Shown: positions 1 through 64,000 of the stretch, piece by piece | Layout: each line of letters opens with the position of its first letter | Position numbering within the stretch: position 1 is the first letter of the stretch | Assembly: GCF_900128455.1 (NCBI RefSeq) | Contig: NZ_LT635783.1 | Location: 3,718,359-3,782,358, forward strand | Direction of reading: 5' to 3' | DNA: 64,000 nucleotides | Source: Bacteroides mediterraneensis | GTDB lineage: Bacteria > Bacteroidota > Bacteroidia > Bacteroidales > Bacteroidaceae | Notes under the pieces: model-generated | What the model saw: only the letters and a program-made list of their open reading frames with translations | Database searches by the model: none | What the model was told of the DNA's origin: nothing | Made by a program: the position numbers and the translations under genes

Positions 1-715
1 ACAGAAAGCAGAAAAGATTTGCGTGGCCTACGAAGGGATGGAACGTTTTTTTGACAAGGACAAAATCATTCTTACAGGAAACCCAGTCCGCCAAGGATTG
101 CTAAAGGAAAATATTTCACGGGAAGAGGCCATCCGTTCATTCGGCTTAGACCCGAACAAAAAAACCATCCTGATTATCGGAGGCAGTCTGGGAGCGCGTA
201 CCATCAACAACTGCATGATGCAAGGATTCAACAAAATGAAAGCATCCGGTGTACAATTCATTTGGCAGACGGGTAAAATCTATATCAATGAAGCCCGACA
301 GGCCGTTAAGGCCTATGGCAGCCTGCCTATGCTGTACACGACAGACTTCATTTCAGATATGGCTGCAGCTTACAGCGCCGCCGATTTGGTAATCAGCCGT
401 GCCGGAGCTGGCTCTATCTCAGAATTCTGCCTGCTGGGAAAACCAGTCATATTGGTTCCTTCACCCAACGTGGCAGAAGACCATCAGACCAAAAATGCTT
501 TGGCTCTCGTGAACAAACAAGCAGCTCTTTATGTCAAAGATAGTGAAGCCACACAAACATTGGTCGATACAGCCATCGATACGGTAAGTAAACCGGACGT
601 ATTGGAAAACTTAAGCAAGAATATCAAAAAACTGGCTATCAAGGACTCTGCAAACATCATTGCACAAGAAGTCTGCAAGCTGGCATTAAAATACAAAGAA
701 AGTCATGAACATTAA
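1..715 (+). CDS. murG: MurG, UDP-GlcNAc:lipid I N-acetylglucosaminyltransferase (5' end missing)
   Basis: MurG makes lipid II by adding GlcNAc from UDP-GlcNAc to undecaprenyl-PP-MurNAc-pentapeptide on the inner face of the cytoplasmic membrane. The reading frame is open from the window edge (codons begin at base 2), so the N-terminal part lies outside and the first ATG at 23 is internal. The visible part is the C-terminal nucleotide-binding half: a glycine-rich GGSLGARTINN segment and the SRAGAGSISEF motif that contacts UDP-GlcNAc. It overlaps murC by 11 bases, which indicates translational coupling in the division and cell-wall cluster. Identity is firm from the motifs and from the order murG-murC-ftsQ-ftsA-ftsZ. 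Confidence 0.96.
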   Translation, partial: QKAEKICVAYEGMERFFDKDKIILTGNPVRQGLLKENISREEAIRSFGLDPNKKTILIIGGSLGARTINNCMMQGFNKMKASGVQFIWQTGKIYINEARQAVKAYGSLPMLYTTDFISDMAAAYSAADLVISRAGAGSISEFCLLGKPVILVPSPNVAEDHQTKNALALVNKQAALYVKDSEATQTLVDTAIDTVSKPDVLENLSKNIKKLAIKDSANIIAQEVCKLALKYKESHEH

Positions 716-2081
716 TACTATACAAGCCGTCTATTTCATCGGAGCCGGAGGTATCGGAATGAGCGCTCTGGTACGTTATTTCCTTTCAAAAGGGAAAAAA
801 GTAGGCGGTTACGACCGTACTCCAAGTGAGCTGACGGAAAGATTAATCCAAGAAGGAGCACAGATTCACTATGAGGAAAATGTAGCGTTAATTCCGGAAG
901 CGTTCCTTCATCCGGAAACAACCTTAGTGGTATTTACTCCTGCCATACCAGCTACTCATAAAGAGTTGGTCTATTTTCAGGAACATCACTTTGAAATCCA
1001 CAAACGTGCACAGGTATTGGGTATGCTGACTCAGACAGAAAAAGGTTTATGCGTAGCTGGAACGCATGGAAAGACTACCACCTCTACCATGGCTGCCTTC
1101 TTACTGGATCATTCCCACGTGGGCTGTAATGCCTTCCTGGGAGGAATTTCCAAAAATTATCAGACCAACCTGCTCCTGTCGGATAAGAGTGACTATGTAG
1201 TGATTGAAGCGGATGAGTTCGACCGTTCGTTCCATTGGCTCACTCCGTATGCCACTGTCATTACGGCTACCGATTCAGACCATCTGGACATTTACGGCAC
1301 CCATGAGGCTTATCTGGAAAGTTTCCGTAAATATACCTCCCTCATCCGTCCGGACGGATACCTTATCATGAAGGAAGGTCTGGAGCTGCAACCAGACGTC
1401 AAACCCGGAGTCACAGTCTATACCTATTCCGCAGACAAAGGTGATTTCCACGCGGAAAATATCCGTATTAAGGACGGAGAAATCTATTTCGACTACATCT
1501 CTCCGTTAGGGAATATCGCCGACATCCAGTTAGGAGTACCTGTTTATGTCAACATTGAGAATGGAATTGCCGCCATGGCACTGGCACAAATAGGAGGAGC
1601 TACGACAGAAGAAATAAAGGCTGCCATGCCACAGTTCCGGGGAGTAGACCGTCGGTTTGACTTTAAGATAAAAAACGCACACATTGTCTTCCTGAGCGAC
1701 TATGCGCATCATCCGGAAGAAATCCGTCAAAGTGTGACTTCTATCCGCCGTCTGTATCCCGACCGTAAAATCACCGCAGTGTTCCAGCCTCACCTCTACA
1801 CACGCACCCGCGATTTCTACCAAGATTTTGCCCGCAGTTTATCTCTACTGGATGAGGTCATTCTGCTGGATATCTATCCGGCTCGTGAGGCCCCTATCCC
1901 CGGAGTCACCAGCCAACTCATTTATGACAATCTGCGGCCAAACATTGAAAAATGCATGTGTACCAAGGAAGAGCTGCTGGACGTACTGAAGCAGAAAAAG
2001 CTGGATGTACTCATCACACTCGGAGCTGGCGATATAGACAATTACGTTCCACAAATTTATGATTTACTGAAAGATAGATGA
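705..2081 (+). CDS. murC: MurC, UDP-N-acetylmuramate-L-alanine ligase
   Basis: MurC attaches L-Ala to UDP-MurNAc using ATP, the first step of stem-peptide synthesis in the cytoplasm. The 458-residue protein has the family's three domains: an N-terminal Rossmann-like UDP-binding domain (FIGAGGIGMSAL near residue 12), the central ATPase with GTHGKTTT near residue 120, and a C-terminal ligase domain with DYAHHPEE and FQPHLYTRTRD. Length is normal for MurC. The ATG overlaps the end of murG, and the stop overlaps the ftsQ start by four bases (ATGA), so the three genes are probably co-translated. Confidence 0.98.
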   Translation: MNINTIQAVYFIGAGGIGMSALVRYFLSKGKKVGGYDRTPSELTERLIQEGAQIHYEENVALIPEAFLHPETTLVVFTPAIPATHKELVYFQEHHFEIHKRAQVLGMLTQTEKGLCVAGTHGKTTTSTMAAFLLDHSHVGCNAFLGGISKNYQTNLLLSDKSDYVVIEADEFDRSFHWLTPYATVITATDSDHLDIYGTHEAYLESFRKYTSLIRPDGYLIMKEGLELQPDVKPGVTVYTYSADKGDFHAENIRIKDGEIYFDYISPLGNIADIQLGVPVYVNIENGIAAMALAQIGGATTEEIKAAMPQFRGVDRRFDFKIKNAHIVFLSDYAHHPEEIRQSVTSIRRLYPDRKITAVFQPHLYTRTRDFYQDFARSLSLLDEVILLDIYPAREAPIPGVTSQLIYDNLRPNIEKCMCTKEELLDVLKQKKLDVLITLGAGDIDNYVPQIYDLLKDR

Positions 2082-2815
2082 TTAAACGAATTTTCATACT
2101 CTGTATTCTGTTAGTAGTTTCGGCCTACCTGGTTGTAGCCGTAACTGTATTCAACCACCAGCCTGAAAATCAGGTCTGCAAGGGTATGAAATTGGTTGTC
2201 AAAGACAGTATTGACTACGGCTTCATCACTGACAAAGAGGTAAAAAAGCTTCTTACGGAAAAAAATCTTTACCCGGAAAAGAAACGTATCGGTACAATCA
2301 ATGTACGCCAGCTGGAAGAGACCCTTTCCAAACATCCCTTCATCAGCAAGGCTGAATGTTACCTTACGTCGGGAGGGAAAGTAGGTATCGAAATCTACCA
2401 GCGGATTCCGATACTCCGAGTGATGAGCAGCAATGGCGACAATTACTATATCGACCAATCCGGTAAAATCATGAATGCAACCGGCAAGCCCATTCATGTG
2501 GCAGTCGCTACAGGTTTTATTGACCGTAAGTTTGCCCAAAACGAATTGTATGAACTGGGATTGTACCTCCAGCACAGTCCTTTTTGGAACGCACAAGTGG
2601 AACAAATCAACGTAACGCCCAAAAAAGAGCTGGAAATTGTACCACGAGTGGGAGACCATATTCTTTTTTTAGGGAAAGCCACTGATTTTGAAGAAAAATT
2701 CAGTAAATTGCAAACGTTTTACAGTAAAGTGCTAAACCGTATCGGCTGGAATAAATACGAACGGATCAGCATTGAATTTAACAATCAAATTATCGGAACA
2801 AAAAAAGAAAACTAA
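2078..2815 (+). CDS. ftsQ: FtsQ/DivIB-like cell division protein
   Basis: FtsQ is a bitopic divisome protein that links early and late division proteins. This 245-residue protein has a short cytoplasmic N-terminus, one membrane segment (about residues 5-24) and a periplasmic domain with a POTRA-like beginning and a beta domain, as in other FtsQ proteins. Sequence conservation is low in this family, so the call rests on topology, length and position between murC and ftsA. The start overlaps the murC stop in an ATGA arrangement, and ftsA begins four bases after its stop. Confidence 0.9.
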   Translation: MIKRIFILCILLVVSAYLVVAVTVFNHQPENQVCKGMKLVVKDSIDYGFITDKEVKKLLTEKNLYPEKKRIGTINVRQLEETLSKHPFISKAECYLTSGGKVGIEIYQRIPILRVMSSNGDNYYIDQSGKIMNATGKPIHVAVATGFIDRKFAQNELYELGLYLQHSPFWNAQVEQINVTPKKELEIVPRVGDHILFLGKATDFEEKFSKLQTFYSKVLNRIGWNKYERISIEFNNQIIGTKKEN

Positions 2816-2818
2816 GAT

Positions 2819-4396
2819 ATGGCAGTAACAGATTTTATAGCAGCTATCGAACTGGGTTCGACCAACATCACGGGAATTGCCGGCAAAAAGAATGCTGATG
2901 GAAGTATCCAGATTCTTGCCTATGCCAATGCCCCTTCATCAGATTGTATCAAAAAAGGAGCCATCTTCAACTTAGATAAAACCACACAAATACTGGTTTC
3001 TGTCATTCAGAAACTGGAAAACGATTTGCAGGCTTCAATCAAGAAAGTCTACGTAGGAATTGGTGGGCAGTCCATCAGAAGCATGCGCAACCATGTCACC
3101 AAACAATTAGGAGAAGACACCAAAATCTCACAGGCGCTGATTGAATCGCTCATGGAAACCAACCGCGAAATTTCATTGGTCGACCAAGAGATTCTGGATG
3201 TAGAACCTCAGGAATACAAAGTGGGGAACAATCTCCTGACTGAACCTGTCGGTATCTCTGCCGACCGTATTGAAGGACGTTATTTGAATATCATCGCACA
3301 CCACACACTGAAAGCAAGAATCGCGCAATGCTTCAAACAAACGAAGTATGAAATTGCCGACTACTTCCTGTCGCCAGTGGCTACTGCCAACGTCGTATTG
3401 ACTGACAGTGAGAGACGTTCAGGCTGTGCACTTGTAGATTTAGGAGCAGACACCACTACCGTGGCTGTATATAAGAACAATATCCTGCGCCATCTGGCAG
3501 TAATTCCATTGGGCAGCAACAACATCACAAAAGACATCTGCAGTCTGCAAATTGAAGAAGAGGATGCCGAACAGCTGAAACTCCGTTACGGGTGTGCCCT
3601 CACTCCTCCTGCTGAAGAGGAAGAACAAGCCAATGAACAGGAATATACCATCGAAGGTAAATGCACAATCCCGGCTCATAAGCTGGAATATATCGTGGAA
3701 GCCCGTGTCAATGAAATTATTTCCAACGTATGGAACCAGATTATGGTATCCGATTACGGTGATAAATTGCTCGCAGGACTGGTGCTGACAGGAGGAGCAT
3801 CCAACATGCCTAACATCGACGAAGCCTTCAAACAGATTACCAAAATTGAAAAAATCCGTATCGCGAAAGGCTGTAACATTGCATTGGATGGCGCTATCCA
3901 GCTGCCCAAGAACGGTACCAAGAACACACTTATCGGCTTGCTGGCAGAAGGAAAAGAAAATTGCCTTAAAGTAGATCCACGGAAGGGCCATCAACTTGAC
4001 TTCATTGATGACTTAAAAGAAAAAGAAGCAGAAGCCAAACGGAAAGAAGCGGAACGTCTCAGGGCAGAAGAGGAAAGACGCAAAGCCGAAGAGGAAGCGG
4101 AACGTCTCCGGAAAATCAATGAAGAAAAGAAACGTCAGGAAGAGGAACGCAACCGGAAACGCTTGGAAGAATATACTGCATACGTAGAAGAAGCCCGGCT
4201 GCAATTGAGCAAGAAGAAATACAAGGCAGCTTTAAAAGAAGTGGAAAATGCACGACGCATGCATCTTGCTGAAAAGGAAGAAGAGTTGAACGAACTGGAA
4301 GCCAAAATCAACAAAGAAAAGAAGGAAAACAGCTGGTTCGACATTTTCGCAAAGAAAGTAACCAACCTTTCTGATGAGATTTTAAAAGATAACTGA
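2819..4396 (+). CDS. ftsA: FtsA, actin-like division protein with long coiled-coil C-terminal extension
   Basis: FtsA tethers FtsZ to the membrane and recruits later divisome proteins. Residues about 1-400 carry the actin-type fold: IELGSTNITGIAG (phosphate 1), ALVDLGADTTTVAVY (phosphate 2) and LVLTGGASNMP (adenosine motif). E. coli-type FtsA is about 420 residues; this one is 525, because about 100 residues rich in Glu, Lys and Arg follow the core and are predicted coiled coil from the heptad-like EAERLRAEEER pattern. The protein still ends in an amphipathic stretch (SWFDIFAKKVTNLSDEIL) that fits the membrane-targeting helix. So the membrane anchor is kept but sits far from the actin core. 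Confidence 0.97.
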   Translation: MAVTDFIAAIELGSTNITGIAGKKNADGSIQILAYANAPSSDCIKKGAIFNLDKTTQILVSVIQKLENDLQASIKKVYVGIGGQSIRSMRNHVTKQLGEDTKISQALIESLMETNREISLVDQEILDVEPQEYKVGNNLLTEPVGISADRIEGRYLNIIAHHTLKARIAQCFKQTKYEIADYFLSPVATANVVLTDSERRSGCALVDLGADTTTVAVYKNNILRHLAVIPLGSNNITKDICSLQIEEEDAEQLKLRYGCALTPPAEEEEQANEQEYTIEGKCTIPAHKLEYIVEARVNEIISNVWNQIMVSDYGDKLLAGLVLTGGASNMPNIDEAFKQITKIEKIRIAKGCNIALDGAIQLPKNGTKNTLIGLLAEGKENCLKVDPRKGHQLDFIDDLKEKEAEAKRKEAERLRAEEERRKAEEEAERLRKINEEKKRQEEERNRKRLEEYTAYVEEARLQLSKKKYKAALKEVENARRMHLAEKEEELNELEAKINKEKKENSWFDIFAKKVTNLSDEILKDN

Positions 4397-4420
4397 TTAC
4401 TCACATAAATAGATAGAATT

Positions 4421-5731
4421 ATGTCAGACGAAACAATGGTACCTTTCGATTTTCCGAAAGACTCTCCACATATAATAAAAGTAATTGGTGTGGGTGGCGG
4501 TGGTGGCAATGCCGTCAACCACATGTACAAAGAAGGTATCCATGATGTGACATTCGTGGTCTGCAACACGGATAACCAGGCTTTGGAAGAATCTCCCGTC
4601 CTGCGTAAGCTCCAGTTAGGTAGTGAAGGACTGGGAGCTGGAAACCGCCCCGCAAAAGCACGGGCTGCCGCAGAAGAAAGCATCGAAGATATCAAAAATA
4701 TGTTGAACGACGGATGCCGCATGGCATTCATCACCGCAGGTATGGGAGGAGGAACCGGAACAGGTGCCGCTCCTATCATCGCCAAGACGGCAAAGGATAT
4801 GGGCATCCTGACCGTAGGTATCGTGACCATCCCGTTCTTGTTCGAAGGCAACAAGAAAATTGACCAAGCACTCGACGGTGTGGAAGAAATGAGCAAACAC
4901 GTGGATGCCTTGCTGGTCATCAACAACGAACGCCTGCGTGACGTGTATTCTGATATCAGCGTCATGAATGCTTTCGGAAAGGCAGACGACACCTTGTCCA
5001 TCGCCGCCAAGAGCATTGCCGAAATCATTACCCTGCGAGGTATCATCAACTTGGACTTCAACGATGTGAAAACAGTGTTGAAAGACGGTGGAGTGGCCAT
5101 CATGAGTACCGGATACGGTGAAGGAGAAGGAAGAGTGACACAGGCCATTACCGATGCGCTTCACTCTCCGCTGCTGAACAACAATGATATTTTCAACTCC
5201 AAGAAAGTATTGTTCGTCATTACTTACAGCCCCAACAGCGAACTGATGATGGGTGAAATGGACGAAATCCATGAATTCATGAGCAAGTTCGGAAAAGACG
5301 TAGAAACCAAGTGGGGTCTTTACACCGACGAGACACTGGAAAATCAGGTGAAATTCACCATTCTGGCCACGGGATTCGGCATCAAAGACGTACCGGGCAT
5401 GGACAATGTACTCAAACAACGTTCGCTGGAAGAACAGAAACGTCTGGACGACCTGGAAGAAGAGGAACAGAAAAAGGACGAACGCCGCAGCGATTACTAC
5501 GGAAAAAGCATCCTGAAAAGCAGTATGCGGAAGAAACGCCCAAATATCTATATTTTCAGTCAGGAAGACCTTGCCAATGACGACATCATCAGCATGGTAG
5601 AAACCACTCCGACTTACAAGCGTACGAAAATGGAACTGGAAAATATCCGTTCCAAAGCCAGCACGGAAGAAAAGGTCACCCCGGAACCGGAAACCGCCAA
5701 CACGGCCGGCTCCATGACCATTACCTTCTAA
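4421..5731 (+). CDS. ftsZ: FtsZ, tubulin-like cell division GTPase
   Basis: FtsZ polymerises into the Z-ring. The 436-residue protein has the N-terminal GTPase domain with GVGGGGGNAVNHM near residue 25, the tubulin signature GGGTGTGAAP near residue 110, and the T7-loop region with NLDFNDVKTVL. After the globular domain (about residue 330) comes a charged linker with DDLEEEEQKKDERR. The canonical FtsA-binding tail motif is not obvious at the C-terminus, which ends GSMTITF. It follows ftsA by 24 bases in the same operon. Confidence 0.99.
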   Translation: MSDETMVPFDFPKDSPHIIKVIGVGGGGGNAVNHMYKEGIHDVTFVVCNTDNQALEESPVLRKLQLGSEGLGAGNRPAKARAAAEESIEDIKNMLNDGCRMAFITAGMGGGTGTGAAPIIAKTAKDMGILTVGIVTIPFLFEGNKKIDQALDGVEEMSKHVDALLVINNERLRDVYSDISVMNAFGKADDTLSIAAKSIAEIITLRGIINLDFNDVKTVLKDGGVAIMSTGYGEGEGRVTQAITDALHSPLLNNNDIFNSKKVLFVITYSPNSELMMGEMDEIHEFMSKFGKDVETKWGLYTDETLENQVKFTILATGFGIKDVPGMDNVLKQRSLEEQKRLDDLEEEEQKKDERRSDYYGKSILKSSMRKKRPNIYIFSQEDLANDDIISMVETTPTYKRTKMELENIRSKASTEEKVTPEPETANTAGSMTITF

Positions 5732-5770
5732 CCCAGAAATAGAATGACATTTTAAAACAATATAACGAAT

Positions 5771-6220
5771 ATGGATTTATTTGATCAGATTAGCAACGAT
5801 ATCAAAGAGGCCATGAAAGCCAAAGACAAGGTGAGACTGGAAACCTTGCGCAACATCAAGAAATGTTTCCTGGAAGCAAAAACCGCTCCGGGAGCCAACG
5901 ACACACTGACCGATGATGCCGCCTTGAAAATCATGCAGAAACTGGTGAAGCAAGGAAAAGACTCAGCAGCTGTATATGAAGAACAAGGACGTGCCGACCT
6001 GGCCGAAGAAGAAATGGCTCAGGTACGTGTCATCGAGACTTATCTGCCCAAACAGCTTTCTCCGGAAGAACTGGAAGCCAAACTGAAAGACATCATCGCC
6101 CGCGTAGGTGCTACCAGTGGAAAAGATATGGGAAAAGTAATGGGTGTAGCTTCCAAAGAACTGGCCGGACTGGCTGAAGGACGCGCCATTTCTGCCAAAG
6201 TAAAAGAATTGCTGGGATAA
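5771..6220 (+). CDS. YqeY/GatB-tail domain protein
   Basis: This 149-residue protein matches the YqeY family, a stand-alone version of the tail domain found on GatB of the tRNA-dependent amidotransferase. It shows the family's opening ISNDIKEAMKAKDKVRLETLR, the central ETYLPKQLSPEEL segment and the C-terminal GKDMGKVMGVA. The family's cellular role is not firmly known; binding to RNA or aminoacyl-tRNA factors is suggested by the homology. It lies 40 bases after ftsZ and is followed by a strong terminator, so it is likely the last gene of this transcription unit. Confidence 0.93.
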   Translation: MDLFDQISNDIKEAMKAKDKVRLETLRNIKKCFLEAKTAPGANDTLTDDAALKIMQKLVKQGKDSAAVYEEQGRADLAEEEMAQVRVIETYLPKQLSPEELEAKLKDIIARVGATSGKDMGKVMGVASKELAGLAEGRAISAKVKELLG

Positions 6221-6241
6221 AATCCTCCCCATACAGATTCT

Positions 6242-6286
6242 AACGGGATGTATTTTCGAGAAAAGAGAATGCATCCCGTTTTTTTG
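6242..6286 (+). terminator. Rho-independent terminator after the ftsZ-yqeY unit
   Basis: A perfect 9-bp stem (AACGGGATG at 6242-6250 with CATCCCGTT at 6272-6280) is followed by a run of T to 6286. It lies between the convergent yqeY-like gene and recO. Confidence 0.85.
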
Positions 6287-6303
6287 TACCCTGCTGTACA
6301 GCC

Positions 6304-7038
6304 TCAACCGAACAAATCCTTCAGTACATCGAGTGATTTCAATTCCGGGAAATCCGGCAGATGCAGACGGTAATATTCCATCATCACAGCCAGACAACGC
6401 TGGCGTTCCAAGCGGTTCATCCCAAAGAGGAACATCGTGTCGTAGTTCATACGGGCCAGCTGACAGATATGCGAAGCTTCCTCCGGCGAAAGCGACATGC
6501 CGTGCAGAGGTTTGGTCGCCACAAAACAAGCATTCAGCATGTCAAACCAGTCTCCTTCCCGATAATCTTCCAAGTTGGGATAAAAGCCCAAGAAACGCGA
6601 CAACCGAATCAAGAAAACCAGATGAAAATTGGCAAAGTCCGCCCGACAGGCATCCAACCAACGGATAGAAGACGACAAATATGCAAAGAGCGGCTCGTTC
6701 TTGCCTTCCTCACGCAAGGCATGTGCCAAGAACTCCGCCAAGAACATGGCGATACCCAATTTATACGGGTCGTATGGCACAGACTCCAGCGGATAAGCCA
6801 ATCGGGCTTCCTTTACGGAAGGAAGGGCCGTCCGCGAACGCACATCCGCCTCCACCTCCACCAGCGAAAGAGGACGGAACAATACCCCGTTCACCAACGA
6901 CTTACGCGAACGTACAGCCGGTATCAAGAACGACATACTTCCGTTTTCCCGGGTGTAAATACGCACAATATTCGATTTGTCGCTGTATTTCACCACGTGC
7001 AGTACCACACCTTCCAGCTTTTGCAACATATCTTCCAA
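6304..7038 (-). CDS. recO: RecO, recombination mediator protein
   Basis: RecO works with RecR (and RecF) to load RecA on SSB-covered single-stranded DNA. The 244-residue protein opens with the OB-fold segment [22 protein letters not shown] followed by the SFLIPAVR strand, typical of RecO N-termini, and continues with an alpha-helical C-terminal domain ([13 protein letters not shown]). The zinc-finger cysteines found in some RecO proteins are not evident. An ATG nine bases inside the frame (MLQKLEG) is an equally good start. The next gene upstream ends only 13 bases away, so the two are probably co-transcribed. Confidence 0.9.
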
Positions 7039-7050
7039 ACTAAACGTTTT

Positions 7051-7578
7051 TTATCGGCACCCGCACACTTCCCGGAACAACCGAATCACCTTCTCACGAT
7101 CCTCCCGGCGCACCGTCAAGGTCACCCTTCCCGCTCCTTCCTCCGAAGAAACCATCAACACGGGAATGTCTTTCAGCAACGACACCAGATTCTGCTCCGC
7201 TTTCTCACTGTAAGTATCCGCATCCTCCTGTACGCAAATCACCTCTACGTCACGTTCCAACGCCACTTCGGCAAATGAAGAAAGTTCCTTGAAGACCTCT
7301 TCCAGGCTGTCATGTTCACCCCCCGTCACTACGGAAAAACTTCCGGCAGAAGAAGCCATGGCAAAAACAGGTATCTCATGCTGGGTCAATACCCCTATCG
7401 CGCGCTCCAAAAAACGGAAAGAAGCCACCGCCTCCAATGTCCGCAGACGCATATAAACCAACTCCTTACAGGATTCCAGTACCTCACATGGAACGAATTC
7501 CCCACTCTTGCCGTCCAACGACGCCATACAAACCTTTCCGTCGTAAACGCCTACAGACTTCAATTTATAGCCTTTCAT
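7051..7578 (-). CDS. Conserved protein of unknown function, possibly ACT-like
   Basis: A 175-residue soluble protein without signal peptide or membrane segment. I do not recognise a named family. The two halves each look like an alternating beta-alpha pattern, and stretches such as LTQHEIPVFAMASSAGSFSVVT and DIPVLMVSSEEGAGRVTLTV resemble the paired ACT domains of aspartate kinase. That is inference from pattern only; no kinase domain is present. It sits upstream of recO on the same strand with a 12-base gap, so it is likely part of the same operon. Confidence 0.8.
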   Translation of the reverse strand: MKGYKLKSVGVYDGKVCMASLDGKSGEFVPCEVLESCKELVYMRLRTLEAVASFRFLERAIGVLTQHEIPVFAMASSAGSFSVVTGGEHDSLEEVFKELSSFAEVALERDVEVICVQEDADTYSEKAEQNLVSLLKDIPVLMVSSEEGAGRVTLTVRREDREKVIRLFREVCGCR

Positions 7579-7670
7579 TTCTCAATCTACCTTAATATAA
7601 TATCTTTTAGGGGTGAAAGTTAGAAAAAGTCCTTATACTAAACAAACAAAATCCATAAAGATTTCTCTGT

Positions 7671-7745
7671 CCCACAGTGTGGGATACAAAAACCACAGTG
7701 TGAAATACATATCCCGCAGTGTGGGATACAAATTTCACACTGCCG
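7671..7745. repeat. Cluster of palindromic CAGTGTGGG repeats
   Basis: Four near-copies of a short dyad follow each other: CCCACAGTGTGGGATAC (7671-7687), CCACAGTGTGAAATAC (7693-7708), CCCGCAGTGTGGGATAC (7713-7729) and the reversed TTTCACACTGC (7733-7743). The centre CCCACAGTGTGGG is almost a perfect palindrome. No reading frame explains it. It lies between the start of the unknown minus-strand gene and the tRNA-Glu promoter; the rest of 7579-7906 holds no gene I can support. Confidence 0.75.
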
Positions 7746-7906
7746 TACAGAGAATAAAGAATGATGTCCGGGAAAATACACCCTAGAGATTGCATAAATT
7801 CTCCCAGACCGAACAAATCACCACAATTTACGGGCCTCTCCCAGCCCCATTCCTTCCCGTTTCGAAGGAAAATCACGTCTGAACCCACAAAAAAAATCAG
7901 GAATGT

Positions 7907-7937
7907 TTTGGAGTTTAGAAAATTCTTCCTACCTTTG
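7907..7937 (+). promoter_or_regulatory. Bacteroidetes-type promoter for tRNA-Glu and rpsT
   Basis: A -33 TTTG at 7907-7910 and a -7 TACCTTTG at 7930-7937 are separated by 19 bases, matching the consensus used by the Bacteroidetes primary sigma factor. Transcription would start near 7945, about 55 bases before the tRNA. Confidence 0.8.
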
Positions 7938-8000
7938 CATCCGCAAACGAGAGATAAGTATCCTCGTAAAGAATCAGGAGGTCTTCCTGAGACAAAGGAT

Positions 8001-8072
8001 GGCCCGTTCGTCTATCGGTTAGGACGCAAGATTTTCATTCTTGAAAGGGGGGTTCGATTCCCCCACGGGCTA
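8001..8072 (+). tRNA. tRNA-Glu (anticodon TTC)
   Basis: A 72-base cloverleaf: the acceptor arms GGCCCGT and ACGGGCT pair (first pair G-T), the anticodon stem CAAGA/TCTTG encloses the loop TTTTCAT with anticodon TTC, and the T arm is GGGGG-GTTCGAT-TCCCCC-like. The 3' CCA is not encoded. rpsT follows 43 bases downstream, apparently on the same transcript. Confidence 0.96.
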
Positions 8073-8115
8073 CATAATAAACAGAAATCACGAACAATAT
8101 TAAAGATTAGTCGAG

Positions 8116-8370
8116 ATGGCAAATCACAAATCATCTATTAAGAGAATCAGACAGGAAGAAAAAAGAAGACTTCACAACAGATATTATGCGAAGACAATGC
8201 GTAACGCAGTGAAGAAACTTCGTGCAACTACAGACAAAGCTGAAGCTGTTGCATTGTATCCTAGTGTACAGAAAATGTTGGATAAGCTGGCTAAGCGCAA
8301 CATTATCCATGCGAACAAGGCTGCTAACTTGAAGTCTAAACTGGCTGCTTATATCAGCAAATTGGCTTAA
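8116..8370 (+). CDS. rpsT: 30S ribosomal protein S20
   Basis: S20 binds 16S rRNA early in assembly of the small subunit. The 84-residue basic protein has the typical start [18 protein letters not shown] and the conserved segment [16 protein letters not shown], forming the long three-helix bundle of S20. Length is normal. It is preceded by tRNA-Glu and followed by a hairpin terminator. Confidence 0.98.
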
Positions 8371-8399
8371 GTTTACACTTGACGTAAGAAAGATATTAA

Positions 8400-8425
8400 G
8401 GCTGGATGTCATCATCTGGCCTTTT
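8400..8425 (+). terminator. Terminator after rpsT
   Basis: GGCTGGATG (8400-8408) pairs with CATCTGGCC (8413-8421), with two G-T pairs, over a four-base loop, followed by TTTT. Confidence 0.75.
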
Positions 8426-8473
8426 GTCGTATCTACCCGCCTCATGCCTTTTTCACGATTTTTAGAGTGCTGA

Positions 8474-10498
<2,025 letters not shown>

Positions 10499-10552
10499 TT
10501 CCATTTTTTCTTAATTCATTATTTTAAATCCAGCCTCACATCTTACAGAGGG

Positions 10553-10588
10553 AAACTCCGGATTCCGAAAGGACATCCGGAGTTTTTT
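10553..10588 (+). terminator. Terminator after gyrB
   Basis: AAACTCCGGAT (10553-10563) and ATCCGGAGTTT (10575-10585) form an 11-bp stem followed by T residues. Confidence 0.88.
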
Positions 10589-10590
10589 TA

Positions 10591-10622
10591 TTTGCACAAC
10601 TCCATGAGATTCATTATTTTTG
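10591..10622 (+). promoter_or_regulatory. Bacteroidetes-type promoter for malQ
   Basis: TTTG at 10591-10594 and TATTTTTG at 10615-10622 are 20 bases apart and lie 34 bases before the malQ ATG. Confidence 0.7.
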
Positions 10623-10656
10623 AGCAGAACAAATAGCCACAACTAATACATAAGAT

Positions 10657-13335
10657 ATGAAAATTACTTTTCGCATACAATACCGCACGGTCTGGGGAGA
10701 AAGCCTTTGCATCTTCCTCAATCAGCAACAGATACAACATACCGTGGAAATGACCACACGTAACGGAGAGGAATGGACGGGTGAAGCGAACTTCGACTTT
10801 CTTTCCTCTGAGCCCATCACCTACCGCTATGCCGTCAGCCTGCACGGGAAGGTGGTGCGGAAAGAGTTCGGAGCCATCCCCCACTCTTTTTACCCGGGCA
10901 ACGTGCAACAACAGCATTATCTCATTGAAGACTGCTGGAGAGACCTGCCACAGAACGCTTATCTCTATACCTCGGCTTTCAACCACACATATACGCTGGA
11001 ACAACCGTCCAAACTGTCCGACAATGCCGGGCGCTGCATCACTTTCCGGGCGCTCTGCCCGGGACTGCGGAACCGGAAACAACAACTGGGAGTCATCGGA
11101 AGCTGTGCCGCTCTGGGTAACTGGGAATATTGCCGCCCGCTGCGGATGAAGGAAGTGCAGCCCAATGTATGGCACCTGACGCTGGATGCGTCCACCCTGC
11201 AGTTCCCTTTTGAATACAAGTTCGTGGCACTGCAAGAAGAAACAGGAGCCGTAGAACGATGGGAAACACGTCCCAACCGCACCTTCCCTCTCCAGCCGTT
11301 GCAGCGCGGAGAGACTTATCTGCCCATGGAGACGGAAGTATTCTTTGACGACACTCCCCACCGGATTGCCGGCTGCGCCATCCCCGTATTCTCCCTCCGC
11401 TCGGAAGGAAGCTGCGGCATGGGTGACTTCGGCGACCTGAAGATGCTGATGGACTGGGCGTACGAGACCAAGCAGAAAGTCATCCAGATTCTTCCCATCA
11501 ACGATACCACGCTGACGGGAAAGTGGACAGATTCTTATCCCTACAACAGCATCTCCATCTATGCGTTCCACCCGATGTACATTGACCTTCGCCAGCTCCC
11601 GCCGCTTCACAACAAGAAAGCGGCCGAAGCCTTCGAAAAGGAACGGCTCAAAGTAAATTCTTTCTCCATGATGGATTATGAACAGTCCACCCAACTGAAG
11701 CTGGACTACCTGCACCAGATATACAAACAGGAAGGAAAGAAGACACTCGCCTCGGAAGATTTCCTGGACTTCTTCCGCCACAATGAAGAATGGCTGCGTC
11801 CGTACGCCGCCTTCTGTTACCTGCGCGACTTGTACGGCACCCCCGACTTCAACCAGTGGCCGACCTACCGCACCTATCAGGCAGACGAAATAGCGCAACT
11901 GTGTACCTCCGGACACAAAGCTTATCCGCAGATAGCTTTCTATTACTACCTGCAATACCTGCTTCACGTTCAACTGCTGGCAGTGAGCACCTACGCGCGC
12001 CAGAAAGGCATCCTGCTGAAAGGGGACATCCCCATCGGCATCAGCCGCACCAGCGTGGAAGCATGGGTAGAACCTCATTATTTCCACCTCAACGGACAGG
12101 CCGGCGCTCCCCCCGACGATTTCTCGGTCAACGGACAGAACTGGGGATTCCCCACCTACAACTGGGAGGTCATGGAAAAGGACAACTACCGCTGGTGGCG
12201 CCGCCGCTTCTCCAAGATGGCCGAGTATTTCACGGCCTACCGCATCGACCACATTCTGGGCTTCTTCCGCATTTGGGAGATTCCCGACCATTCCGTACAC
12301 GGACTGCTCGGCCAGTTCTCGCCGTCTCTTCCGCTCAGCGTGGACGAAATCAAGAGTTTCGGCCTCAATTTCCAGCCCGACCTCATGACCCATCCGTTCA
12401 TCGACGATAGCGTATTGGAGAAACTCTTCGGCGCACAAAGCGACATGGTGCGGAACACCTTCCTGGAACCTGTGGCAGAAGGGCGCTATGCCATGCGTCC
12501 GGAATTTGACACCCAACGAAAAGTGGAAGCCTGGTTCGGCGACAAGCACGACGAAGAAAGTCTGAAGCTGAAGGAAGGTCTCTACACCCTCATCAGTGAC
12601 GTGCTCTTCCTCCCCGATCACCACGACCCGGAGAAATACCATCCGCGCATTGCCGTGCAGCATGACTTCGTGTTCCAGCAGCTGAGTTCCAAGGAACAGG
12701 AGGCCTTCAATCACCTGTACAACCACTACTATTATCAACGGCACAACGAGTTCTGGTATCAGGAAGCGATGAAGAAATTACCGGTTCTCACGCAGTCCAC
12801 TCCGATGCTGGTCTGCGGTGAAGACCTCGGCATGGTGCCCGAATGTGTGCCTTGGGTCATGAAACAGCTGCAGATTCTGTCGCTCGAAATACAGCGCATG
12901 CCCAAAAAGATGAACGAGGAATTCGGACACACGGAAAACTATCCCTTCCTGTCGGTATGCACCATCGGCACCCACGACATGTCTACCCTGCGTGGCTGGT
13001 GGGAAGAAGACCCGGCGCGCACCGAACGCTTCTATCACAACGAAATGCATCACATGGGAGCCATTCCGTCACCTGCTCCCGGATGGCTTTGCAAAGACAT
13101 CGTATTCAATCACCTGAAAAGTCCGTCCCTGCTTTGCATACTGGCCTGGCAGGATTGGATGAGCATTGACGAACGCCTGCGCAATCCGGAGGTAGAAGCC
13201 GAACGTATCAACATTCCGGCCCATCCACGGCATTACTGGCGCTGGCGTATGCATCTCACTCTGGAGGAACTGCTCAAAGAAAAGGAACTCAACCAGACCA
13301 TCCGCGAACTGATTGAAGACAGCGACAGAGAATAA
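10657..13335 (+). CDS. malQ: 4-alpha-glucanotransferase (GH77) with N-terminal starch-binding domains
   Basis: MalQ transfers alpha-1,4-glucan segments between maltooligosaccharides in the cytoplasm and so handles imported starch fragments. At 892 residues it is far longer than E. coli MalQ (about 690). Two CBM20-like domains precede the catalytic part, at about residues 1-100 and 125-240 (GSCAALGNWEYCRPL is the typical second-domain start). The GH77 barrel carries GDIPIGISRTSVEAW, the nucleophile region AYRIDHILGFFRIWEIP, the acid/base region CGEDLGMVPECV and TIGTHDMSTLRGWW. Tandem CBM20 plus GH77 is the arrangement of plant DPE2. It has its own promoter and terminator. Confidence 0.95.
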   Translation: MKITFRIQYRTVWGESLCIFLNQQQIQHTVEMTTRNGEEWTGEANFDFLSSEPITYRYAVSLHGKVVRKEFGAIPHSFYPGNVQQQHYLIEDCWRDLPQNAYLYTSAFNHTYTLEQPSKLSDNAGRCITFRALCPGLRNRKQQLGVIGSCAALGNWEYCRPLRMKEVQPNVWHLTLDASTLQFPFEYKFVALQEETGAVERWETRPNRTFPLQPLQRGETYLPMETEVFFDDTPHRIAGCAIPVFSLRSEGSCGMGDFGDLKMLMDWAYETKQKVIQILPINDTTLTGKWTDSYPYNSISIYAFHPMYIDLRQLPPLHNKKAAEAFEKERLKVNSFSMMDYEQSTQLKLDYLHQIYKQEGKKTLASEDFLDFFRHNEEWLRPYAAFCYLRDLYGTPDFNQWPTYRTYQADEIAQLCTSGHKAYPQIAFYYYLQYLLHVQLLAVSTYARQKGILLKGDIPIGISRTSVEAWVEPHYFHLNGQAGAPPDDFSVNGQNWGFPTYNWEVMEKDNYRWWRRRFSKMAEYFTAYRIDHILGFFRIWEIPDHSVHGLLGQFSPSLPLSVDEIKSFGLNFQPDLMTHPFIDDSVLEKLFGAQSDMVRNTFLEPVAEGRYAMRPEFDTQRKVEAWFGDKHDEESLKLKEGLYTLISDVLFLPDHHDPEKYHPRIAVQHDFVFQQLSSKEQEAFNHLYNHYYYQRHNEFWYQEAMKKLPVLTQSTPMLVCGEDLGMVPECVPWVMKQLQILSLEIQRMPKKMNEEFGHTENYPFLSVCTIGTHDMSTLRGWWEEDPARTERFYHNEMHHMGAIPSPAPGWLCKDIVFNHLKSPSLLCILAWQDWMSIDERLRNPEVEAERINIPAHPRHYWRWRMHLTLEELLKEKELNQTIRELIEDSDRE

Positions 13336-13349
13336 CAGTCCTATCTATA

Positions 13350-13400
13350 AACGAAGTGTCCCCGAAGCCTTTATGCAGACTTCGGGGACACTTCGTTTTT
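13350..13400 (+). terminator. Strong terminator after malQ
   Basis: An 18-bp perfect stem (13350-13367 with 13380-13397) and a 12-base loop are followed by T residues. It separates convergent malQ and the thioredoxin gene. Confidence 0.9.
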
Positions 13401-13414
13401 CCCACACCAGAAAT

Positions 13415-13894
13415 TTATTTCTTGTTTCCCAACAGGAACTCATCGATGGCCTTCTTCAAGGCATCCTTCGGCATGGCACCCTGAGACACCTGCGGCGTGC
13501 CTTCTGCCGGAATAAACAGCAAGGTCGGAATGCTGCGGATACCGAAAGCGGCGGAAAGTTCCGGCTCCTTGTCTGTATCGATCTTATACACCACAATCTT
13601 GCCTTTGTATTCTCCTGCCAGTTCCTCCAGTATCGGAGCCACCATCTTACAAGGGCCGCACCAAGTGGCATAGAAATCCACGATAGCCGGCAGCTTGCCT
13701 TCGTATTTCCATTCCTTAGGATTTTTCTCGTAATTATACACCTTGGTCAGAAACTCGGCTTTAGTCAGGTGAGTCACGTTGCTCTGTTCCGCTGTACTCT
13801 CCTGTGCCTTTGACTGAGGGTCTTTTGCGGCGTTACTTCCACAAGCCGGAGTAAGCAAGGCCGCTGTCAAGAGCATCAACAATATTCTTTTCAT
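13415..13894 (-). CDS. Thioredoxin-like lipoprotein
   Basis: A 159-residue extracytoplasmic thioredoxin. The N-terminus is a lipoprotein signal with a lipobox ending LTPAC at about residue 18, so the mature protein is membrane-anchored in the periplasm. The thioredoxin fold begins about residue 55 and has the active site WCGPCKM and the cis-proline segment IRSIPTLLFI. It probably reduces or exchanges disulfides of envelope proteins. Its promoter lies directly upstream on the minus strand, and it is the last chromosomal gene before Island 1. Confidence 0.93.
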   Translation of the reverse strand: MKRILLMLLTAALLTPACGSNAAKDPQSKAQESTAEQSNVTHLTKAEFLTKVYNYEKNPKEWKYEGKLPAIVDFYATWCGPCKMVAPILEELAGEYKGKIVVYKIDTDKEPELSAAFGIRSIPTLLFIPAEGTPQVSQGAMPKDALKKAIDEFLLGNKK

Positions 13895-13943
13895 AAATCA
13901 CACTAATAATGAGGGTTATTGATTACATACTATTCTCCGTGTG

Positions 13944-13974
13944 CAAAAATAGCATCTTCTGTAATAAGAACAAA
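13944..13974 (-). promoter_or_regulatory. Promoter for the thioredoxin gene
   Basis: On the minus strand TTTG (complement of 13971-13974) and TATTTTTG (complement of 13944-13951) are 19 bases apart, an exact Bacteroidetes consensus, about 50 bases before the ATG. Confidence 0.78.
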
Positions 13975-14023
13975 TTTTGAATGAAACAAATTAGGAAGGG
14001 TAGTCATTTATAACGTTTGTTGA

Positions 14024-14079
14024 GACAAAAAATCCAGACAATATCCGACTTTCCACATGTCTTTGATATTGTCTGGATT
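14024..14079 (-). terminator. Ancestral terminator of the DUF2795-like gene, now separated from it
   Basis: A perfect 15-bp stem (14031-14045 with 14065-14079) and 19-base loop are followed on the minus strand by TTTTTT. It faces the left end of Island 1, 30 bases outside the core repeat, where the target gene's 3' end would have been before insertion. Confidence 0.85.
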
Positions 14080-14109
14080 TACAGAAAGTTCTTTCTGGCT
14101 ATCTTTTGT

Positions 14110-14132
14110 TTAATATTCTTCCTCGTTGAAGA
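14110..14132. mobile_element. Left attachment core of Island 1
   Basis: The 23 bases here equal 36398-36420 except for one base (T versus C at the tenth position). Read on the minus strand both copies encode FNEEEY and a stop codon, the end of the DUF2795-like protein. Confidence 0.88.
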
Positions 14133-14180
14133 GTTGTGTCTCATTTGATTATCAATCAATTATATTTCAAAGAATGATTT

Positions 14181-14212
14181 TTAGCCAAACAAACCACGCC
14201 ATCTGAGGCTAT
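14181..14212. repeat. Left internal direct repeat of Island 1, probable integrase arm site
   Basis: This 32-base segment begins TTAGCCAAACAAACCACG and matches 36291-36322 at 27 of 32 positions, in the same orientation. A further GACAAACAAAT lies at 14237-14247. Otherwise 14133-14350 holds no gene I can support. Confidence 0.7.
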
Positions 14213-14350
14213 CAATGGCAAAGATATGTGTTTTTTGACAAACAAATGAAAACAAGCACAACTTTTTGCTATACACAAGGAAAAATCATTGCCCATGTTT
14301 TTTCTTTCCCTTATTTAATAGTAGTTTGTTCGTTCCAACGAACGAAATTA

Positions 14351-16735
14351 TCAGCTAAGACTTCTAATCATATTTTCAACATGATTCATGCGAAATACAT
14401 AGTCATACCTTTCTGATAAAGGTTCAAGCTCTTTTGTCAGAGTTTCAAACGAAGGTTTACCGAATAGCACAGCCAGGCTATCTACTGCTTTTTGCAAGCG
14501 TTTACCCAATATGCGTATAGTTTCAATGTGAGAAAGTCTATTAAATAAGGTCCCATATAATATTGCATATTTCATAGAACGAGACGAAACTTTATTGAAA
14601 TTCTCATCTCTTTGTGCTGGAAGTTTCATTGTATTGCAAAACTTTACAAATTTTTCCAATGAGTCAAGACCAACGTTACTTATGCTCCTTTCCAAACTAT
14701 CATAAAACTGTTTCTGAGAAAAGTTTCTTGATGAATAGGGTATTTGGTCAAATTTATAACGAAATTTATTAAGATAACATATCTCCATTGCAGCAAACAT
14801 AGACAGAGAAAAGAAGTTTAAGTCATCTCTAGTTATAACGCCATCACCTGTAGCTTTTACCTGCTCGTATCGCTTACTTATCATCTTCTGATATTTCATT
14901 AACAAAGATGTTGATAATTCACCATAACCTTTTAACAGTTGCTTGCTGAGGAAGATATCCTCCTGTTCTTCTATTTCTCTATTATTGCTTGTTTCTGCCG
15001 AGCCTTCTTCCTCTTCATCAATGATCGCATCATCTATCGAACGAATCTTTTTTCTAATACTCTCCTCAATACATTCAATCAGTCTTGATGTACGATCTAT
15101 TTGGAAAATCCTGCTACTCTTTGCATCGTCATTGTCATATTCCGAATTGTATTTTATTTCGGGCAAAGATAAATCAGATTGCCTTTTATCTTCTGATGAA
15201 ACTTTAATCTTTGGAGAAACTTTTTCACCAGCATCATTAACTAAGTCCCACATTACATCAGATAGCATATCAGCAACCTCCATACCATCATATCCTTCAT
15301 TCTCAATACGAGAAATGAATCTATTAAGATTACGACTCATTTTCGACGGATTTGTTGTGGCTAAGAACTCAGTCCAATTGACGAACAGCTTATTAGATAT
15401 AGATTTCTTGTCTTTATCCACTAAATAACATGTATATTGAGTTTTTGCTAACTTTATATCAGTACTATATCTATTGCCTTTATCATGTTTAAGTTCACTT
15501 ACAAGAGTCTCAATTCCATTGTCGATAGACAGTAGTACTCCATCAGGAATCTCCTCATTGCTATAGACATTTAATTTACCTGATTCGTAATAAGCGGATA
15601 ATAGTCTTAATCGTCTTCCAGTTTCAGAAGGAGCTTCATTAGAATGTTTGGATCTATTAGTTGGCACATCTATTCTTTTCTTGGTTTTCAGACCAAGTGT
15701 AGATAGAAAATCTTGCTTTGTCGAATGATACAAGACTCCAAACTCTTCATTTATGCCTCTGTGAGTTATTGTTCCAAGTCCGGCTAATGTTGCATTTGCA
15801 CTGCCAACCATACAATATTCAGCATCATTAGTCTTAAAGTGCAAAACCTTTGCATGCAATTGACGTTCATATGTTTTAAAAGCTATTTCACCCCTTTTTG
15901 TTTCGCTGAAATCATAAAAATGAATACTACTATTTGGAAGCATTCCGCTTGGTGGCAAAGCACAATCTTGGTGAATCAAAACATTCACCGTTGAGTTCGG
16001 ACAAAGTTGGGATAATGTAATCAATGATTCTCCACATTCATCAAAATATGGACTGAGAAGTGTTATAGTCTGCACCTCATTTAATGGCACTAAATTTGAA
16101 ATTTGTTGTAAAATCCCAGACTGAGAATCATTATACAGTAAAGCAGCATTTAACCCTTCTTGTACCTTGCACATACTATGAGGCACAATATTGAAAGAGG
16201 AATCTAAAAATGTACAATTTTCAGGAATCTCACGAAGAATTCTATTATGATCATAGTCGTTACATTGCTTTGTAAATCGGCAGAGATACTGCCAACATTC
16301 TTCAATGAGAGGACGATGCGTCGTATCAGTCTCATCTATCATAAAACCTGTAAATGCCTCATGATTTTTTCCATGTCCTGTAACTGTTAGATTACCAGTA
16401 CCAAACACAACCAATACAGCGTCATCTCCTACAAAGAAATTAATCTTAGGATGAAAAGCTCCGACAGCACTTATAGATGTAATGGAGTACTCCTTACCAA
16501 TATGTCTCATATAAATAGGAGATACATATTCCATAGATTTATCCATTTGATTGGTATCGGCAAACACATTTATGCTACATACTTGCTTACGATGAAGCAT
16601 GTTCAATAATTGATTATCGAAATGTATCAAATCTATGGCATAAGTAGTCAATACAGCTGAATGATATTTGCCATTTTTGCCGCCGCTAGGAATATCCAAT
16701 AATATTGCATGCTCATTCTTTTCCATAATTCTCAA
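14351..16735 (-). CDS. Phospholipase-D-like (HKD) protein at the end of the hsd operon
   Basis: A 794-residue protein without signal peptide. Its N-terminal 350 residues carry two degenerate HKD-type motifs: FHPKINFFVGDD with GTGNLT near residues 95-115, and LHAKVLHFKTND with GSANATLAG near residues 290-315. This two-motif pattern is that of PLD-superfamily nucleases and phosphodiesterases. The remaining 440 residues are charged and helical and match nothing I recognise. The start overlaps the end of the upstream gene by 23 bases, implying coupled translation; an ATG nine bases inside is an alternative. A DNA-directed defence role is inference from operon context. Confidence 0.82.
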   Translation of the reverse strand: MRIMEKNEHAILLDIPSGGKNGKYHSAVLTTYAIDLIHFDNQLLNMLHRKQVCSINVFADTNQMDKSMEYVSPIYMRHIGKEYSITSISAVGAFHPKINFFVGDDAVLVVFGTGNLTVTGHGKNHEAFTGFMIDETDTTHRPLIEECWQYLCRFTKQCNDYDHNRILREIPENCTFLDSSFNIVPHSMCKVQEGLNAALLYNDSQSGILQQISNLVPLNEVQTITLLSPYFDECGESLITLSQLCPNSTVNVLIHQDCALPPSGMLPNSSIHFYDFSETKRGEIAFKTYERQLHAKVLHFKTNDAEYCMVGSANATLAGLGTITHRGINEEFGVLYHSTKQDFLSTLGLKTKKRIDVPTNRSKHSNEAPSETGRRLRLLSAYYESGKLNVYSNEEIPDGVLLSIDNGIETLVSELKHDKGNRYSTDIKLAKTQYTCYLVDKDKKSISNKLFVNWTEFLATTNPSKMSRNLNRFISRIENEGYDGMEVADMLSDVMWDLVNDAGEKVSPKIKVSSEDKRQSDLSLPEIKYNSEYDNDDAKSSRIFQIDRTSRLIECIEESIRKKIRSIDDAIIDEEEEGSAETSNNREIEEQEDIFLSKQLLKGYGELSTSLLMKYQKMISKRYEQVKATGDGVITRDDLNFFSLSMFAAMEICYLNKFRYKFDQIPYSSRNFSQKQFYDSLERSISNVGLDSLEKFVKFCNTMKLPAQRDENFNKVSSRSMKYAILYGTLFNRLSHIETIRILGKRLQKAVDSLAVLFGKPSFETLTKELEPLSERYDYVFRMNHVENMIRSLS

Positions 16736-18227
16736 TGAATTGTGATGCTATCTCAGTTAGTGTATTATCTTCATCAAGATAACCCATGTCTTGTAAAAAA
16801 TTAAATAGAGAATCAATACGTGGCGATGTTTCAACTGGATACCGCTGCTCTATTAAAACAATCCGTCCATCCTCAAGAATAAACTTTCTTAGGTCTGAAT
16901 TATTCTTTCCCATTTTAGCAATGGCGACCACAGTATGCTCCTGCATTATTTGCACTATCAGAGATTCTATAAAACCGGATATAGAGAATGACAGATAACG
17001 CTCCACATAAGATCTTAACCCTTCACTGAGTATACCTCGCTGACGTTTCAAGTCATTTTCCCCTTCAAACTCCTCTATATCTTTTGTGTTATTCTCAAAT
17101 TCAGTATAAAGTCTCAACATGAGTCTTATTGCATGTGCTGCTGCAGAAATATAATCTTGTTTACTGACGTAATCCCTTAATTCATCATAGATTATATTTA
17201 TATTATCACTCACATTTTTCCTCCATTCGTCAAGAGAGTTATAATTCATCTCTTTCTCTATAACCGACAATAAAGATTGTTTAATATCTTGAGAAAGTAG
17301 TGCTATTGGAGGATTGTGTAATTCATGAGTTTTGTAGAGTATTAAACAAAAGAGCAAGTCAATACTATAATGCAAACCTTCACATAAATAATAGAAATAC
17401 CACCCAAATGCGGCCTGTAAATTACCGTCTTCAGTTATATGCAAAAAACGATTCTTTACGAACTCCTGAATCTCTACACCATTTGAAATATCATTTAGGA
17501 GCAAATAGATTGTTTCTCTTCGCAAGGAAGAGTCCTCGTCACTTTTCGTAAGCAAATTATTTAAGAACAGCCATTCCTCAGAGCCTACAATTATGCGATG
17601 TATTGCTAAAGATTGTAAGTCTTCTATTGCTTCTTCTTTAAGACTTCCATCCAGAATACATTTAAGAAATAATTTCCGGATGTTTTCATCAATACTATTT
17701 CTGACAGCATCAGCTAACTCTTTTCCTTTGTTACGAAGATAAAATCTGCCTTCTTCAATTTTTACAAGTTCATAATAAATAAGAGAACCAAGATAGTACT
17801 GGCCAAAAGCTCCACTCTTGAATGTCCAGTACTTATCTTTAGATTCATAATCAGCACCATCTGCAATATCATAAATACCATCCTCTATTTGCTTATATCT
17901 ACCTTGTGAAACAAACAAAGCTCCAACCACAGAACCAACATTCTGTTCCTTCATAATTAGTGCCATTGCCAACTCTGCACGACGTATAAAATTATATTGA
18001 TGCAGAGATATTTGACCAGCAACTTCAAGTTTGTCATATTCACTAAGTAGCCAACAATAAAGGCTGTAATAGCGGATGTGACGGGTTAGATTGGTGAGCC
18101 CAGGTAACAATTTGCTATAGGTTGCAATTGAACTATTCTGGATTCCCAATGGGTCACGCCCACCTTTGAAGCCATCGTTCGATGCCCAAAATACATTTGT
18201 GATTTCAGATTGCTTATATTGTGCCAT
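16713..18227 (-). CDS. Unrecognised protein paired with the PLD-like protein
   Basis: About 504 residues from the ATG at 18227 (MAQYKQSE). The frame is open to a GTG at 18251, which would overlap the hsdR stop, but the ATG start 23 bases after hsdR is more natural. No signal peptide and no clear membrane segment. The N-terminus has FWASNDGFKGGRDPLGIQNS and SLYCWLLSEYDKL; the rest is mostly helical and rich in acidic residues. I recognise no domain. Tight spacing between hsdR and the PLD gene suggests it works with one of them, for example as a sensor or regulator of the PLD protein; this is inference. Confidence 0.8.
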   Translation of the reverse strand: MAQYKQSEITNVFWASNDGFKGGRDPLGIQNSSIATYSKLLPGLTNLTRHIRYYSLYCWLLSEYDKLEVAGQISLHQYNFIRRAELAMALIMKEQNVGSVVGALFVSQGRYKQIEDGIYDIADGADYESKDKYWTFKSGAFGQYYLGSLIYYELVKIEEGRFYLRNKGKELADAVRNSIDENIRKLFLKCILDGSLKEEAIEDLQSLAIHRIIVGSEEWLFLNNLLTKSDEDSSLRRETIYLLLNDISNGVEIQEFVKNRFLHITEDGNLQAAFGWYFYYLCEGLHYSIDLLFCLILYKTHELHNPPIALLSQDIKQSLLSVIEKEMNYNSLDEWRKNVSDNINIIYDELRDYVSKQDYISAAAHAIRLMLRLYTEFENNTKDIEEFEGENDLKRQRGILSEGLRSYVERYLSFSISGFIESLIVQIMQEHTVVAIAKMGKNNSDLRKFILEDGRIVLIEQRYPVETSPRIDSLFNFLQDMGYLDEDNTLTEIASQFIENYGKE

Positions 18228-18250
18228 TGTACAACAGATTGAACAAAACA

Positions 18251-21184
18251 CTAATAGTACATCTCAATATATTGGTATGCACGTTCAAATACATCATTGT
18301 CTTTTATCTGATACTTAACCCAGAGGATAGCACGTAGTTTCTTTTTGATTTCTCTGCGGGCTGTTACACTTTGGAAAGCATCATTAAATTGACGTACAAT
18401 GTTAACCACTTCATTATCTATATCATTTACAACTTGTTCAACGATAATAGGTGTGTCTTCGGTCTTTATACTTTGGAAAAGGTCTGTTAAGGCGGCACGA
18501 GCTTGAGCACGTTTATCCTGAGGTTCATCCTTTTTCTTTTCTTCTTCAAGCAAGTCTTTTGCTAATGCAAGAAGTTGTTTCAAGAAATCAATACTGCTGA
18601 TCAGGTTTTGTTCCATTCGTTCTCGGAGTTCATCCAATTTCTCTGCAAATTTCTTGAAGTTAGGATCACCTTTGTGCTCGCCCAATCTCAATCGAAGTAT
18701 TTTCTCTACTTCAACAATCTTCTTCTCACGTGCTTTTTCATCTTCAAGGACTGCATCTATCACATCGGCATCAACTACCAAATCCTCTAGTGGAGTACCA
18801 ATGTCAATAGTTTCAATGTTGCGATGTATAATCTCTATGGTCTTAGCTCCAAGCAAAGTCCAGATAAGATTACCACCACTTACAGGACGCACACTTTGAT
18901 ACACTTGAGCCAACCAAGTATAATCATTTTGGTATTCGGCCAAACAAGCATCGGGAGAAACTATCTCCCACGCTTTATTGAGACGGGCAAAGTGGCGGCC
19001 AAAGTTTGTCTTCACACCATCATCTTTCAAGCATTGTTGAGCAGCAGTAAGCCCCTCCCATCCACCAATAGTTCTATCAACGCCAGGGAAGAACTCAATA
19101 CATTGTTGCATGAATGTAGGTATAAGACTTTTGATTTCATCGATATTCTGAACAATGGTCTTAACTGTCTCTTCATCAAAAGCAAGACTCTTTGCAACAT
19201 CCTCAAATACACCAACAAAATCAACAATCAATCCACATTTCTTATTCTCATTGTAGGTACGATTGGTTCTGCAAATAGCCTGCAACAAAGTATGATTCTT
19301 CATTGGTTTGTCCAAATACATACACTGGAGTATAGGTGCGTCAAAACCTGTTAGTAGTTTGCTTGTTACGATCACAAATTTTAGCGGAGACAATGGGTCT
19401 CTGAACTGATCAAGCAACTTCTTTTCCTCATCGCGACTACGCTTATATGCCTTATATTCATCTGCTTTATCTCCAGCAGTATGCATTATAATTGTTGTTT
19501 GGTCATCTGTGCCAAGAAGAGCATCCAAAGCCTTTTTATATTTGACGCAACATTCTCTATTGTAAACAACAACCTGAGCTTTCATGCCTGTTGGTTCCAC
19601 ATACTCTCTGAAATGAGAGACAATATACTTACAAACGTCATTGATTCTTTTTTCTGCAGTAAAGAATGCATCAACACTTGTTCTTCTTACCAATTCATTC
19701 TTGTCTTCTTCGCTAATCTGGTCGGTAAGTTCGTCAAACTCCTTTTGCAATTTAGCATCGTCCAAGTGCATCTCGACTGGAACGGTCTTGAAATTAAGTT
19801 CAAGAGTTGCCCCATCTGCTACTGAATTTTGGAATGTATATTTTGATATGTATCCATATTTATCCTCCTCGGCACCAAAACATGCAAATGTATTATGGTC
19901 ATTACGGTTAATAGGTGTACCAGTTAATCCAAAGAAGAATGCATTTGGCAGTGCTGTGCGCATCTTTTTACCGAGGTCTCCTTCTTGTGTTCTATGAGCT
20001 TCGTCCATCAAGAGGATGATATTATCACGTTCATCAATTACCTCACCATCATTCAAATCACCAAACTTAAAGATGGTGGTTATCAAGATCTTTCTTTGAT
20101 GGATCTTTTCCTCCAGTTCTTGTTTTGATGATATACTATCAATGTTAGGTATCTCTGCACGAGTGAAATCACCAGTAATCTGGTCTTCCAAATCAATTCT
20201 ATCGTCCACAATCACTACTGTTGGCGCTTTTAGCACTTCCTGACGACGAAGTTTTTGAGCCGCAAATACCATCAACCACGACTTACCAGAACCTTGGAAA
20301 TGCCAAATCAAACCTTTACGAGGGCCAGAGCCATTTATATATGTTGACAGAACACGTTGAACAATAGCTTCGCCACCCCAATATTGTTGGTAACGACATA
20401 CAATTTTAATTTTTCTGCCTCCTGAGGTTCCTGTGAAAACAGAATAGAAACGATATATATCCAATAGTCTTTCAGGAGTCATCAATGATACATAGTTATG
20501 CTCAACATCCTCCAATGTACCATGCTTACGTTCCTCATCGGCAAACCATGGGCCCCATTTGTCAATAGGGCATCCAATACCAGCATATTGAAGTTCTCTA
20601 CCTTCACTTGCAAAGGTTAGAATATTCGGAACAAACATTTCAGGGATACTCTTCTGGTAATGCATAATATCAGTAGCACCATCAGCCCATGTTACAGATG
20701 CCTTAACAGGAGTCTTTGCTTCACCGATAACCATAGGTATACCATTGATGACATATACAAGGTCTAAACGCTTGCCTCCCTCCTTACTCTTTCTCGGATA
20801 CTCCCACTGATTAGTTACTATGCAACGATTCTTATATTCATCATCCTTGCCTGCAAAGAAACGAATGTTGATATTATCGCCATTATCACCAAATGGGTAT
20901 GAGTTTTCTTCAAATAGTAACTTGCGGAACTTATCATTAGCTGTGATTAGTTCATCAGAAGCTCCGCCACTTGTAATACAAGCTCGAAGCTTATATATAA
21001 CCTGTTCTGCTTGTTCAGGAGTAATAGGATTCAATGCCAGCAGTGCCTCCATGAGCCATTCTACAACAAGAACTTCATCAGGAAGTCTCGGAACAAACTG
21101 CGGTTCCACATATATCCAACCGCATTGTCCTGCTGCATTAATGAGCATTTGCTCAACTGTATTTTCTTCGTTAAAGTATGCCAT
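18251..21184 (-). CDS. hsdR: Type I restriction endonuclease subunit R
   Basis: HsdR drives ATP-dependent DNA translocation and cleavage in the R2M2S complex. The 977-residue protein has the N-terminal nuclease domain with RLDLVYVINGIPMVIGEAK around residues 140-158 (D...E-x-K), Walker A WHFQGSGKSW near residue 300, the DEAH-box LLMDEAHRTQ near 395, helicase motif III-like FGLTGTPI, and motif VI-like LLQAICRTNRTY near 640. All expected motifs are intact and the length is normal. It follows hsdS2 by 20 bases. The C-terminal helical domain should bind the methylase core. Confidence 0.97.
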   Translation of the reverse strand: MAYFNEENTVEQMLINAAGQCGWIYVEPQFVPRLPDEVLVVEWLMEALLALNPITPEQAEQVIYKLRACITSGGASDELITANDKFRKLLFEENSYPFGDNGDNINIRFFAGKDDEYKNRCIVTNQWEYPRKSKEGGKRLDLVYVINGIPMVIGEAKTPVKASVTWADGATDIMHYQKSIPEMFVPNILTFASEGRELQYAGIGCPIDKWGPWFADEERKHGTLEDVEHNYVSLMTPERLLDIYRFYSVFTGTSGGRKIKIVCRYQQYWGGEAIVQRVLSTYINGSGPRKGLIWHFQGSGKSWLMVFAAQKLRRQEVLKAPTVVIVDDRIDLEDQITGDFTRAEIPNIDSISSKQELEEKIHQRKILITTIFKFGDLNDGEVIDERDNIILLMDEAHRTQEGDLGKKMRTALPNAFFFGLTGTPINRNDHNTFACFGAEEDKYGYISKYTFQNSVADGATLELNFKTVPVEMHLDDAKLQKEFDELTDQISEEDKNELVRRTSVDAFFTAEKRINDVCKYIVSHFREYVEPTGMKAQVVVYNRECCVKYKKALDALLGTDDQTTIIMHTAGDKADEYKAYKRSRDEEKKLLDQFRDPLSPLKFVIVTSKLLTGFDAPILQCMYLDKPMKNHTLLQAICRTNRTYNENKKCGLIVDFVGVFEDVAKSLAFDEETVKTIVQNIDEIKSLIPTFMQQCIEFFPGVDRTIGGWEGLTAAQQCLKDDGVKTNFGRHFARLNKAWEIVSPDACLAEYQNDYTWLAQVYQSVRPVSGGNLIWTLLGAKTIEIIHRNIETIDIGTPLEDLVVDADVIDAVLEDEKAREKKIVEVEKILRLRLGEHKGDPNFKKFAEKLDELRERMEQNLISSIDFLKQLLALAKDLLEEEKKKDEPQDKRAQARAALTDLFQSIKTEDTPIIVEQVVNDIDNEVVNIVRQFNDAFQSVTARREIKKKLRAILWVKYQIKDNDVFERAYQYIEMYY

Positions 21185-21204
21185 ATGTTATTATATTTTT
21201 GTTT

Positions 21205-22296
21205 CTAATTGTAATATTCTGATTTATCGACCTGTTCTGCTATGAAAACGAATTCAAGTTGTTTGTCCATTGGCGGTAAGATACAATCAAAGTTTCTTAA
21301 CTCAGTGAGCGGCATTCGTGGCATTTTAGTACCTCCAGCTATATCATTTGCATAATTAACGAACTGATTACCCCGCAACAGATGACTCAAAAATACTTTA
21401 TGCAATTTACTAGGCTCTGGACGTAATGGAACCAGTTCTGTCGTTGCCATTCCAGGCTCATCTGGTATCACAACCTTGTTTAAATAAGGCCTTAATTTTG
21501 AGAATAGTACATTCCCTTCATCAAAGGATTGAACAGATAAAGCATTCTCAACATCTTCATAGACCTTCTCTATTATCCTACCAGTATTTGATTCTATCAT
21601 ATCAAGATTCAATAGCCAGATTTTGCCAGATAGTTGCTCTTTAGAAGGCATTTCCGGGGCGACATCTTTAATCTTAGCAGTCTTCCAACCTTTTGTATTC
21701 GTAACAGGATTACCAAACATCTCGATAAATTGCGATTTGCAACCAACAAATTCTGATTTATCAGCCTGATTGTAAATGCTGGCAAACTCTTCTTGAGCCT
21801 CAATTGGAGGAATAATGATCTTCGCATTTCCAATAGACTCCTTGTTAAGTGTCTGGCCTTTTACTGCTTGCTTTGCACCTAGTAACCAGTTCTTGTTTGC
21901 AATAAGAAAATGCAGGAAGTCGATATTGAATTTCTTCTCATCAAAACCAGCAAAAGCCATTATTGCCTCGTTGGTATATAGATCTTCTGAGGTAATAGCA
22001 GTTCTTCCTATAGAGAGCTTAAAACTCATTATAATCGTACCTTTGGGCACTGCTTTGATTCCTGAATCAGCTATTGCATAGTCTGTAATGTATTCGCTAG
22101 TATCTCCTGTATAACGCGTGTATGAAGACATGTCGGATATAGAAACCCATTTGTGGGTTCCATTATCCCAACACTCAGGATTATTGCGTGCTGGAGTCTT
22201 ACCCATCGATAGCTTAAATTCATCTTTTACTAATGATTCTGTCCAACCCTTGTCATTAGTATTCTGATTTCCAAACATCTCGATAAATTGCGACAT
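21205..22296 (-). CDS. hsdS: HsdS-like specificity subunit built of two position-2-type recognition modules
   Basis: About 363 residues from the ATG at 22296. Unlike the other HsdS, it opens directly with SQFIEMFGN, the segment that normally separates the two target recognition domains. It then has one recognition domain, a junction ADKSEFVGCKSQFIEMFGN, a second recognition domain, and ends at VDKSEYYN without the usual C-terminal helix. So it is two copies of a SQFIEMF-TRD-DKSE module. It follows the recombinase stop by one base. It may be an active specificity subunit or a store of modules for exchange with the hsdS at 24841-25947; the frame is intact. Confidence 0.9.
   Translation of the reverse strand: MSQFIEMFGNQNTNDKGWTESLVKDEFKLSMGKTPARNNPECWDNGTHKWVSISDMSSYTRYTGDTSEYITDYAIADSGIKAVPKGTIIMSFKLSIGRTAITSEDLYTNEAIMAFAGFDEKKFNIDFLHFLIANKNWLLGAKQAVKGQTLNKESIGNAKIIIPPIEAQEEFASIYNQADKSEFVGCKSQFIEMFGNPVTNTKGWKTAKIKDVAPEMPSKEQLSGKIWLLNLDMIESNTGRIIEKVYEDVENALSVQSFDEGNVLFSKLRPYLNKVVIPDEPGMATTELVPLRPEPSKLHKVFLSHLLRGNQFVNYANDIAGGTKMPRMPLTELRNFDCILPPMDKQLEFVFIAEQVDKSEYYN
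21713..21738. repeat. hsdS module-border repeat, copy A
   Basis: AACATCTCGATAAATTGCGA plus TTT (21716-21738) is identical to 25397-25419, and the 23 bases 21713-21735 are identical to 22271-22293. On the minus strand all copies encode SQFIEMF. It marks the border between the two modules of the second hsdS. Confidence 0.9.
22271..22293. repeat. hsdS module-border repeat, copy B
   Basis: Exact 23-base match to 21713-21735 in the same orientation, at the first codons of the second hsdS and just outside the recombinase stop codon. Confidence 0.9.
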
Positions 22297-22297
22297 A

Positions 22298-23284
22298 CTA
22301 ACCAATGAATTTATGATGAGACAATTTCACATTATTCTGATTCACCATTGCATATTGCAATGTCGTATCGAGACTCTGATGACCGAGTAGGTGCTGGACT
22401 TGCTCAATAGGCATGCCCTTATCTATTGCCATTGTTGCCAATGTTCTACGGAATTTATGTGGATGCACTTTTGGAATATTCAAATCTTTCCCCATCTGGC
22501 GCAGTCTAATCTCCACTCCGCTAATCTGCAATCTATCATAAGGAGCCAGGAGTGAGACAAACAACGCTTCATTGTTGTCAGTACGGCTGTTTATGTATTT
22601 CTGCAAATGAATCTTTGTACGAGCATCGAAATATACCTTACGCTGCTTATCACCTTTGCCGGTAACAATACACTCCCTGTTATGGTAGTCTATATCTGAG
22701 CGATTGAGCTTAACCAATTCTCCAACACGCATTCCTGTTGATGCCAATAGATCTATCAATGCCAAATCACGCGGATTTGAGCAATGGTCCCGCATCAATT
22801 CAAGAGATTCATCAGTATATGTTTCCTTTACGGTTTTACCCACTTTTACTTTATGGATTCTTCGTACAGGACTCTTTACTATATAGTTTTCTTCTTCTAA
22901 CCAAGAAAAGAAACTGGATAGTATGCGTCGAATATTATCTACCGTTACCTTGCTCGCGCCACTCTCGCTTTGATATGTATTTAAATAATGCCGTAAATCA
23001 TCAGTAGTTATGTGGATAACCTCTTTACCCAACTTAATCAATGCATTATTTATAGTACTGCGATAATAGGCGATTGAATTAGGAGAACATCCTTCAACTT
23101 TCTTGGCTGAGATAAAATTCTCTACCAAAATCTGATTATTACTTTCTGCATTGACAGAATCTTTTTCAGTCACGACAATGTTACGGAAGGTGTAATCAAG
23201 CACCTTACGCAACTGGGCCAACTGCTCATTATTCAATGAACCGAGCATAGCCTGTTCTATTTCGTTAATCAAGTTCTTAACCAT
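22298..23284 (-). CDS. XerC/D-like tyrosine recombinase inside the hsd operon
   Basis: A 328-residue site-specific recombinase with an N-terminal SAM-like core-binding domain (about residues 45-140) and a C-terminal catalytic domain. Catalytic residues are visible: Arg in TGMRVGELVKL, His-x-x-Arg in HPHKFRRTLATMA, His in HLLGHQSLDTT and the nucleophile Tyr in LQYAMV. It is complete. Its place between AlbA_2 and hsdS genes matches recombinases known to rearrange hsdS loci in Bacteroides and other bacteria. Here the obvious target repeats are all in direct orientation, which differs from classical inversion systems. Confidence 0.93.
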   Translation of the reverse strand: MVKNLINEIEQAMLGSLNNEQLAQLRKVLDYTFRNIVVTEKDSVNAESNNQILVENFISAKKVEGCSPNSIAYYRSTINNALIKLGKEVIHITTDDLRHYLNTYQSESGASKVTVDNIRRILSSFFSWLEEENYIVKSPVRRIHKVKVGKTVKETYTDESLELMRDHCSNPRDLALIDLLASTGMRVGELVKLNRSDIDYHNRECIVTGKGDKQRKVYFDARTKIHLQKYINSRTDNNEALFVSLLAPYDRLQISGVEIRLRQMGKDLNIPKVHPHKFRRTLATMAIDKGMPIEQVQHLLGHQSLDTTLQYAMVNQNNVKLSHHKFIG

Positions 23285-23353
23285 AATCTTACTATATTAT
23301 AAAGGTTCGTCAATTAACGCGCGACTAATTATTCATGCACTACAATAATATGA

Positions 23354-23392
23354 ACTTAGTCACTCATGAGTGACCAAGTAAAGTGACTAAGT
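23354..23392. repeat. Nested palindromes at the end of the AlbA_2 gene
   Basis: A perfect 16-bp palindrome GTCACTCATGAGTGAC (23359-23374) lies within an 11-bp inverted repeat ACTTAGTCACT (23354-23364) / AGTGACTAAGT (23382-23392). More TTAGTCAC-type words occur inside the gene at 23575-23640. It could be a hairpin, a regulator site or a recombinase site. Confidence 0.65.
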
Positions 23393-24829
23393 CAATGCTC
23401 GTTTGTATTTTTGGCTCCGACTATTAGGTTTCTCGGGAATAGTCATTACCAAGAATCCTCCCTCTATAAGTGGGTCAATATAGCGATGCTTTACATTATA
23501 TCTGTGTTTAAGACCAAGATGCTCCATGATTTCAGCCATACTTCGAGGAGTAGAACAAAAATCAATTATATCATTAAGTGTGTCACTTAACTTAGTCACT
23601 GACTTAGTCACATTTTCCTCATCGGTGACCAAGTTAAGTGATAAAGAAGGCCTCACTATAACCTCAAAAGCTGTAATCTTATCCACATTGAACACTGGTT
23701 CGGGATTTCCATTCTCTTGCAATAAGTTCTTTACACGCTGAATTCCACGATTGAACATGTTAACGTACTTCAATCCACGCATAGCCTCTGCAACAATTGG
23801 ATTACGATAATCATTTACCGTTGGGAAGTTCTCAGGACGAGCCTCACCATACAATCCTCCAGCATTAAGAATCTCAATACGATCCTCATATTGATAAAGT
23901 CGAATTGGCATATTGGACTGGTAATCCCTATGCATACATGCATTCATCAACAACTCTCTAAGAGCCAAGTCAGGATAATTCAACACATTCTTCTCACGCA
24001 GCATGCTAATAGGCATAGGGCGAGAAGTCACCACAGCATCCCTAACAAAGTTTTCCAATTGCGGTAGCATTTTACTAAGACTTCCTTTAATCTGTCGTTC
24101 ATTAACGATTTCACTACCACGGTCTTTACCTGCAAAATGAACGTATTGTACATAGCACCCATGCATATAATACTGAGGGTCTTTACCAAAAAGAATCATT
24201 GCAGCATTTGTAGGACATTCATGTGTAAGATCATACAAATGAATTGCCGCCAACTGTTCCTTGATATTACGGCTATCGCTAGCCAATACTTCGTGGTCAA
24301 TTATCTGAGGAAGATATTCTCTTTTGATGAACTCCGTATCAATATCTTTTATGGTTGCGCCAAAACAAGGAGTGGCATCAAATGTTGCCATATATGAAGT
24401 TCTACGTTCAAACAAAATTCGTTCTTCCGCTTCACTGGCAATATCCCTGCGAGGACCAATACGAACAAATGTCCTACCGCGATATCGTACAGGTGGAACC
24501 AACGAAGGTGAAACTTCTGCAACAAGCAAATCTCCATCCTCATATTCAAATCTTTCCACCGACATAATAGGAAGAGGCAATATATTACCATTTGAACGTA
24601 TGGCTGAAATCTTTTTTAGTAAATCATCATCAACTTTCAACCCCGATAAAGTTCCATTATCATACGCACCAAGAATCAGATACCCATTCTTCTTGGAATT
24701 AGGTAAATCGTTTGAGAAAGCACATATTGCTTCTTGAAACTTATCCATATCTCCGGTAGATGTGGTACGCTCTATTCTATATGTCTCAGTGCTCTTCAAC
24801 AGCTCACGTACTTCTTCTTTTGATATCAT
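23387..24829 (-). CDS. AlbA_2 / GHKL-type ATP-binding protein of restriction operons
   Basis: A 480-residue protein of the group often named RecG-like or Schlafen-AlbA_2 protein. The AlbA_2 domain spans about residues 10-130 (ERTTSTGDMDKFQEAICAFSN and RTFVRIGPRRDIASEAEE). A GHKL-like ATP-binding segment follows (LRELLMNACMHRDYQ, then RIEILNAGGLYG), and a winged-helix-like region ends the protein. Such proteins are common beside hsd genes, where a role in RNA or DNA sensing or regulation is suspected but not shown. Near the C-terminus a VTKSVTKLSD repeat is encoded by repeated TTAGTCAC words. It lies 11 bases after hsdS1. Confidence 0.88.
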   Translation of the reverse strand: MISKEEVRELLKSTETYRIERTTSTGDMDKFQEAICAFSNDLPNSKKNGYLILGAYDNGTLSGLKVDDDLLKKISAIRSNGNILPLPIMSVERFEYEDGDLLVAEVSPSLVPPVRYRGRTFVRIGPRRDIASEAEERILFERRTSYMATFDATPCFGATIKDIDTEFIKREYLPQIIDHEVLASDSRNIKEQLAAIHLYDLTHECPTNAAMILFGKDPQYYMHGCYVQYVHFAGKDRGSEIVNERQIKGSLSKMLPQLENFVRDAVVTSRPMPISMLREKNVLNYPDLALRELLMNACMHRDYQSNMPIRLYQYEDRIEILNAGGLYGEARPENFPTVNDYRNPIVAEAMRGLKYVNMFNRGIQRVKNLLQENGNPEPVFNVDKITAFEVIVRPSLSLNLVTDEENVTKSVTKLSDTLNDIIDFCSTPRSMAEIMEHLGLKHRYNVKHRYIDPLIEGGFLVMTIPEKPNSRSQKYKRALT

Positions 24830-24840
24830 AGTGATATATA

Positions 24841-25947
24841 TTAGTTGTTTATCAAACTCTTTATTACTTGGTCTATTGCGTCAATCGATTTGCGTAATTC
24901 AAATTCTGATTTATCGGCCTGTTGAGCAATGCTTACAAACTTCATCTGTTCATTGTAAGGGGGCAATTCTATTTTCAATTCAGAGAATGAAGTTTGATTC
25001 AATGATTTGAATGATGTGCCAGTCCCCATTTTCTTAATGTTGTCTTCTTGATACATTAAAGCATGATAAAGAAACTCTACGTTACATACGTTATCGTGGC
25101 ACTTTGCTCTACATATAGACTGATTGGTTGCACATTCTATCTTATTGATTGCCATTACTCCGATACTACCTCGACATACATACATCAAGGTATCTACTGG
25201 GATAATCTTGCATGTAGCATATCCGGCTTCTGTGACCTTCTCGCAAGTGTCATATACATACTTATTTTTCATGTCCTCTGCAGATACCCATGGCTTATCT
25301 CCATTCCAATATTCAAGATTTGCCTTAGAAGGCGTACCTCCAGTGGATACATCAGCAAACGATTTTAGCATTCTCAAAGGATACCCCTTCTCTTTGAACA
25401 TCTCGATAAATTGCGATTTCACCATTTCTCGAGTAGCATTAAGAAGCTTCTTATATGATTGTTTTAGGCGATAAGCTGACATCACTTTTTGGGCAATTTC
25501 TAATTGCTGCTTAATTGGAGGCAACTCGAATTCGTAATCAGCAAGAGTACTCCAGTTTAGAAAGTAATTAACACCACCACTTTTATTTTCTTCACAATAA
25601 TTCCAAAAATCATCACTTTGCATAATTATTGCTAAATATTCTTGTGTGAGAATACTTTCATCTTTAGTTTCTATTACAAAGGTCTTTTCTGAACAGATTC
25701 CATCAAAATCAGCAATACTACACTTCTTTAAATGAGGATTTCGTGTAACAAATAGAATTTGCCCTGCAGTAAAGCCGCAATAGAACATTGGTCCAATTGT
25801 TGAACCTTTTATTACACCCTTCTTTGTAACATATAACTCACATGAATCTATATGTTCACCACCTACATAATAGATTTTCTCAGTATTGAATCTATCTTCT
25901 CTTGTATATGCTCGGTGTGCAACCTCAGAAAACTTGACTATGCTCAT
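24841..25947 (-). CDS. hsdS: Type I restriction specificity subunit S
   Basis: HsdS determines the bipartite DNA target. Starting at the ATG at 25947, which overlaps the hsdM2 stop as ATGA, the protein has about 368 residues; the frame extends upstream to 26004 but this would overlap hsdM2 by 61 bases. TRD1 occupies about residues 1-150, the central conserved helix ends with KSQFIEMF near 177-184, TRD2 follows, and the distal conserved region is QQADKSEFELRKSIDAIDQVIKSL. The TRD2 module has the same border sequences as both modules of the second hsdS. Confidence 0.93.
   Translation of the reverse strand: MSIVKFSEVAHRAYTREDRFNTEKIYYVGGEHIDSCELYVTKKGVIKGSTIGPMFYCGFTAGQILFVTRNPHLKKCSIADFDGICSEKTFVIETKDESILTQEYLAIIMQSDDFWNYCEENKSGGVNYFLNWSTLADYEFELPPIKQQLEIAQKVMSAYRLKQSYKKLLNATREMVKSQFIEMFKEKGYPLRMLKSFADVSTGGTPSKANLEYWNGDKPWVSAEDMKNKYVYDTCEKVTEAGYATCKIIPVDTLMYVCRGSIGVMAINKIECATNQSICRAKCHDNVCNVEFLYHALMYQEDNIKKMGTGTSFKSLNQTSFSELKIELPPYNEQMKFVSIAQQADKSEFELRKSIDAIDQVIKSLINN
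25397..25419. repeat. hsdS module-border repeat, copy C
   Basis: Exact 23-base match to 21716-21738, same orientation, at the centre of the first hsdS between TRD1 and TRD2. Confidence 0.9.
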
Positions 25948-27464
25948 AATAAATCTATTAAATTGGTAAATGACTCGTGTAAAGACTCTGAGTTTGACTT
26001 CCAATTTTCTAAAAGTTCAGAAATATCTTCAATATCTTTTGGATCGTTGGATTTTACATAGAATTTTGGTGAAATGCTATACTTGTTATCAGGGATTTCA
26101 TTATTGTTAATAATCTTTGAACGTCCGTCAATATTGGTATATCGGGTATAAATACTCGTTATTATTGAAATATGCTCATTGGTTAAATAACTTTCAGTAT
26201 TTTTCCGTTCCACTAAATCGGTAGCCTTTATTAAAAGAATTTTATTTTTCCTATCAGTTGGTTTATTTGATCGACAAATAAGAATACAGGCCTCCATTGG
26301 TGAATTAAAAAATAAATTTTTCCCAATACTAATAACGGCATCAATAAGATCGTTCTGAATGAGCTTTTGACGTATATCTTTCTCTATAAGTCTATTAAGA
26401 ACACCATGAGGCAATAGAATAGCACATCTTCCATGATCATTCATAGATGATAAAATATGCTGTATGAAGGCATAGTCTGCTTTAGACTGAGGCGGTGTTC
26501 CTAAGAAATTGCGTCCCCATTTGTCGTTTATAAAAGCCTCACGATCCCATGTCTTTATAGAGTATGGCGGATTTGCTAATACGATATCAAACTTACGCAA
26601 TTTGCTTCCATCGACAAAGGCGGGGTATGCTAAGGTATCTTCTCTGACAATAGAAAAGTCTTCAACGCCATTTAGATAAAGATTCATTCGAGCAATAGCA
26701 CTGGTAAGTGCATTAATCTCTTGCCCAAAAACCTTTACTCCTTGCCATGGTTCACCCTTTTTGCGAAGAAAGTCCAAACATTTTACAAGCATACCACCCG
26801 AACCACAAGTAGGGTCATAGATGCTTTCGCCCGGACGAGGTTGAAGTATCTCTGCCATCAAATCCACAACGGTACGGTTGGTGTAAAACTCCTGTGCCGT
26901 ATTACCAGCATCATCGGCAAACTTGCCCACAAGATACTCATATGCCTGTCCCATCTCATCTGCTGGACACGCTTTAAGCGACAAATTGTAACGTGAGAAA
27001 TCTTCTATCAAAGAGGTGATAATGTGGTCGGGCATCTTGGCTTTATTGGTCCACCCATCTTTAGGGCCAAAGATACCTTCCAGGCCTCCGATAACACGTC
27101 CATCGGCATGTTCGCCAGGGTTGGCTTGTTCAATAGCAATAAAGGCTTCGACCAAACGCTGGCCAACATTCTCAGTACACTCACGTACATCACGCCAATG
27201 GGCACCATCGGGAATACGAATTACTAATTCTTGAGCTTGAGCATTGGCATACTCTATACCGCCTTCGCAAACATAGCCTTCAAACTGCTCATCGTATACG
27301 TCAGAAATTCGTTTGAAGAATAGCAAAGGGAAAATATATTCTTTGTAACCAGCAGCATCAATCTGACCACGAAGGCGAGTGGCTGCTCCCCAAAGGAACG
27401 ATTTCAAGTCTTCCAATGAAATAGGCTCATCGGGATTTCTATAATATTTTACAGGTTGTTCCAT
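25944..27464 (-). CDS. hsdM: Type I restriction methylase subunit M (second copy)
   Basis: A 506-residue N6-adenine methyltransferase subunit. The N-terminal HsdM domain has GYKEYIFPLLFFKRISDVYDEQ; the catalytic domain has the SAM motif DPTCGSGGMLVKC near residue 216 and the catalytic motif LANPPYSIKTW near residue 296. Both are intact. It is clearly different in sequence from the adjacent hsdM1, so it is not a recent duplication. It starts four bases after hsdM1 ends and is coupled to hsdS1 by ATGA. Confidence 0.95.
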   Translation of the reverse strand: MEQPVKYYRNPDEPISLEDLKSFLWGAATRLRGQIDAAGYKEYIFPLLFFKRISDVYDEQFEGYVCEGGIEYANAQAQELVIRIPDGAHWRDVRECTENVGQRLVEAFIAIEQANPGEHADGRVIGGLEGIFGPKDGWTNKAKMPDHIITSLIEDFSRYNLSLKACPADEMGQAYEYLVGKFADDAGNTAQEFYTNRTVVDLMAEILQPRPGESIYDPTCGSGGMLVKCLDFLRKKGEPWQGVKVFGQEINALTSAIARMNLYLNGVEDFSIVREDTLAYPAFVDGSKLRKFDIVLANPPYSIKTWDREAFINDKWGRNFLGTPPQSKADYAFIQHILSSMNDHGRCAILLPHGVLNRLIEKDIRQKLIQNDLIDAVISIGKNLFFNSPMEACILICRSNKPTDRKNKILLIKATDLVERKNTESYLTNEHISIITSIYTRYTNIDGRSKIINNNEIPDNKYSISPKFYVKSNDPKDIEDISELLENWKSNSESLHESFTNLIDLL

Positions 27465-27468
27465 AGGG

Positions 27469-28995
27469 TTATAAGTTTATCAGTTTTCTAAATTCTTCTT
27501 CAAATCTCTTTACCTCCTCGTATGCCGCCTTGAACTCTGCAAGCACTTCTGCATATGGACGGATTTCCTCTTTGTGATATTCCACGTATTTATTAGGAGA
27601 AAGGTCATAATCCTTAGCCGCAATATCATCAAGAGTCACCACTTTAGAAAAGTCTTCTACATCCTCGTAATTGGTGTAGAGTTCGTATAAACGATTTACA
27701 TCTTCTGGAGAAAGTATATTCTGTGCACGCTTTACGGTGAGAATCTTTGTGCCATCAATCATCAGTACTCGCGCACTATGTGCAGCCGGTTTCAAACGTC
27801 TTAATATCAAGAAACAGGGAGAAAGAGGTGTGCCATAGAAGAGTTTATCGCCTAATGTCACAACAGCTTCAACCAAATCGCTCTTTACCAATTTCTCGCG
27901 AATGCGGCCTTCTTCATTTCCACGAAATAATACACCTTGAGGCATAACAACCGCCATACGACCATTGCCTGATGCCATACTTTTCACCATGTGCTGAATC
28001 CAAGCATAATCTCCACACGAATCACTGGGTGTTCCCCAAACATTACGACCATATTTATCTGAAGACCATTCTACTGAACCCCATTTCTCAAGTGAGAAGG
28101 GCGGGTTAGCTATAACGCAATCGAACTTGGCAATCTCTCCATTCTGCAAAATCTTGGGTGAACGAAGTGTGTCGCCTTGCATAATATTAAAGTCACTGGC
28201 GCCATGTAAGAACAAGTTCATCTTTGCAATGGCCGAGTTGACAACGTTCTTCTCCTGTCCGAATATGCTTCCACAGCAAAGACTTGAGTGATTCATGTGC
28301 TGTACCGCCTCAATCAGCATACCGCCACTACCACATGCTGGGTCATACACAGTCTCACCTGGTTTCGGATCGAGAATGCGTACAAGCAAGCTTACGACCG
28401 AACGAGGCGTATAGAACTCTCCAGCTTGAGCCTTACTGTCATCCGCAAATTTCTTCAGCAATATCTCATATGCATCACCCATCAAATCAGCTGGGTAATC
28501 ATTGTTGCCCAATCTACGGGTGGATAGATGCTCTATCAAATCACGAATCTTACCATCAGAAAGGTTTTTCTTATCGGTCCACTTCTGTGCGCTGAACATC
28601 GACAACACGCCGTATAGTGTATCAGGATTTGCTAACTCTATACCTCGCATCGCACCAACAATTGCAGCACCAAGATTCTCGGAGCGTTCGCGAATATCAC
28701 TCCAATGACAACCATCTGGAATTACAAAACGATGTTGTTCAGGCAAGGATGCATACTCCTCATCGCCACCACTTTCTTCAAGCGCAGTTTGAGTCTCTTC
28801 GTCATATACATCAGATATACGCTTAAAATAGAGGATTGGTGTTATATAATCTTTGAAGTTATCTTGACTCACAGGACCACGCAATATGTTGCATGCCTCA
28901 AACAGAAAGTTGTACAGATTCTGCACACCTTCCATTTTAAGGGTTTTCTCGTCTTTGGGAACCAGAGATTCTTCTTTATTTTTCTTTTTTGCCAT
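27469..28995 (-). CDS. hsdM: Type I restriction methylase subunit M (first copy)
   Basis: A 508-residue HsdM. After a lysine-rich start come the HsdM N-terminal domain (NFKDYITPILYFKRISDVYDEE), the SAM-binding DPACGSGGMLIEAV near residue 216 and the catalytic ANPPFSLEKW near residue 297. It is the first enzyme gene of the operon, 30 bases after the XRE regulator. Two intact and divergent M subunits in one type I operon is unusual; they could form a mixed M1M2S core or each serve one S subunit. Confidence 0.95.
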   Translation of the reverse strand: MAKKKNKEESLVPKDEKTLKMEGVQNLYNFLFEACNILRGPVSQDNFKDYITPILYFKRISDVYDEETQTALEESGGDEEYASLPEQHRFVIPDGCHWSDIRERSENLGAAIVGAMRGIELANPDTLYGVLSMFSAQKWTDKKNLSDGKIRDLIEHLSTRRLGNNDYPADLMGDAYEILLKKFADDSKAQAGEFYTPRSVVSLLVRILDPKPGETVYDPACGSGGMLIEAVQHMNHSSLCCGSIFGQEKNVVNSAIAKMNLFLHGASDFNIMQGDTLRSPKILQNGEIAKFDCVIANPPFSLEKWGSVEWSSDKYGRNVWGTPSDSCGDYAWIQHMVKSMASGNGRMAVVMPQGVLFRGNEEGRIREKLVKSDLVEAVVTLGDKLFYGTPLSPCFLILRRLKPAAHSARVLMIDGTKILTVKRAQNILSPEDVNRLYELYTNYEDVEDFSKVVTLDDIAAKDYDLSPNKYVEYHKEEIRPYAEVLAEFKAAYEEVKRFEEEFRKLINL

Positions 28996-29025
28996 AATAT
29001 ATTGCTATCATATGAAGATAGTGAA

Positions 29026-29226
29026 TTATTTTGTAGAGTTAAGAAGCTCTTTTACATCTATATCGAGCACTCGAGCTATTTCTCGGAGTGTTGCCACATC
29101 GGGCTGGGATGTATTAGTGCACCATTTAGAAATGGTTGCAGGGTTTTTGCCTAAAACTTCTGCAAGCCATTTGCTAGTTTTCTTCTTTTCTACAAGAACT
29201 ACTTTTATTCTATTCATGTCGTTCAT
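29026..29226 (-). CDS. XRE-family regulator at the head of the hsd operon
   Basis: A 66-residue helix-turn-helix protein: residues about 8-60 form the Cro/CI fold with TSKWLAEVLGKNPATISKW as helices 2-3 and PDVATLREIARVLDIDVKEL as helices 4-5. It is the first gene of the minus-strand hsd operon and is likely a controller that delays restriction until methylation is established, as C proteins do; that role is inferred from position and size. Confidence 0.88.
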   Translation of the reverse strand: MNDMNRIKVVLVEKKKTSKWLAEVLGKNPATISKWCTNTSQPDVATLREIARVLDIDVKELLNSTK

Positions 29227-29251
29227 GACGTAATTTTTATTGCTTTAAACG

Positions 29252-29259
29252 CAAAGATA
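29252..29259 (-). promoter_or_regulatory. Probable -7 box of the hsd operon promoter
   Basis: The minus strand reads TATCTTTG, an exact TAnnTTTG, 26 bases before the XRE ATG. A TTG about 22 bases upstream is a weak -33. No other strong promoter is seen inside the operon. Confidence 0.5.
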
Positions 29260-29343
29260 ATTAAAAGTCCATTAAAACCTGCAATTCCTATAATAATTCT
29301 TTTGCAAAAATGTTTTTTCCCCTTATTTGTAAAAATCAAATCG

Positions 29344-29374
29344 CCGCTACCACCATATTTCTTGGTGATAGCGG
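29344..29374 (-). terminator. Terminator after the MobV relaxase gene
   Basis: CCGCTACCACCA (29344-29355) pairs with TGGTGATAGCGG (29363-29374) with one mismatch. On the minus strand it is followed by GATTTGATTTTT. Confidence 0.65.
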
Positions 29375-29385
29375 TCTTTGAAAAA

Positions 29386-30942
29386 CTATCGGGCGCGTCC
29401 CTTATTCTGCTTCACACTGTATTTAGCCATAATGTATTTGACAGCATGTGAGAAGCATCTTCTTTGGAATGCAAAATCAGGTTCGTCAGGTCTGCGACCA
29501 TCCCAACGTAAGTCTGATTCATTTCCTCCGCCTCCACCCCCTGATGGAACTACATAATCTCCACCTATAAGAGCTGTTGCTACAGCACATAATTCATCAC
29601 GTAAAGATGGTATCGAAAGGTAGTCAAAAGTCTTCAATGCCAAATTAGACCAGTAATTCATACATTCAGTAAGAGTCTTGTTTTCTGCTTTCAACGTATG
29701 GACTTCTTTCATATCCACCAAAATGTTCTGGCGAACAGCTTCAACTTGATTAGCAGCTTCATTTCTATAAAGTTCTTCCAATTTACGCCCCATAGCGGTA
29801 AATTGCTTCTCGATAATTGTATTTTGGCGTTCCAGCCACTTATCGGTTCCAAACATTGGCGGTTTTTCTGTAATCTGTGGCGCATTAAACTCAATCTTGT
29901 AATTCTTGAACGGTCTATTCACAGAATGAATGTTTTGGATATCTTTCAGTAACGAGTCTAACTCCTGCTGCTTTATCATCAACTTGGTTTCCTTATCATC
30001 GAGTCTTTCTTGGCAATCTTGTATCAAATCCTCAATGCACGCTTTCTTGTTTTGATATTCAGCCAATACAACACGTCCTGCAGCCAAATCTTTCTCCAAG
30101 ATTTTTAATTCATCGGAAAACATTTTCATTTCAGCCTCGATATTATCTTTCATGGTTTGCAATCCTCTGATGGCCTTTTCCATCTTCTTCTGCTCCTTTG
30201 CGAGTTTACGGATATAATCTCGCTTATTCAGATGCTGGATATTGCGACCTTCTACGCTGTCCCCCCTCTCCAAACCGTATTTGCTACCAACTTCTTCATA
30301 GAGTGAGGTATGCATTTCCTTGAGTATTGAACCATACTCATATTTATTCTTTCCGAATTTTGCAGACCACATCACACATTCACGGCCACTTTTAGGACGT
30401 ACCCCAACAGGAACAATAAGTGCATGAATATGTGGTGACGTTTCATCAAGATGAACCTGAAAGCCGATGATATTCTCTTTCCCATACCTACGGCAACACC
30501 AATTATATACATCCAAAGCCCATTGCTCCACCTCTTTGCATCTATGTATATGGCTATTGTCCGAACCTTTATCCAATTTTAGATCCTGAGTGCCAAATGC
30601 CATTCCCAATGTACGCTCTCGATTGCCACCAAAGATGAGACGAGCACAACAATTGGGCTGAATCTTACTATCCGCTTTGAATGGACGCCAACCAAGTTCA
30701 TTTAGCCGTTCTTGCAAGCGAACATCAAGTCTTTTATCCTGATAGCCCAAAGAGTGAATCTTACCATCGGGGCCAATCTCAAAATTAAGCCTCATTCTGG
30801 TTTTGTCGTAGTTATTAATAGAATCGTTGTTCTTAGAATCAATCATCTTATCATCCCATCTTCTTTCGTTTTCATTGGCTTCTGCTGCGCCAAAAGATTT
30901 GCATGCATCTAAATGCATGGCTTGTTTAATACTTTCATTCAT
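29386..30942 (-). CDS. MobV-family relaxase (Mob/Pre)
   Basis: A 518-residue plasmid-mobilization relaxase that should nick at the element's oriT and pilot the strand. Family marks are the N-terminal NNYDKTRMRLNFE and the metal-binding motif HLDETSPHIHALIVPVG around residue 165, with the His-rich HxDExxPHxH pattern complete. Residues about 270-350 are coiled coil. The C-terminal part is low in known motifs. It identifies Island 1 as mobilizable rather than self-transmissible. The likely oriT is in the gap just upstream of its start. Confidence 0.9.
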   Translation of the reverse strand: MNESIKQAMHLDACKSFGAAEANENERRWDDKMIDSKNNDSINNYDKTRMRLNFEIGPDGKIHSLGYQDKRLDVRLQERLNELGWRPFKADSKIQPNCCARLIFGGNRERTLGMAFGTQDLKLDKGSDNSHIHRCKEVEQWALDVYNWCCRRYGKENIIGFQVHLDETSPHIHALIVPVGVRPKSGRECVMWSAKFGKNKYEYGSILKEMHTSLYEEVGSKYGLERGDSVEGRNIQHLNKRDYIRKLAKEQKKMEKAIRGLQTMKDNIEAEMKMFSDELKILEKDLAAGRVVLAEYQNKKACIEDLIQDCQERLDDKETKLMIKQQELDSLLKDIQNIHSVNRPFKNYKIEFNAPQITEKPPMFGTDKWLERQNTIIEKQFTAMGRKLEELYRNEAANQVEAVRQNILVDMKEVHTLKAENKTLTECMNYWSNLALKTFDYLSIPSLRDELCAVATALIGGDYVVPSGGGGGGNESDLRWDGRRPDEPDFAFQRRCFSHAVKYIMAKYSVKQNKGRAR

Positions 30943-31107
30943 AGATCTAATGTTTTAAAAGTTACACATTTGAGCTTGCTCATTTAGAGTTGTGTTTGCC
31001 AACCACAAATGGGAGTTTCTTGCTGCAAAGCAAAAAGTCCTTATTGTGTTATGGGTTTTATTTTAACTCCTGGAACAAGTTCCTTTACCATTTTAGTTTT
31101 GTACAAT
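30943..31107. other. Gap upstream of the MobV gene, candidate oriT region
   Basis: 165 bases without a gene. It contains GGAACAAGTTCC (31073-31084), a perfect 12-base palindrome, and GAGCTTGCTC (30973-30982), a near-palindrome. MobV relaxases usually act at an oriT just upstream of mob, so the site is expected here, but I cannot point to the nick. Confidence 0.4.
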
Positions 31108-32157
31108 CTAAGTGGATTCTGTCATCTGCTGAGCATCTATCAACTCCAAGCCTAGAGCGTCAATGAGATTTTGTAAAAGAGGGTTCTTCTCAATCATCAT
31201 TTGTAGAATCTGGTGTTTGGATGGAGAGAATAGATAGTAGTCAGAAATATCAAGTCCTTTAGATCGTTCTTCTTCGGTTGCTATCTGCTCAAGCATATCC
31301 GAGACTACAACTCTGCTACAGATTCTTGTCAGAATTATCGATTTCTCTTTCCACAATTGTGTAGCTCCCAAGTCAGGAATTAGAGTTACATCCCTACCTT
31401 TAAGACTATGAACAAATTCTTCTTTGAAGCATCCATTAATGCCGCCAGTTGCCACCCAAACATAGTTCGGGATGAAGTGACTCATGACAATAGCCGTTTT
31501 TTCGCTTTCCACCAATATGACCGGTGCATCAGGATATCTTTTCAATAGATGTTCGCCAAATAGACATTGCTTCAGATTGAAATCTTTAAGTTGTAGTTCA
31601 CGATGCGCCCAGCTTACATAACTGTGGGGTTCTTTAACCCTATGCCCTGTCTCAGAATTATAAAGTATAATCTTACCAGAACGTACCTGCTCATTAGCAT
31701 CAATTTGCCAAAAAACTGTCGCACCTCCCCATTTAGCCGATGTACCAACATGATATAAATGGAATACCCTTTGGGCTTCAGCTTCACCAAACACCCTGCA
31801 TAAGTATTTGTATAAGGGATTCTTCTCAAAATGAGCAAGACTCGCATTAAAATACTCTAAGGGAATAAAAGAGGGTGGCACAATAATTTCTTTTTCATGA
31901 GTACTTTTCACAGGCTGTACATAATCACTAGACCGTTCTTCCTTGATGTTTGCATTGGGATTATCACGAAAGAAATCACGTGGAGTGTAATGATAACCAC
32001 AACTGATTTCATGGTCACATTTCCCAACCTCATTGGGAAAACTTACAACTCCCTCTTCATCAACATATTTCACAAAACATCGAGGTCTCTCACAACTAGG
32101 GCAAGCAATCTTGCTTCCCAAACTATACTTTTGCAAATGAAATCTATACTTGCTCAT
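31108..32157 (-). CDS. DUF6371-like protein with zinc motif and Toprim-like domain
   Basis: A 349-residue protein. Residues 18-60 hold a zinc-ribbon-like set of ligands (CPSC, then CFVKYV, CDHEISCGYH), as in primase zinc domains. The middle has VILVESEKTAIVMSHF and the later VTLIPDLGA, resembling the acidic motifs of Toprim domains. I infer a primase-like or replication-accessory role for the excised element. It lies 12 bases after the DUF3987 gene and is probably in the same operon. Confidence 0.82.
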   Translation of the reverse strand: MSKYRFHLQKYSLGSKIACPSCERPRCFVKYVDEEGVVSFPNEVGKCDHEISCGYHYTPRDFFRDNPNANIKEERSSDYVQPVKSTHEKEIIVPPSFIPLEYFNASLAHFEKNPLYKYLCRVFGEAEAQRVFHLYHVGTSAKWGGATVFWQIDANEQVRSGKIILYNSETGHRVKEPHSYVSWAHRELQLKDFNLKQCLFGEHLLKRYPDAPVILVESEKTAIVMSHFIPNYVWVATGGINGCFKEEFVHSLKGRDVTLIPDLGATQLWKEKSIILTRICSRVVVSDMLEQIATEEERSKGLDISDYYLFSPSKHQILQMMIEKNPLLQNLIDALGLELIDAQQMTEST

Positions 32158-32169
32158 GGATAGATAAGT

Positions 32170-33633
32170 TTATTCGTTTGCACTATGCACTTTTGCACTA
32201 TGCTTTGTCTGTAATTCCTCAACTTGGGTTGAAAGTGCAATAGTGCAAGATGCATTTGATGTTTGGTGTTGAATTTTTCGATATTCGCCATGCTTGTTTT
32301 TTTTCAGAATTGGCTGCTTTGCCTGACAGAGTTTCTTTAATGCATAGAATACGGTTCTTCTGGGTATTTCATATATTTTCGCAGCAGCGATAGCATCGCT
32401 TGCTGTGAATGTATTACCCAACTGAGATAACCAGTCTTCTTTTACATCACCGATAGTATTAGACAAAAGTATCTCTTGTATCCTATGGTAAGTATCTTCA
32501 TAGTAATCAACCATACGAATAGCGGATTTCACAGAAGACAGGCTTACTGGCTGCATATCTCCTTCGCCTACAGCCCATTTCATTATCTGAAATATCAACG
32601 ATAAACGTCCTGCATGGCCATTAAGTTTCATGCTGCGACTCTCCACATCTGCATCATCATCAATGCTATTAACATTATCAATGATATTGTTATACCAATC
32701 ATAAAAATACACCTCTGCCTCCTCGGTCATTTCCAAAACTTTTGGTTCTGCAACATTCCTTGTTTCATTAATCGTGCAGGGAATTTCAAGTACTTTGTTG
32801 AGAATAGTCGCCCATTGCCCTGCTATATCAGGTTTAGGAACACTATTATCATTTCTTCTCCATCTTGAAATCTTCCTGTCTTTTGGAAAAATGAAGATAA
32901 ACCTATCAAGGAATCCGTTAGCAATGAACTCTTTTCTGAACACCTCATGTAGCATGTTGGTCTGTACCGTTCCTATTACATTAATACACGGCGTTTTAAC
33001 ACGAATATGACGTGATGAGGACTTGCGTAGAACTTTAATCGTACCACCACTATAAGCTGTTAGCAGAAGTTCAATAAGATTATTATTGCCATTGTATCTC
33101 TTTGCGAAATTGAATAGCCCAATTATCTCGTCTACAATTATAGCTATCCCTCGTGGATTGCGCCAATGAGCCTCTACCATTGCTTCTGGTGTGAAGTCAG
33201 ATATAATATTGGTCAACCACTTGGGCACTTTCAATTTATCATTTCCTCCGTTCGCCTGCTTGGCACACTCATATTTCTCAAGTTCCTCGCTATATTTCTC
33301 GTCAAGACGATCGTCCAAATCGTTGATAGGTTTGTAAAGGAAGTTAAGAGGAGGAGTTTTACCTAAACCAGGTCGCCCAATAAGCATCATATAAAGAGAT
33401 GGACTGTCTTTCCACTCATTCCTGATATTGATTTGGTACGAATTGCCAATGGCAGCCGCCATCGCAGATATAATAATGGATGCCACATACTCAACATTGA
33501 AATTTTCATAACGAGAAAGGTTCAGAATAATTTCCTGAATTTTATCAGGGAAAACATCCAACGGCAATCCTCCATCAAGATTATACTCTACCTTTGCTCG
33601 GAGCATATTGGTTAAATGCAACTTATCGACCAT
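32170..33633 (-). CDS. DUF3987 P-loop protein (helicase-primase accessory)
   Basis: About 488 residues from the ATG at 33633 (MVDKLHLTN); the frame is open to 33684 but that start would overlap the upstream gene by 62 bases. A Walker A motif MMLIGRPGLGKTPPLNF lies near residue 80, and IAIIVDEIIGLF fits Walker B. A winged-helix-like region with TASDAIAAAKIYEIPRRTVFYAL is near the C-terminus. DUF3987 genes are common in Bacteroidales mobile elements next to DUF6371 genes and are thought to help replicate or unwind the element. Confidence 0.88.
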   Translation of the reverse strand: MVDKLHLTNMLRAKVEYNLDGGLPLDVFPDKIQEIILNLSRYENFNVEYVASIIISAMAAAIGNSYQINIRNEWKDSPSLYMMLIGRPGLGKTPPLNFLYKPINDLDDRLDEKYSEELEKYECAKQANGGNDKLKVPKWLTNIISDFTPEAMVEAHWRNPRGIAIIVDEIIGLFNFAKRYNGNNNLIELLLTAYSGGTIKVLRKSSSRHIRVKTPCINVIGTVQTNMLHEVFRKEFIANGFLDRFIFIFPKDRKISRWRRNDNSVPKPDIAGQWATILNKVLEIPCTINETRNVAEPKVLEMTEEAEVYFYDWYNNIIDNVNSIDDDADVESRSMKLNGHAGRLSLIFQIMKWAVGEGDMQPVSLSSVKSAIRMVDYYEDTYHRIQEILLSNTIGDVKEDWLSQLGNTFTASDAIAAAKIYEIPRRTVFYALKKLCQAKQPILKKNKHGEYRKIQHQTSNASCTIALSTQVEELQTKHSAKVHSANE

Positions 33634-33961
33634 AACCACCTCCTCTCCGTTGGGGTAGTTCATCACTTGCCGCAAAGGCATCATAGTGAAAATTGCGCAG
33701 GAATCGGTCTACATCTTCTTGAGTATACCAATATTTGTCTCCTTGACGTGAATATCCAAGGTAGCCATTATCACGCAATTTCTTCAGATATTTTTCCTTT
33801 ATACCCAATTTTGCCATCAGTGCCTTATTATCATATAGATGATTTTGGGGCATTTGATGTTGAGCCAAAGCCTTTTCATGCTTCTCTACAGTGTGGAGAA
33901 TTTTCTCCAGCAATTCCCGTTCACATAGGGACTCTACATTCTTAATTTTAGCCATATACAA
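33623..33961 (-). CDS. Helix-turn-helix (excisionase-like) protein
   Basis: A 112-residue protein with a winged-helix DNA-binding region in the C-terminal half (ALMAKLGIKEKYLKKLRDNGYLGYSRQGDKYWYTQEDVDRFL), as in the HTH_17 excisionase group. The MAKIKN methionine at codon 3 is an alternative start. Its end overlaps the DUF3987 start by 11 bases. A likely role is excision control or regulation of the replication genes. Five TTAGGA words lie directly upstream. Confidence 0.86.
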   Translation of the reverse strand: MYMAKIKNVESLCERELLEKILHTVEKHEKALAQHQMPQNHLYDNKALMAKLGIKEKYLKKLRDNGYLGYSRQGDKYWYTQEDVDRFLRNFHYDAFAASDELPQRRGGGYGR

Positions 33962-34072
33962 TTTAAATTATGGCTCAACTGTCCTGATGCGCACTCGGAC
34001 TTTTAAGCCGGGTTATTTTGCCATGGTACGATTGTGCACATCGTCCATAACCGCAGCGAAAGTATAGAATCC

Positions 34073-34150
34073 TTAGGAGGTGAAAAGTTAGGATGAATTA
34101 GACTAATGCGTTAGGAATAATGTTAGGATTGAGTTATTTTGATATTAGGA
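34073..34150. repeat. Five TTAGGA direct repeats upstream of the HTH-DUF3987-DUF6371 operon
   Basis: TTAGGA starts at 34073, 34088, 34111, 34123 and 34145, all in the same orientation. Spacings are 15, 23, 12 and 22 bases. The surrounding gap 33962-34197 holds no gene; a near-consensus -7 (TACTTTCG, minus strand) lies around 34056-34063. This could be an iteron-type origin or an operator array. Confidence 0.65.
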
Positions 34151-34197
34151 TTGAAATATAACCACCTGATTATAAACAAAAAAGAGTAGTCAAGTGG

Positions 34198-34833
34198 CTA
34201 CTCGAAAAATTTATCAATCTCTGTTGATTTTGTTGGTACTGGAAGATCTTTCCTATTTGAACGTGATTGCCCCAATCCTGAAACATCAAATAAATTATTT
34301 AGTTCCGTATCAGGGAAAAAGGCAGTTCTTCCAAATTTCCAAAATTCCCTATCATCAATATTGGAGACCGTTGGTTTATCTCCACAATATATGCGACCAC
34401 ACATATATGCTAAAAGAACTTTAGACTCGTTCCATATATAGTGTGTGCCATCTTCTTTCATATAACCAGCTTCTATGGCCTTTGCAAAAACTTTACGAGC
34501 CAATTCTGTATCCAATGTTTCAGAAAGAATAATTTCAGCATCAACAGATACAACTTCTTCCACATTCTTAATATTTTTCTCACGAAGAATTTCTGCACCA
34601 ATGACTAATGCAGCTGCTGAAATCAGAAACATAATTGTGCCCCAAAACTCTGATGAGCCAGTTTCGTTATCGCTGACAGGGTTTACAACCCCAAGTCCAA
34701 CGAGTAATAATGTGCCTACGAATAATGTAATTGCACTCGACCATAGAATTACTCTTGCATATTTTTTGAAGACGAAGGCAATTGCCAACAAAATAACGCA
34801 AAGACCAATATTAAGAAATATAATCTGCAACAT
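34198..34833 (-). CDS. Small membrane protein of unknown function
   Basis: A 211-residue protein with three predicted membrane helices in the first 90 residues (IIFLNIGLCVILLAIAFVF; VILWSSAITLFVGTLLLVGL; GTIMFLISAAALVIGAEI) and a soluble C-terminal part. The soluble part contains FAKAIEAGYMKEDGTHYIWNE and MCGRIYCGD, which look like a small helical domain seen in other Bacteroidales element proteins; I cannot name it. It follows the integrase gene by seven bases on the same strand and is likely co-transcribed with it. Confidence 0.75.
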   Translation of the reverse strand: MLQIIFLNIGLCVILLAIAFVFKKYARVILWSSAITLFVGTLLLVGLGVVNPVSDNETGSSEFWGTIMFLISAAALVIGAEILREKNIKNVEEVVSVDAEIILSETLDTELARKVFAKAIEAGYMKEDGTHYIWNESKVLLAYMCGRIYCGDKPTVSNIDDREFWKFGRTAFFPDTELNNLFDVSGLGQSRSNRKDLPVPTKSTEIDKFFE

Positions 34834-34840
34834 ACTTCAT

Positions 34841-36199
34841 TCAAATTATTTCTAGAGTTTTAAATTCATCTTTTAAACGTGCCACCTCGGACGAAAGAGT
34901 CTCAGGCAGAAATCTGGCATATACTTTCTCTGTAACATCTGTACTGCCATGCCCTAAAAGGCGACTTACTACAGTCATTGACAACCCTTTGTTTAATGCA
35001 AACACTGCAAATGAGTGTCTAGCTACATGCATTGACAAATTAAACGGCAACCCAATCTGTTCGCCCACTACCACAAGTGACTGATTGATGCATTTAGTGG
35101 CATTATTGCGAGCTTTATAAAGGGCTTCAGCATCATCTAGGTCTAATTCTTCTTTCACAAGATTGAATACATATTTGCAGCCTTCCCGTTTTTCTTGCCA
35201 CTGTCTTAAGATAGATATAGCTTGCTCTGTAAGAGGAATAACATGGCGTTTGTTTGTCTTAATCATAATTTTTCTCAACTCTTTCTTCTCAAAGTTGATA
35301 TGCCCCCATTGCAATGTCATTACATCCACAACACGAAGTCCACAAGCATGGAAAGCAAAGAAAAAAATCTCTAAAAACTCTCTCCTACGTGGTTCAGGAC
35401 AGGTTTTGTAGTATTCCAATAGAGCAAGTAATTGTTCTTTATTCAGGCTCTTCCCATCAAATTCACTCTCCTCTTCCGACAAAGATACCTTAGTAATAAT
35501 ACGCATATCCTGTATTCTTGCATTAACAGAAGGTTCCAGCATACCCATCTCACATGCGTAAGCACATGCTTTTAATATTGGTGTTAAAGAGTGATTGATT
35601 GTTGCATCACTATTCTGCTTTATCTCTCTACGCCACAAAATATATGCATCCAATAATTCAGGAGTGATATCGCCAACATAGATAGAATCGGCACGATATG
35701 TACCCTGTTTCGTGGAACGAAGGAAGGTTTGGAATATATTCATTCCGCTTTTACCGTTTTCATATCGACTACGGCCAATCTTGTTTCTTGAGTATTCTGA
35801 ATAAAGACGCTCCAATGTGAACTCAACAAAATCTTTTCCTTGGTCTGGGCGCGTCAATGGCTTATCTGCAAGGAATCCCGAAATAATGTCAGCAGTGATT
35901 TGATTGGGATGCTTTTCATTATACTCTGCAAGCATAGAGTCAATCCGGTCAACACGTGCCAACAACAGTTGATTGAGACGTTTGTACTCAGATCCATAAC
36001 TGACACGAATTTCTCCACGACCTTGATTGCCGTTCTGATTCCAGTCGGTTTCCTTAACAAAGACATTTGTTGTCTTACGTATAATTTGCCTATTCCAAGT
36101 ATATTCCAACTCAATAGGGTAGGCTTTATTTTTGTCAGACTCCTTCGGTGTGCGGAGACGATATTTGCCCAACGGATATAATCTCTTCGGTCTTCCCAT
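34841..36199 (-). CDS. Tyrosine integrase of Island 1
   Basis: A 452-residue integrase. The N-terminal 100 residues form an arm-binding domain (KNKAYPIELEYTWNRQIIRKTT), then a SAM-like core-binding domain (about 120-230), then the catalytic domain with Arg in ACGLRVVDVMTL, His-x-x-Arg in HVARHSFAVFALN, His in LLGHGSTDVT and Tyr in EKVYARFL. All catalytic residues are present. It lies 200 bases from the right attachment core and reads away from it into the element, as is typical. Confidence 0.94.
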   Translation of the reverse strand: MGRPKRLYPLGKYRLRTPKESDKNKAYPIELEYTWNRQIIRKTTNVFVKETDWNQNGNQGRGEIRVSYGSEYKRLNQLLLARVDRIDSMLAEYNEKHPNQITADIISGFLADKPLTRPDQGKDFVEFTLERLYSEYSRNKIGRSRYENGKSGMNIFQTFLRSTKQGTYRADSIYVGDITPELLDAYILWRREIKQNSDATINHSLTPILKACAYACEMGMLEPSVNARIQDMRIITKVSLSEEESEFDGKSLNKEQLLALLEYYKTCPEPRRREFLEIFFFAFHACGLRVVDVMTLQWGHINFEKKELRKIMIKTNKRHVIPLTEQAISILRQWQEKREGCKYVFNLVKEELDLDDAEALYKARNNATKCINQSLVVVGEQIGLPFNLSMHVARHSFAVFALNKGLSMTVVSRLLGHGSTDVTEKVYARFLPETLSSEVARLKDEFKTLEII

Positions 36200-36247
36200 A
36201 CGCTTCCTTTTGTTTTAATATTCCTGAGGATGCACAAAGGTAGTGTA

Positions 36248-36322
36248 TTTTAGACAAACAAACTCTGTTTTCAAGAAGAAAAATTGCATTTTAGACAAAC
36301 AAACCACACCATTTAAGCCTAT
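36248..36322. repeat. Right internal repeats of Island 1, probable integrase arm sites
   Basis: 36291-36322 matches 14181-14212 at 27 of 32 positions in direct orientation. A partial copy TTTTAGACAAACAAAC is at 36248-36263 and GACAAACAAAT at 36335-36345 matches 14237-14247. Confidence 0.7.
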
Positions 36323-36329
36323 AAAACAC

Positions 36330-36366
36330 CAGCGGGACAAACAAATTATTTTTGCTTATCCCGCTG
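36330..36366 (-). terminator. Hairpin inside the right end of Island 1 behind the DUF2795-like gene
   Basis: CAGCGGGA (36330-36337) pairs with TCCCGCTG (36359-36366). It lies about 30 bases after the stop codon of the minus-strand gene and may replace the terminator now stranded at 14031-14079. No good T run follows, so termination strength is doubtful. Confidence 0.5.
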
Positions 36367-36397
36367 ATATTAAATCATTTAATTTGATTTTAGCTTC

Positions 36398-36420
36398 TTA
36401 ATATTCCTCCTCGTTGAAGA
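36398..36420. mobile_element. Right attachment core of Island 1
   Basis: Same 23 bases as 14110-14132 except one. It includes the stop codon and last codons of the DUF2795-like gene, so insertion leaves the protein sequence intact. Confidence 0.88.
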
Positions 36421-36619
36421 AGAAATCTTCCTTACTAGGATAATCAGGCCAGATATCTTCTATACTTTCATAAATTTCACCTTCATCTTCCATTTCCTGC
36501 AAGTTCTCGATGACTTCCAAAGGAGCCCCCGAACGCATTGCATAGTCAATTAACTCGTCTTTAGTTGCTGGCCAAGGAGCATCTTCCAGCTTTGAGGCCA
36601 ATTCCAATGTCCAATACAT
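36398..36619 (-). CDS. Small DUF2795-like protein, integration target of Island 1
   Basis: A 73-residue acidic protein: MYWTLELASKLEDAPWPATK at the start, then PLEVIENLQEMEDEGEIYESI and a very acidic tail. The PWPATKDELIDYAMRSGAP segment is typical of the DUF2795 group; function is unknown. The last seven codons and the stop are duplicated at the other end of Island 1. It appears to close an ancestral minus-strand set with the adenosyltransferase and methyltransferase genes. Confidence 0.85.
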   Translation of the reverse strand: MYWTLELASKLEDAPWPATKDELIDYAMRSGAPLEVIENLQEMEDEGEIYESIEDIWPDYPSKEDFFFNEEEY

Positions 36620-36682
36620 AGTATATAATTTTAAACAGTTTTACTTCCGTTATATTGAAACACAAATGTATAACAAATTCTT

Positions 36683-37252
36683 TCACTCGCAACGCTTATC
36701 CCAATAAATTTCGCTTTCTTCTGTTAAATTATTTAACCTCCTTGACAAAACGAACAAATAATCAGATAATCTGTTGATAAAACACTTTACCTGCTCATCC
36801 AGTTCATAGGAAAGCGTGTCTTCCAGTGCCTGAATCCGCCGTTCCGCACGACGGCAAACCGTGCGGCAGACATGGCAGACGGAAGCTGGATAACTTCCCC
36901 CCGGCAGAATGAAACCGGATAAGGAAGGCAACGAGCTGTTTATCCGGTCGATGGCCTGTTCCAACCGATGCACGTTTTCCTCGGAGATATGACTTTCTAC
37001 CGGACGGTCCATCTTTTCGATGTCCGTAGCCAGATAAGACCCTAATGAAAAAAGCTTGTGCTGCACATGACGAAGCAGTTCCTCATTTTCCGGATCACCC
37101 ATCACGGAAACCAGCAATCCGATGGTAGAGTTCAATTCATCCACCGTGCCATACGCTTCCAGACGTACGTCTGATTTGGACACCCGTACTCCTCCCACCA
37201 AGGAAGTAGTACCTTTATCTCCCGTCTTCGTATAAATCTTGGTCAGTTTCAT
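36683..37252 (-). CDS. mmaB: PduO-type ATP:cob(I)alamin adenosyltransferase
   Basis: The enzyme makes adenosylcobalamin from cob(I)alamin and ATP. The 189-residue protein has the family's N-terminal ATP-binding KIYTKTGDKGTTSLVGG, the DELNSTIGL helix, and the C-terminal CRRAERRIQALED and FINRLSDYLFVLSRRLN with the catalytic Arg and Asn. Length fits single-domain PduO/MMAB proteins. It supplies cofactor for methylmalonyl-CoA mutase and similar enzymes in Bacteroides. The stop is 63 bases before the DUF2795-like gene. Confidence 0.95.
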   Translation of the reverse strand: MKLTKIYTKTGDKGTTSLVGGVRVSKSDVRLEAYGTVDELNSTIGLLVSVMGDPENEELLRHVQHKLFSLGSYLATDIEKMDRPVESHISEENVHRLEQAIDRINSSLPSLSGFILPGGSYPASVCHVCRTVCRRAERRIQALEDTLSYELDEQVKCFINRLSDYLFVLSRRLNNLTEESEIYWDKRCE

Positions 37253-37280
37253 ATCTTCAAGTTCAAAGGTTTTAGCAAAT

Positions 37281-37976
37281 TCAAAGGAAATTCACGATGC
37301 GGTGTTCTTTCACACGTTCCTTATCGAAAAACACCAGTCCTACGTCGTAAAGATCGAATGTCACTCCCGTACGAGGGTCTGCAATCACTTCTTTCCACCA
37401 TTTTTTCTTGTCCGGCGTGGCATAGGGTGTACCAATCACGAAGCACGTATGTTTATCGGCCAGTGGAAGCAGTTGCTCATACGCTTCTTTGTAAGCAGTG
37501 GTATGGGCGATATGCACGATTTCCGGTTTCACCCCTTCCGCAACCAGTTTCTTCATCTCCGTGCAACAGTCGCCAGTCCGGTAATCAATGGAAGGTTTTC
37601 CCGAAAGAATTCGTTTCACGGCATCTTCCGGCTCTGCTGAAAACGTATAGACCTGCATGTCGGCATGGGCTTCGGCCATATAACGGGTACTCATGCCGCT
37701 TCCCGTACCGATTTCCCACATTACGGACGGCCGCAGATAGTTGACCAGCCGAAACAGGAACTTATCTACCTTTTCCCGGTAATGAGGCAAAAAAGCTACC
37801 ACTCTGCGCAAGTGATGCAACGGCCCATAGGCATAGAACGGCAAGCGCTCGTACACTACGAACGTGATAAAAAAGAAATCGGAAGGAGAATGCACTCCAT
37901 ATCCACGACGATGCCGGAAGCGGCGGCACCAGTTCCACCCCCTTAGTATTATATCCCCCATTTTGCTCGGATTCAA
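37281..37976 (-). CDS. Class I SAM-dependent methyltransferase-like protein
   Basis: A 231-residue protein with a Rossmann methyltransferase core from about residue 75: MWEIGTGSGMSTRYMAE is motif I for SAM, and YTFSAEPEDAVKRI and IVHIAHTTAYKEAYEQLLPL fit the later strands. The first 70 residues are basic (RGWNWCRRFRHRRGYGVHSPSDFFF). The acidic residue usually ending strand 4 is replaced by a His in VHIAHT, so catalysis is uncertain. It stands 28 bases before the adenosyltransferase on the same strand. Confidence 0.8.
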   Translation of the reverse strand: MNPSKMGDIILRGWNWCRRFRHRRGYGVHSPSDFFFITFVVYERLPFYAYGPLHHLRRVVAFLPHYREKVDKFLFRLVNYLRPSVMWEIGTGSGMSTRYMAEAHADMQVYTFSAEPEDAVKRILSGKPSIDYRTGDCCTEMKKLVAEGVKPEIVHIAHTTAYKEAYEQLLPLADKHTCFVIGTPYATPDKKKWWKEVIADPRTGVTFDLYDVGLVFFDKERVKEHRIVNFL

Positions 37977-38119
37977 TATTTATTTAACGAGGCAAAGATA
38001 AAATTTATAGTGGAAAAACAAAAAGGATAGGGAAATTATGATACAAAATATCCTGAATGAAAACCTAAATTTCATCAGGTCTTCACCCAAGATAAATATT
38101 TCATGAAGAACGCGTGCGA

Positions 38120-38605
38120 TTATTTGCGTTGTCCCAGCTTGTCGTCCAAGTAAAGAATGCCGGCTGCATCACCGCATTTCTTAATCTTTTCAAGGATGTT
38201 CTGAGCAGTAGCTTCCTCTTCTACCTGCTCACGTACATACCCCCACAAGAAATCCTGTGAAGCCTTATCTTTTACTTCAGAAGCTACGTTTACCAGCTCA
38301 TCAATCAATTCAGATACGTGGCATTCGTGCTGGTACACATGTTCAAAGACTTCCTGTACGCTTCCCCAGCCTTGCGGAACGACATCAATCTTGTCTACCT
38401 TTGCGGCTCCCCCACGTTTAGCCAAGTAATCAGCCAAATCGTATGCATGTTGCAACTCTTCCTGTGATTGCTGTCTCAGCCAAGAAGCGAAACCGTCGAA
38501 ACCTTCTTTCTTCAGATAGAAAGACATAGACAAATACAAGTTAGAAGACCACATCTCGGCAGTAATCTGCTCGTTGATGGCATTTTGTAATTTTTCTGAA
38601 ATCAT
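38120..38605 (-). CDS. ftnA: Bacterial ferritin (FtnA-like)
   Basis: Ferritin oxidises and stores iron in a 24-mer shell in the cytoplasm. From the ATG at 38605 (MISEKLQNA) the protein has 161 residues, the normal size; the frame runs on to 38683 but the extra 26 residues do not resemble ferritin. Ferroxidase ligands are visible: Glu in ITAEMWSSNLY, Glu and His in SQEELQHAYDL, Glu in HECHVSEL and Gln/Glu in REQVEEEATAQ. It has its own position between the methyltransferase and acyltransferase genes. Confidence 0.96.
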   Translation of the reverse strand: MISEKLQNAINEQITAEMWSSNLYLSMSFYLKKEGFDGFASWLRQQSQEELQHAYDLADYLAKRGGAAKVDKIDVVPQGWGSVQEVFEHVYQHECHVSELIDELVNVASEVKDKASQDFLWGYVREQVEEEATAQNILEKIKKCGDAAGILYLDDKLGQRK

Positions 38606-38687
38606 AGTTTTATGTATTTGGTTAAGTAATTCAACATCTGCTAGATAAAGAACAAATTCAATGCCAGAAAACAGGTGTGTCAAAATG

Positions 38688-39641
38688 TCATCGGTTCATG
38701 TCCAATGACTGGAGCATACGGGGTTTCCCCCAGAAAAAACGGGATATCCGCAGTCTGTCCATACACCAGGCTATCGCAAAGGAGCCCATTACGCAAATAC
38801 AAAGTGAGACACACAGAAAAATCATTCCGCTCCCGTCGAAGGCAAACACCTTCACCAACGGCTTCACCGCCATTGTAAAGACCGGAGAAAAGACCAGCAA
38901 GATGAATGTATGCGAACCGACATAACCCAGCGGATGTTTCACTCCCCTCGGAAGATACCGGAACACGGCCAGCAGCAGACTCATTACCAAGTAGGTCAAA
39001 GCGACTCCGGCCAGTGAAGACTTATCCAAATTCACTTCCTCGGAAGCCAGCCAGACAATGGGGAGAATTGCCCAAAAGGAAGGAGCAAAAAAGGTACGGA
39101 AATCCACGGTCGTCCGTTTCAATGCCACACCCGCCATGAAATAAAGTGCATTGATCAGGGACAGTACACCTAAAGCTGACAATACGGCATAGCACAATGC
39201 CAGCAGAATCAGTACAGACACCGTACGGTTCCATCGCCCGGCCAGTTTATCCACTCCCCAATACGTCAGTCCGCACAGCATCAGGGTATGCAGATACCAG
39301 TAAGGCCCCAGCGGATGAAGGAACAACTTATCGAGCCATAACGACACGCTCAAATGTCCCACTGATTCCCGGACGGGAAGTATGGAGGACATCACGACGT
39401 AGCTGGTTTCCATCACCGCATAAGGGACAAAAATCCACCCCATGCTCCGAAGAAACAGACGGCCTTCCTTGGCGATGTTCATTACATAACCGGAGATAAT
39501 AAGAAACGCAGGCATGTGGAAAGTGTAAACCAACGACTTGGCATAGGGATACTTGTCACCGATATAAACCAGGTGAAAGACAATCATCAGCAAAATGAAT
39601 ATGGCTTTCAAGTAATCAAGCTCTGCGATACGATTCTTCAT
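38688..39641 (-). CDS. Acyltransferase family 3 membrane protein
   Basis: A 317-residue multi-pass protein (about ten hydrophobic segments) of the acyltransferase 3 group, which acetylates or otherwise acylates surface glycans. The start KNRIAELDYLKAIFILLMIVFHL contains the conserved Arg/Asp and the family His (VFHLVYIGD), and YTFHMPAFLIISGY is the typical second signature. The substrate cannot be told. It is the last chromosomal gene before Island 2. Confidence 0.9.
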   Translation of the reverse strand: MKNRIAELDYLKAIFILLMIVFHLVYIGDKYPYAKSLVYTFHMPAFLIISGYVMNIAKEGRLFLRSMGWIFVPYAVMETSYVVMSSILPVRESVGHLSVSLWLDKLFLHPLGPYWYLHTLMLCGLTYWGVDKLAGRWNRTVSVLILLALCYAVLSALGVLSLINALYFMAGVALKRTTVDFRTFFAPSFWAILPIVWLASEEVNLDKSSLAGVALTYLVMSLLLAVFRYLPRGVKHPLGYVGSHTFILLVFSPVFTMAVKPLVKVFAFDGSGMIFLCVSLCICVMGSFAIAWCMDRLRISRFFWGKPRMLQSLDMNR

Positions 39642-39666
39642 GGGAGCGAAAGATTGGTTTGTATAT

Positions 39667-39695
39667 AAAAAAAGGCTGACTTGATTAAGTCAACC
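39667..39695 (-). terminator. Ancestral terminator of tRNA-Leu, now cut off by Island 2
   Basis: GGCTGACTT (39674-39682) and AAGTCAACC (39687-39695) form a 9-bp stem with one G-T pair; on the minus strand seven T residues follow (complement of 39667-39673). It stands five bases outside the left core of Island 2. Confidence 0.85.
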
Positions 39696-39700
39696 TCTTC

Positions 39701-39714
39701 GTACCCAGACCCGG
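39701..39714. mobile_element. Left attachment core of Island 2
   Basis: GTACCCAGACCCGG is identical to 53854-53867, the 3' end of tRNA-Leu. The match stops immediately after this core. Confidence 0.92.
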
Positions 39715-39828
39715 TACAGCCCATAGAAACCATAGGAAAATAAAAGAATTTATCTTCCTTATTATCAATGACTTGCGTGTTTCTTATTTTCTCCATTTTT
39801 GCCATATTTTGCCCATTTTCTGTTATTC

Positions 39829-39846
39829 AGTACACTTTTAGTACGC
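39829..39846. repeat. Left internal direct repeat of Island 2, probable integrase arm site
   Basis: AGTACACTTTTAGTACGC differs by one base from AGTACGCTTTTAGTACGC at 53786-53803 and has the same orientation. Each copy carries a small GTAC...GTAC symmetry. The rest of 39715-39959 is the AT-rich leader of the integrase gene. Confidence 0.7.
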
Positions 39847-39876
39847 TTTGAAATTCCGATTTCTTTTGTACCTTTG
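39847..39876 (+). promoter_or_regulatory. Promoter of the Island 2 integrase
   Basis: TTTG (39847-39850) and TACCTTTG (39869-39876) are 18 bases apart. The -33 directly abuts the arm-type repeat at 39829-39846, so bound integrase might influence its own expression. Confidence 0.7.
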
Positions 39877-39959
39877 CAACATCGGAAAACAAAAGGAAAT
39901 CAATTATTTAGTGTAATCTCCCGGTTATGGTATCTGAATCGGGATAAAACCTCTAAGCA

Positions 39960-41186
39960 ATGGCAAAGTTAGAAAATAAAACGAAAGAAAACCCCAAATT
40001 GGAGCAAAATAAACTTTCGGATGGCAGAATCAGCCTTTATCTGGAGTATTATTTGGGCAGGGAGGAAAAGCCTGTGCTGGACGAAAACGGCAATCAGGTG
40101 TACTACGATAGCGGGAAGATGCAAGGAAAGCCAAAATTCGCAGTCAAACATCATAGGCGAAAAGAAAACCTTAGCCTGTATCTGATAGACAAGCCCCGTA
40201 CCCCTGCGGAACGCCAGCAGAACAAGGAAACATTGGAGCTTGCCGTAAGGATACGCGCGGAACGTGAACAGGAGTTCAAGGAAAGCATGTTGGGGTATCG
40301 CCTGAAAAAAGACCGGAACGTGAATTTCTTGGATTATTTTCAAGCCTATATCAATGACTACACCAAGAAGGACATTCGGATGGTGCAAATCGCGCTCAGC
40401 CGATTCAAGGATTTTTTGCATGAGCATTATCCGATGTATGAGTTCAGCATCAAGCCCGAACTTATCACAAAGGACATGATGGAGCAGTTTGTGGCTTATT
40501 TGCAATCGCGAAGTGTGGGCGAAGGAGCCAAAAGCATCTTCCAGCGTTTCAAGAAGGTAATCCATTATGCGATTGACCATGATGTGATGTTGAAAGACCC
40601 GTGCAAGGGCGTTACCTGCAAGGTGGACAGCCAGATATTGCGCAAAGACGTGCTTTCGCCGGAGGAAATCCAACGGTTGATAGCGTGTCATTATGAGAAC
40701 GAGACCCCCAACGTAAGACGCGCGTTCATCTTCTGTCTGTATTGCGGTTTGCGCTTCTGTGATGTGAAAGACCTTACTTACCGGAATATCGACTATTCCA
40801 ACAAGAAGTTGCAGTTCGAGCAGACCAAAACCAAAGGACATTCAGCCAACAGCGGAGTGGTCATTCCGCTCAATGACGGGATTCTTTCGCTTGTGGGGAC
40901 ACCGCCAGATGGCAACAAGGACGCTCTCATTTTCAATTTGCCTTCTTATGAAAGTTGCTGCAAATCGGTCAAGCGTTGGGTGAAAAGAGCCGGGATAGAC
41001 AAGCACATCAGCTGGCATTGCGCCCGCCACTCGTTTGCCGTGAACATCCTCAACAATGGTGCGAACATCAAGACGGTTGCCAGCCTTTTAGGGCATAGCG
41101 GACTGAAACATACGGAGAAATACACCCGTGCGGTGGATAAATTGAAGGAGGAAGCGATAAACAGCCTGCCGGAATTAAAGTTTTAA
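39960..41186 (+). CDS. Tyrosine integrase of Island 2 (IntN-like)
   Basis: A 408-residue integrase that should recombine the element with the tRNA-Leu 3' end. Residues 1-100 form an arm-binding region (GRISLYLEYYLGREEK), about 110-215 the core-binding domain (VNFLDYFQAYINDYTKKDIRM), and the remainder the catalytic domain with Arg in YCGLRFCDVKDL, His-x-x-Arg in WHCARHSFAVNIL, His in LLGHSGLKHT and Tyr in EKYTRAV. Complete. It reads into the element from the left core, and the YhcG-like gene follows 25 bases later. Confidence 0.95.
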   Translation: MAKLENKTKENPKLEQNKLSDGRISLYLEYYLGREEKPVLDENGNQVYYDSGKMQGKPKFAVKHHRRKENLSLYLIDKPRTPAERQQNKETLELAVRIRAEREQEFKESMLGYRLKKDRNVNFLDYFQAYINDYTKKDIRMVQIALSRFKDFLHEHYPMYEFSIKPELITKDMMEQFVAYLQSRSVGEGAKSIFQRFKKVIHYAIDHDVMLKDPCKGVTCKVDSQILRKDVLSPEEIQRLIACHYENETPNVRRAFIFCLYCGLRFCDVKDLTYRNIDYSNKKLQFEQTKTKGHSANSGVVIPLNDGILSLVGTPPDGNKDALIFNLPSYESCCKSVKRWVKRAGIDKHISWHCARHSFAVNILNNGANIKTVASLLGHSGLKHTEKYTRAVDKLKEEAINSLPELKF

Positions 41187-41211
41187 CCACAAAAGACTTA
41201 TCTTTGCAACT

Positions 41212-42354
41212 ATGAACTTTGAAGCATTAGTAAAACATATCAGCACGATACAAAGCACGTTGCAGGCGCAAGCCGCACACGCTGTAAATCTTGCCCTGAC
41301 CGCCCGCAACTGGCTCATGGGCTGCTACATCGTAGAGTTTGAACAGAACGGGGAAGACCGTGCCGCATACGGCGAACAACTGTTGAAGAAGCTGGAACAG
41401 CGGCTGAACGTCAAGGGGCTGAACGAGCGCAGGTTTCGTGAGTTCCGGCGATTGTACCTTGTTTACCCGCAACTGAAAGAGCCTATTGCACAATACATTG
41501 TTTCGCAAAGCCAAATTCGGCACACACTGAGTGCCGAATTCATGGAACCAATTCGGCGGTTGCCGTCCGCCGAATCTGCGACAAACATTCGGCGGATGCC
41601 GTCCGCCGAATTGAATGACGCAAAAAGATGGATGATTTCGGCTGACAGGCTCTTTAACAGGCTCACATATTCTAATCTGATGCTTATATCCACGATTGAC
41701 AACCCGGTAAAAAGAGCCTTTTATGAAATGGAAACCATTCGTGGATGCTGGTCGTATAAGGAATTGGAACGCCAAATCAACTCCCTCTATTACGAGCGCA
41801 GCGGATTGTCAAGGAACAAGGAAGCCCTATCCGCCTTGGTGCAACAGCAAGCCGCGCCGTTGCAGCCCAAAGACGTTATCAACACGCCTGTCACATTGGA
41901 GTTCTTGGGATTGAACGACCGTGCTTTGGTAACGGAGAGCGACTTGGAACAATCCATACTTGACAACCTGCAACGCTTCCTCTTGGAAATGGGACACGGC
42001 TTCTGCTTCGAAGCCCGCCAAAAGCGAATCCTGATAGACGGGGATTATTTCTTTGCCGACCTCGTGTTCTACCACCGCATCCTGAAATGCCACGTCATCG
42101 TAGAATTGAAGATAGACAAGTTCCGCCACGAGTATGCCTCACAACTGAACCTGTACCTCAACTACTTCAAGGCGGAAGTGATGCAGCCCGACGACAATCC
42201 GCCCGTCGGCATCCTGCTCTGCACCGAAAAGGGCGATACGATGGTGAAGTACGCCACCGCCGGATTAGACCCCAACATCTTTGTGCGGAAATATATGATA
42301 GAACTGCCGTCGGAGGAAGAAATCAAGAAGTTTATCTCGGCTGCAAACTATTAG
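41212..42354 (+). CDS. YhcG/DUF1016 family PD-(D/E)xK nuclease-like protein
   Basis: A 380-residue protein. The N-terminal half (about 1-215) is the DUF1016 helical region with RNWLMGCYIVEFEQNG and ERRFREFRRLYLVYPQL; the C-terminal half is the YhcG nuclease domain with DYFFADLVFYHRILKCHVIVELK (D...ExK), YASQLNLYLNYF and GILLCTEK. Such proteins are common on mobile elements; a role in DNA repair, stability or defence is suspected but not settled. A repeated peptide RRLPSAE/RRMPSAE near residue 115-135 is encoded by three hairpins. A terminator-like hairpin follows the stop. Confidence 0.9.
   Translation: MNFEALVKHISTIQSTLQAQAAHAVNLALTARNWLMGCYIVEFEQNGEDRAAYGEQLLKKLEQRLNVKGLNERRFREFRRLYLVYPQLKEPIAQYIVSQSQIRHTLSAEFMEPIRRLPSAESATNIRRMPSAELNDAKRWMISADRLFNRLTYSNLMLISTIDNPVKRAFYEMETIRGCWSYKELERQINSLYYERSGLSRNKEALSALVQQQAAPLQPKDVINTPVTLEFLGLNDRALVTESDLEQSILDNLQRFLLEMGHGFCFEARQKRILIDGDYFFADLVFYHRILKCHVIVELKIDKFRHEYASQLNLYLNYFKAEVMQPDDNPPVGILLCTEKGDTMVKYATAGLDPNIFVRKYMIELPSEEEIKKFISAANY
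41514..41611. repeat. Three consecutive hairpins within the YhcG-like gene
   Basis: Stems: AATTCGGCAC/GTGCCGAATT (41514-41523, 41531-41540), ATTCGGCGG/CCGCCGAAT (41551-41559, 41567-41575) and the same 9-bp pair again (41587-41595, 41603-41611). Loops are 7 bases. They stay in frame and encode the linker between the two domains. Confidence 0.8.
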
Positions 42355-42368
42355 CAATAAAAGTACTA

Positions 42369-42413
42369 CTGGCGAAAAGAGAAGAAATATCCATCCTTTT
42401 CTCTTTTCGCCAG
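42369..42413 (+). terminator. Hairpin after the YhcG-like gene
   Basis: CTGGCGAAAAGAG (42369-42381) pairs with CTCTTTTCGCCAG (42401-42413), a perfect 13-bp stem with T residues in its 3' arm. Confidence 0.65.
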
Positions 42414-42562
42414 CACGTTTATTACTGCCTACAAGAATAGGTTTAGGTTGGTTTGGGTATATAGACAAAGGAACAAACTAAACTTGTAGATATTTTTAAG
42501 GTGCCTATTTTCACCATAAGAGTTAATTTGCTTAAACCTAACGGGAAAGGAATTGTCTAATA

Positions 42563-42594
42563 ATTGATTAGATTATTCCTTTTCGCTATCTTTG
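42563..42594 (+). promoter_or_regulatory. Promoter of the envelope-protein block
   Basis: TATCTTTG at 42587-42594 has ATTG 20 bases upstream (42563-42566), a near-consensus pair 22 bases before the ATG of the TonB_C/WG protein. The gap 42355-42616 holds no gene. Confidence 0.65.
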
Positions 42595-42616
42595 AGTGCT
42601 ATTAAGATGATAGGTT

Positions 42617-44785
42617 ATGAAGAAACTTCTGTTCATATGGCTTGCATGGGTTGTAATAGGCGGACTTTCTGCCCAAAACAATAAATGTGCAGATATGTCC
42701 GCATTGCTGGAAAACAAAGTATGGAAAGTGCAATTACCCCCAAACAAGCAATATGCTATGGAAATGGAATTTCGTGATGCGGGGTGGAGAAACGTCTTTT
42801 TGTATGATGGAAAAAGGAAAGAAACTTTTTATTCTTATTCTTTATACGGAGATACAATCAAAGCCTTTGAATCGAGGGAAAATTACATTATCCAAGAGCT
42901 GACTGACAGTATATTAGTCTTTCAATACCTGCCCGATACGCTGACTGTTGGTGTCGGTCCTGTCATATGTACAACAGATAATAGCTTACAAGGACAACGG
43001 AAGAATGAAAATCGCTTGGACAGCATTTGGCGTGCGGAAATCAGTTGGAACTTGGGTACTTTGGATATGTCAGGGAAACCTTTCAAAGACCTGTCAGCCA
43101 TAGAGCCGCCCCGATGGGCGAAATGGAATTACGACTTGGAAAAGTATTTCGCTTCCCAAATGGTTTATCCCGAAAAATTGTTGAAGAAAAACCAAGCAGG
43201 ATATTCCGTAGTGATGTTCTCTATCGACACATTGGGGCTACCGCGCGGAATCAATGTGTTGACATCCAAACATAAAGAATTTGACAAAGAAGTTGTCCGG
43301 CTGATAAAAGAATTGCCGCATTGTCTGCCGTGCAGGGACAAGAACGGCAAGCGGATGAAATGTTTCTATGCGGTATATGTTCCTTTCTTGCCCCAACATT
43401 ACAGGGACAAGGTGAAAGCGGATAGCATCACGGAAGAAGAATTGAAGCATTGCTTCGTTGAATGGGAAACCGTTTCTTATTTTCAAGACGGGAAGCCGTG
43501 GTCTGCGCAAAATTACATCACCCAACACTTAAAGTATGAACCTAATTTATTGGGTGATAAACAACAAGCGAGAGGCATCTATACAGTGCGGATTAACTCG
43601 TATGGAGAAGTATATGATGCGAAAGTGGTGCAAAGCTGCGGTATTGAAGATTGGGACAACCAAGTATTGGAAATCATCAGAAAGATGCCCCGCTGGACAC
43701 CCACTATCAATTATTACGGCAAAGGAGAATTTCAGAAATCTGTGTGGACTATACCCGTAATTTTTAAGAGGAACGAGAGCTTGATTGCCCATACAACAGA
43801 AAAACATCTTGAAGTCGGTGTCCCTGTATGCTACTTGAATGAACGTGGTGATACCATTGTACCATACGGTAAGTATAAATTCTGCCAAACAGATACTATA
43901 CGGCACATCGGTTTTGTGTATGAGAACAAGCAGGACGCACGGATTGTTTGCATAGACAATCAAGGCAAAGAATTGTTTTATGTGTTCAAATGCGATAGCA
44001 GTCCCGACCATATCCGTGAAGGACTTTTCCGCATCATGGATGATAACGGACTGGTTGGCTTTGCCGATTCATTGGGCAATGTGGTCATTAAGCCTCAATT
44101 CAAGTTTGCCACACCGTTTGAAAACGGGAAAGCTCAAACGACAACAAGCGGAAAAGCGCATGATGACGGAGAACATTCTTTTTGGGCATCTGACGAATGG
44201 GAGCTCGTTGGGCATAATGGAACTAAAATGATGAGATATACGGCTGTCAGGAACGGTACGAACTTGAAAGGATTGCGAATCGCCCTATTTGATAAGCAGG
44301 GAAAAACAGCCCAGGAAATATCTTATTCCTATCCGTCCGACATTGAGTTTGCCGATAATCTTAATATTGGGGTTAATTTACAAGATGTCAATTTTGACGG
44401 TAAGGACGATATACTTGTCAACCTTGGTCGGTATGGTAATCAGATGATACAGTATTATGATTGCTTTGTATGGGACGAAACGAAGAAGCAATATCGTAAA
44501 GATGAGAGCTTTAAGCAGATAGAAAATCCACAAATAAACAACGAGAAACAATGCGTATTTTCTTCATCACGCATTTCGGCTGCATCTTACTGCTATAAGC
44601 GTTTTGAGTTTATTGACGGGCGTTTTATGGAAACAGCAGCTTTGACCCAAACTTTCAGGGCTTCCAAACAACCGCCTTTATTCACGGAAAAGCAATATGT
44701 AAAAAGCAAAGGCTTGGTAACATTGCACAAAGATGTTTCAGTGGACAAGATAGACCGTGATTGGCTATCAATCATAATGAAGTAA
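42617..44785 (+). CDS. Secreted multidomain protein: two TonB_C-like domains, WG repeats, XAC2610-like tail
   Basis: A 722-residue protein with a signal peptide (about residues 1-20, ending LSAQ). Two TonB C-terminal-like domains follow at about 175-260 (FASQMVYPEKLLKKNQAGYSV) and 295-390 (GIYTVRINSYGEVYDAKVVQSCG). Then come WG-like repeats at about 410-515 (GLVGFADSLGNVVIKPQFKFA) and a C-terminal domain with DVNFDGKDDILVNLG, a calcium-loop-like motif as in XAC2610-type proteins. There is no transmembrane TonB N-terminus, so energy transduction is unlikely; it is probably a periplasmic or surface binding protein. Function unknown. Confidence 0.87.
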   Translation: MKKLLFIWLAWVVIGGLSAQNNKCADMSALLENKVWKVQLPPNKQYAMEMEFRDAGWRNVFLYDGKRKETFYSYSLYGDTIKAFESRENYIIQELTDSILVFQYLPDTLTVGVGPVICTTDNSLQGQRKNENRLDSIWRAEISWNLGTLDMSGKPFKDLSAIEPPRWAKWNYDLEKYFASQMVYPEKLLKKNQAGYSVVMFSIDTLGLPRGINVLTSKHKEFDKEVVRLIKELPHCLPCRDKNGKRMKCFYAVYVPFLPQHYRDKVKADSITEEELKHCFVEWETVSYFQDGKPWSAQNYITQHLKYEPNLLGDKQQARGIYTVRINSYGEVYDAKVVQSCGIEDWDNQVLEIIRKMPRWTPTINYYGKGEFQKSVWTIPVIFKRNESLIAHTTEKHLEVGVPVCYLNERGDTIVPYGKYKFCQTDTIRHIGFVYENKQDARIVCIDNQGKELFYVFKCDSSPDHIREGLFRIMDDNGLVGFADSLGNVVIKPQFKFATPFENGKAQTTTSGKAHDDGEHSFWASDEWELVGHNGTKMMRYTAVRNGTNLKGLRIALFDKQGKTAQEISYSYPSDIEFADNLNIGVNLQDVNFDGKDDILVNLGRYGNQMIQYYDCFVWDETKKQYRKDESFKQIENPQINNEKQCVFSSSRISAASYCYKRFEFIDGRFMETAALTQTFRASKQPPLFTEKQYVKSKGLVTLHKDVSVDKIDRDWLSIIMK

Positions 44786-44802
44786 CACTAAAAACAAGAG
44801 GA

Positions 44803-45576
44803 ATGAAAGCGAGGATGCATTTTAAGTACATAGCACTTGTACACATATTTCTGTCAGTAACTGTAACAGTCATCATTTGTTGTTTTGTTTCTTGCGGAAC
44901 GACAAATATGACCACATACCGTAATGGTTATATTGTGGATGCAAAAGGAAAAGTTGTGGGCTATTATGCCAATGGATACATTTTTGATAATGAAAGAAAA
45001 GTCAAAGGGAATTATTCCAACGGATATGTCTATGATGAGAACAAAGAAATAATCGCAACTTATGCAAATGGATATATAAAGTCAGCCAAGCATAGGGAGA
45101 ACGGTTGGTACCGCATCATAGACGGACAAAAAGACAGCATAGCTTCCCGACCAATTGTTACTGTAAAGGAATTTGCCAGCTTACGGCTGGACAACGACTT
45201 CTTCGGAAAAGCGGTAATAACAGGAAGTGTAAGCAAGCATAAATTGCAGGCATGGGCAGATTCGACGGAACAGCTCATAGGCAAGCGGATAGGATTTGTA
45301 TTCAATGATTCCGTGATTACCGCGCCACGAATAAACATGAGGTTAGAAAGTGGGAATTTCCAAATATCGAATCCACATAATTATGACATGTTATCTTTAT
45401 ATAAAAGCTTGTTAAAAGAAAAGAAGGATTCTTTGGATGCTTTGTTCGAAGCCAACGGATGGGAAAATGATACGCTCTTTTTTAATCGGTTAAGCCAAGA
45501 AAAACAGGACTCAATTATAAACACATTGGACTATATTGATGCCTGTTCCATTGTAAAAGGATTTGAGAACAAATAA
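44803..45576 (+). CDS. Lipoprotein with four NGY repeats
   Basis: About 257 residues from the ATG at 44803; the frame runs back to a TTG at 44761 but this overlaps the previous gene. A hydrophobic signal ends in a lipobox-like CFVSC. Residues about 35-95 contain four 15-residue repeats of the form NGYI-D--GKVVG-YA (NGYIVDAKGKVVGYY, NGYIFDNERKVKGNY, NGYVYDENKEIIATY, NGYIKSAKHRENGWY), resembling MORN-like or beta-hairpin repeats. The remainder includes a segment (SVSKHKLQAWADSTEQLIGKR) like the substrate-handling domain seen in SecD-type proteins; this similarity is only by eye. It follows the previous gene by 17 bases. Confidence 0.82.
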   Translation: MKARMHFKYIALVHIFLSVTVTVIICCFVSCGTTNMTTYRNGYIVDAKGKVVGYYANGYIFDNERKVKGNYSNGYVYDENKEIIATYANGYIKSAKHRENGWYRIIDGQKDSIASRPIVTVKEFASLRLDNDFFGKAVITGSVSKHKLQAWADSTEQLIGKRIGFVFNDSVITAPRINMRLESGNFQISNPHNYDMLSLYKSLLKEKKDSLDALFEANGWENDTLFFNRLSQEKQDSIINTLDYIDACSIVKGFENK

Positions 45577-45591
45577 ATAAAACCAGAAGAA

Positions 45592-46284
45592 ATGAGAATA
45601 AAATTATTTGCATTGACAATCAGCCTATTGACCACTATTTCGTTACAAGCACAGACAAATGAGTGCTACATCGAAGTGACGGGTACATCGGAAATAGAAA
45701 TCGTACCCGACAAAATCCATTATCTGATTGAAATCCGTGAATACTTCGAGGAAGAATTCGACGGCAAATCGAAGCCCGAAGAATACCATACCAAAGTGCC
45801 TTTGTCAGAGATAGAGCAAGGATTGAGAGAAGCTCTTGATAAGGCAGGTATTCCGCAAAATGCTATCCGGACACAAGAAATCGGTGACTATTGGCGGCAG
45901 CAAGGGCAAGACTTTTTGGTCTCTAAAAAATTCGACATTACCTTGACAGACTTCAATCAGATTAATGAAATCGTCAAACGCATCGACACGAAAGGCATCC
46001 ACACCATGCGCATCGGCGAATTGGAGAACAAAGATATGCTTGCCTATCACCAAAAGGGGAAGATTGAAGCATTGAAAGCCGCCCAACGGAAAGCTACTTA
46101 TTTGGTGGAGGCATTAGGCAAGAAATTGGGCAACGTGATACGCATTGTGGAAGAAGGGAGCAGCAATGCTTTTCCATTTGCGCAAAGCAACGTTCTGGCA
46201 TCCGATGCCGCTTCATTCGACAACTTCCGTACCATTAAGAAGAACTATTCCATGCTGGTGCGCTTTGAGATTGCAGATAGATAA
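45592..46284 (+). CDS. SIMPL-domain (DUF541) periplasmic protein
   Basis: A 230-residue protein with a signal peptide ending LQAQ at about residue 21. The mature part is a SIMPL domain: CYIEVTGTSEIEIVPDKIHYLIEI is the typical first strand pair and KGKIEALKAAQRKATYLVEALGKKLG is the conserved helix before the last strands. SIMPL proteins are periplasmic oligomers of poorly known function, linked to envelope stress. It follows the NGY lipoprotein by 15 bases. Confidence 0.92.
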   Translation: MRIKLFALTISLLTTISLQAQTNECYIEVTGTSEIEIVPDKIHYLIEIREYFEEEFDGKSKPEEYHTKVPLSEIEQGLREALDKAGIPQNAIRTQEIGDYWRQQGQDFLVSKKFDITLTDFNQINEIVKRIDTKGIHTMRIGELENKDMLAYHQKGKIEALKAAQRKATYLVEALGKKLGNVIRIVEEGSSNAFPFAQSNVLASDAASFDNFRTIKKNYSMLVRFEIADR

Positions 46285-46403
46285 TAAAATCTGGAGTTTA
46301 GTGAGCTAAATATTCTTAAAACGGATAAATTCCATATAGTAAGATATCTATCAGAAGGGGAATTATATACCTTTGTCAGCAGTAAAACCACAAAAGTGCG
46401 ATT

Positions 46404-47048
46404 ATGAAAAGAAATGGTGTATTATTTTTACTGTTATGTTCAATCTGTTTCCTGATGGCAGGTTGTATGGATGACGATACGCCGAAAGACAAAGTGGAAA
46501 CGATGGATGCTGAGGTTTCTCCCATGACCTATATTGACAGTCCTGTCATGTCAAGTTACCCGATTGAAGGCATGTGGGTAAAGGTTGGAAATGCTGATTT
46601 CGAATATATGGACTTCAACGAAATAGCCGGATTTAAGTATGACCGTGGATACGCCTATAAGTTACAGATAGAGCGGACAACCTTGGGAAATCCTCCGGCA
46701 GATGGCAGCGGATATACTTATAAGCTGGTGAAAGAACTGTCAAAAGAAGAGGCTGAAAGTACACGTGACACCATCAGTCTGTTTGTATCGGCAAAAGAAG
46801 GAATATATGATTGGAATGATTGGGGTAACAGTGACCTTCAAGCACCTTGTATGAAAATACGTGAATCTGAAAAGGATGCATGGACGAATGTTCCGTTCAA
46901 TAAAATAGAAGGTTTTACTTACGAAAAAGGATATGATTATGAGCTGCGAGTAGAGAAAATAGTCCTCTCAGCCCATCCTAAAGATACAAGGTGTCAGACA
47001 ACACAATATGTACTGCAAGAAATCATTTCTCAAACAAATGGTGAATAA
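46404..47048 (+). CDS. DUF4377-like lipoprotein with a duplicated domain
   Basis: A 214-residue lipoprotein; the lipobox is LMAGC at about residue 21. Two similar segments follow: MWVKVGNADFEYMDFNEIAG with FKYDRGYAYKLQIERT, and PCMKIRESEKDAWTNVPFNK with FTYEKGYDYELRVEKI. The GF-Y--GY-Y-L-VE pattern is the DUF4377 signature, so the protein is a tandem duplication. Function unknown. A TACCTTTG at 46368-46375 could be its promoter -7 box. Confidence 0.87.
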   Translation: MKRNGVLFLLLCSICFLMAGCMDDDTPKDKVETMDAEVSPMTYIDSPVMSSYPIEGMWVKVGNADFEYMDFNEIAGFKYDRGYAYKLQIERTTLGNPPADGSGYTYKLVKELSKEEAESTRDTISLFVSAKEGIYDWNDWGNSDLQAPCMKIRESEKDAWTNVPFNKIEGFTYEKGYDYELRVEKIVLSAHPKDTRCQTTQYVLQEIISQTNGE

Positions 47049-47064
47049 AAATCGTTGAATTGTC

Positions 47065-47757
47065 ATGGCTGATTTTTTAGTAGAAAAGTTTTCCTTGTTT
47101 TCCTTTTTCAGATGCGTGTTATGTATATGTATTTTCGCTTTCTTTTGTGTGAAGGCGAAAGCGCAAGAAGATAATCCGCACCATAATGTAGGTTTGACCG
47201 CAGCCTTGACTTCCGGTGACACGTGGCAGCTTGAAGCTTCTTATCACTGGTTGCCTGTACCTTATGTGGGAATTGGTAGTGGCATTGGCTTTTGGAAACA
47301 ATTCAGTTCTGCTTGCGTTCCAAGTGGCAAATATTGGAAAGTCAATGAAGATTATCAGGAACTCTCAGACTTATACTTTCATCCGTCGATACTCTTGATT
47401 TCGCCTACAATCATCAAAAAAGAAGATTTTTCAGTCCACATGACTGCAGAAACAGGATTGATAATGAATATTCCATATGATAAGGCTTGCATCGACATTT
47501 GCAAAGACGAGTATTACATTCCTTATGAGCAAAAGTATATCAGTAATAAGAGAGGGAATTGGTGCTTTTATGATATTAGGGTAGGCATTGCTATAAAAAT
47601 CGATCCGCTAATGATAACTGTCGGTTACATATTTTCCAATTTAGACGTTTTTGCCATGCGCAGGAATATGAAATATGACAATACATTATTGGGGTATTTT
47701 TATCCCAAAGCAGAGAAAATACACGGTAGCTACGTGACAATCTCATTTGCATTTTAG
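47065..47757 (+). CDS. Probable outer-membrane beta-barrel protein
   Basis: A 230-residue protein with a signal peptide-like hydrophobic start ending VKAKAQ at about residue 34. The mature part is rich in alternating aromatic strands (VGLTAALTSGDTWQLEASYHW, YVGIGSGIGFWKQF, MITVGYIFSNL) and ends in VTISFAF, the C-terminal aromatic signature of barrel proteins. A small porin-like or adhesin-like barrel is likely. It closes the envelope block and is followed by a convergent terminator. Confidence 0.8.
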   Translation: MADFLVEKFSLFSFFRCVLCICIFAFFCVKAKAQEDNPHHNVGLTAALTSGDTWQLEASYHWLPVPYVGIGSGIGFWKQFSSACVPSGKYWKVNEDYQELSDLYFHPSILLISPTIIKKEDFSVHMTAETGLIMNIPYDKACIDICKDEYYIPYEQKYISNKRGNWCFYDIRVGIAIKIDPLMITVGYIFSNLDVFAMRRNMKYDNTLLGYFYPKAEKIHGSYVTISFAF

Positions 47758-47792
47758 ATGTTATAATGGAGCAATCTATAAGAAAAAAGGAT

Positions 47793-47841
47793 GAAAAGTC
47801 GGAATATGAATTGAATCTTCTTACTCCGACTTTTCTCTTTT
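47793..47841. terminator. Bidirectional terminator between convergent blocks of Island 2
   Basis: GAAAAGTCGGA (47793-47803) and TCCGACTTTTC (47825-47835) make a perfect 11-bp stem, followed by T-rich sequence on the plus strand. Confidence 0.75.
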
Positions 47842-47846
47842 TATTT

Positions 47847-48566
47847 TTATGGATTAGCAATCTTGTCAGCTTCCCTTTTCAATTGCTTTGCCTGTTCATT
47901 GAGCAACCTTGCCCGTTCCAAGGCTTCCGCCTGCTTGCGGCAACGTTCTTCAAAGTTTAACACCGAATCCGTCAGGCTGCGGATGAAACGCCCGTCCCGC
48001 TGCCACTTGAATTTTTTCTCCAGCCATTCAAGGGTGGTGCCGTCTGCCTGCCCCTGCATTAGCAGGAAGCGGTATTTCATGTCGTTGTCCTGCAACTGTC
48101 CCATCCGTTCTGCCAGACGGACATTCAGGTACAGGGAAGCGGCGCAGACAATCAGACCTGCCGAAAAGAGGAACAGTCTTGGACGTACCCACGAAGCGAC
48201 CCTGTTGTAAATCCGCCGGTAAAACGGTAAAGGAGCGGCTTCCTCCCTCTCCGTCCTGTAAGCGTTCAGGGTCTTGACCATTACATTGAAGCAACGGTAG
48301 GTTTCCAACGCTATTCTCTTGGTGTCCTCAATGTGCTTCTGCTGACCTTGCATCTCGTCCCTTATGTTGTCAAGTCGGCTTTGGACTGCCTGTAACTCTT
48401 TTTCGGGAATCGCCGGGTTCCTGCGTAACTCCGACAATGTCCGTTCGATGACATCCAGCCTTTCGAGCGTTTCTTCCCGACTGGCTGGCGTTACCTGCGC
48501 TTCCTGCTTCTCCTTCAGTTCCGTGACCATGGAGAGAAGCCCCTCTAAAATCAAATTTTCTTCCAT
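47847..48566 (-). CDS. Coiled-coil protein with one membrane segment, linked to the relaxase gene
   Basis: A 239-residue protein: residues 1-95 are coiled coil (LERLDVIERTLSELRRNP), a membrane helix lies at about 135-155 (LFLFSAGLIVCAASLYLNV), and another coiled coil closes the protein (FEERCRKQAEALERARLLNEQAKQL). It starts six bases after the relaxase stop. A role in docking the relaxosome at the membrane is plausible from topology and context; I do not recognise a named family. Confidence 0.82.
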   Translation of the reverse strand: MEENLILEGLLSMVTELKEKQEAQVTPASREETLERLDVIERTLSELRRNPAIPEKELQAVQSRLDNIRDEMQGQQKHIEDTKRIALETYRCFNVMVKTLNAYRTEREEAAPLPFYRRIYNRVASWVRPRLFLFSAGLIVCAASLYLNVRLAERMGQLQDNDMKYRFLLMQGQADGTTLEWLEKKFKWQRDGRFIRSLTDSVLNFEERCRKQAEALERARLLNEQAKQLKREADKIANP

Positions 48567-48572
48567 ATCCGT

Positions 48573-49502
48573 TTACAGTTTAAGTTGTCTTTTCTTTTTC
48601 TTCTTCTTTTTTCTCAGATTCCAGTCAATTTCTTCGTCCGATGGAGCAGACGGCGAAACATCAAACAGGCTGAACAAGCCGCCCATTGAAGGGCTGTCGT
48701 TCCTTTGCGGTGTTTGCTCAGGCTCCAAAATAGGTGCGGAAAATATCTGCTGCCGACTATTTTCTGTGGTATCCATTCCTGCGTTCCCGAAATGCTTATC
48801 CAGCTTGGAGAAGCTGAAGCTGCGGTCTATCTCCGAACCCTTGAACGTGTATCCGCCTTTGGAAAAGGAAATGCCCTGTATCTCGCCCGTCTGCCCTTTG
48901 CATTTGAACCGGATGGTGATTCCCTTTTCCGCCAGCCGCTCCTGCAACTGCTTCCAGTTCCGGGATTTGCCGATTTCATTTTTCACAGCCGTGTAAATCT
49001 CGTACTTCGACTTGTCCGGCTCCTTCAACCTATGCTGCTTCACCCGCTCTTTCCCCTTGGCGAAATAAAGCCCGTGTTTGGCTTTCAGCTTCTTGCACAC
49101 CTGCTCGTTACGGTACATGTCGTTCCGGTCAGAAATGGTCTTGCCGTCGTTGCCTACGCGGTTGAACACGATATGCACGTGCGGATGTTCCCTGTCCTGG
49201 TGGCGCACGATGATGTACTGCGTGTCGGTGATTTTCATCTCACGCATGTATTCCTGCGCCAGTTGCACCATCTTCTCGTCCGTCAGCCGGGGCGCGTCCG
49301 CTGCCGAATAGCTCAGCGCGATATGCCCGACGGGTTTGCCCAAGCGCGGGTTCATGGAGGCTTGCGCGAGGAAGCTGCGGACGATGTCCTGCCTGCTTTC
49401 CGCCAGCACCCCGTCCGCATGGAGCAGCACCGCCTGCTGCTTGCCCAGCACATAGTCCACACAGCCCTTAAACCCGCTTCCTTTCCTTATTTTTCCAATC
49501 AT
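48573..49502 (-). CDS. Relaxase/mobilization nuclease of Island 2
   Basis: A 309-residue relaxase of the Bacteroides mobilizable-element type. The start MIGKIRKGSGFKGCVDYVLG contains the probable catalytic Tyr region, and motif III is intact: RHQDREHPHVHIVFNRV with paired histidines near residue 120. The C-terminal part is charged, ending in a lysine tract. It should nick oriT and lead transfer by a helper conjugation system. Its start overlaps the MobC gene by 35 bases. Confidence 0.92.
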   Translation of the reverse strand: MIGKIRKGSGFKGCVDYVLGKQQAVLLHADGVLAESRQDIVRSFLAQASMNPRLGKPVGHIALSYSAADAPRLTDEKMVQLAQEYMREMKITDTQYIIVRHQDREHPHVHIVFNRVGNDGKTISDRNDMYRNEQVCKKLKAKHGLYFAKGKERVKQHRLKEPDKSKYEIYTAVKNEIGKSRNWKQLQERLAEKGITIRFKCKGQTGEIQGISFSKGGYTFKGSEIDRSFSFSKLDKHFGNAGMDTTENSRQQIFSAPILEPEQTPQRNDSPSMGGLFSLFDVSPSAPSDEEIDWNLRKKKKKKKRQLKL

Positions 49503-49851
49503 CCGACAAATGGCTTATGATTTCTACTATCTTGTTCTTGAGCTTCACCAGTTCAACCGCCACCAGCGCGAAGCCCCCGGTATTTGCCCGGTGCGCCAGT
49601 TGGTTGATGTTGTTGGCTTCGCCCGCCAGCTTGCGGAGGGTGTCCGCGTCCTGCCTGTTCAGCCGGGGCGTCACCTGCGCCGCCACGACCGCCTGCCGCA
49701 CGTATTCGCTGACACGCATCCCGGCTTCGCCCGCCCGTTTCCTGACAGCGTAATACTGCAATTCGGTCAGCTTCGTGCTGACCACCCTTCTCTGCTTGTC
49801 TATCCGGCTCTTTGCCGGACGACCGCCCGGTTTGTTCCTTGTATCTGTCAT
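49468..49851 (-). CDS. mobC: MobC-like relaxosome accessory protein
   Basis: A 127-residue basic protein. The N-terminal part resembles a ribbon-helix-helix (VVSTKLTELQYYAVRKRAGEAGMRVSEYVR), and the LRKLAGEANNINQLAHRAN segment is the MobC signature. MobC proteins bind oriT and help the relaxase open the strands. Gene order mobC-relaxase with a 35-base overlap is normal for Bacteroides mobilizable units. Confidence 0.92.
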   Translation of the reverse strand: MTDTRNKPGGRPAKSRIDKQRRVVSTKLTELQYYAVRKRAGEAGMRVSEYVRQAVVAAQVTPRLNRQDADTLRKLAGEANNINQLAHRANTGGFALVAVELVKLKNKIVEIISHLSDDWKNKERKRV

Positions 49852-49920
49852 ACACTCTTGTCTTTAGAAGTTGTCTTGAAAATTGCGACCGACGGGAGCG
49901 GTTTCCCCTTTGCCGGGGCA

Positions 49921-49960
49921 AAGCAAGGCAGTTTCGGTCTACCGAAACATAACCTTGCTT
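49921..49960. other. Candidate oriT of Island 2
   Basis: Nested inverted repeats: AAGCAAGG (49921-49928) with CCTTGCTT (49953-49960) outside, and GTTTCGGT (49931-49938) with ACCGAAAC (49941-49948) inside. It lies 70-110 bases upstream of the mobC start, the usual oriT position. The nick site cannot be read from sequence alone. Confidence 0.55.
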
Positions 49961-50009
49961 CCCCAGAAAACCGATGCACCGCCGGAAGCCTCGCCTCACT
50001 CCGCAGGGC

Positions 50010-50939
50010 TTAGATTCCCCTGCCTTTCTTCCGCTCCCGCGCCGGATTCTGTCCGTTTTTCTGCTCCTGCTTCCTGCCGCACAAGTAGTCGTTCAAGTCG
50101 GAATATCCCCGGTAGTTGTGCGAGAAATCACGCACCCGCCAAGTATATTCCGCAGCGATGGCTTGCGTTGCCCGGAAGCCTGCCGCATCGTTGTCGAGCA
50201 GGCAGTGGATGCGCTCATACAGCCCCAATGCGTCAATGGCTTTCGGCACGTTGGCGGTGGAGTTGAGTATGATGTAGTCCTGCCTGTCAAGGTTGGGCAT
50301 GACGGGGCAGTTCTTCACCCGGAGCGTGAGGAACGAGAGGTAGTCCATGAACCCCTCGAACACCAGGCATTTTTCCCTCTGTTCCCCTTGTTGCCGGATG
50401 TGGGTGATGTCCTTCGGCGCGATGCAGCCCTTGAAGAAGGAGTTGCGCACCTCATAACCACCCGCCACATTCGGGAAACCGATGGCGAAGTAGGGCTTGC
50501 CGTTGTGGGTGAAGCGCAGTTCCCTGCATTCTCTTTTCGCCAGTTCGGTGTCGATGCCTCGCCCCTGCAAGTAACGGAGCAATGCCGGATGGGTGAGGTC
50601 GCGGACTTCCAACTGCCGGAAGCTCGGCTCTGACCTTTGCTGCCGAAAAGAGAAACTGACCGGGCGGACGAGCGGAGCCTGTTCCCCCATCCGTTCCAAG
50701 AGGTACGGCACATGGTCGGAGCCGTAGAGTTCCCCTGCCAGCGCAATGATGTTGCCGCCCTTGCCCAGCCCGAAATCATACCATTTATTAAGGTCGGTAT
50801 TGACCTTGAAGGACGCTTCGGTTTCCTCCCGTAGCGGTGACTTGTACCAAAGGTTTGCCCCCTGCCGCTTGACGGGGGAACAGCCTAAGCTGTGCAGATA
50901 GTCTGCAATGGATATTTTCTTTGCTTCTTCGATGTTCAT
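50010..50939 (-). CDS. Toprim-domain primase of Island 2
   Basis: About 309 residues from the ATG at 50939 (MNIEEAKKISIADYL); the frame is open to 50975. The N-terminal part resembles the CHC2-type primase domain in pattern (LWYKSPLREETEASFKVN and KWYDFGLGKGGNIIALAGE) but lacks most zinc cysteines. The middle has a Toprim-like set with CLVFEGFMDYLSFL and HCLLDNDAAGFRATQ. NBU-type elements carry similar primases that help establish the complementary strand after transfer. Confidence 0.88.
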   Translation of the reverse strand: MNIEEAKKISIADYLHSLGCSPVKRQGANLWYKSPLREETEASFKVNTDLNKWYDFGLGKGGNIIALAGELYGSDHVPYLLERMGEQAPLVRPVSFSFRQQRSEPSFRQLEVRDLTHPALLRYLQGRGIDTELAKRECRELRFTHNGKPYFAIGFPNVAGGYEVRNSFFKGCIAPKDITHIRQQGEQREKCLVFEGFMDYLSFLTLRVKNCPVMPNLDRQDYIILNSTANVPKAIDALGLYERIHCLLDNDAAGFRATQAIAAEYTWRVRDFSHNYRGYSDLNDYLCGRKQEQKNGQNPARERKKGRGI

Positions 50940-51105
50940 ACCATAGTCTTTTAGAGTGTCCGTTGAAGGAATCATTGAAAAGTGGCAGTCCCGTTTAGTC
51001 CGTCATATATATGCCCGTACCATACCAAACCTGCCTGCTGCCGATACCGGGAAACAAGCAGTCCGTTCCGCTTATATATATGCCCGGACTAAACCGGACC
51101 TGCGC
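50940..51105. other. Candidate replication origin or regulatory region
   Basis: This 166-base gap between the primase and ATPase genes holds two similar segments with ATATATATGCCCG (51006-51017 region and 51074-51086 region) and a 10-bp inverted repeat, GTTTAGTCCG (50993-51002) and CGGACTAAAC (51085-51094). Repeats between a RepA-like ATPase and a primase gene suggest an origin; a promoter/operator is the alternative. Confidence 0.55.
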
Positions 51106-52179
51106 TTAATAGTGGAAGTCGGGATTATAGCGGTAGCCCTTGCCCTCCTTCACAATCATGCGCTTTTTTACAAGGAATTGGTTCAGCGACACGAGGACAT
51201 TGCGCCCGCGCTCATAGCCGATGCTCGCGTAACCCTGCTTCAATGCCGCTATGACATTGGCATAGCCCTGCACGGTGCGTTTGCCGAAAGCGTTCTCCAA
51301 CGCCGTGCGGTGCTGCTGCTCGGTCAGTTCCGTTAGCGGGAAAGTTTTGTCCGGCTTGGACTGCTGGAACACATAGCCCTCCACGACTTCGGGCAGTGCG
51401 CTGTCGTTGATGCGGAAGGCAAACGGCTCGAAGTCACGGTCGCGGATGTGCATCGCCTTCACTTCGCTGATGTTGCTGTCCTGTGCGCTCTTGGTGACTT
51501 GCAGGACGGTTTCCGCCTTGTTGTTCAGTTCCGTGCCGATATGTCCTCTCACATTATCATCCCCTTTGTTCAGGTGCAGCACGGTATGGATGTGCAGGTT
51601 GTACCCGCTTGACCAGCGCATGAGCAGGTTTATCAGGTCGGTCGATTCGCCCGGGCTGTTGATGTCGTACATCAGGTCGCGGATGCCGTCAATGATGAGC
51701 AGCCCCACGTCGGGCATGTTCTCCAGCATGTAGCCGATAATCCGCTTCCGCATGTCGGGTGTCTGTTCCCGGAGCACGATGAATACAAAATCGTCCCGGT
51801 CTTGGTCGGTAGGCAGTCCGGCAAGCCGCAGGATGCGTTCCATCACCTTGTGGCAGTGGTATTTGCTCTGCTCGGTGTCCACGTAGAGTATCTTCCGTTT
51901 GTTCGGCGGCAGGCACGCCGAGTAGTGCAGCACCTCGTCGTTGGTCAGTGCCGCCGCTACGATGGCGGAAATGTTGAACGTCTTCTTGCTCTTGGCTTTG
52001 CCTGTGGACGCGCTGAAATTGCCCAGCGTCCCAATGGTGGAGCCATTCACCCAAAGGATTTCGGGCGGCACGTCGTAGGTGTCCGTCACTTTCAGGTGGA
52101 TGCTCTTCCAAAGGGCTGCGAAGTCCTCCTTCTTCATGGCGGAGGGCTGCATGGCTTCTGTCTTTCTTGTACCTTCCAT
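51106..52179 (-). CDS. RepA-like AAA/RecA-fold ATPase
   Basis: A 357-residue P-loop protein of the RepA/DnaB-helicase-like group. The nucleotide-binding loop is SASTGKAKSKKTF near residue 60, a relaxed Walker A; GLLIIDGIRDLMYDIN near residue 155 is Walker B; HTVLHLNKGDDNVRGHIGTEL fits the later RecA motifs. The C-terminal 70 residues may be a winged helix (GYERGRNVLVSLNQFLVKK). It is probably the replicative helicase or initiator of the excised circle. It is preceded by the helix-turn-helix gene with a short gap. Confidence 0.87.
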   Translation of the reverse strand: MEGTRKTEAMQPSAMKKEDFAALWKSIHLKVTDTYDVPPEILWVNGSTIGTLGNFSASTGKAKSKKTFNISAIVAAALTNDEVLHYSACLPPNKRKILYVDTEQSKYHCHKVMERILRLAGLPTDQDRDDFVFIVLREQTPDMRKRIIGYMLENMPDVGLLIIDGIRDLMYDINSPGESTDLINLLMRWSSGYNLHIHTVLHLNKGDDNVRGHIGTELNNKAETVLQVTKSAQDSNISEVKAMHIRDRDFEPFAFRINDSALPEVVEGYVFQQSKPDKTFPLTELTEQQHRTALENAFGKRTVQGYANVIAALKQGYASIGYERGRNVLVSLNQFLVKKRMIVKEGKGYRYNPDFHY

Positions 52180-52184
52180 AACCG

Positions 52185-52472
52185 TTATTTCTTTAATGGA
52201 CGGTTAAGGACATACTTCTGCGCTTCCTGTTCTATCTGCCCCTTGGTCTTTACCGGGTTTTGGCGTAGCCATGCCTCCAGTTCGGACTTCTCGAAATAGA
52301 GCATCTTCCCCTGCGGCTTGTAGTGGGGAATCAGGTTGCCCGAAGTCAGCTTGTAGAGATAGCTTTTCGACAGGCAGAGGAATGCGCTCGCTTCGTCGAA
52401 GCTAAGCACATTCTTGGTCATAAACAACATTCTTTCGAGTTCTTCCACTCGCATTTCCAAAGTCTTTTCCAT
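52185..52472 (-). CDS. Excisionase-like helix-turn-helix protein
   Basis: About 95 residues from the ATG at 52472 (MEKTLEMRVEELERML); the open frame extends to 52571 but the extra residues look non-coding. The HTH_17 region is SFDEASAFLCLSKSYLYKLTSGNLIPHYKPQGKMLYF, followed by KSELEAWL, the classic excisionase pattern. It likely controls excision or the rep genes. It ends five bases before the ATPase gene. Confidence 0.87.
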   Translation of the reverse strand: MEKTLEMRVEELERMLFMTKNVLSFDEASAFLCLSKSYLYKLTSGNLIPHYKPQGKMLYFEKSELEAWLRQNPVKTKGQIEQEAQKYVLNRPLKK

Positions 52473-52705
52473 ATTGTCTTTAACTTTTCGGTGATACAAT
52501 ATGAAGGTGCGCACCCTCGTTTCTTTTTTGATGGGGCAAAAATCGGCATCTTCCAAAACTTCAACACACAAGTTACGGGTAACTCACGTGAAATATTTTC
52601 TGTTTTGACCTATGCAGACGTACCGCATCGTTTTGTTAACGGGGGCAAAGTTAAGGGCTTGGAAATGAAGACTAATTGAGCTTTGTTTGACCGCTCAGAC
52701 TATGC

Positions 52706-53620
52706 TCAACCTTTTTGCAGTTGCTTGATGTACTTGTCTATGATTTCGTATCCTTTCGGGTAGATGCACTTCACGTTGTCTGTCGCGCTCGACAAGTCGC
52801 TGCGTGTGAGGTGCTTGTCCTTTATCTTGGCAAGTACCAGCCTGTTGTTGGCAATGACGGACTGCCATTCGTAAGCGATGTAGTTGTAGCAGCTAAGCTG
52901 CATCATCAGATAAGCCAGCAGGCGGTTGTTGTTGGACTTCAAGACCCCGTTCAGCTTGCAGGCGAAGAAGTCTGAAAGGATTTTCTGTGTGACAGTTGTC
53001 GTGAATATATGCGCTTCGTTGGCGCATTCGACCAGCAGCTTGATTTGTTTCGGGGTGAGGACGGATTTGAAAGGATTGGATTTCCCCACTATTTTAATCG
53101 GCTCGGATTGTGCCTGTGCTTCTTCCTTAGGCTGTCCTTCCTGTTCGGTCGAAGGTACGGATGTTGCGGCATACTTGTTTTCTAACTGTTGGAGGTACTC
53201 CAAATATTGGGTTTGCACGACAAAGCGCACAAGGGAGGAAAAGAACGGAAGCTGTTCATCGTAACATGTAGGTGATTGCAGGTATTCATCTATATTGAAA
53301 GAGGAGCATTGAAAGGATATGTACTTTTTCCGCCCTTCAAAGGGGAGGTTTTCAAAGAATCCGCTTTCCCACAGGAAATCGGGCATCTGAATGTCGGAGC
53401 GGATATTGTGCAAAGCCCGGTTCTGTTGACATAGGGACACAATGCTTTCCGTAGCATTGAAAATCTCCTGACGGATGTGGTCTCTCATTTGTTCTTCCGT
53501 CAGGTATTCGCGTTTTAGGGCAAGCGCACTGGTTTTCATCCCATATTCATGCGCAACACATCGGTCAAGTATCTGTTGTATCTTTCTGAAATTGGCTTCT
53601 CTTATATCTTCCATACTCAT
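52706..53620 (-). CDS. Unrecognised protein at the right end of Island 2
   Basis: A 304-residue soluble protein. I cannot name a domain. The N-terminal 150 residues are helical with REYLTEEQMRDHIRQEIFNAT; a low-complexity linker (SVPSTEQEGQPKEEAQAQSE) follows; the C-terminal third (VLTPKQIKLLVECANEAHIF, KLNGVLKSNNNRLLAYLMMQL) looks like a helical domain. It lies at the element's right end ahead of the rep genes on the same strand, so a regulatory role is possible. The gap 52473-52705 holds no gene I can support. Confidence 0.78.
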   Translation of the reverse strand: MSMEDIREANFRKIQQILDRCVAHEYGMKTSALALKREYLTEEQMRDHIRQEIFNATESIVSLCQQNRALHNIRSDIQMPDFLWESGFFENLPFEGRKKYISFQCSSFNIDEYLQSPTCYDEQLPFFSSLVRFVVQTQYLEYLQQLENKYAATSVPSTEQEGQPKEEAQAQSEPIKIVGKSNPFKSVLTPKQIKLLVECANEAHIFTTTVTQKILSDFFACKLNGVLKSNNNRLLAYLMMQLSCYNYIAYEWQSVIANNRLVLAKIKDKHLTRSDLSSATDNVKCIYPKGYEIIDKYIKQLQKG

Positions 53621-53785
53621 TTGTGCATTAAAATCGGTTCAGGTCGCAAAGATAAGGCTTGAATACCGTTTTCAGCGCAAACAAAAGCAGGAGAAAGGAA
53701 GAAATATGCAGCATATTCGTTAAGAAAACATAAATAAGGAGTGCCAAAACCACGAAAGTACACGTTTCCTTTCTTTTCGTCAGGA

Positions 53786-53803
53786 AGTACGCTTTTAGTA
53801 CGC
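53786..53803. repeat. Right internal direct repeat of Island 2, probable integrase arm site
   Basis: AGTACGCTTTTAGTACGC, one mismatch to 39829-39846, same orientation, 51 bases inside the right core. Confidence 0.7.
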
Positions 53804-53815
53804 CCTGGGAAAACA

Positions 53816-53846
53816 AATAAGGCTGATAATCAGTCGATTATCAGCC
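53816..53846 (-). terminator. Substitute terminator for tRNA-Leu supplied by Island 2
   Basis: GGCTGATAATC (53821-53831) and GATTATCAGCC (53836-53846) form an 11-bp stem with a four-base loop; on the minus strand TTATTTG follows. It lies inside the element just past the tRNA 3' end. Confidence 0.82.
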
Positions 53847-53854
53847 TTTCTATG

Positions 53855-53938
53855 TACCCAGACCCGGGGTCGAACCGGGATGGATGTTACTCCACTGGTG
53901 TTTGAGACCAGCGCGTCTACCGATTCCGCCATCTGGGC
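53855..53938 (-). tRNA. tRNA-Leu (anticodon CAA), integration target of Island 2
   Basis: An 84-base tRNA with a long variable arm. Minus strand: acceptor GCCCAGA pairs with TCTGGGT, the anticodon stem CTGGT/ACCAG encloses CTCAAAC (anticodon CAA), and the T arm is CCCGG-TTCGACC-CCGGG-like. CCA is not encoded. The last 13 bases plus one flanking base form the integration core, and the tRNA is kept intact. Confidence 0.97.
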
Positions 53939-53959
53939 ATTTGTTTTTGTTTGCGTGTG

Positions 53960-53991
53960 CAAAGGTAAACACATTTTTCCGAACCCACAAG
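53960..53991 (-). promoter_or_regulatory. Promoter of tRNA-Leu
   Basis: The minus strand reads TACCTTTG (complement of 53960-53967) with CTTG 20 bases upstream (complement of 53988-53991), 22 bases before the tRNA start. Confidence 0.7.
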
Positions 53992-54012
53992 CAAAAAGAC
54001 ATTTTTTTATTA

Positions 54013-54058
54013 AAAAATCCCCGGTTATCCATTCTTTCGAACTGATAACCGGGGATTT
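54013..54058 (-). terminator. Terminator after der
   Basis: AAATCCCCGGTTATC (54015-54029) and GATAACCGGGGATTT (54044-54058) give a perfect 15-bp stem; the minus strand continues in T residues. Confidence 0.9.
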
Positions 54059-54072
54059 CAATCTGTTTTCAT

Positions 54073-55386
54073 TTATTTCTGACGGATAAAAATGTTAATC
54101 GGGGTTCCCGACAATTTCCATCGTTCACGAATCTTGTTTTCCAGGAAACGGCGATAAGGTTCTTTCACATACTGAGGCAGATTGGCAAAGAACACGAACG
54201 ACGGTACCTGCGTATTCGGCAGCTGGGTAATATATTTGATTTTGATATATTTCCCCTTATTTGAAGGAGGCGGATAGGCCTCAATCAAAGGCAACAGTTC
54301 TTCATTCAGGCGGGCTGTCGGAATACGGGTCGTACGTGCCTGATAAACTTCCTTCGCAGCCTCCAGCACCTTCAGAATACGTTGCTTGGTCAATGCAGAA
54401 GTAAAGATAATCGGGAAGTCCGTAAAAGGAGCCAAGCGGTTGCGGATAGCATCTTCATATCCTTTCATCACCTTAGCTGTCTTTTCTTCTATCAGGTCCC
54501 ATTTGTTTACTACCACTACCAGTCCCTTCTGGTTGCGTTGTACCAGTGAGAAGATATTCAAATCCTGCCCTTCAATACCGCGGGTCGCATCCAGCATCAG
54601 AATACATACATCCGAATTTTCAATGGAACGGATGGAGCGAATCACCGAATAATATTCCAAGTCTTCACTCACCTTGTTTTTCTTACGGATACCCGCTGTA
54701 TCTACCAGGTAAAAGTCGAATCCAAACTTATTATAACGAGTATAAATAGAATCGCGTGTAGTTCCGGCGATTTCGGTGACAATATTCCGGTCTTCTCCGA
54801 TAAATGCATTGATGATAGATGATTTTCCGGCATTCGGACGTCCTACCACCGCAAAACGCGGAATATCTTCATCCAGAATTTCCGGCGTATCTTTCTTGAA
54901 CTTGCTCAACACCAAGTCCAGCAAATCGCCTGTACCACTTCCACTCAATGCCGAAACGCAATAGGGATCTCCCAAGCCTAACGAATAAAACTCGGCCGCA
55001 TTGTATTGCAAGTCATTATTATCCGTTTTGTTGGCCACCAGCAGCACCGGTGTCTTCGAACGGCGCAAGATTTCTGCCACTTCCATATCCAAGTCGGTGA
55101 CGCCGTTCATCACGTCCACCACAAACAGAATGACATCTGCTTCCTCAATGGCCAGCATCACCTGCTTACGGATTTCTTCCTCGAACACATCATCCGAGTT
55201 CACTACCCATCCACCGGTATCTACCACTGAGAATTCTTTTCCCAGCCATTCCGACTTTCCATACTGTCGGTCGCGGGTTGTACCGGCCTGTTCATTCACA
55301 ATCGCCTGACGCGTCTTGGTCAAACGGTTAAACAGTGTCGACTTTCCCACATTGGGACGTCCTACAATCGCAACTAAATTTCCCAT
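54073..55386 (-). CDS. der: Der (EngA), ribosome-assembly GTPase
   Basis: Der has two consecutive GTPase domains and acts in maturation of the 50S subunit. The 437-residue protein shows G1 motifs [12 protein letters not shown] near residue 10 and [12 protein letters not shown] near residue 180, the G3 motifs DTGGW and DTAGI, the G4 motifs NKTD and NKWD, and a C-terminal KH-like domain ([21 protein letters not shown]). Length is normal. It is the last gene of the yceD-rpmF-fabH-era-der run, 33 bases after era. Confidence 0.98.
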
Positions 55387-55418
55387 AATTATCTTTATTT
55401 ACGGCTTCGCAGCCGATA

Positions 55419-56300
55419 TTAATCCAATTGATAACCAAAATTCTTCAATTCCTTATCCGAGCTTCTCCAGTCTTTGTCCACCTTTACAAAAGTTTCCAGG
55501 TAAATGGATTTCTGGAAGAAATGCTCCAGTGTCTTACGGGCTTCGGTAGCCACTTTCTTCAGGGCTTTTCCCTGACGCCCGATAATGATGCCTTTCTGCG
55601 ACTCACGTTCCACATAAATCACGGCATTGATATGAATACTCTTTGCATCTTCCTTGAACTGTTCCACGACCACTTCCACTGAATAAGGAATCTCCTTGTC
55701 GTAATACAACAGGATTTTCTCACGAATAATTTCTGTCACAAAAAAACGTGCAGGCTTATCCGTCCACTGGTCCTTTCCAAAATAAGGAGGAGAATCGGGC
55801 AGCAGTTCCTTGATGCGTTTCATCACCACATCGACATTAAATTTCGCCATGGCCGAAATCGGGATAATCTCTGCCTGAGGCAACATTTCATGCCACTCAT
55901 CCACTAATTTCACCAGATTTTCCTGATTGGTCAAGTCAATCTTATTGATCAGCAACAAAACAGGTACTTTCAAGGCACGTACCTTTTCCATGAACTCCGC
56001 ATTCTTATCCGGTTTCTCAATCGTATCGGTGACATACAACAACACGTCCGCATCCACCAGCGCCGATTCCGAGAAATTAAGCATGGACTCCTGAAGCTTG
56101 TAATTAGGCTTCAACACTCCCGGAGTGTCAGAGAAGACAATCTGCATATCGTCCGTATTGAGGATTCCCATAATACGGTGACGCGTTGTCTGAGCTTTGA
56201 AAGTCGCGATGGAGATACGTTCCCCCACCAGCAAGTTCATCAATGTAGACTTTCCGACATTCGGATTGCCCACAATATTCACAAATCCGGCTTTGTGCAT
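55419..56300 (-). CDS. era: Era, GTPase for 16S rRNA maturation
   Basis: Era binds the 3' end of 16S rRNA and couples assembly to GTP hydrolysis. From the ATG at 56300 (MHKAGFVNIVGNPNVGKST) it has 293 residues; the frame extends to a TTG at 56324. G1 is GNPNVGKS, G3 DTPGV, G4 NKID, and the C-terminal KH domain has the typical ERESQKGIIIGRQGKALK. A terminator hairpin stands between it and fabH, so it may have its own promoter. Confidence 0.97.
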   Translation of the reverse strand: MHKAGFVNIVGNPNVGKSTLMNLLVGERISIATFKAQTTRHRIMGILNTDDMQIVFSDTPGVLKPNYKLQESMLNFSESALVDADVLLYVTDTIEKPDKNAEFMEKVRALKVPVLLLINKIDLTNQENLVKLVDEWHEMLPQAEIIPISAMAKFNVDVVMKRIKELLPDSPPYFGKDQWTDKPARFFVTEIIREKILLYYDKEIPYSVEVVVEQFKEDAKSIHINAVIYVERESQKGIIIGRQGKALKKVATEARKTLEHFFQKSIYLETFVKVDKDWRSSDKELKNFGYQLD

Positions 56301-56323
56301 AAGTAAATATTCGTTCACAGACA

Positions 56324-56353
56324 AAAAAACGCATCGATTGGGATGCGTTTTTT
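56324..56353. terminator. Hairpin between fabH and era
   Basis: AAAAAACGCATC (56324-56335) pairs with GATGCGTTTTTT (56342-56353); the symmetric A and T runs allow termination in both directions, here most relevant for the fabH transcript. Confidence 0.82.
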
Positions 56354-56375
56354 ATCTGTAGTGTTAATTCTTTCT

Positions 56376-57380
56376 TTATTTATTTCCATCATAACCCCAC
56401 TTCACGTAGCTGGCACCCCAGGTAAATCCTGCGCCAAACGCAGTGAAGATGATATTGTCACCCTTCTTTAATTGCTTTTCATAATCCCACAAGCAGAGTG
56501 GCAACGTTCCGGCGCTGGTATTACCATAACGCTGGATGTTAATCATCACCTTGTCCAATGGAACTTCCAGACGAGAAGCTACCGCATCAATGATGCGCAG
56601 ATTTGCCTGATGAGGAACAATCCAATCGATGTTGTCCTTGTTCAGGCCATTTCTTTCCGCAATCTGAGCTGTTACGTCAGACATGTTAGATACGGCATAT
56701 TTGAACACCGTTCTACCTTCTTGATACAAATAATGCATCTTGTTGTCAATGGTGAAGTAAGAAGGAGGACACACCGAACCACCCGCTTTCATGTGCAGGA
56801 ACGGAAGTCCCTTGCCATCCGTACGCAGGATAGAGTCCATGATACCATAGTCTTCCGTAGTGGCTTCCACCATACAAGCCGCAGCCCCATCCCCAAAAAT
56901 TGGGCAAGTAGCACGGTCTGAATAGTTCACCATAGAAGACATCTTGTCTGCGCCTACAATAATAATTTTCTTGTGACGGCCTGACTGAATCATGCTGGCA
57001 GCTGTTTCCATCGCATACAAAAAACCGCTGCAGGCAGCCTGCAAGTCGAATGCATACGCATTCTTCAACCCTAATTTGTCACAAAGAATAGAAGCAGTAG
57101 AAGGGAAATGATAGTCAGGAGTTGTCGTAGCTACAATTACACAGTCAATAGAAGCCGGATCCGAATCCGTTTTCTGCATCAACTGTTTAGCGGCCTTACG
57201 AGCCAAATATGAAGTTCCCAAACCCTCTTCGTTCAGGATACGTCGTTCTTTCACCCCGATACGAGTCATAATCCACTCATCGTTGGTGTCAACCATTCTT
57301 GACAATTCTTCGTTTGTCAGGACATAATCAGGTACATACCCACCGACTCCGGTAATTACTGCATTTATTTTTTCCATCAT
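56376..57380 (-). CDS. fabH: FabH, 3-oxoacyl-ACP synthase III
   Basis: FabH starts fatty-acid synthesis by condensing an acyl-CoA primer with malonyl-ACP. The 334-residue protein has the thiolase fold with the catalytic Cys in [11 protein letters not shown] near residue 118, His in VPHQANLRI near 257 and Asn in RYGNTSAGT near 287. The start has two adjacent ATGs. It follows rpmF after a terminator-like hairpin; fabH beside rpmF is a widely conserved arrangement. Confidence 0.97.
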
Positions 57381-57408
57381 TTCTTAATTTCGTGGCCTAT
57401 AAAAAAAC

Positions 57409-57437
57409 AGCCGGGGAGCCGAAATGGCTCTCCGGCT
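57409..57437 (-). terminator. Terminator between rpmF and fabH
   Basis: AGCCGGGGAGCC (57409-57420) pairs with GGCTCTCCGGCT (57426-57437) with one G-T pair; the minus strand then has TTTTTTTA. Confidence 0.85.
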
Positions 57438-57485
57438 TTAATTTCCCTAGAACATGCAAAAGATGTTCAACAAAGCGTCAAGTTA

Positions 57486-57671
57486 TTAAAGAGCAGCTTC
57501 TTTTTCGATAGCCAACTTACCTCTGTAATAACCACAAGCCCCACATACTGTGTGATAAACATGCCATGCGCCGCAGTTCGGGCAAATAGCCAACGTAGGA
57601 GCAACTGCCTTGTCATGAGTTCTTCTCTTCGCAGTTCTCGTTTTTGATTGTCTTCTTTTAGGATGTGCCAT
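57486..57671 (-). CDS. rpmF: 50S ribosomal protein L32
   Basis: L32 is a small protein of the large subunit. The 61 residues begin MAHPKRRQSKTRTAKRRTH and contain the zinc ribbon CPNCGAWHVYHTVCGACG, with all four cysteines. It lies 16 bases after the YceD-like gene, a classic pair. Confidence 0.98.
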   Translation of the reverse strand: MAHPKRRQSKTRTAKRRTHDKAVAPTLAICPNCGAWHVYHTVCGACGYYRGKLAIEKEAAL

Positions 57672-57687
57672 TTTTCTAAACTTTTAT

Positions 57688-58263
57688 TTAATTATTATCT
57701 AATATTTTCTTCAATTCGTTCCATCTCGGATCTATCTCATGTGCTTCGGACAATTCATCTTCCAGTTCCTCGTCATCCAATCCAAAATCATCCGTTTCTT
57801 CCTCATCGGCCGAAGTACGTAAATGTTTGTTCAGTGCCCCCATCATGCTTTTATTGCATTTACCTGGAGCATGCACATGTTTCATCGGTAAACTCAATGC
57901 GATAAACTCGTACATAAACCAAGCCACATTAATGTAGCCGTCTTCTTCAGGCACAATTACCATATCCTCTTCGTCCGAAAAAGTTTCTCCCAATTTTACC
58001 TTTAAAGTATCATCGGTCACTACCGGCAATTCCATATCGTCCAGACAACGGTCACACGGCACGATTACAGAACCCTCGATATGAAAAGTGAGGACATAAA
58101 CACCCATTGTCTTTCTTACGTTCAACTGCACCTGCAGTTTTCCTTTTTGAATTTCCGGGGCGTCGATATCCGTAAAGAACTGATTTGTCAAAAGGAACTC
58201 ATAATCAGCTGAGCTTTCCGTCATGTTCTTTAATTCTATCTTATATGTACCAAGTTTTCCCAA
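57688..58263 (-). CDS. YceD/DUF177 family protein
   Basis: A 191-residue protein with the DUF177 signature: IVPCDRCLDDMELPV (the C-x-x-C pair is reduced here to CDRC) and DGYINVAWFMYEFIALSLPMKHVHAPGKCN, then a very acidic tail. The family sits upstream of rpmF across bacteria and is linked to 23S rRNA accumulation; the exact activity is not known. It appears to be the first gene of this minus-strand run. Confidence 0.9.
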   Translation of the reverse strand: MGKLGTYKIELKNMTESSADYEFLLTNQFFTDIDAPEIQKGKLQVQLNVRKTMGVYVLTFHIEGSVIVPCDRCLDDMELPVVTDDTLKVKLGETFSDEEDMVIVPEEDGYINVAWFMYEFIALSLPMKHVHAPGKCNKSMMGALNKHLRTSADEEETDDFGLDDEELEDELSEAHEIDPRWNELKKILDNN

Positions 58264-58605
58264 GTCGCAATACCATATAAATCGGGCGACAAAGATACAA
58301 ATAATAATTCATTTTATCTAGTCTTTCCGCTTTTTATTTATTAAAAATGCTTGTTTAACATACGCTATACATACCGAACCCTATTCCTCATTTTATTAAA
58401 AAAGACATCCCCCAAACCACATGCTTACGTTTTTAATCTCCACAACCCCAATAATTTGTTTCATTTTATTACATAAATACAAAAAGGATAGACTTTTAAT
58501 TTAATTAACCCTTAAATCATAAATAAATATATTATTGATAAAACATTTAATTAGCAAATTAATTAAATTTGCAGCACATATAAAAGAAATCAAACCTTAT
58601 TCAAT
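58264..58605. promoter_or_regulatory. AT-rich divergent control region of yceD and nagA
   Basis: 342 bases without a gene, very rich in A and T. A probable nagA -7 box TAAATTTG is at 58564-58571, 34 bases before the ATG, but no good -33 is seen. The arms GCAAATT (58554-58560) and AATTTGC (58566-58572) form an inverted repeat over the -7 box, a possible operator for amino-sugar control. Confidence 0.5.
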
Positions 58606-59772
58606 ATGTTAACTCAAATAATTAATGCCCGTATTTTAACTCCACAAGGCTGGTTGAAAGACGGTTCCGTACTCATCAGAGACAATAAAATCCTGGAAGT
58701 AACCAACTGCGACTTGGCCATCGTAGGTGCCACACTGATAGATGCCAAAGGAATGTACATTGTTCCGGGAGGAGTTGAAATCCATGTACACGGAGGAGGC
58801 GGCCGCGACTTTATGGAAGGCAGTGAAGACGCTTTCCGCACAGCAGTCAAAGCACACATGCAACATGGGACGACCAGCATCTTCCCCACCCTTTCCTCTT
58901 CTACCATCCCCATGATTCGCGCTGCTGCAGCCACTACGGAAAAATTAATGAGTGAGCCCGACAGCCCGGTTCTCGGACTTCATCTGGAAGGACATTATTT
59001 TAATATGAAAATGGCAGGCGGACAGATGCCGGAAAACATCAAGAATCCCGATCCGGAAGAATACATTCCACTGTTGGAAGAAACCCACTGCATCAAACGT
59101 TGGGATGCAGCACCTGAACTCCCCGGAGCCATGCAATTTGGTAAATACATCACTTCAAAAGGTGTTTTGGCGGCAGTAGGACATACACAAGCTGAGTTTG
59201 AAGACATCTATACCGGATTCTATGCCGGCTATACACACGCCACCCATTTCTACAACGCCATGCCAGGCTTCCACAAACGCCGGGAATACAAATACGAAGG
59301 TACCGTAGAAAGTATCTACCTGATGGATGACATGACCGTAGAAGTAGTTGCCGACGGTATCCATGTGCCTCCCACAATCCTCCGCCTGGTACACAAGATT
59401 AAAGGAGTAGAAAAGACCGCCTTGATTACCGATGCGCTGGCCTGTGCCGCAAGCGACAGCAAAGAAGCTTTCGACCCCCGTGTCATCATTGAAGACGGTG
59501 TATGCAAACTGGCCGACCGCTCCGCACTGGCTGGCAGTATCGCCACCATGGACCGCCTGATTCGTACCATGGTCCAGAAAGCTGAAATCCCATTGGAAGA
59601 TGCCGTAAGAATGGCTTCGGAGACTCCGGCCCGCATTATGGGAGTCCTCGACCGCAAAGGAACCTTGGAAAAAGGAAAGGATGCCGACATCATGGCACTC
59701 GACCGTGACCTCAATGTACGTGCCGTATGGGCCATGGGTAAACTGGTAGAAGGTACCAACACTCTTTTTTAA
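58606..59772 (+). CDS. nagA: N-acetylglucosamine-6-phosphate deacetylase, first copy
   Basis: NagA removes acetate from GlcNAc-6-P in amino-sugar use and recycling. The 388-residue amidohydrolase has the metal-site region EIHVHGGGGRDFMEG near residue 60, the metal Glu in LHLEGHYFN near 128, His in VGHTQAEF near 190, THFYNAMPGFHKRREYKYEG, DGIHVPPTI and the catalytic Asp in LITDALACAA near 275. The usual Pro after EG is His here (LEGHYFN), unlike the second copy. It is 21 bases ahead of a close paralogue; the two may differ in substrate. Confidence 0.92.
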   Translation: MLTQIINARILTPQGWLKDGSVLIRDNKILEVTNCDLAIVGATLIDAKGMYIVPGGVEIHVHGGGGRDFMEGSEDAFRTAVKAHMQHGTTSIFPTLSSSTIPMIRAAAATTEKLMSEPDSPVLGLHLEGHYFNMKMAGGQMPENIKNPDPEEYIPLLEETHCIKRWDAAPELPGAMQFGKYITSKGVLAAVGHTQAEFEDIYTGFYAGYTHATHFYNAMPGFHKRREYKYEGTVESIYLMDDMTVEVVADGIHVPPTILRLVHKIKGVEKTALITDALACAASDSKEAFDPRVIIEDGVCKLADRSALAGSIATMDRLIRTMVQKAEIPLEDAVRMASETPARIMGVLDRKGTLEKGKDADIMALDRDLNVRAVWAMGKLVEGTNTLF

Positions 59773-59793
59773 CCACTAAAACATTCGACAATT

Positions 59794-60963
59794 ATGCTGA
59801 CACAAATCATAAATGGTCATATTCTCACTCCACAAGGATGGATGAAAGACGGCTCCGTACTCATCAGTGACGGAAAGATTCTAGAAGTAACCAACAGTGA
59901 CTTGGCTGTCATCGGGGCCACAGTCATCGATGCCAAAGGAATGTACATCGTACCGGGCTTCGTAAGCATGCATGCCCACGGAGGTGGTGGACACGATTTC
60001 ACAGAAGGAACTGCCGAAGCATTCCGGGAAGCCACACAGGCACACCTTAAACATGGAGCGACTTCTATCTTCCCGACGCTTTCTTCCACCAGCTTCGAAA
60101 ACATCCGACAAGCAGTGAATACGTGTGAAGAATTAATGAAAGAAGCAGGGAGTACCATTCAAGGATTGCACATTGAAGGTCCCTACCTGAACAAGAAAAT
60201 GGCGGGTTCGCAATGGGAAGAGTTCTTGAAAGATCCCGATCCGGATGAATATATTCCTCTGCTGGAAAGCACACAATGCGTCAAGCGTTGGGATATCAGT
60301 CCTGAACTTCCGGGAGCACATGATTTCGCTCGGTATACGACCTCAAAAGGTATTCTGACTGCCATTACGCATACCGAAGCCGAATACCCAGAAATTAAGG
60401 CCGCTTTCGAAGCCGGATTTACGCATGCTGCACATTTCTACAATGCCATGCCGGGCTTCCACAAACGTCGGGAATACAAATACGAAGGTACCGTGGAAAG
60501 TGTGTACCTGACCGACGGCATGAGTGTAGAAGTGATAGCCGATGGCATTCACCTACCAGCCACCATTCTGAAACTGGTGTACAAATTGAAAGGCGTAGAG
60601 CAGACCTGCTTAGTAACTGATGCCCTGAAATATGCCGCATATACAGGAAATCCTATCAACGACCCAAGATACATCATTGAAAACGGGGTATGTAAACTGG
60701 CCGACCATTCTTCTTTGGCCGGAAGCTTGGCTACCATGGATACACTGATTCAAACCATGGTGAAAAAAGCAGCCATACCTTTAGCTGATGCCGTACGAAT
60801 GGCTTCTGAAACTCCAGCCAACCTGATTGGTATTGGTGCACATAAAGGTACACTTCAGAAAGGTAAAGATGCGGATATCGTAATCTTAGACAAAGACATC
60901 AACGTCAGATGTGTGTTCTCTGGTGGAAAAGTCGTAGAAGATACAAATACAATGATTCACTAA
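59794..60963 (+). CDS. nagA: N-acetylglucosamine-6-phosphate deacetylase, second copy
   Basis: A 389-residue paralogue of the preceding protein, similar along its whole length. It keeps the family-typical metal region IEGPYLNKKMAG, has SMHAHGGGGHDFTEG near residue 60, ITHTEAEY where the first copy has VGHTQAEF, the same NAMPGFHKRREYKYEG block, DGIHLPATI and LVTDALKYAA. Tandem nagA genes suggest division of labour or dose; both frames are complete. A terminator follows, so the pair is probably one transcription unit. Confidence 0.93.
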   Translation: MLTQIINGHILTPQGWMKDGSVLISDGKILEVTNSDLAVIGATVIDAKGMYIVPGFVSMHAHGGGGHDFTEGTAEAFREATQAHLKHGATSIFPTLSSTSFENIRQAVNTCEELMKEAGSTIQGLHIEGPYLNKKMAGSQWEEFLKDPDPDEYIPLLESTQCVKRWDISPELPGAHDFARYTTSKGILTAITHTEAEYPEIKAAFEAGFTHAAHFYNAMPGFHKRREYKYEGTVESVYLTDGMSVEVIADGIHLPATILKLVYKLKGVEQTCLVTDALKYAAYTGNPINDPRYIIENGVCKLADHSSLAGSLATMDTLIQTMVKKAAIPLADAVRMASETPANLIGIGAHKGTLQKGKDADIVILDKDINVRCVFSGGKVVEDTNTMIH

Positions 60964-60995
60964 CCTAACCTAATTATATTATAGAAATCAATCGT

Positions 60996-61028
60996 AAAAA
61001 ACTCTGGGCTGTGAAGTCCGGAGTTTTT
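60996..61028 (+). terminator. Terminator after the nagA pair
   Basis: ACTCTGGG (61000-61007) pairs with TCCGGAGT (61017-61024) with G-T pairs, followed by seven T residues. From 61030 to 61296 I see no gene. Confidence 0.8.
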
Positions 61029-61296
61029 TTATCTCTGAACTAAAAAATCTTTTTCAGGAACTTCAATCCGTCAGCAACAATTCATGCCTGAGCGGCATAC
61101 CGATAGCATCTGACTTATTCCAGTACACAGAAAGCGGACGCACTCAACAATCCCCCGAGGCAAATGGCTCTCTATTTTCCAAAGATACGAAAACCACTCA
61201 CTGGGACAAACAGAAATACAGATTTTCTGATTCGACACTCCCCAAAGCAGATGCCAATTTATTTAAAAGTATTATTCCCCGTTCCCTTACGGGCAC

Positions 61297-61330
61297 AAAA
61301 AAAGCCCCGAGATATTGCTATCTCGAGGCT
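61297..61330 (-). terminator. Terminator of the 5S rRNA unit
   Basis: AGCCCCGAGATA (61303-61314) pairs with TATCTCGAGGCT (61319-61330) with one G-T pair; the minus strand then has TTTTTTT. Confidence 0.9.
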
Positions 61331-61338
61331 CTCTGTAA

Positions 61339-61445
<107 letters not shown>

Positions 61446-61569
61446 TGTTTCATCCCATATATACATTATATATAAGACTACTTCTTGTACTACATCTTCG
61501 TTTGTTTATCTAAAGTCTTTCAAAGAACTATCTTTCTTTCGTGCTCCCGTTTCAGCGGGAAAGCGTTTG

Positions 61570-61601
61570 CAAAGGTAAGGCGTTTTTTCTTTCCCTCCAA
61601 A
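61570..61601 (-). promoter_or_regulatory. Proximal rRNA-type promoter (P2) of the 5S unit
   Basis: The minus strand has TTTG (complement of 61598-61601) and TACCTTTG (complement of 61570-61577) 20 bases apart. A leader with GTTCTTTGAAAGACT (complement of 61514-61528) follows, like rrn leaders in this group. Confidence 0.75.
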
Positions 61602-61774
61602 TTTTTCCGAAAGTTTTTTTCGAAAAAGTTTCTCGGGATGACCTCGCGGGGCTTATCCGTTTCTCGCTCCCTTGCCGTCTTGCAAGGTAAGATACTCGGG
61701 TGCAGCGCCTTTGAAAGTCTGCCTCTCTTTACCAGTCTGTCATTCTCAGCGGCTCTCCCTCTCGAAAGCGGTTG

Positions 61775-61805
61775 CAAAGGTACGCACTTTTTCCGCTTCC
61801 GCAAC
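61775..61805 (-). promoter_or_regulatory. Distal rRNA-type promoter (P1) of the 5S unit
   Basis: TACCTTTG (complement of 61775-61782) with GTTG 19 bases upstream (complement of 61802-61805). Two tandem promoters before a lone 5S gene is the layout of a whole rrn operon. Confidence 0.65.
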
Positions 61806-61859
61806 TTTTACGCAATACTTTTTTTCAAATATTTTTGAAGATTTTTATAAATAGCTGAA

Positions 61860-63000
61860 ACAGAATGTGTTGCAGGACATGTTTTTCCGACGCCTCCGGA
61901 AACGGATGGGAACATAGCTACATTATATATTTCGCGCGGGCGCGAGCGAGCGCACATACATGTACACGAAAAAGAAGAACATGTACGCGCAGAACTTGCA
62001 GCTGCACACACGAAGAAACCGGCTGAACAACCGTCATGCAACGGGAAAAACCGGTGGAGACACAGAAAAATCTATCCATACTTGGGCTGTATTTTTTCAA
62101 AGGGCGGAGAAAAAACTGAAAAGAATTCGTTTCTGCCCCCCCCAAAAAATCCATGGTCTTCCGGATCTGCTTCCCGGAAACAGTCATTTTTATGCCAGCA
62201 GGAGAACAGAAACTTCCCAGGAACTGCCAATTTTATGTCATCCAAAGGACATAAATTTCCCGGATATGACCATTTTCATGCCAATCGGAAGACGAAAAAA
62301 ATAAATCTGACAACCTTTTTCTTCGCCCCGCTGGGAAATCCCGACCGGAATTCCTTTCCAGAAAGGCAGAAAATCCGAAAAAAATTTCCTGAAAAACTGG
62401 AAACGGAGCTACAGCTCCAGAACCGGTTTTTTCCATGTGGCAAGGCAAATGGCACTACGGAAATCTCCCACCGCAAGGACATTTTTGCACAGGAAGACCC
62501 GCATTTTTTATGTTTCCTTACCAGGTAATACTGACGGAAGTTTTTATTCCGCCAAAAAAATCAGAAAAGACTTCCGATAAAACAGAAAACAAAGACAGTA
62601 AAGCCTGTCCCAAAATTGTGATTTTTCCATGCAGCACAACCTGAATCACCTCGACAATTTAAAACTACAGGCACATTCTTTCCCAAGACTCATGATAGTT
62701 TTTATGTTTTTCTACCGGGAAACATACGTTTTCCCCGTCGGAAACCTACGTTTCACGGCAGGAAAACGTACGGCTCCCCTACCGTAAACATGGAAAACAT
62801 AAAGGCAGCGAAAGGTTATCCTACCGACATTACTAGAATACAGCACGCATAAAGGGAAAACAAACGGACCGCTTACAAGGTACAAGGAAAGAACGGAAAG
62901 GCCGCTCATGGGAAAAACTGAAGAAACGGCTTACAAAAAACATTCAGGAAAACAGACAGATAAAGACTGTTCAAGCATCAGAAAAAAGGAAACCTCACAT
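61860..63000. other. Gene-poor region between the 5S unit and eno
   Basis: More than 1.1 kb without a credible protein gene. The open frames here have unusual composition, no family resemblance and lie over one another on both strands. It contains a GC-rich stretch around 61930-61950, repeated words such as ATTTTTATG and TTCCCGG between 62160 and 62340, and the periodic repeats at 62718-62772. Confidence 0.55.
62718..62772. repeat. Three GGAAA-TACG repeats with 21-22 base period
   Basis: GGAAACATACGTTTT (62718), GGAAACCTACGTTT (62740) and GGAAAACGTACGG (62761) are similar words with starts 22 and 21 bases apart, about two helical turns. No gene explains them. Confidence 0.5.
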
Positions 63001-63007
63001 AAGGACA

Positions 63008-63074
63008 TAAAAAAAGGAGTTCCGCTGAACTCCAACCTTTGTTAACCTTAAATCTAATACTATGAAAAACACAG
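63008..63074 (-). ncRNA. Candidate small RNA with its own promoter and terminator
   Basis: Minus strand: promoter TTTG (complement of 63104-63107) and TACTTTTG (complement of 63077-63084) 19 bases apart; predicted start near 63072; then about 60 bases including ATTAGATTTAAGGTTAACAA; then a 7-bp stem GGAGTTC/GAACTCC (63016-63033) and a run of T from 63015 down to 63008. No credible coding frame fits between, so a short RNA is the simplest reading. Confidence 0.6.
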
Positions 63075-63076
63075 TG

Positions 63077-63107
63077 CAAAAGTAAACATTCCGGTTGAAA
63101 CCACAAA
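63077..63107 (-). promoter_or_regulatory. Promoter of the candidate small RNA
   Basis: TTTG and TACTTTTG on the minus strand with a 19-base spacer, an exact consensus match. Confidence 0.65.
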
Positions 63108-63197
63108 AGAAACAGCTGAAAAGTTATGTTTTACAACACACATTAACCATCTGACTTACTCCGATTAAATCCCTTAACAAAAGTATTAAACAAAAAG

Positions 63198-63228
63198 AAT
63201 ACAGAACCGCCTGCGGCAGTCCTGTATT
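63198..63228 (-). terminator. Terminator after eno
   Basis: AATACAG-ACCGC on one side and GCGG-CTGTATT on the other (63198-63210 with 63213-63228, one bulge) form a hairpin; the minus strand continues TCTTTTTGTTT. Confidence 0.75.
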
Positions 63229-63255
63229 TTTTTCATGGCTAAATGAATCTTTAAA

Positions 63256-64000
<745 letters not shown>

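Follow-up and report, generated by a model that had tools for sequence, protein, structure and literature searches.

We describe a type I RM locus, in a 64,000-nucleotide window from Bacteroides mediterraneensis (the whole stretch of DNA analysed, to which all coordinates refer), that is likely to switch specificity by translocation in the manner of pneumococcal tvr, the second TRD of hsdS1 being swapped among three cassettes. The bacterium could probably re-aim its restriction enzyme in this way, by cutting out and re-inserting DNA. If such loci switch, there is a so far uncounted route by which many bacteria alter the specificity of restriction and methylation; this would bear upon phage defence, the exchange of genes and the genetic accessibility of these bacteria. 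The two kinds of repeats that border the cassettes, called M and T, make the switch directly testable with long reads.

Organization of the locus

The complete type I RM locus is encoded on one strand (minus), in the order hsdM, hsdM, hsdS1, an AlbA-type gene, a tyrosine recombinase gene, hsdS2 and hsdR. The HsdM, HsdS and HsdR domains that define a type I RM enzyme are present in this single cluster, together with the HsdS fold. The first methylase subunit is encoded at 27469..28995 (N6_Mtase, 316 bits, and HsdM_N; PADLOC MTase_I), the second at 25944..27464 (N6_Mtase, 278 bits, and HsdM_N), and hsdR at 18251..21184 (HSDR_N, SWI2_SNF2 and T1R_D3-like; PADLOC REase_I). The hsdS1 gene (24841..25947; Methylase_S), whose start codon is ATG 25947, comprises a fixed TRD1, repeat M1, the TRD2 cassette, repeat T1 and a full-length C-terminal helix, the tail. 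An accessory gene (23387..24829; SLFN_AlbA_2, HATPase_c_4 and Fic-like_C) occupies the slot that separates hsdS1 from the recombinase gene. The recombinase gene (22298..23284) codes for a XerA/XerD-like protein with a SAM-like N-terminal domain and a Phage_integrase domain, as also indicated by its clade placement in a tree. Open reading frames and domain models agree with the first-pass annotation that a complete recombinase gene lies between two hsdS genes. The hsdS2 gene (21205..22296) is an open frame of 363 residues that matches Specificity_I models and contains two TRDs, TRDa and TRDb, which are C-type cassettes in tandem. Its start codon, ATG 22296, is found 1 base past the recombinase stop and is coupled to it. 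No further copies of the cassette region were detected elsewhere in the genome at E≤1e-5.

An inverted-repeat search also revealed a near-perfect palindrome of 26 bases directly upstream of the recombinase gene (23354..23379, no strand assigned), which is a candidate for an operator or for an attenuator hairpin. An RNA hairpin at this place is weakly indicated, because the folding z-score of -2.55 in a 71-base stretch becomes only -0.05 in a 136-base stretch.

The best of the AlphaFold models of HsdS1 has a pLDDT of 91 (78-82 for the other four), with two long helices at residues 145-187 and 331-367. Its best structural match by Foldseek is 7vru_C (E 1.5e-27), a chain of PacII M1M2S, a complex that by its name has two M subunits, like the two hsdM genes of the window. 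The inter-TRD linker of HsdS2 is 10 residues shorter than that of HsdS1, and its end is devoid of the long tail helix. The long central and C-terminal helices come from the upstream slot only, and hsdS2 is therefore probably a silent store. The AlphaFold model of HsdS2 (pLDDT 68.8, pTM 0.49) was too poor to be used as evidence, and its alignment was also worse than that of HsdS1.

Two kinds of direct repeats border the cassettes

The M and T repeats are present in three copies each, with constant orientation within each kind (minus strand). Repeat M is found at the midpoint of hsdS1 (M1, 25397..25419), where it codes for KSQFIEMF, 1 base past the recombinase stop, where it includes the hsdS2 ATG (M2, 22271..22296), and between TRDa and TRDb (M3, 21713..21738). 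The T copies, which form a direct-repeat family, are located just before the tail of hsdS1, coding for DKSEF (T1, 24903..24916), and at the ends of the TRDa (T2, 21750..21763) and TRDb (T3, 21216..21229) cassettes. Both 23-base identities reported in the first-pass annotation (21716-21738 with 25397-25419, and 21713-21735 with 22271-22293) are exact; the 23-mer at 22271-22293 is a direct repeat lying 3' of the recombinase gene. The similar TTCTGATTTATC ends that it had noticed are the three direct T copies, of about 13-14 bp, but their putative role as the second border, needed for a clean swap, had been missed. TRD2, TRDa and TRDb alike are bordered by M on the left and T on the right. The codon phase of M and T is identical in all three cassettes; therefore, the reading frame would be kept by every swap.

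A length of 23 bases is beyond chance: when eight 100-base pieces taken from the recombinase gene serve as a null, their longest direct repeats within the window reach 12 bases at most. The 20-base core of M, TCGCAATTTATCGAGATGTT, occurs as three exact copies in the 4,075,696-base genome, all on the same strand. No inverted exact copy of M, with no mismatch allowed, was found in that genome, and the longest inverted match to the recombinase-stop region is 10 bases, within the null of at most 12. The earlier statement that every copy is direct is thus true of M compared with M and of T compared with T, but not between the two kinds, which have the 8-base ATTTATCG in common in inverted orientation. 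Another sequence, GCAAATCG, is common to the tail just 3' of T1 and to the M3 stretch, in the same orientation.

Conservation of the repeats among related loci

In related loci, M has the same three locations: midway through hsdS1, directly past the 3' end of the recombinase gene, and where one downstream cassette adjoins the other. Of the 10 loci scanned, the window among them, 8 have all three copies, and L020 and L027 have one each, following the same pattern. M changes in concert: in L025, GAA replaces GAG in every one of the three copies, and in L026 CGG likewise replaces CAA. Synonymous differences among nine loci amount to 8 in 166 comparisons for M versus 154 in 252 for the C-terminal tail; for the central helix, they amount to 56 in 119 comparisons among eight loci (L023 was dropped, as its frame breaks there). 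M is thus frozen at synonymous positions, which shows a constraint at the DNA level. T also varies in concert within loci: its fourth codon specifies E, G or K between loci but is identical within each of nine loci (23/23 pairs; 0/200,000 shuffles). In the wider family, whose genome loci are the best 80 of 149 relatives, a degenerate M core was found beside the recombinase gene in no more than 43 loci out of 81. This number, and the five loci of the survey below that have no exact repeat among their TRD regions, count against the proposed switch.

Cassettes change slots between species

We compared the TRDs of ten related Bacteroidota/Fibrobacter loci, hereafter the window clade. First TRDs match first TRDs only (same slot in 13/13 pairs), and no moved first TRD was found among the ten loci. 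For the C-cassettes, the slots differ in 8 pairs out of 13 and agree in the other five, the pairs being non-independent; the comparison omits the first TRD of L023, given a frame break at M, and the D2 cassette of L019 is an 18-residue stub only. In the window clade, D1, D2 and U-1 exchange as C-type cassettes. No opposite-strand TRD was detected in the window or in L019-L027 with a TRD profile trained on the same loci that it scanned.

The TRD2 of the window corresponds to the second downstream cassette of Phocaeicola oris (90.6% aa and 85.1% DNA identity), with the TRD1 end and the tail staying in place. Similarly, the upstream cassette of L019 is the downstream cassette of Segatella baroniae (98.8% DNA identity). 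The two junctions that were read in detail lie within M and T. The unmoved tails of P. oris and of L019/L021 call for a right-hand border at T. In a more distant pair, L050 and Flintibacter muris L054, the recombinase genes are 98.3% identical in DNA, and a 99.6% identical cassette occupies another position, in 2+2 versus 3+1 arrangements that are all on one strand. In the window clade, the slot changes on the recombinase strand and the junctions within repeats give good support to the initial proposal of module exchange instead of inversion.

As the slot changes are seen between species or higher taxa, they may be slow, arising from homologous recombination and transfer. Near-identical cassette pairs are present within single loci (L038, L051, L057, L072 and L032); such pairs are not what a strictly conservative exchange within a single chromosome would yield. 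The viral loci L099 and L101 share cassettes with L032 and L039 at 100% identity.

Putative mechanism

In the proposed switch, TRD1 would be fixed, and TRD2, TRDa and TRDb would be interchangeable C-terminal cassettes, each running from M to T. The recombinase would excise a circle through one type of repeat, e.g. T1 x T2 or T1 x T3; besides one or two cassettes, this circle would contain the tail of hsdS1 together with the AlbA and recombinase genes. The circle would then re-enter through the other type of repeat, M x M. The TRD behind TRD1 would thereby be swapped with the tails unmoved, to give TRD1+TRD2, TRD1+TRDa or TRD1+TRDb, and a population might accordingly contain three specificities. 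The recombinase would have to act not only on M but also on T, a site of about 13-14 bp in which ATTTATCG is inverted relative to M. A single-repeat model (M x M only) was rejected as the whole story, because it would give in-frame fusions of three TRDs.

Survey of the recombinase family

A single scan seeded with the window recombinase provided the best 80 of 149 relatives; their loci consequently lean to near kin. Fourteen loci with fewer than two TRD halves were left unclassed (13 of the 80 genome loci and plasmid L115). Among the 67 genome loci with at least two TRD halves, all from these best 80 of 149 relatives, every TRD is on the recombinase strand in 64, exact repeats of at least 17 bases are direct only in 60, no exact 17-base repeat is present among TRD regions in five, and opposite-strand cassettes occur in three. 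Opposite-strand cassettes, which in this family belong chiefly to Lactobacillales plasmids, were also found in 9/11 classed plasmid loci and in 1/5 viral contigs (L100, with inverted repeats only). The accessory slot beside the recombinase contains other genes in other loci, and close relatives of the window recombinase keep a full-length gene beside M sites.

Comparison with known systems

The notion in the first-pass annotation that known hsdS loci use inverted repeats is wrong, because pneumococcal tvr (SpnIV), a locus of identical gene order, is described as already working through direct repeats, by which DNA is excised and reintegrated (Kwun et al. 2018, PMC6265443). In tvr as described there and in the present locus alike, hsdM is followed on one strand by hsdS, accessory gene(s), a tyrosine recombinase gene, hsdS and hsdR. 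Both loci also have two kinds of direct repeats and a fixed hsdM-adjacent TRD, while the other TRDs move from one side of the recombinase gene to the other; in the window clade, this movement is seen between species only. The layout of the window corresponds to the '2+2' form of tvr, and both 2+2 and 3+1 occur in the wider family. In contrast, tvr has mobile N- and C-type TRDs, whereas the window clade has one fixed N-TRD and three C-type cassettes. The tvr repeats are ~18 bp (MPR) and ~70 bp (TER) long, compared with 20-23 bp for M and about 13-14 bp for T, and they have in common a core of ~11 bp of like orientation; for comparison, M and T have ATTTATCG in common in inverted orientation, and the tail just 3' of T1 has GCAAATCG in common with the M3 stretch in the same orientation. 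In place of the Phd-Doc pair that regulates the tvr recombinase, the window has the AlbA/HATPase/Fic-like_C gene. By its layout and repeats, we consider the present locus a variant of tvr. As part of tvr excision is reported to be TvrR-independent (PMC6265443) and SpnIII inversion to continue without CreX (PMC6620402), a linked recombinase does not have to act alone.

The new features are the association of one fixed TRD with three C-cassettes and the co-directed layout as the rule (64/67 loci, best 80 of 149 relatives). Among the matches listed, no such locus outside pneumococcus is described in open-access titles or abstract starts. A REBASE survey dealt with inverted repeats only, the terms 'direct repeat' and 'tvr' occurring 0 times in its main text (PMC7394358), and would thus have missed direct-repeat loci. 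More tentatively, and with less confidence than for the window itself, direct-repeat excision and reintegration may be the main type I re-aiming route of this recombinase family in bacteria and some archaea; it would take the form, in Bacteroidota/Fibrobacter, of a one-anchor store with M as left and T as right borders, and the circle would also carry a replaceable guard- or defence-like gene.

In integron arrays, a recombinase gene likewise lies beside cassettes, each opened by a recombination site, with one expressed position. In contrast, each cassette of the window is only half a gene, joined in frame to a half that is fixed, and the window recombinase scores far below the cut-offs of the integron-integrase models TIGR02249 and NF011946 but passes the XerA-type model NF040815.

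Alternative explanations

Domain movement without the recombinase is unlikely, although it is the most probable of the rivals. The repeats would then offer short stretches of homology to RecA-type recombination, to gene conversion or to interspecies transfer, and exchanges would be rare evolutionary events and not a switch. TRD movement in Helicobacter pylori is not known to need a dedicated recombinase. All the Bacteroidota evidence is indeed between species, identical cassette copies within one locus resemble conversion or duplication, and movement of TRDs between positions within hsdS, as seen here, has been published for Helicobacter pylori (PMC3077401). However, throughout the clade M keeps its place 3' of the recombinase stop with its synonymous sites frozen, unlike the gene's other conserved helices, and relatives retain the full-length recombinase beside these sites. 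Moreover, 13-23 bp is a short homology for RecA. The H. pylori system differs from the present one in that no linked recombinase or dedicated silent cassettes are known there.

It is improbable that there is no switch at all, with hsdS1 and hsdS2 as separate working specificity genes sharing HsdM and HsdR, and the repeats as protein-coding remnants of a duplication. The intact two-TRD frame of hsdS2, its coupled ATG and its Specificity_I matches would fit two working genes, but its shorter linker and missing tail helix would not, and the slot changes and concerted repeats would be left unexplained. The lower pLDDT of HsdS2 points the same way, a weak argument given its worse alignment. Least probable is an ordinary inverting locus that happened to be sequenced in one of its orientations. 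Inverting type I loci (SpnIII/ivr, CreX/PsrA; PMC7394358) also shuffle hsdS TRDs beside a tyrosine recombinase, and the present family serves the opposite-strand loci counted above; between Lactococcus L104 and L105, inverted cassettes are swapped at 100% identity. Inverted repeats and, in the present family, opposite-strand cassettes are features of inverting loci, however, and the window has neither; inversion was rejected for it, given that its genome contains no exact inverted M.

Distribution of the recombinase

Matches to the window recombinase at E≤1e-90 are present in 4 of 395 Bacteroidota genomes, including that of the window. In a 60-genome set that also includes its own genome, the other close full-length matches were one at 87% and three at 61-65%, with an extra 83-residue piece at 70% identity (G053). 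The recombinase has five matches of solved structure (best E 9.1e-22), and no hsdS-linked relative is among them: three carry the names XerA, XerC-like or XerD, and the other two are a XerD-FtsK fusion and a RaiA-labelled chain. Relatives of the locus are spread over many phyla, and a good part of the best 80 of 149 come from gut and rumen, according to record titles.

Organization of the locus and its repeats

The locus lies on the minus strand, with, in order, two hsdM genes (27469-28995 and 25944-27464), hsdS1 (24841-25947), an AlbA/HATPase/Fic-like_C gene (23387-24829), the tyrosine recombinase gene (22298-23284), hsdS2 (21205-22296) and hsdR (18251-21184). HsdS1 is predicted (best AlphaFold model, pLDDT 91) to fold as a canonical specificity subunit, its spacers forming two long helices. 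The structure nearest to this model is a chain of PacII M1M2S, an enzyme whose name likewise points to two M subunits. The recombinase fits Xer models and scores above the NF040815 (XerA-type) cut-off.

The 23-base identities reported in the first-pass annotation (21716-21738 with 25397-25419, and 21713-21735 with 22271-22293) are exact. The repeat that we called M, with the coding-strand core TCGCAATTTATCGAGATGTT, has one copy midway through hsdS1, a second one base past the recombinase stop codon, where it makes up the beginning of hsdS2, and a third separating the TRDs of hsdS2. These are its only three exact copies in the whole genome, all on one strand. The tail repeat T, GATAAATCAGAAT, ends each of the three C-type TRDs, namely TRD2 of hsdS1 and both halves of hsdS2, TRDa and TRDb. 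Each cassette therefore extends from M to T. All three have both repeats in one and the same codon phase, M encoding K/MSQFIEMF and T encoding DKSE, so that swaps of any kind keep the frame. The two repeats have 8 bases in common, but in opposite orientations.

We infer from this arrangement that T x T excision followed by M x M reinsertion, using two kinds of direct repeats, would trade TRD2 for TRDa or TRDb, with a predicted outcome of three specificities having TRD1 in common. All tails would stay put in such an exchange, and two junctions read in relatives agree with tails left in place. HsdS2 itself is probably silent, because its inter-TRD linker is shorter by 10 residues and it has no long helix at its end. 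In pneumococcus, the recombinase linked to the locus does not act alone (PMC6265443, PMC6620402).

Cassette borders and slots in related loci

Synonymous differences affect the M codons in 8 of 166 comparisons (nine loci); for other parts of hsdS1, the counts are 154 of 252 in the C-terminal tail (nine loci) and 56 of 119 in the central helix (eight loci). M variants are common to all copies inside a locus (L025, L026). T carries E, G or K as its fourth residue, yet this residue is the same within each of nine loci (23/23 pairs), a uniformity reached in 0 of 200,000 shuffles that ignored the kinship of loci. Both borders therefore show concerted evolution, as is typical of recombining sites.

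We compared cassettes at ≥42% identity over 110 residues in ten loci, the window and L019-L027. First TRDs occupy the same slot in 13/13 pairs, and C-type cassettes a different slot in 8/13 pairs, which are not independent. The window's TRD2, upstream of the recombinase, corresponds to the final cassette downstream of it in Phocaeicola oris, with 90.6% protein and 85.1% DNA identity, the latter above the 75.6% DNA identity of the recombinase genes; neither M with the adjoining end of TRD1 nor the hsdS1 tail past T has moved between the two. Similarly, the L019 cassette upstream of the recombinase matches the first one downstream in Segatella baroniae (98.8% DNA identity). Their identity starts at M on the left and extends into T on the right, each locus keeping its own E or G codon. 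In Bacillota, L050 and the Flintibacter muris locus L054 have 98.3% identical recombinases and share cassettes laid out 2+2 and 3+1 around it, on one strand throughout; the C-type cassettes immediately upstream of the recombinase are unlike. The locus is probably a real and active specificity switch.

Near-identical TRD copies (99.3-100% DNA identity) flank a recombinase copy on both sides within single loci (L032 = L099, L038, L051, L057 and L072), L032 having two recombinase copies. This suggests insertion of a circle into a sister copy, or conversion. In L023, hsdS1 (4209-5304) is broken into two frames at M and may be switched off, decayed or misassembled.

Orientation of TRDs among recombinase relatives

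A single scan of 84,980 species genomes with the recombinase yielded 149 related places, and we retained the 80 best. According to record titles, these belong to Bacteroidota, Fibrobacter, many Bacillota, one Synergistaceae, a few archaea and others, including several metagenome bins. With a TRD profile built in five rounds on these 80 loci themselves, at least two TRD halves were detected in 67; in 64 of the 67, all TRDs share the strand of the recombinase, L040, L090 and L093 being the exceptions. Exact repeats of ≥17 bases among the TRD regions of those 67 loci are direct only in 60, of both kinds in two, absent in five and inverted only in none. Of 81 loci (the best 80 of 149 plus the window), 43 have a degenerate M core no more than 80 bases 3' of the recombinase, and 30 of these have another one upstream on the same strand; none of the 81 has one on the opposite strand. 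The reversed-sequence control gave five matches in total over both strands.

Opposite-strand cassettes are found in 9/11 classed plasmid loci, all nine from Lactobacillales (Lactococcus, Ligilactobacillus, Latilactobacillus and Enterococcus), and in one of five viral contigs (L100, inverted repeats only). In a tree of 92 recombinases, this type requires five changes (at least four by well-supported branches). The window's recombinase falls in a supported 11-member clade (Bacteroidota and Fibrobacter), with nine members classed as direct and two unclassed. On Lactococcus plasmids L104-L107, the recombinase DNA is identical, and TRD halves of 100% DNA identity are inverted and translocated between records, an instance of mixed orientation within the same recombinase family.

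Comparison with the pneumococcal tvr locus

Kwun et al. 2018 (PMC6265443) showed that pneumococcal tvr undergoes recombinase-mediated excision-reintegration via two direct-repeat types, with the first TRD fixed, a Phd-Doc pair and the recombinase in the middle, and 2+2 and 3+1 among its arrangements. The window's locus has the same layout and would work alike. In contrast with tvr, movement in the window's clade was found for C-type cassettes only, the tail repeat is far shorter than the TER of tvr, and the accessory gene is not Phd-Doc. In titles and abstract starts of the open-access literature, we found no description of such loci outside pneumococcus. The REBASE survey (PMC7394358) targeted inverted repeats. 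The probable switch is a variant of an already known type, tvr; how widely the direct layout is spread is more surprising.

Accessory genes and surroundings

The gene content of the slot between the upstream hsdS and the recombinase varies by locus (window 23387-24829; L023 5304-6758; L051 8338-9396; L056 8926-9513; L057 8852-9892; L072 8893-9378; L103 9015-9902; L113 7192-7953). Ten slot proteins were scanned, six with a Pfam family and four with none. Across the loci, the slot genes are of the types AlbA/HATPase (the window, and L023 by BLAST, 24%), AAA_21 (AbiEii-like), RelA_SpoT, YhcG/DUF1016 nuclease, DUF3990, Trypsin_2 and Fic; in tvr, the same slot holds Phd-Doc (PMC6265443). The slot looks like a position for replaceable cargo or a guard on the excised circle.

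Palindromic TGACTAAGT-rich repeats occur directly ahead of the recombinase gene and in the end of the AlbA-type gene (23354-23397 and 23583-23646), a 101-base stretch in the latter having a fold z of -3.83. They are candidates for an operator or attenuator.

Downstream of hsdR, two co-directed genes (14351-16735 and 16713-18251) code for a 794-residue PLD-like protein (PLDc_2 slightly under cut-off; PADLOC matches to PDC-M27B/ZacB/DrmC) and a 512-residue protein with no family match, possibly further defence genes. On the other side, hsdM is adjoined by genes for a MobV relaxase and a PG0870-related protein (29386-30942 and 31108-32157), and a mobilizable element may carry the restriction-modification locus. 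The same genome has three more hsdS loci on its contig G000:C1 (1480436-1481482, 3100399-3101390 and 3312041-3313177), one with internal stop codons.
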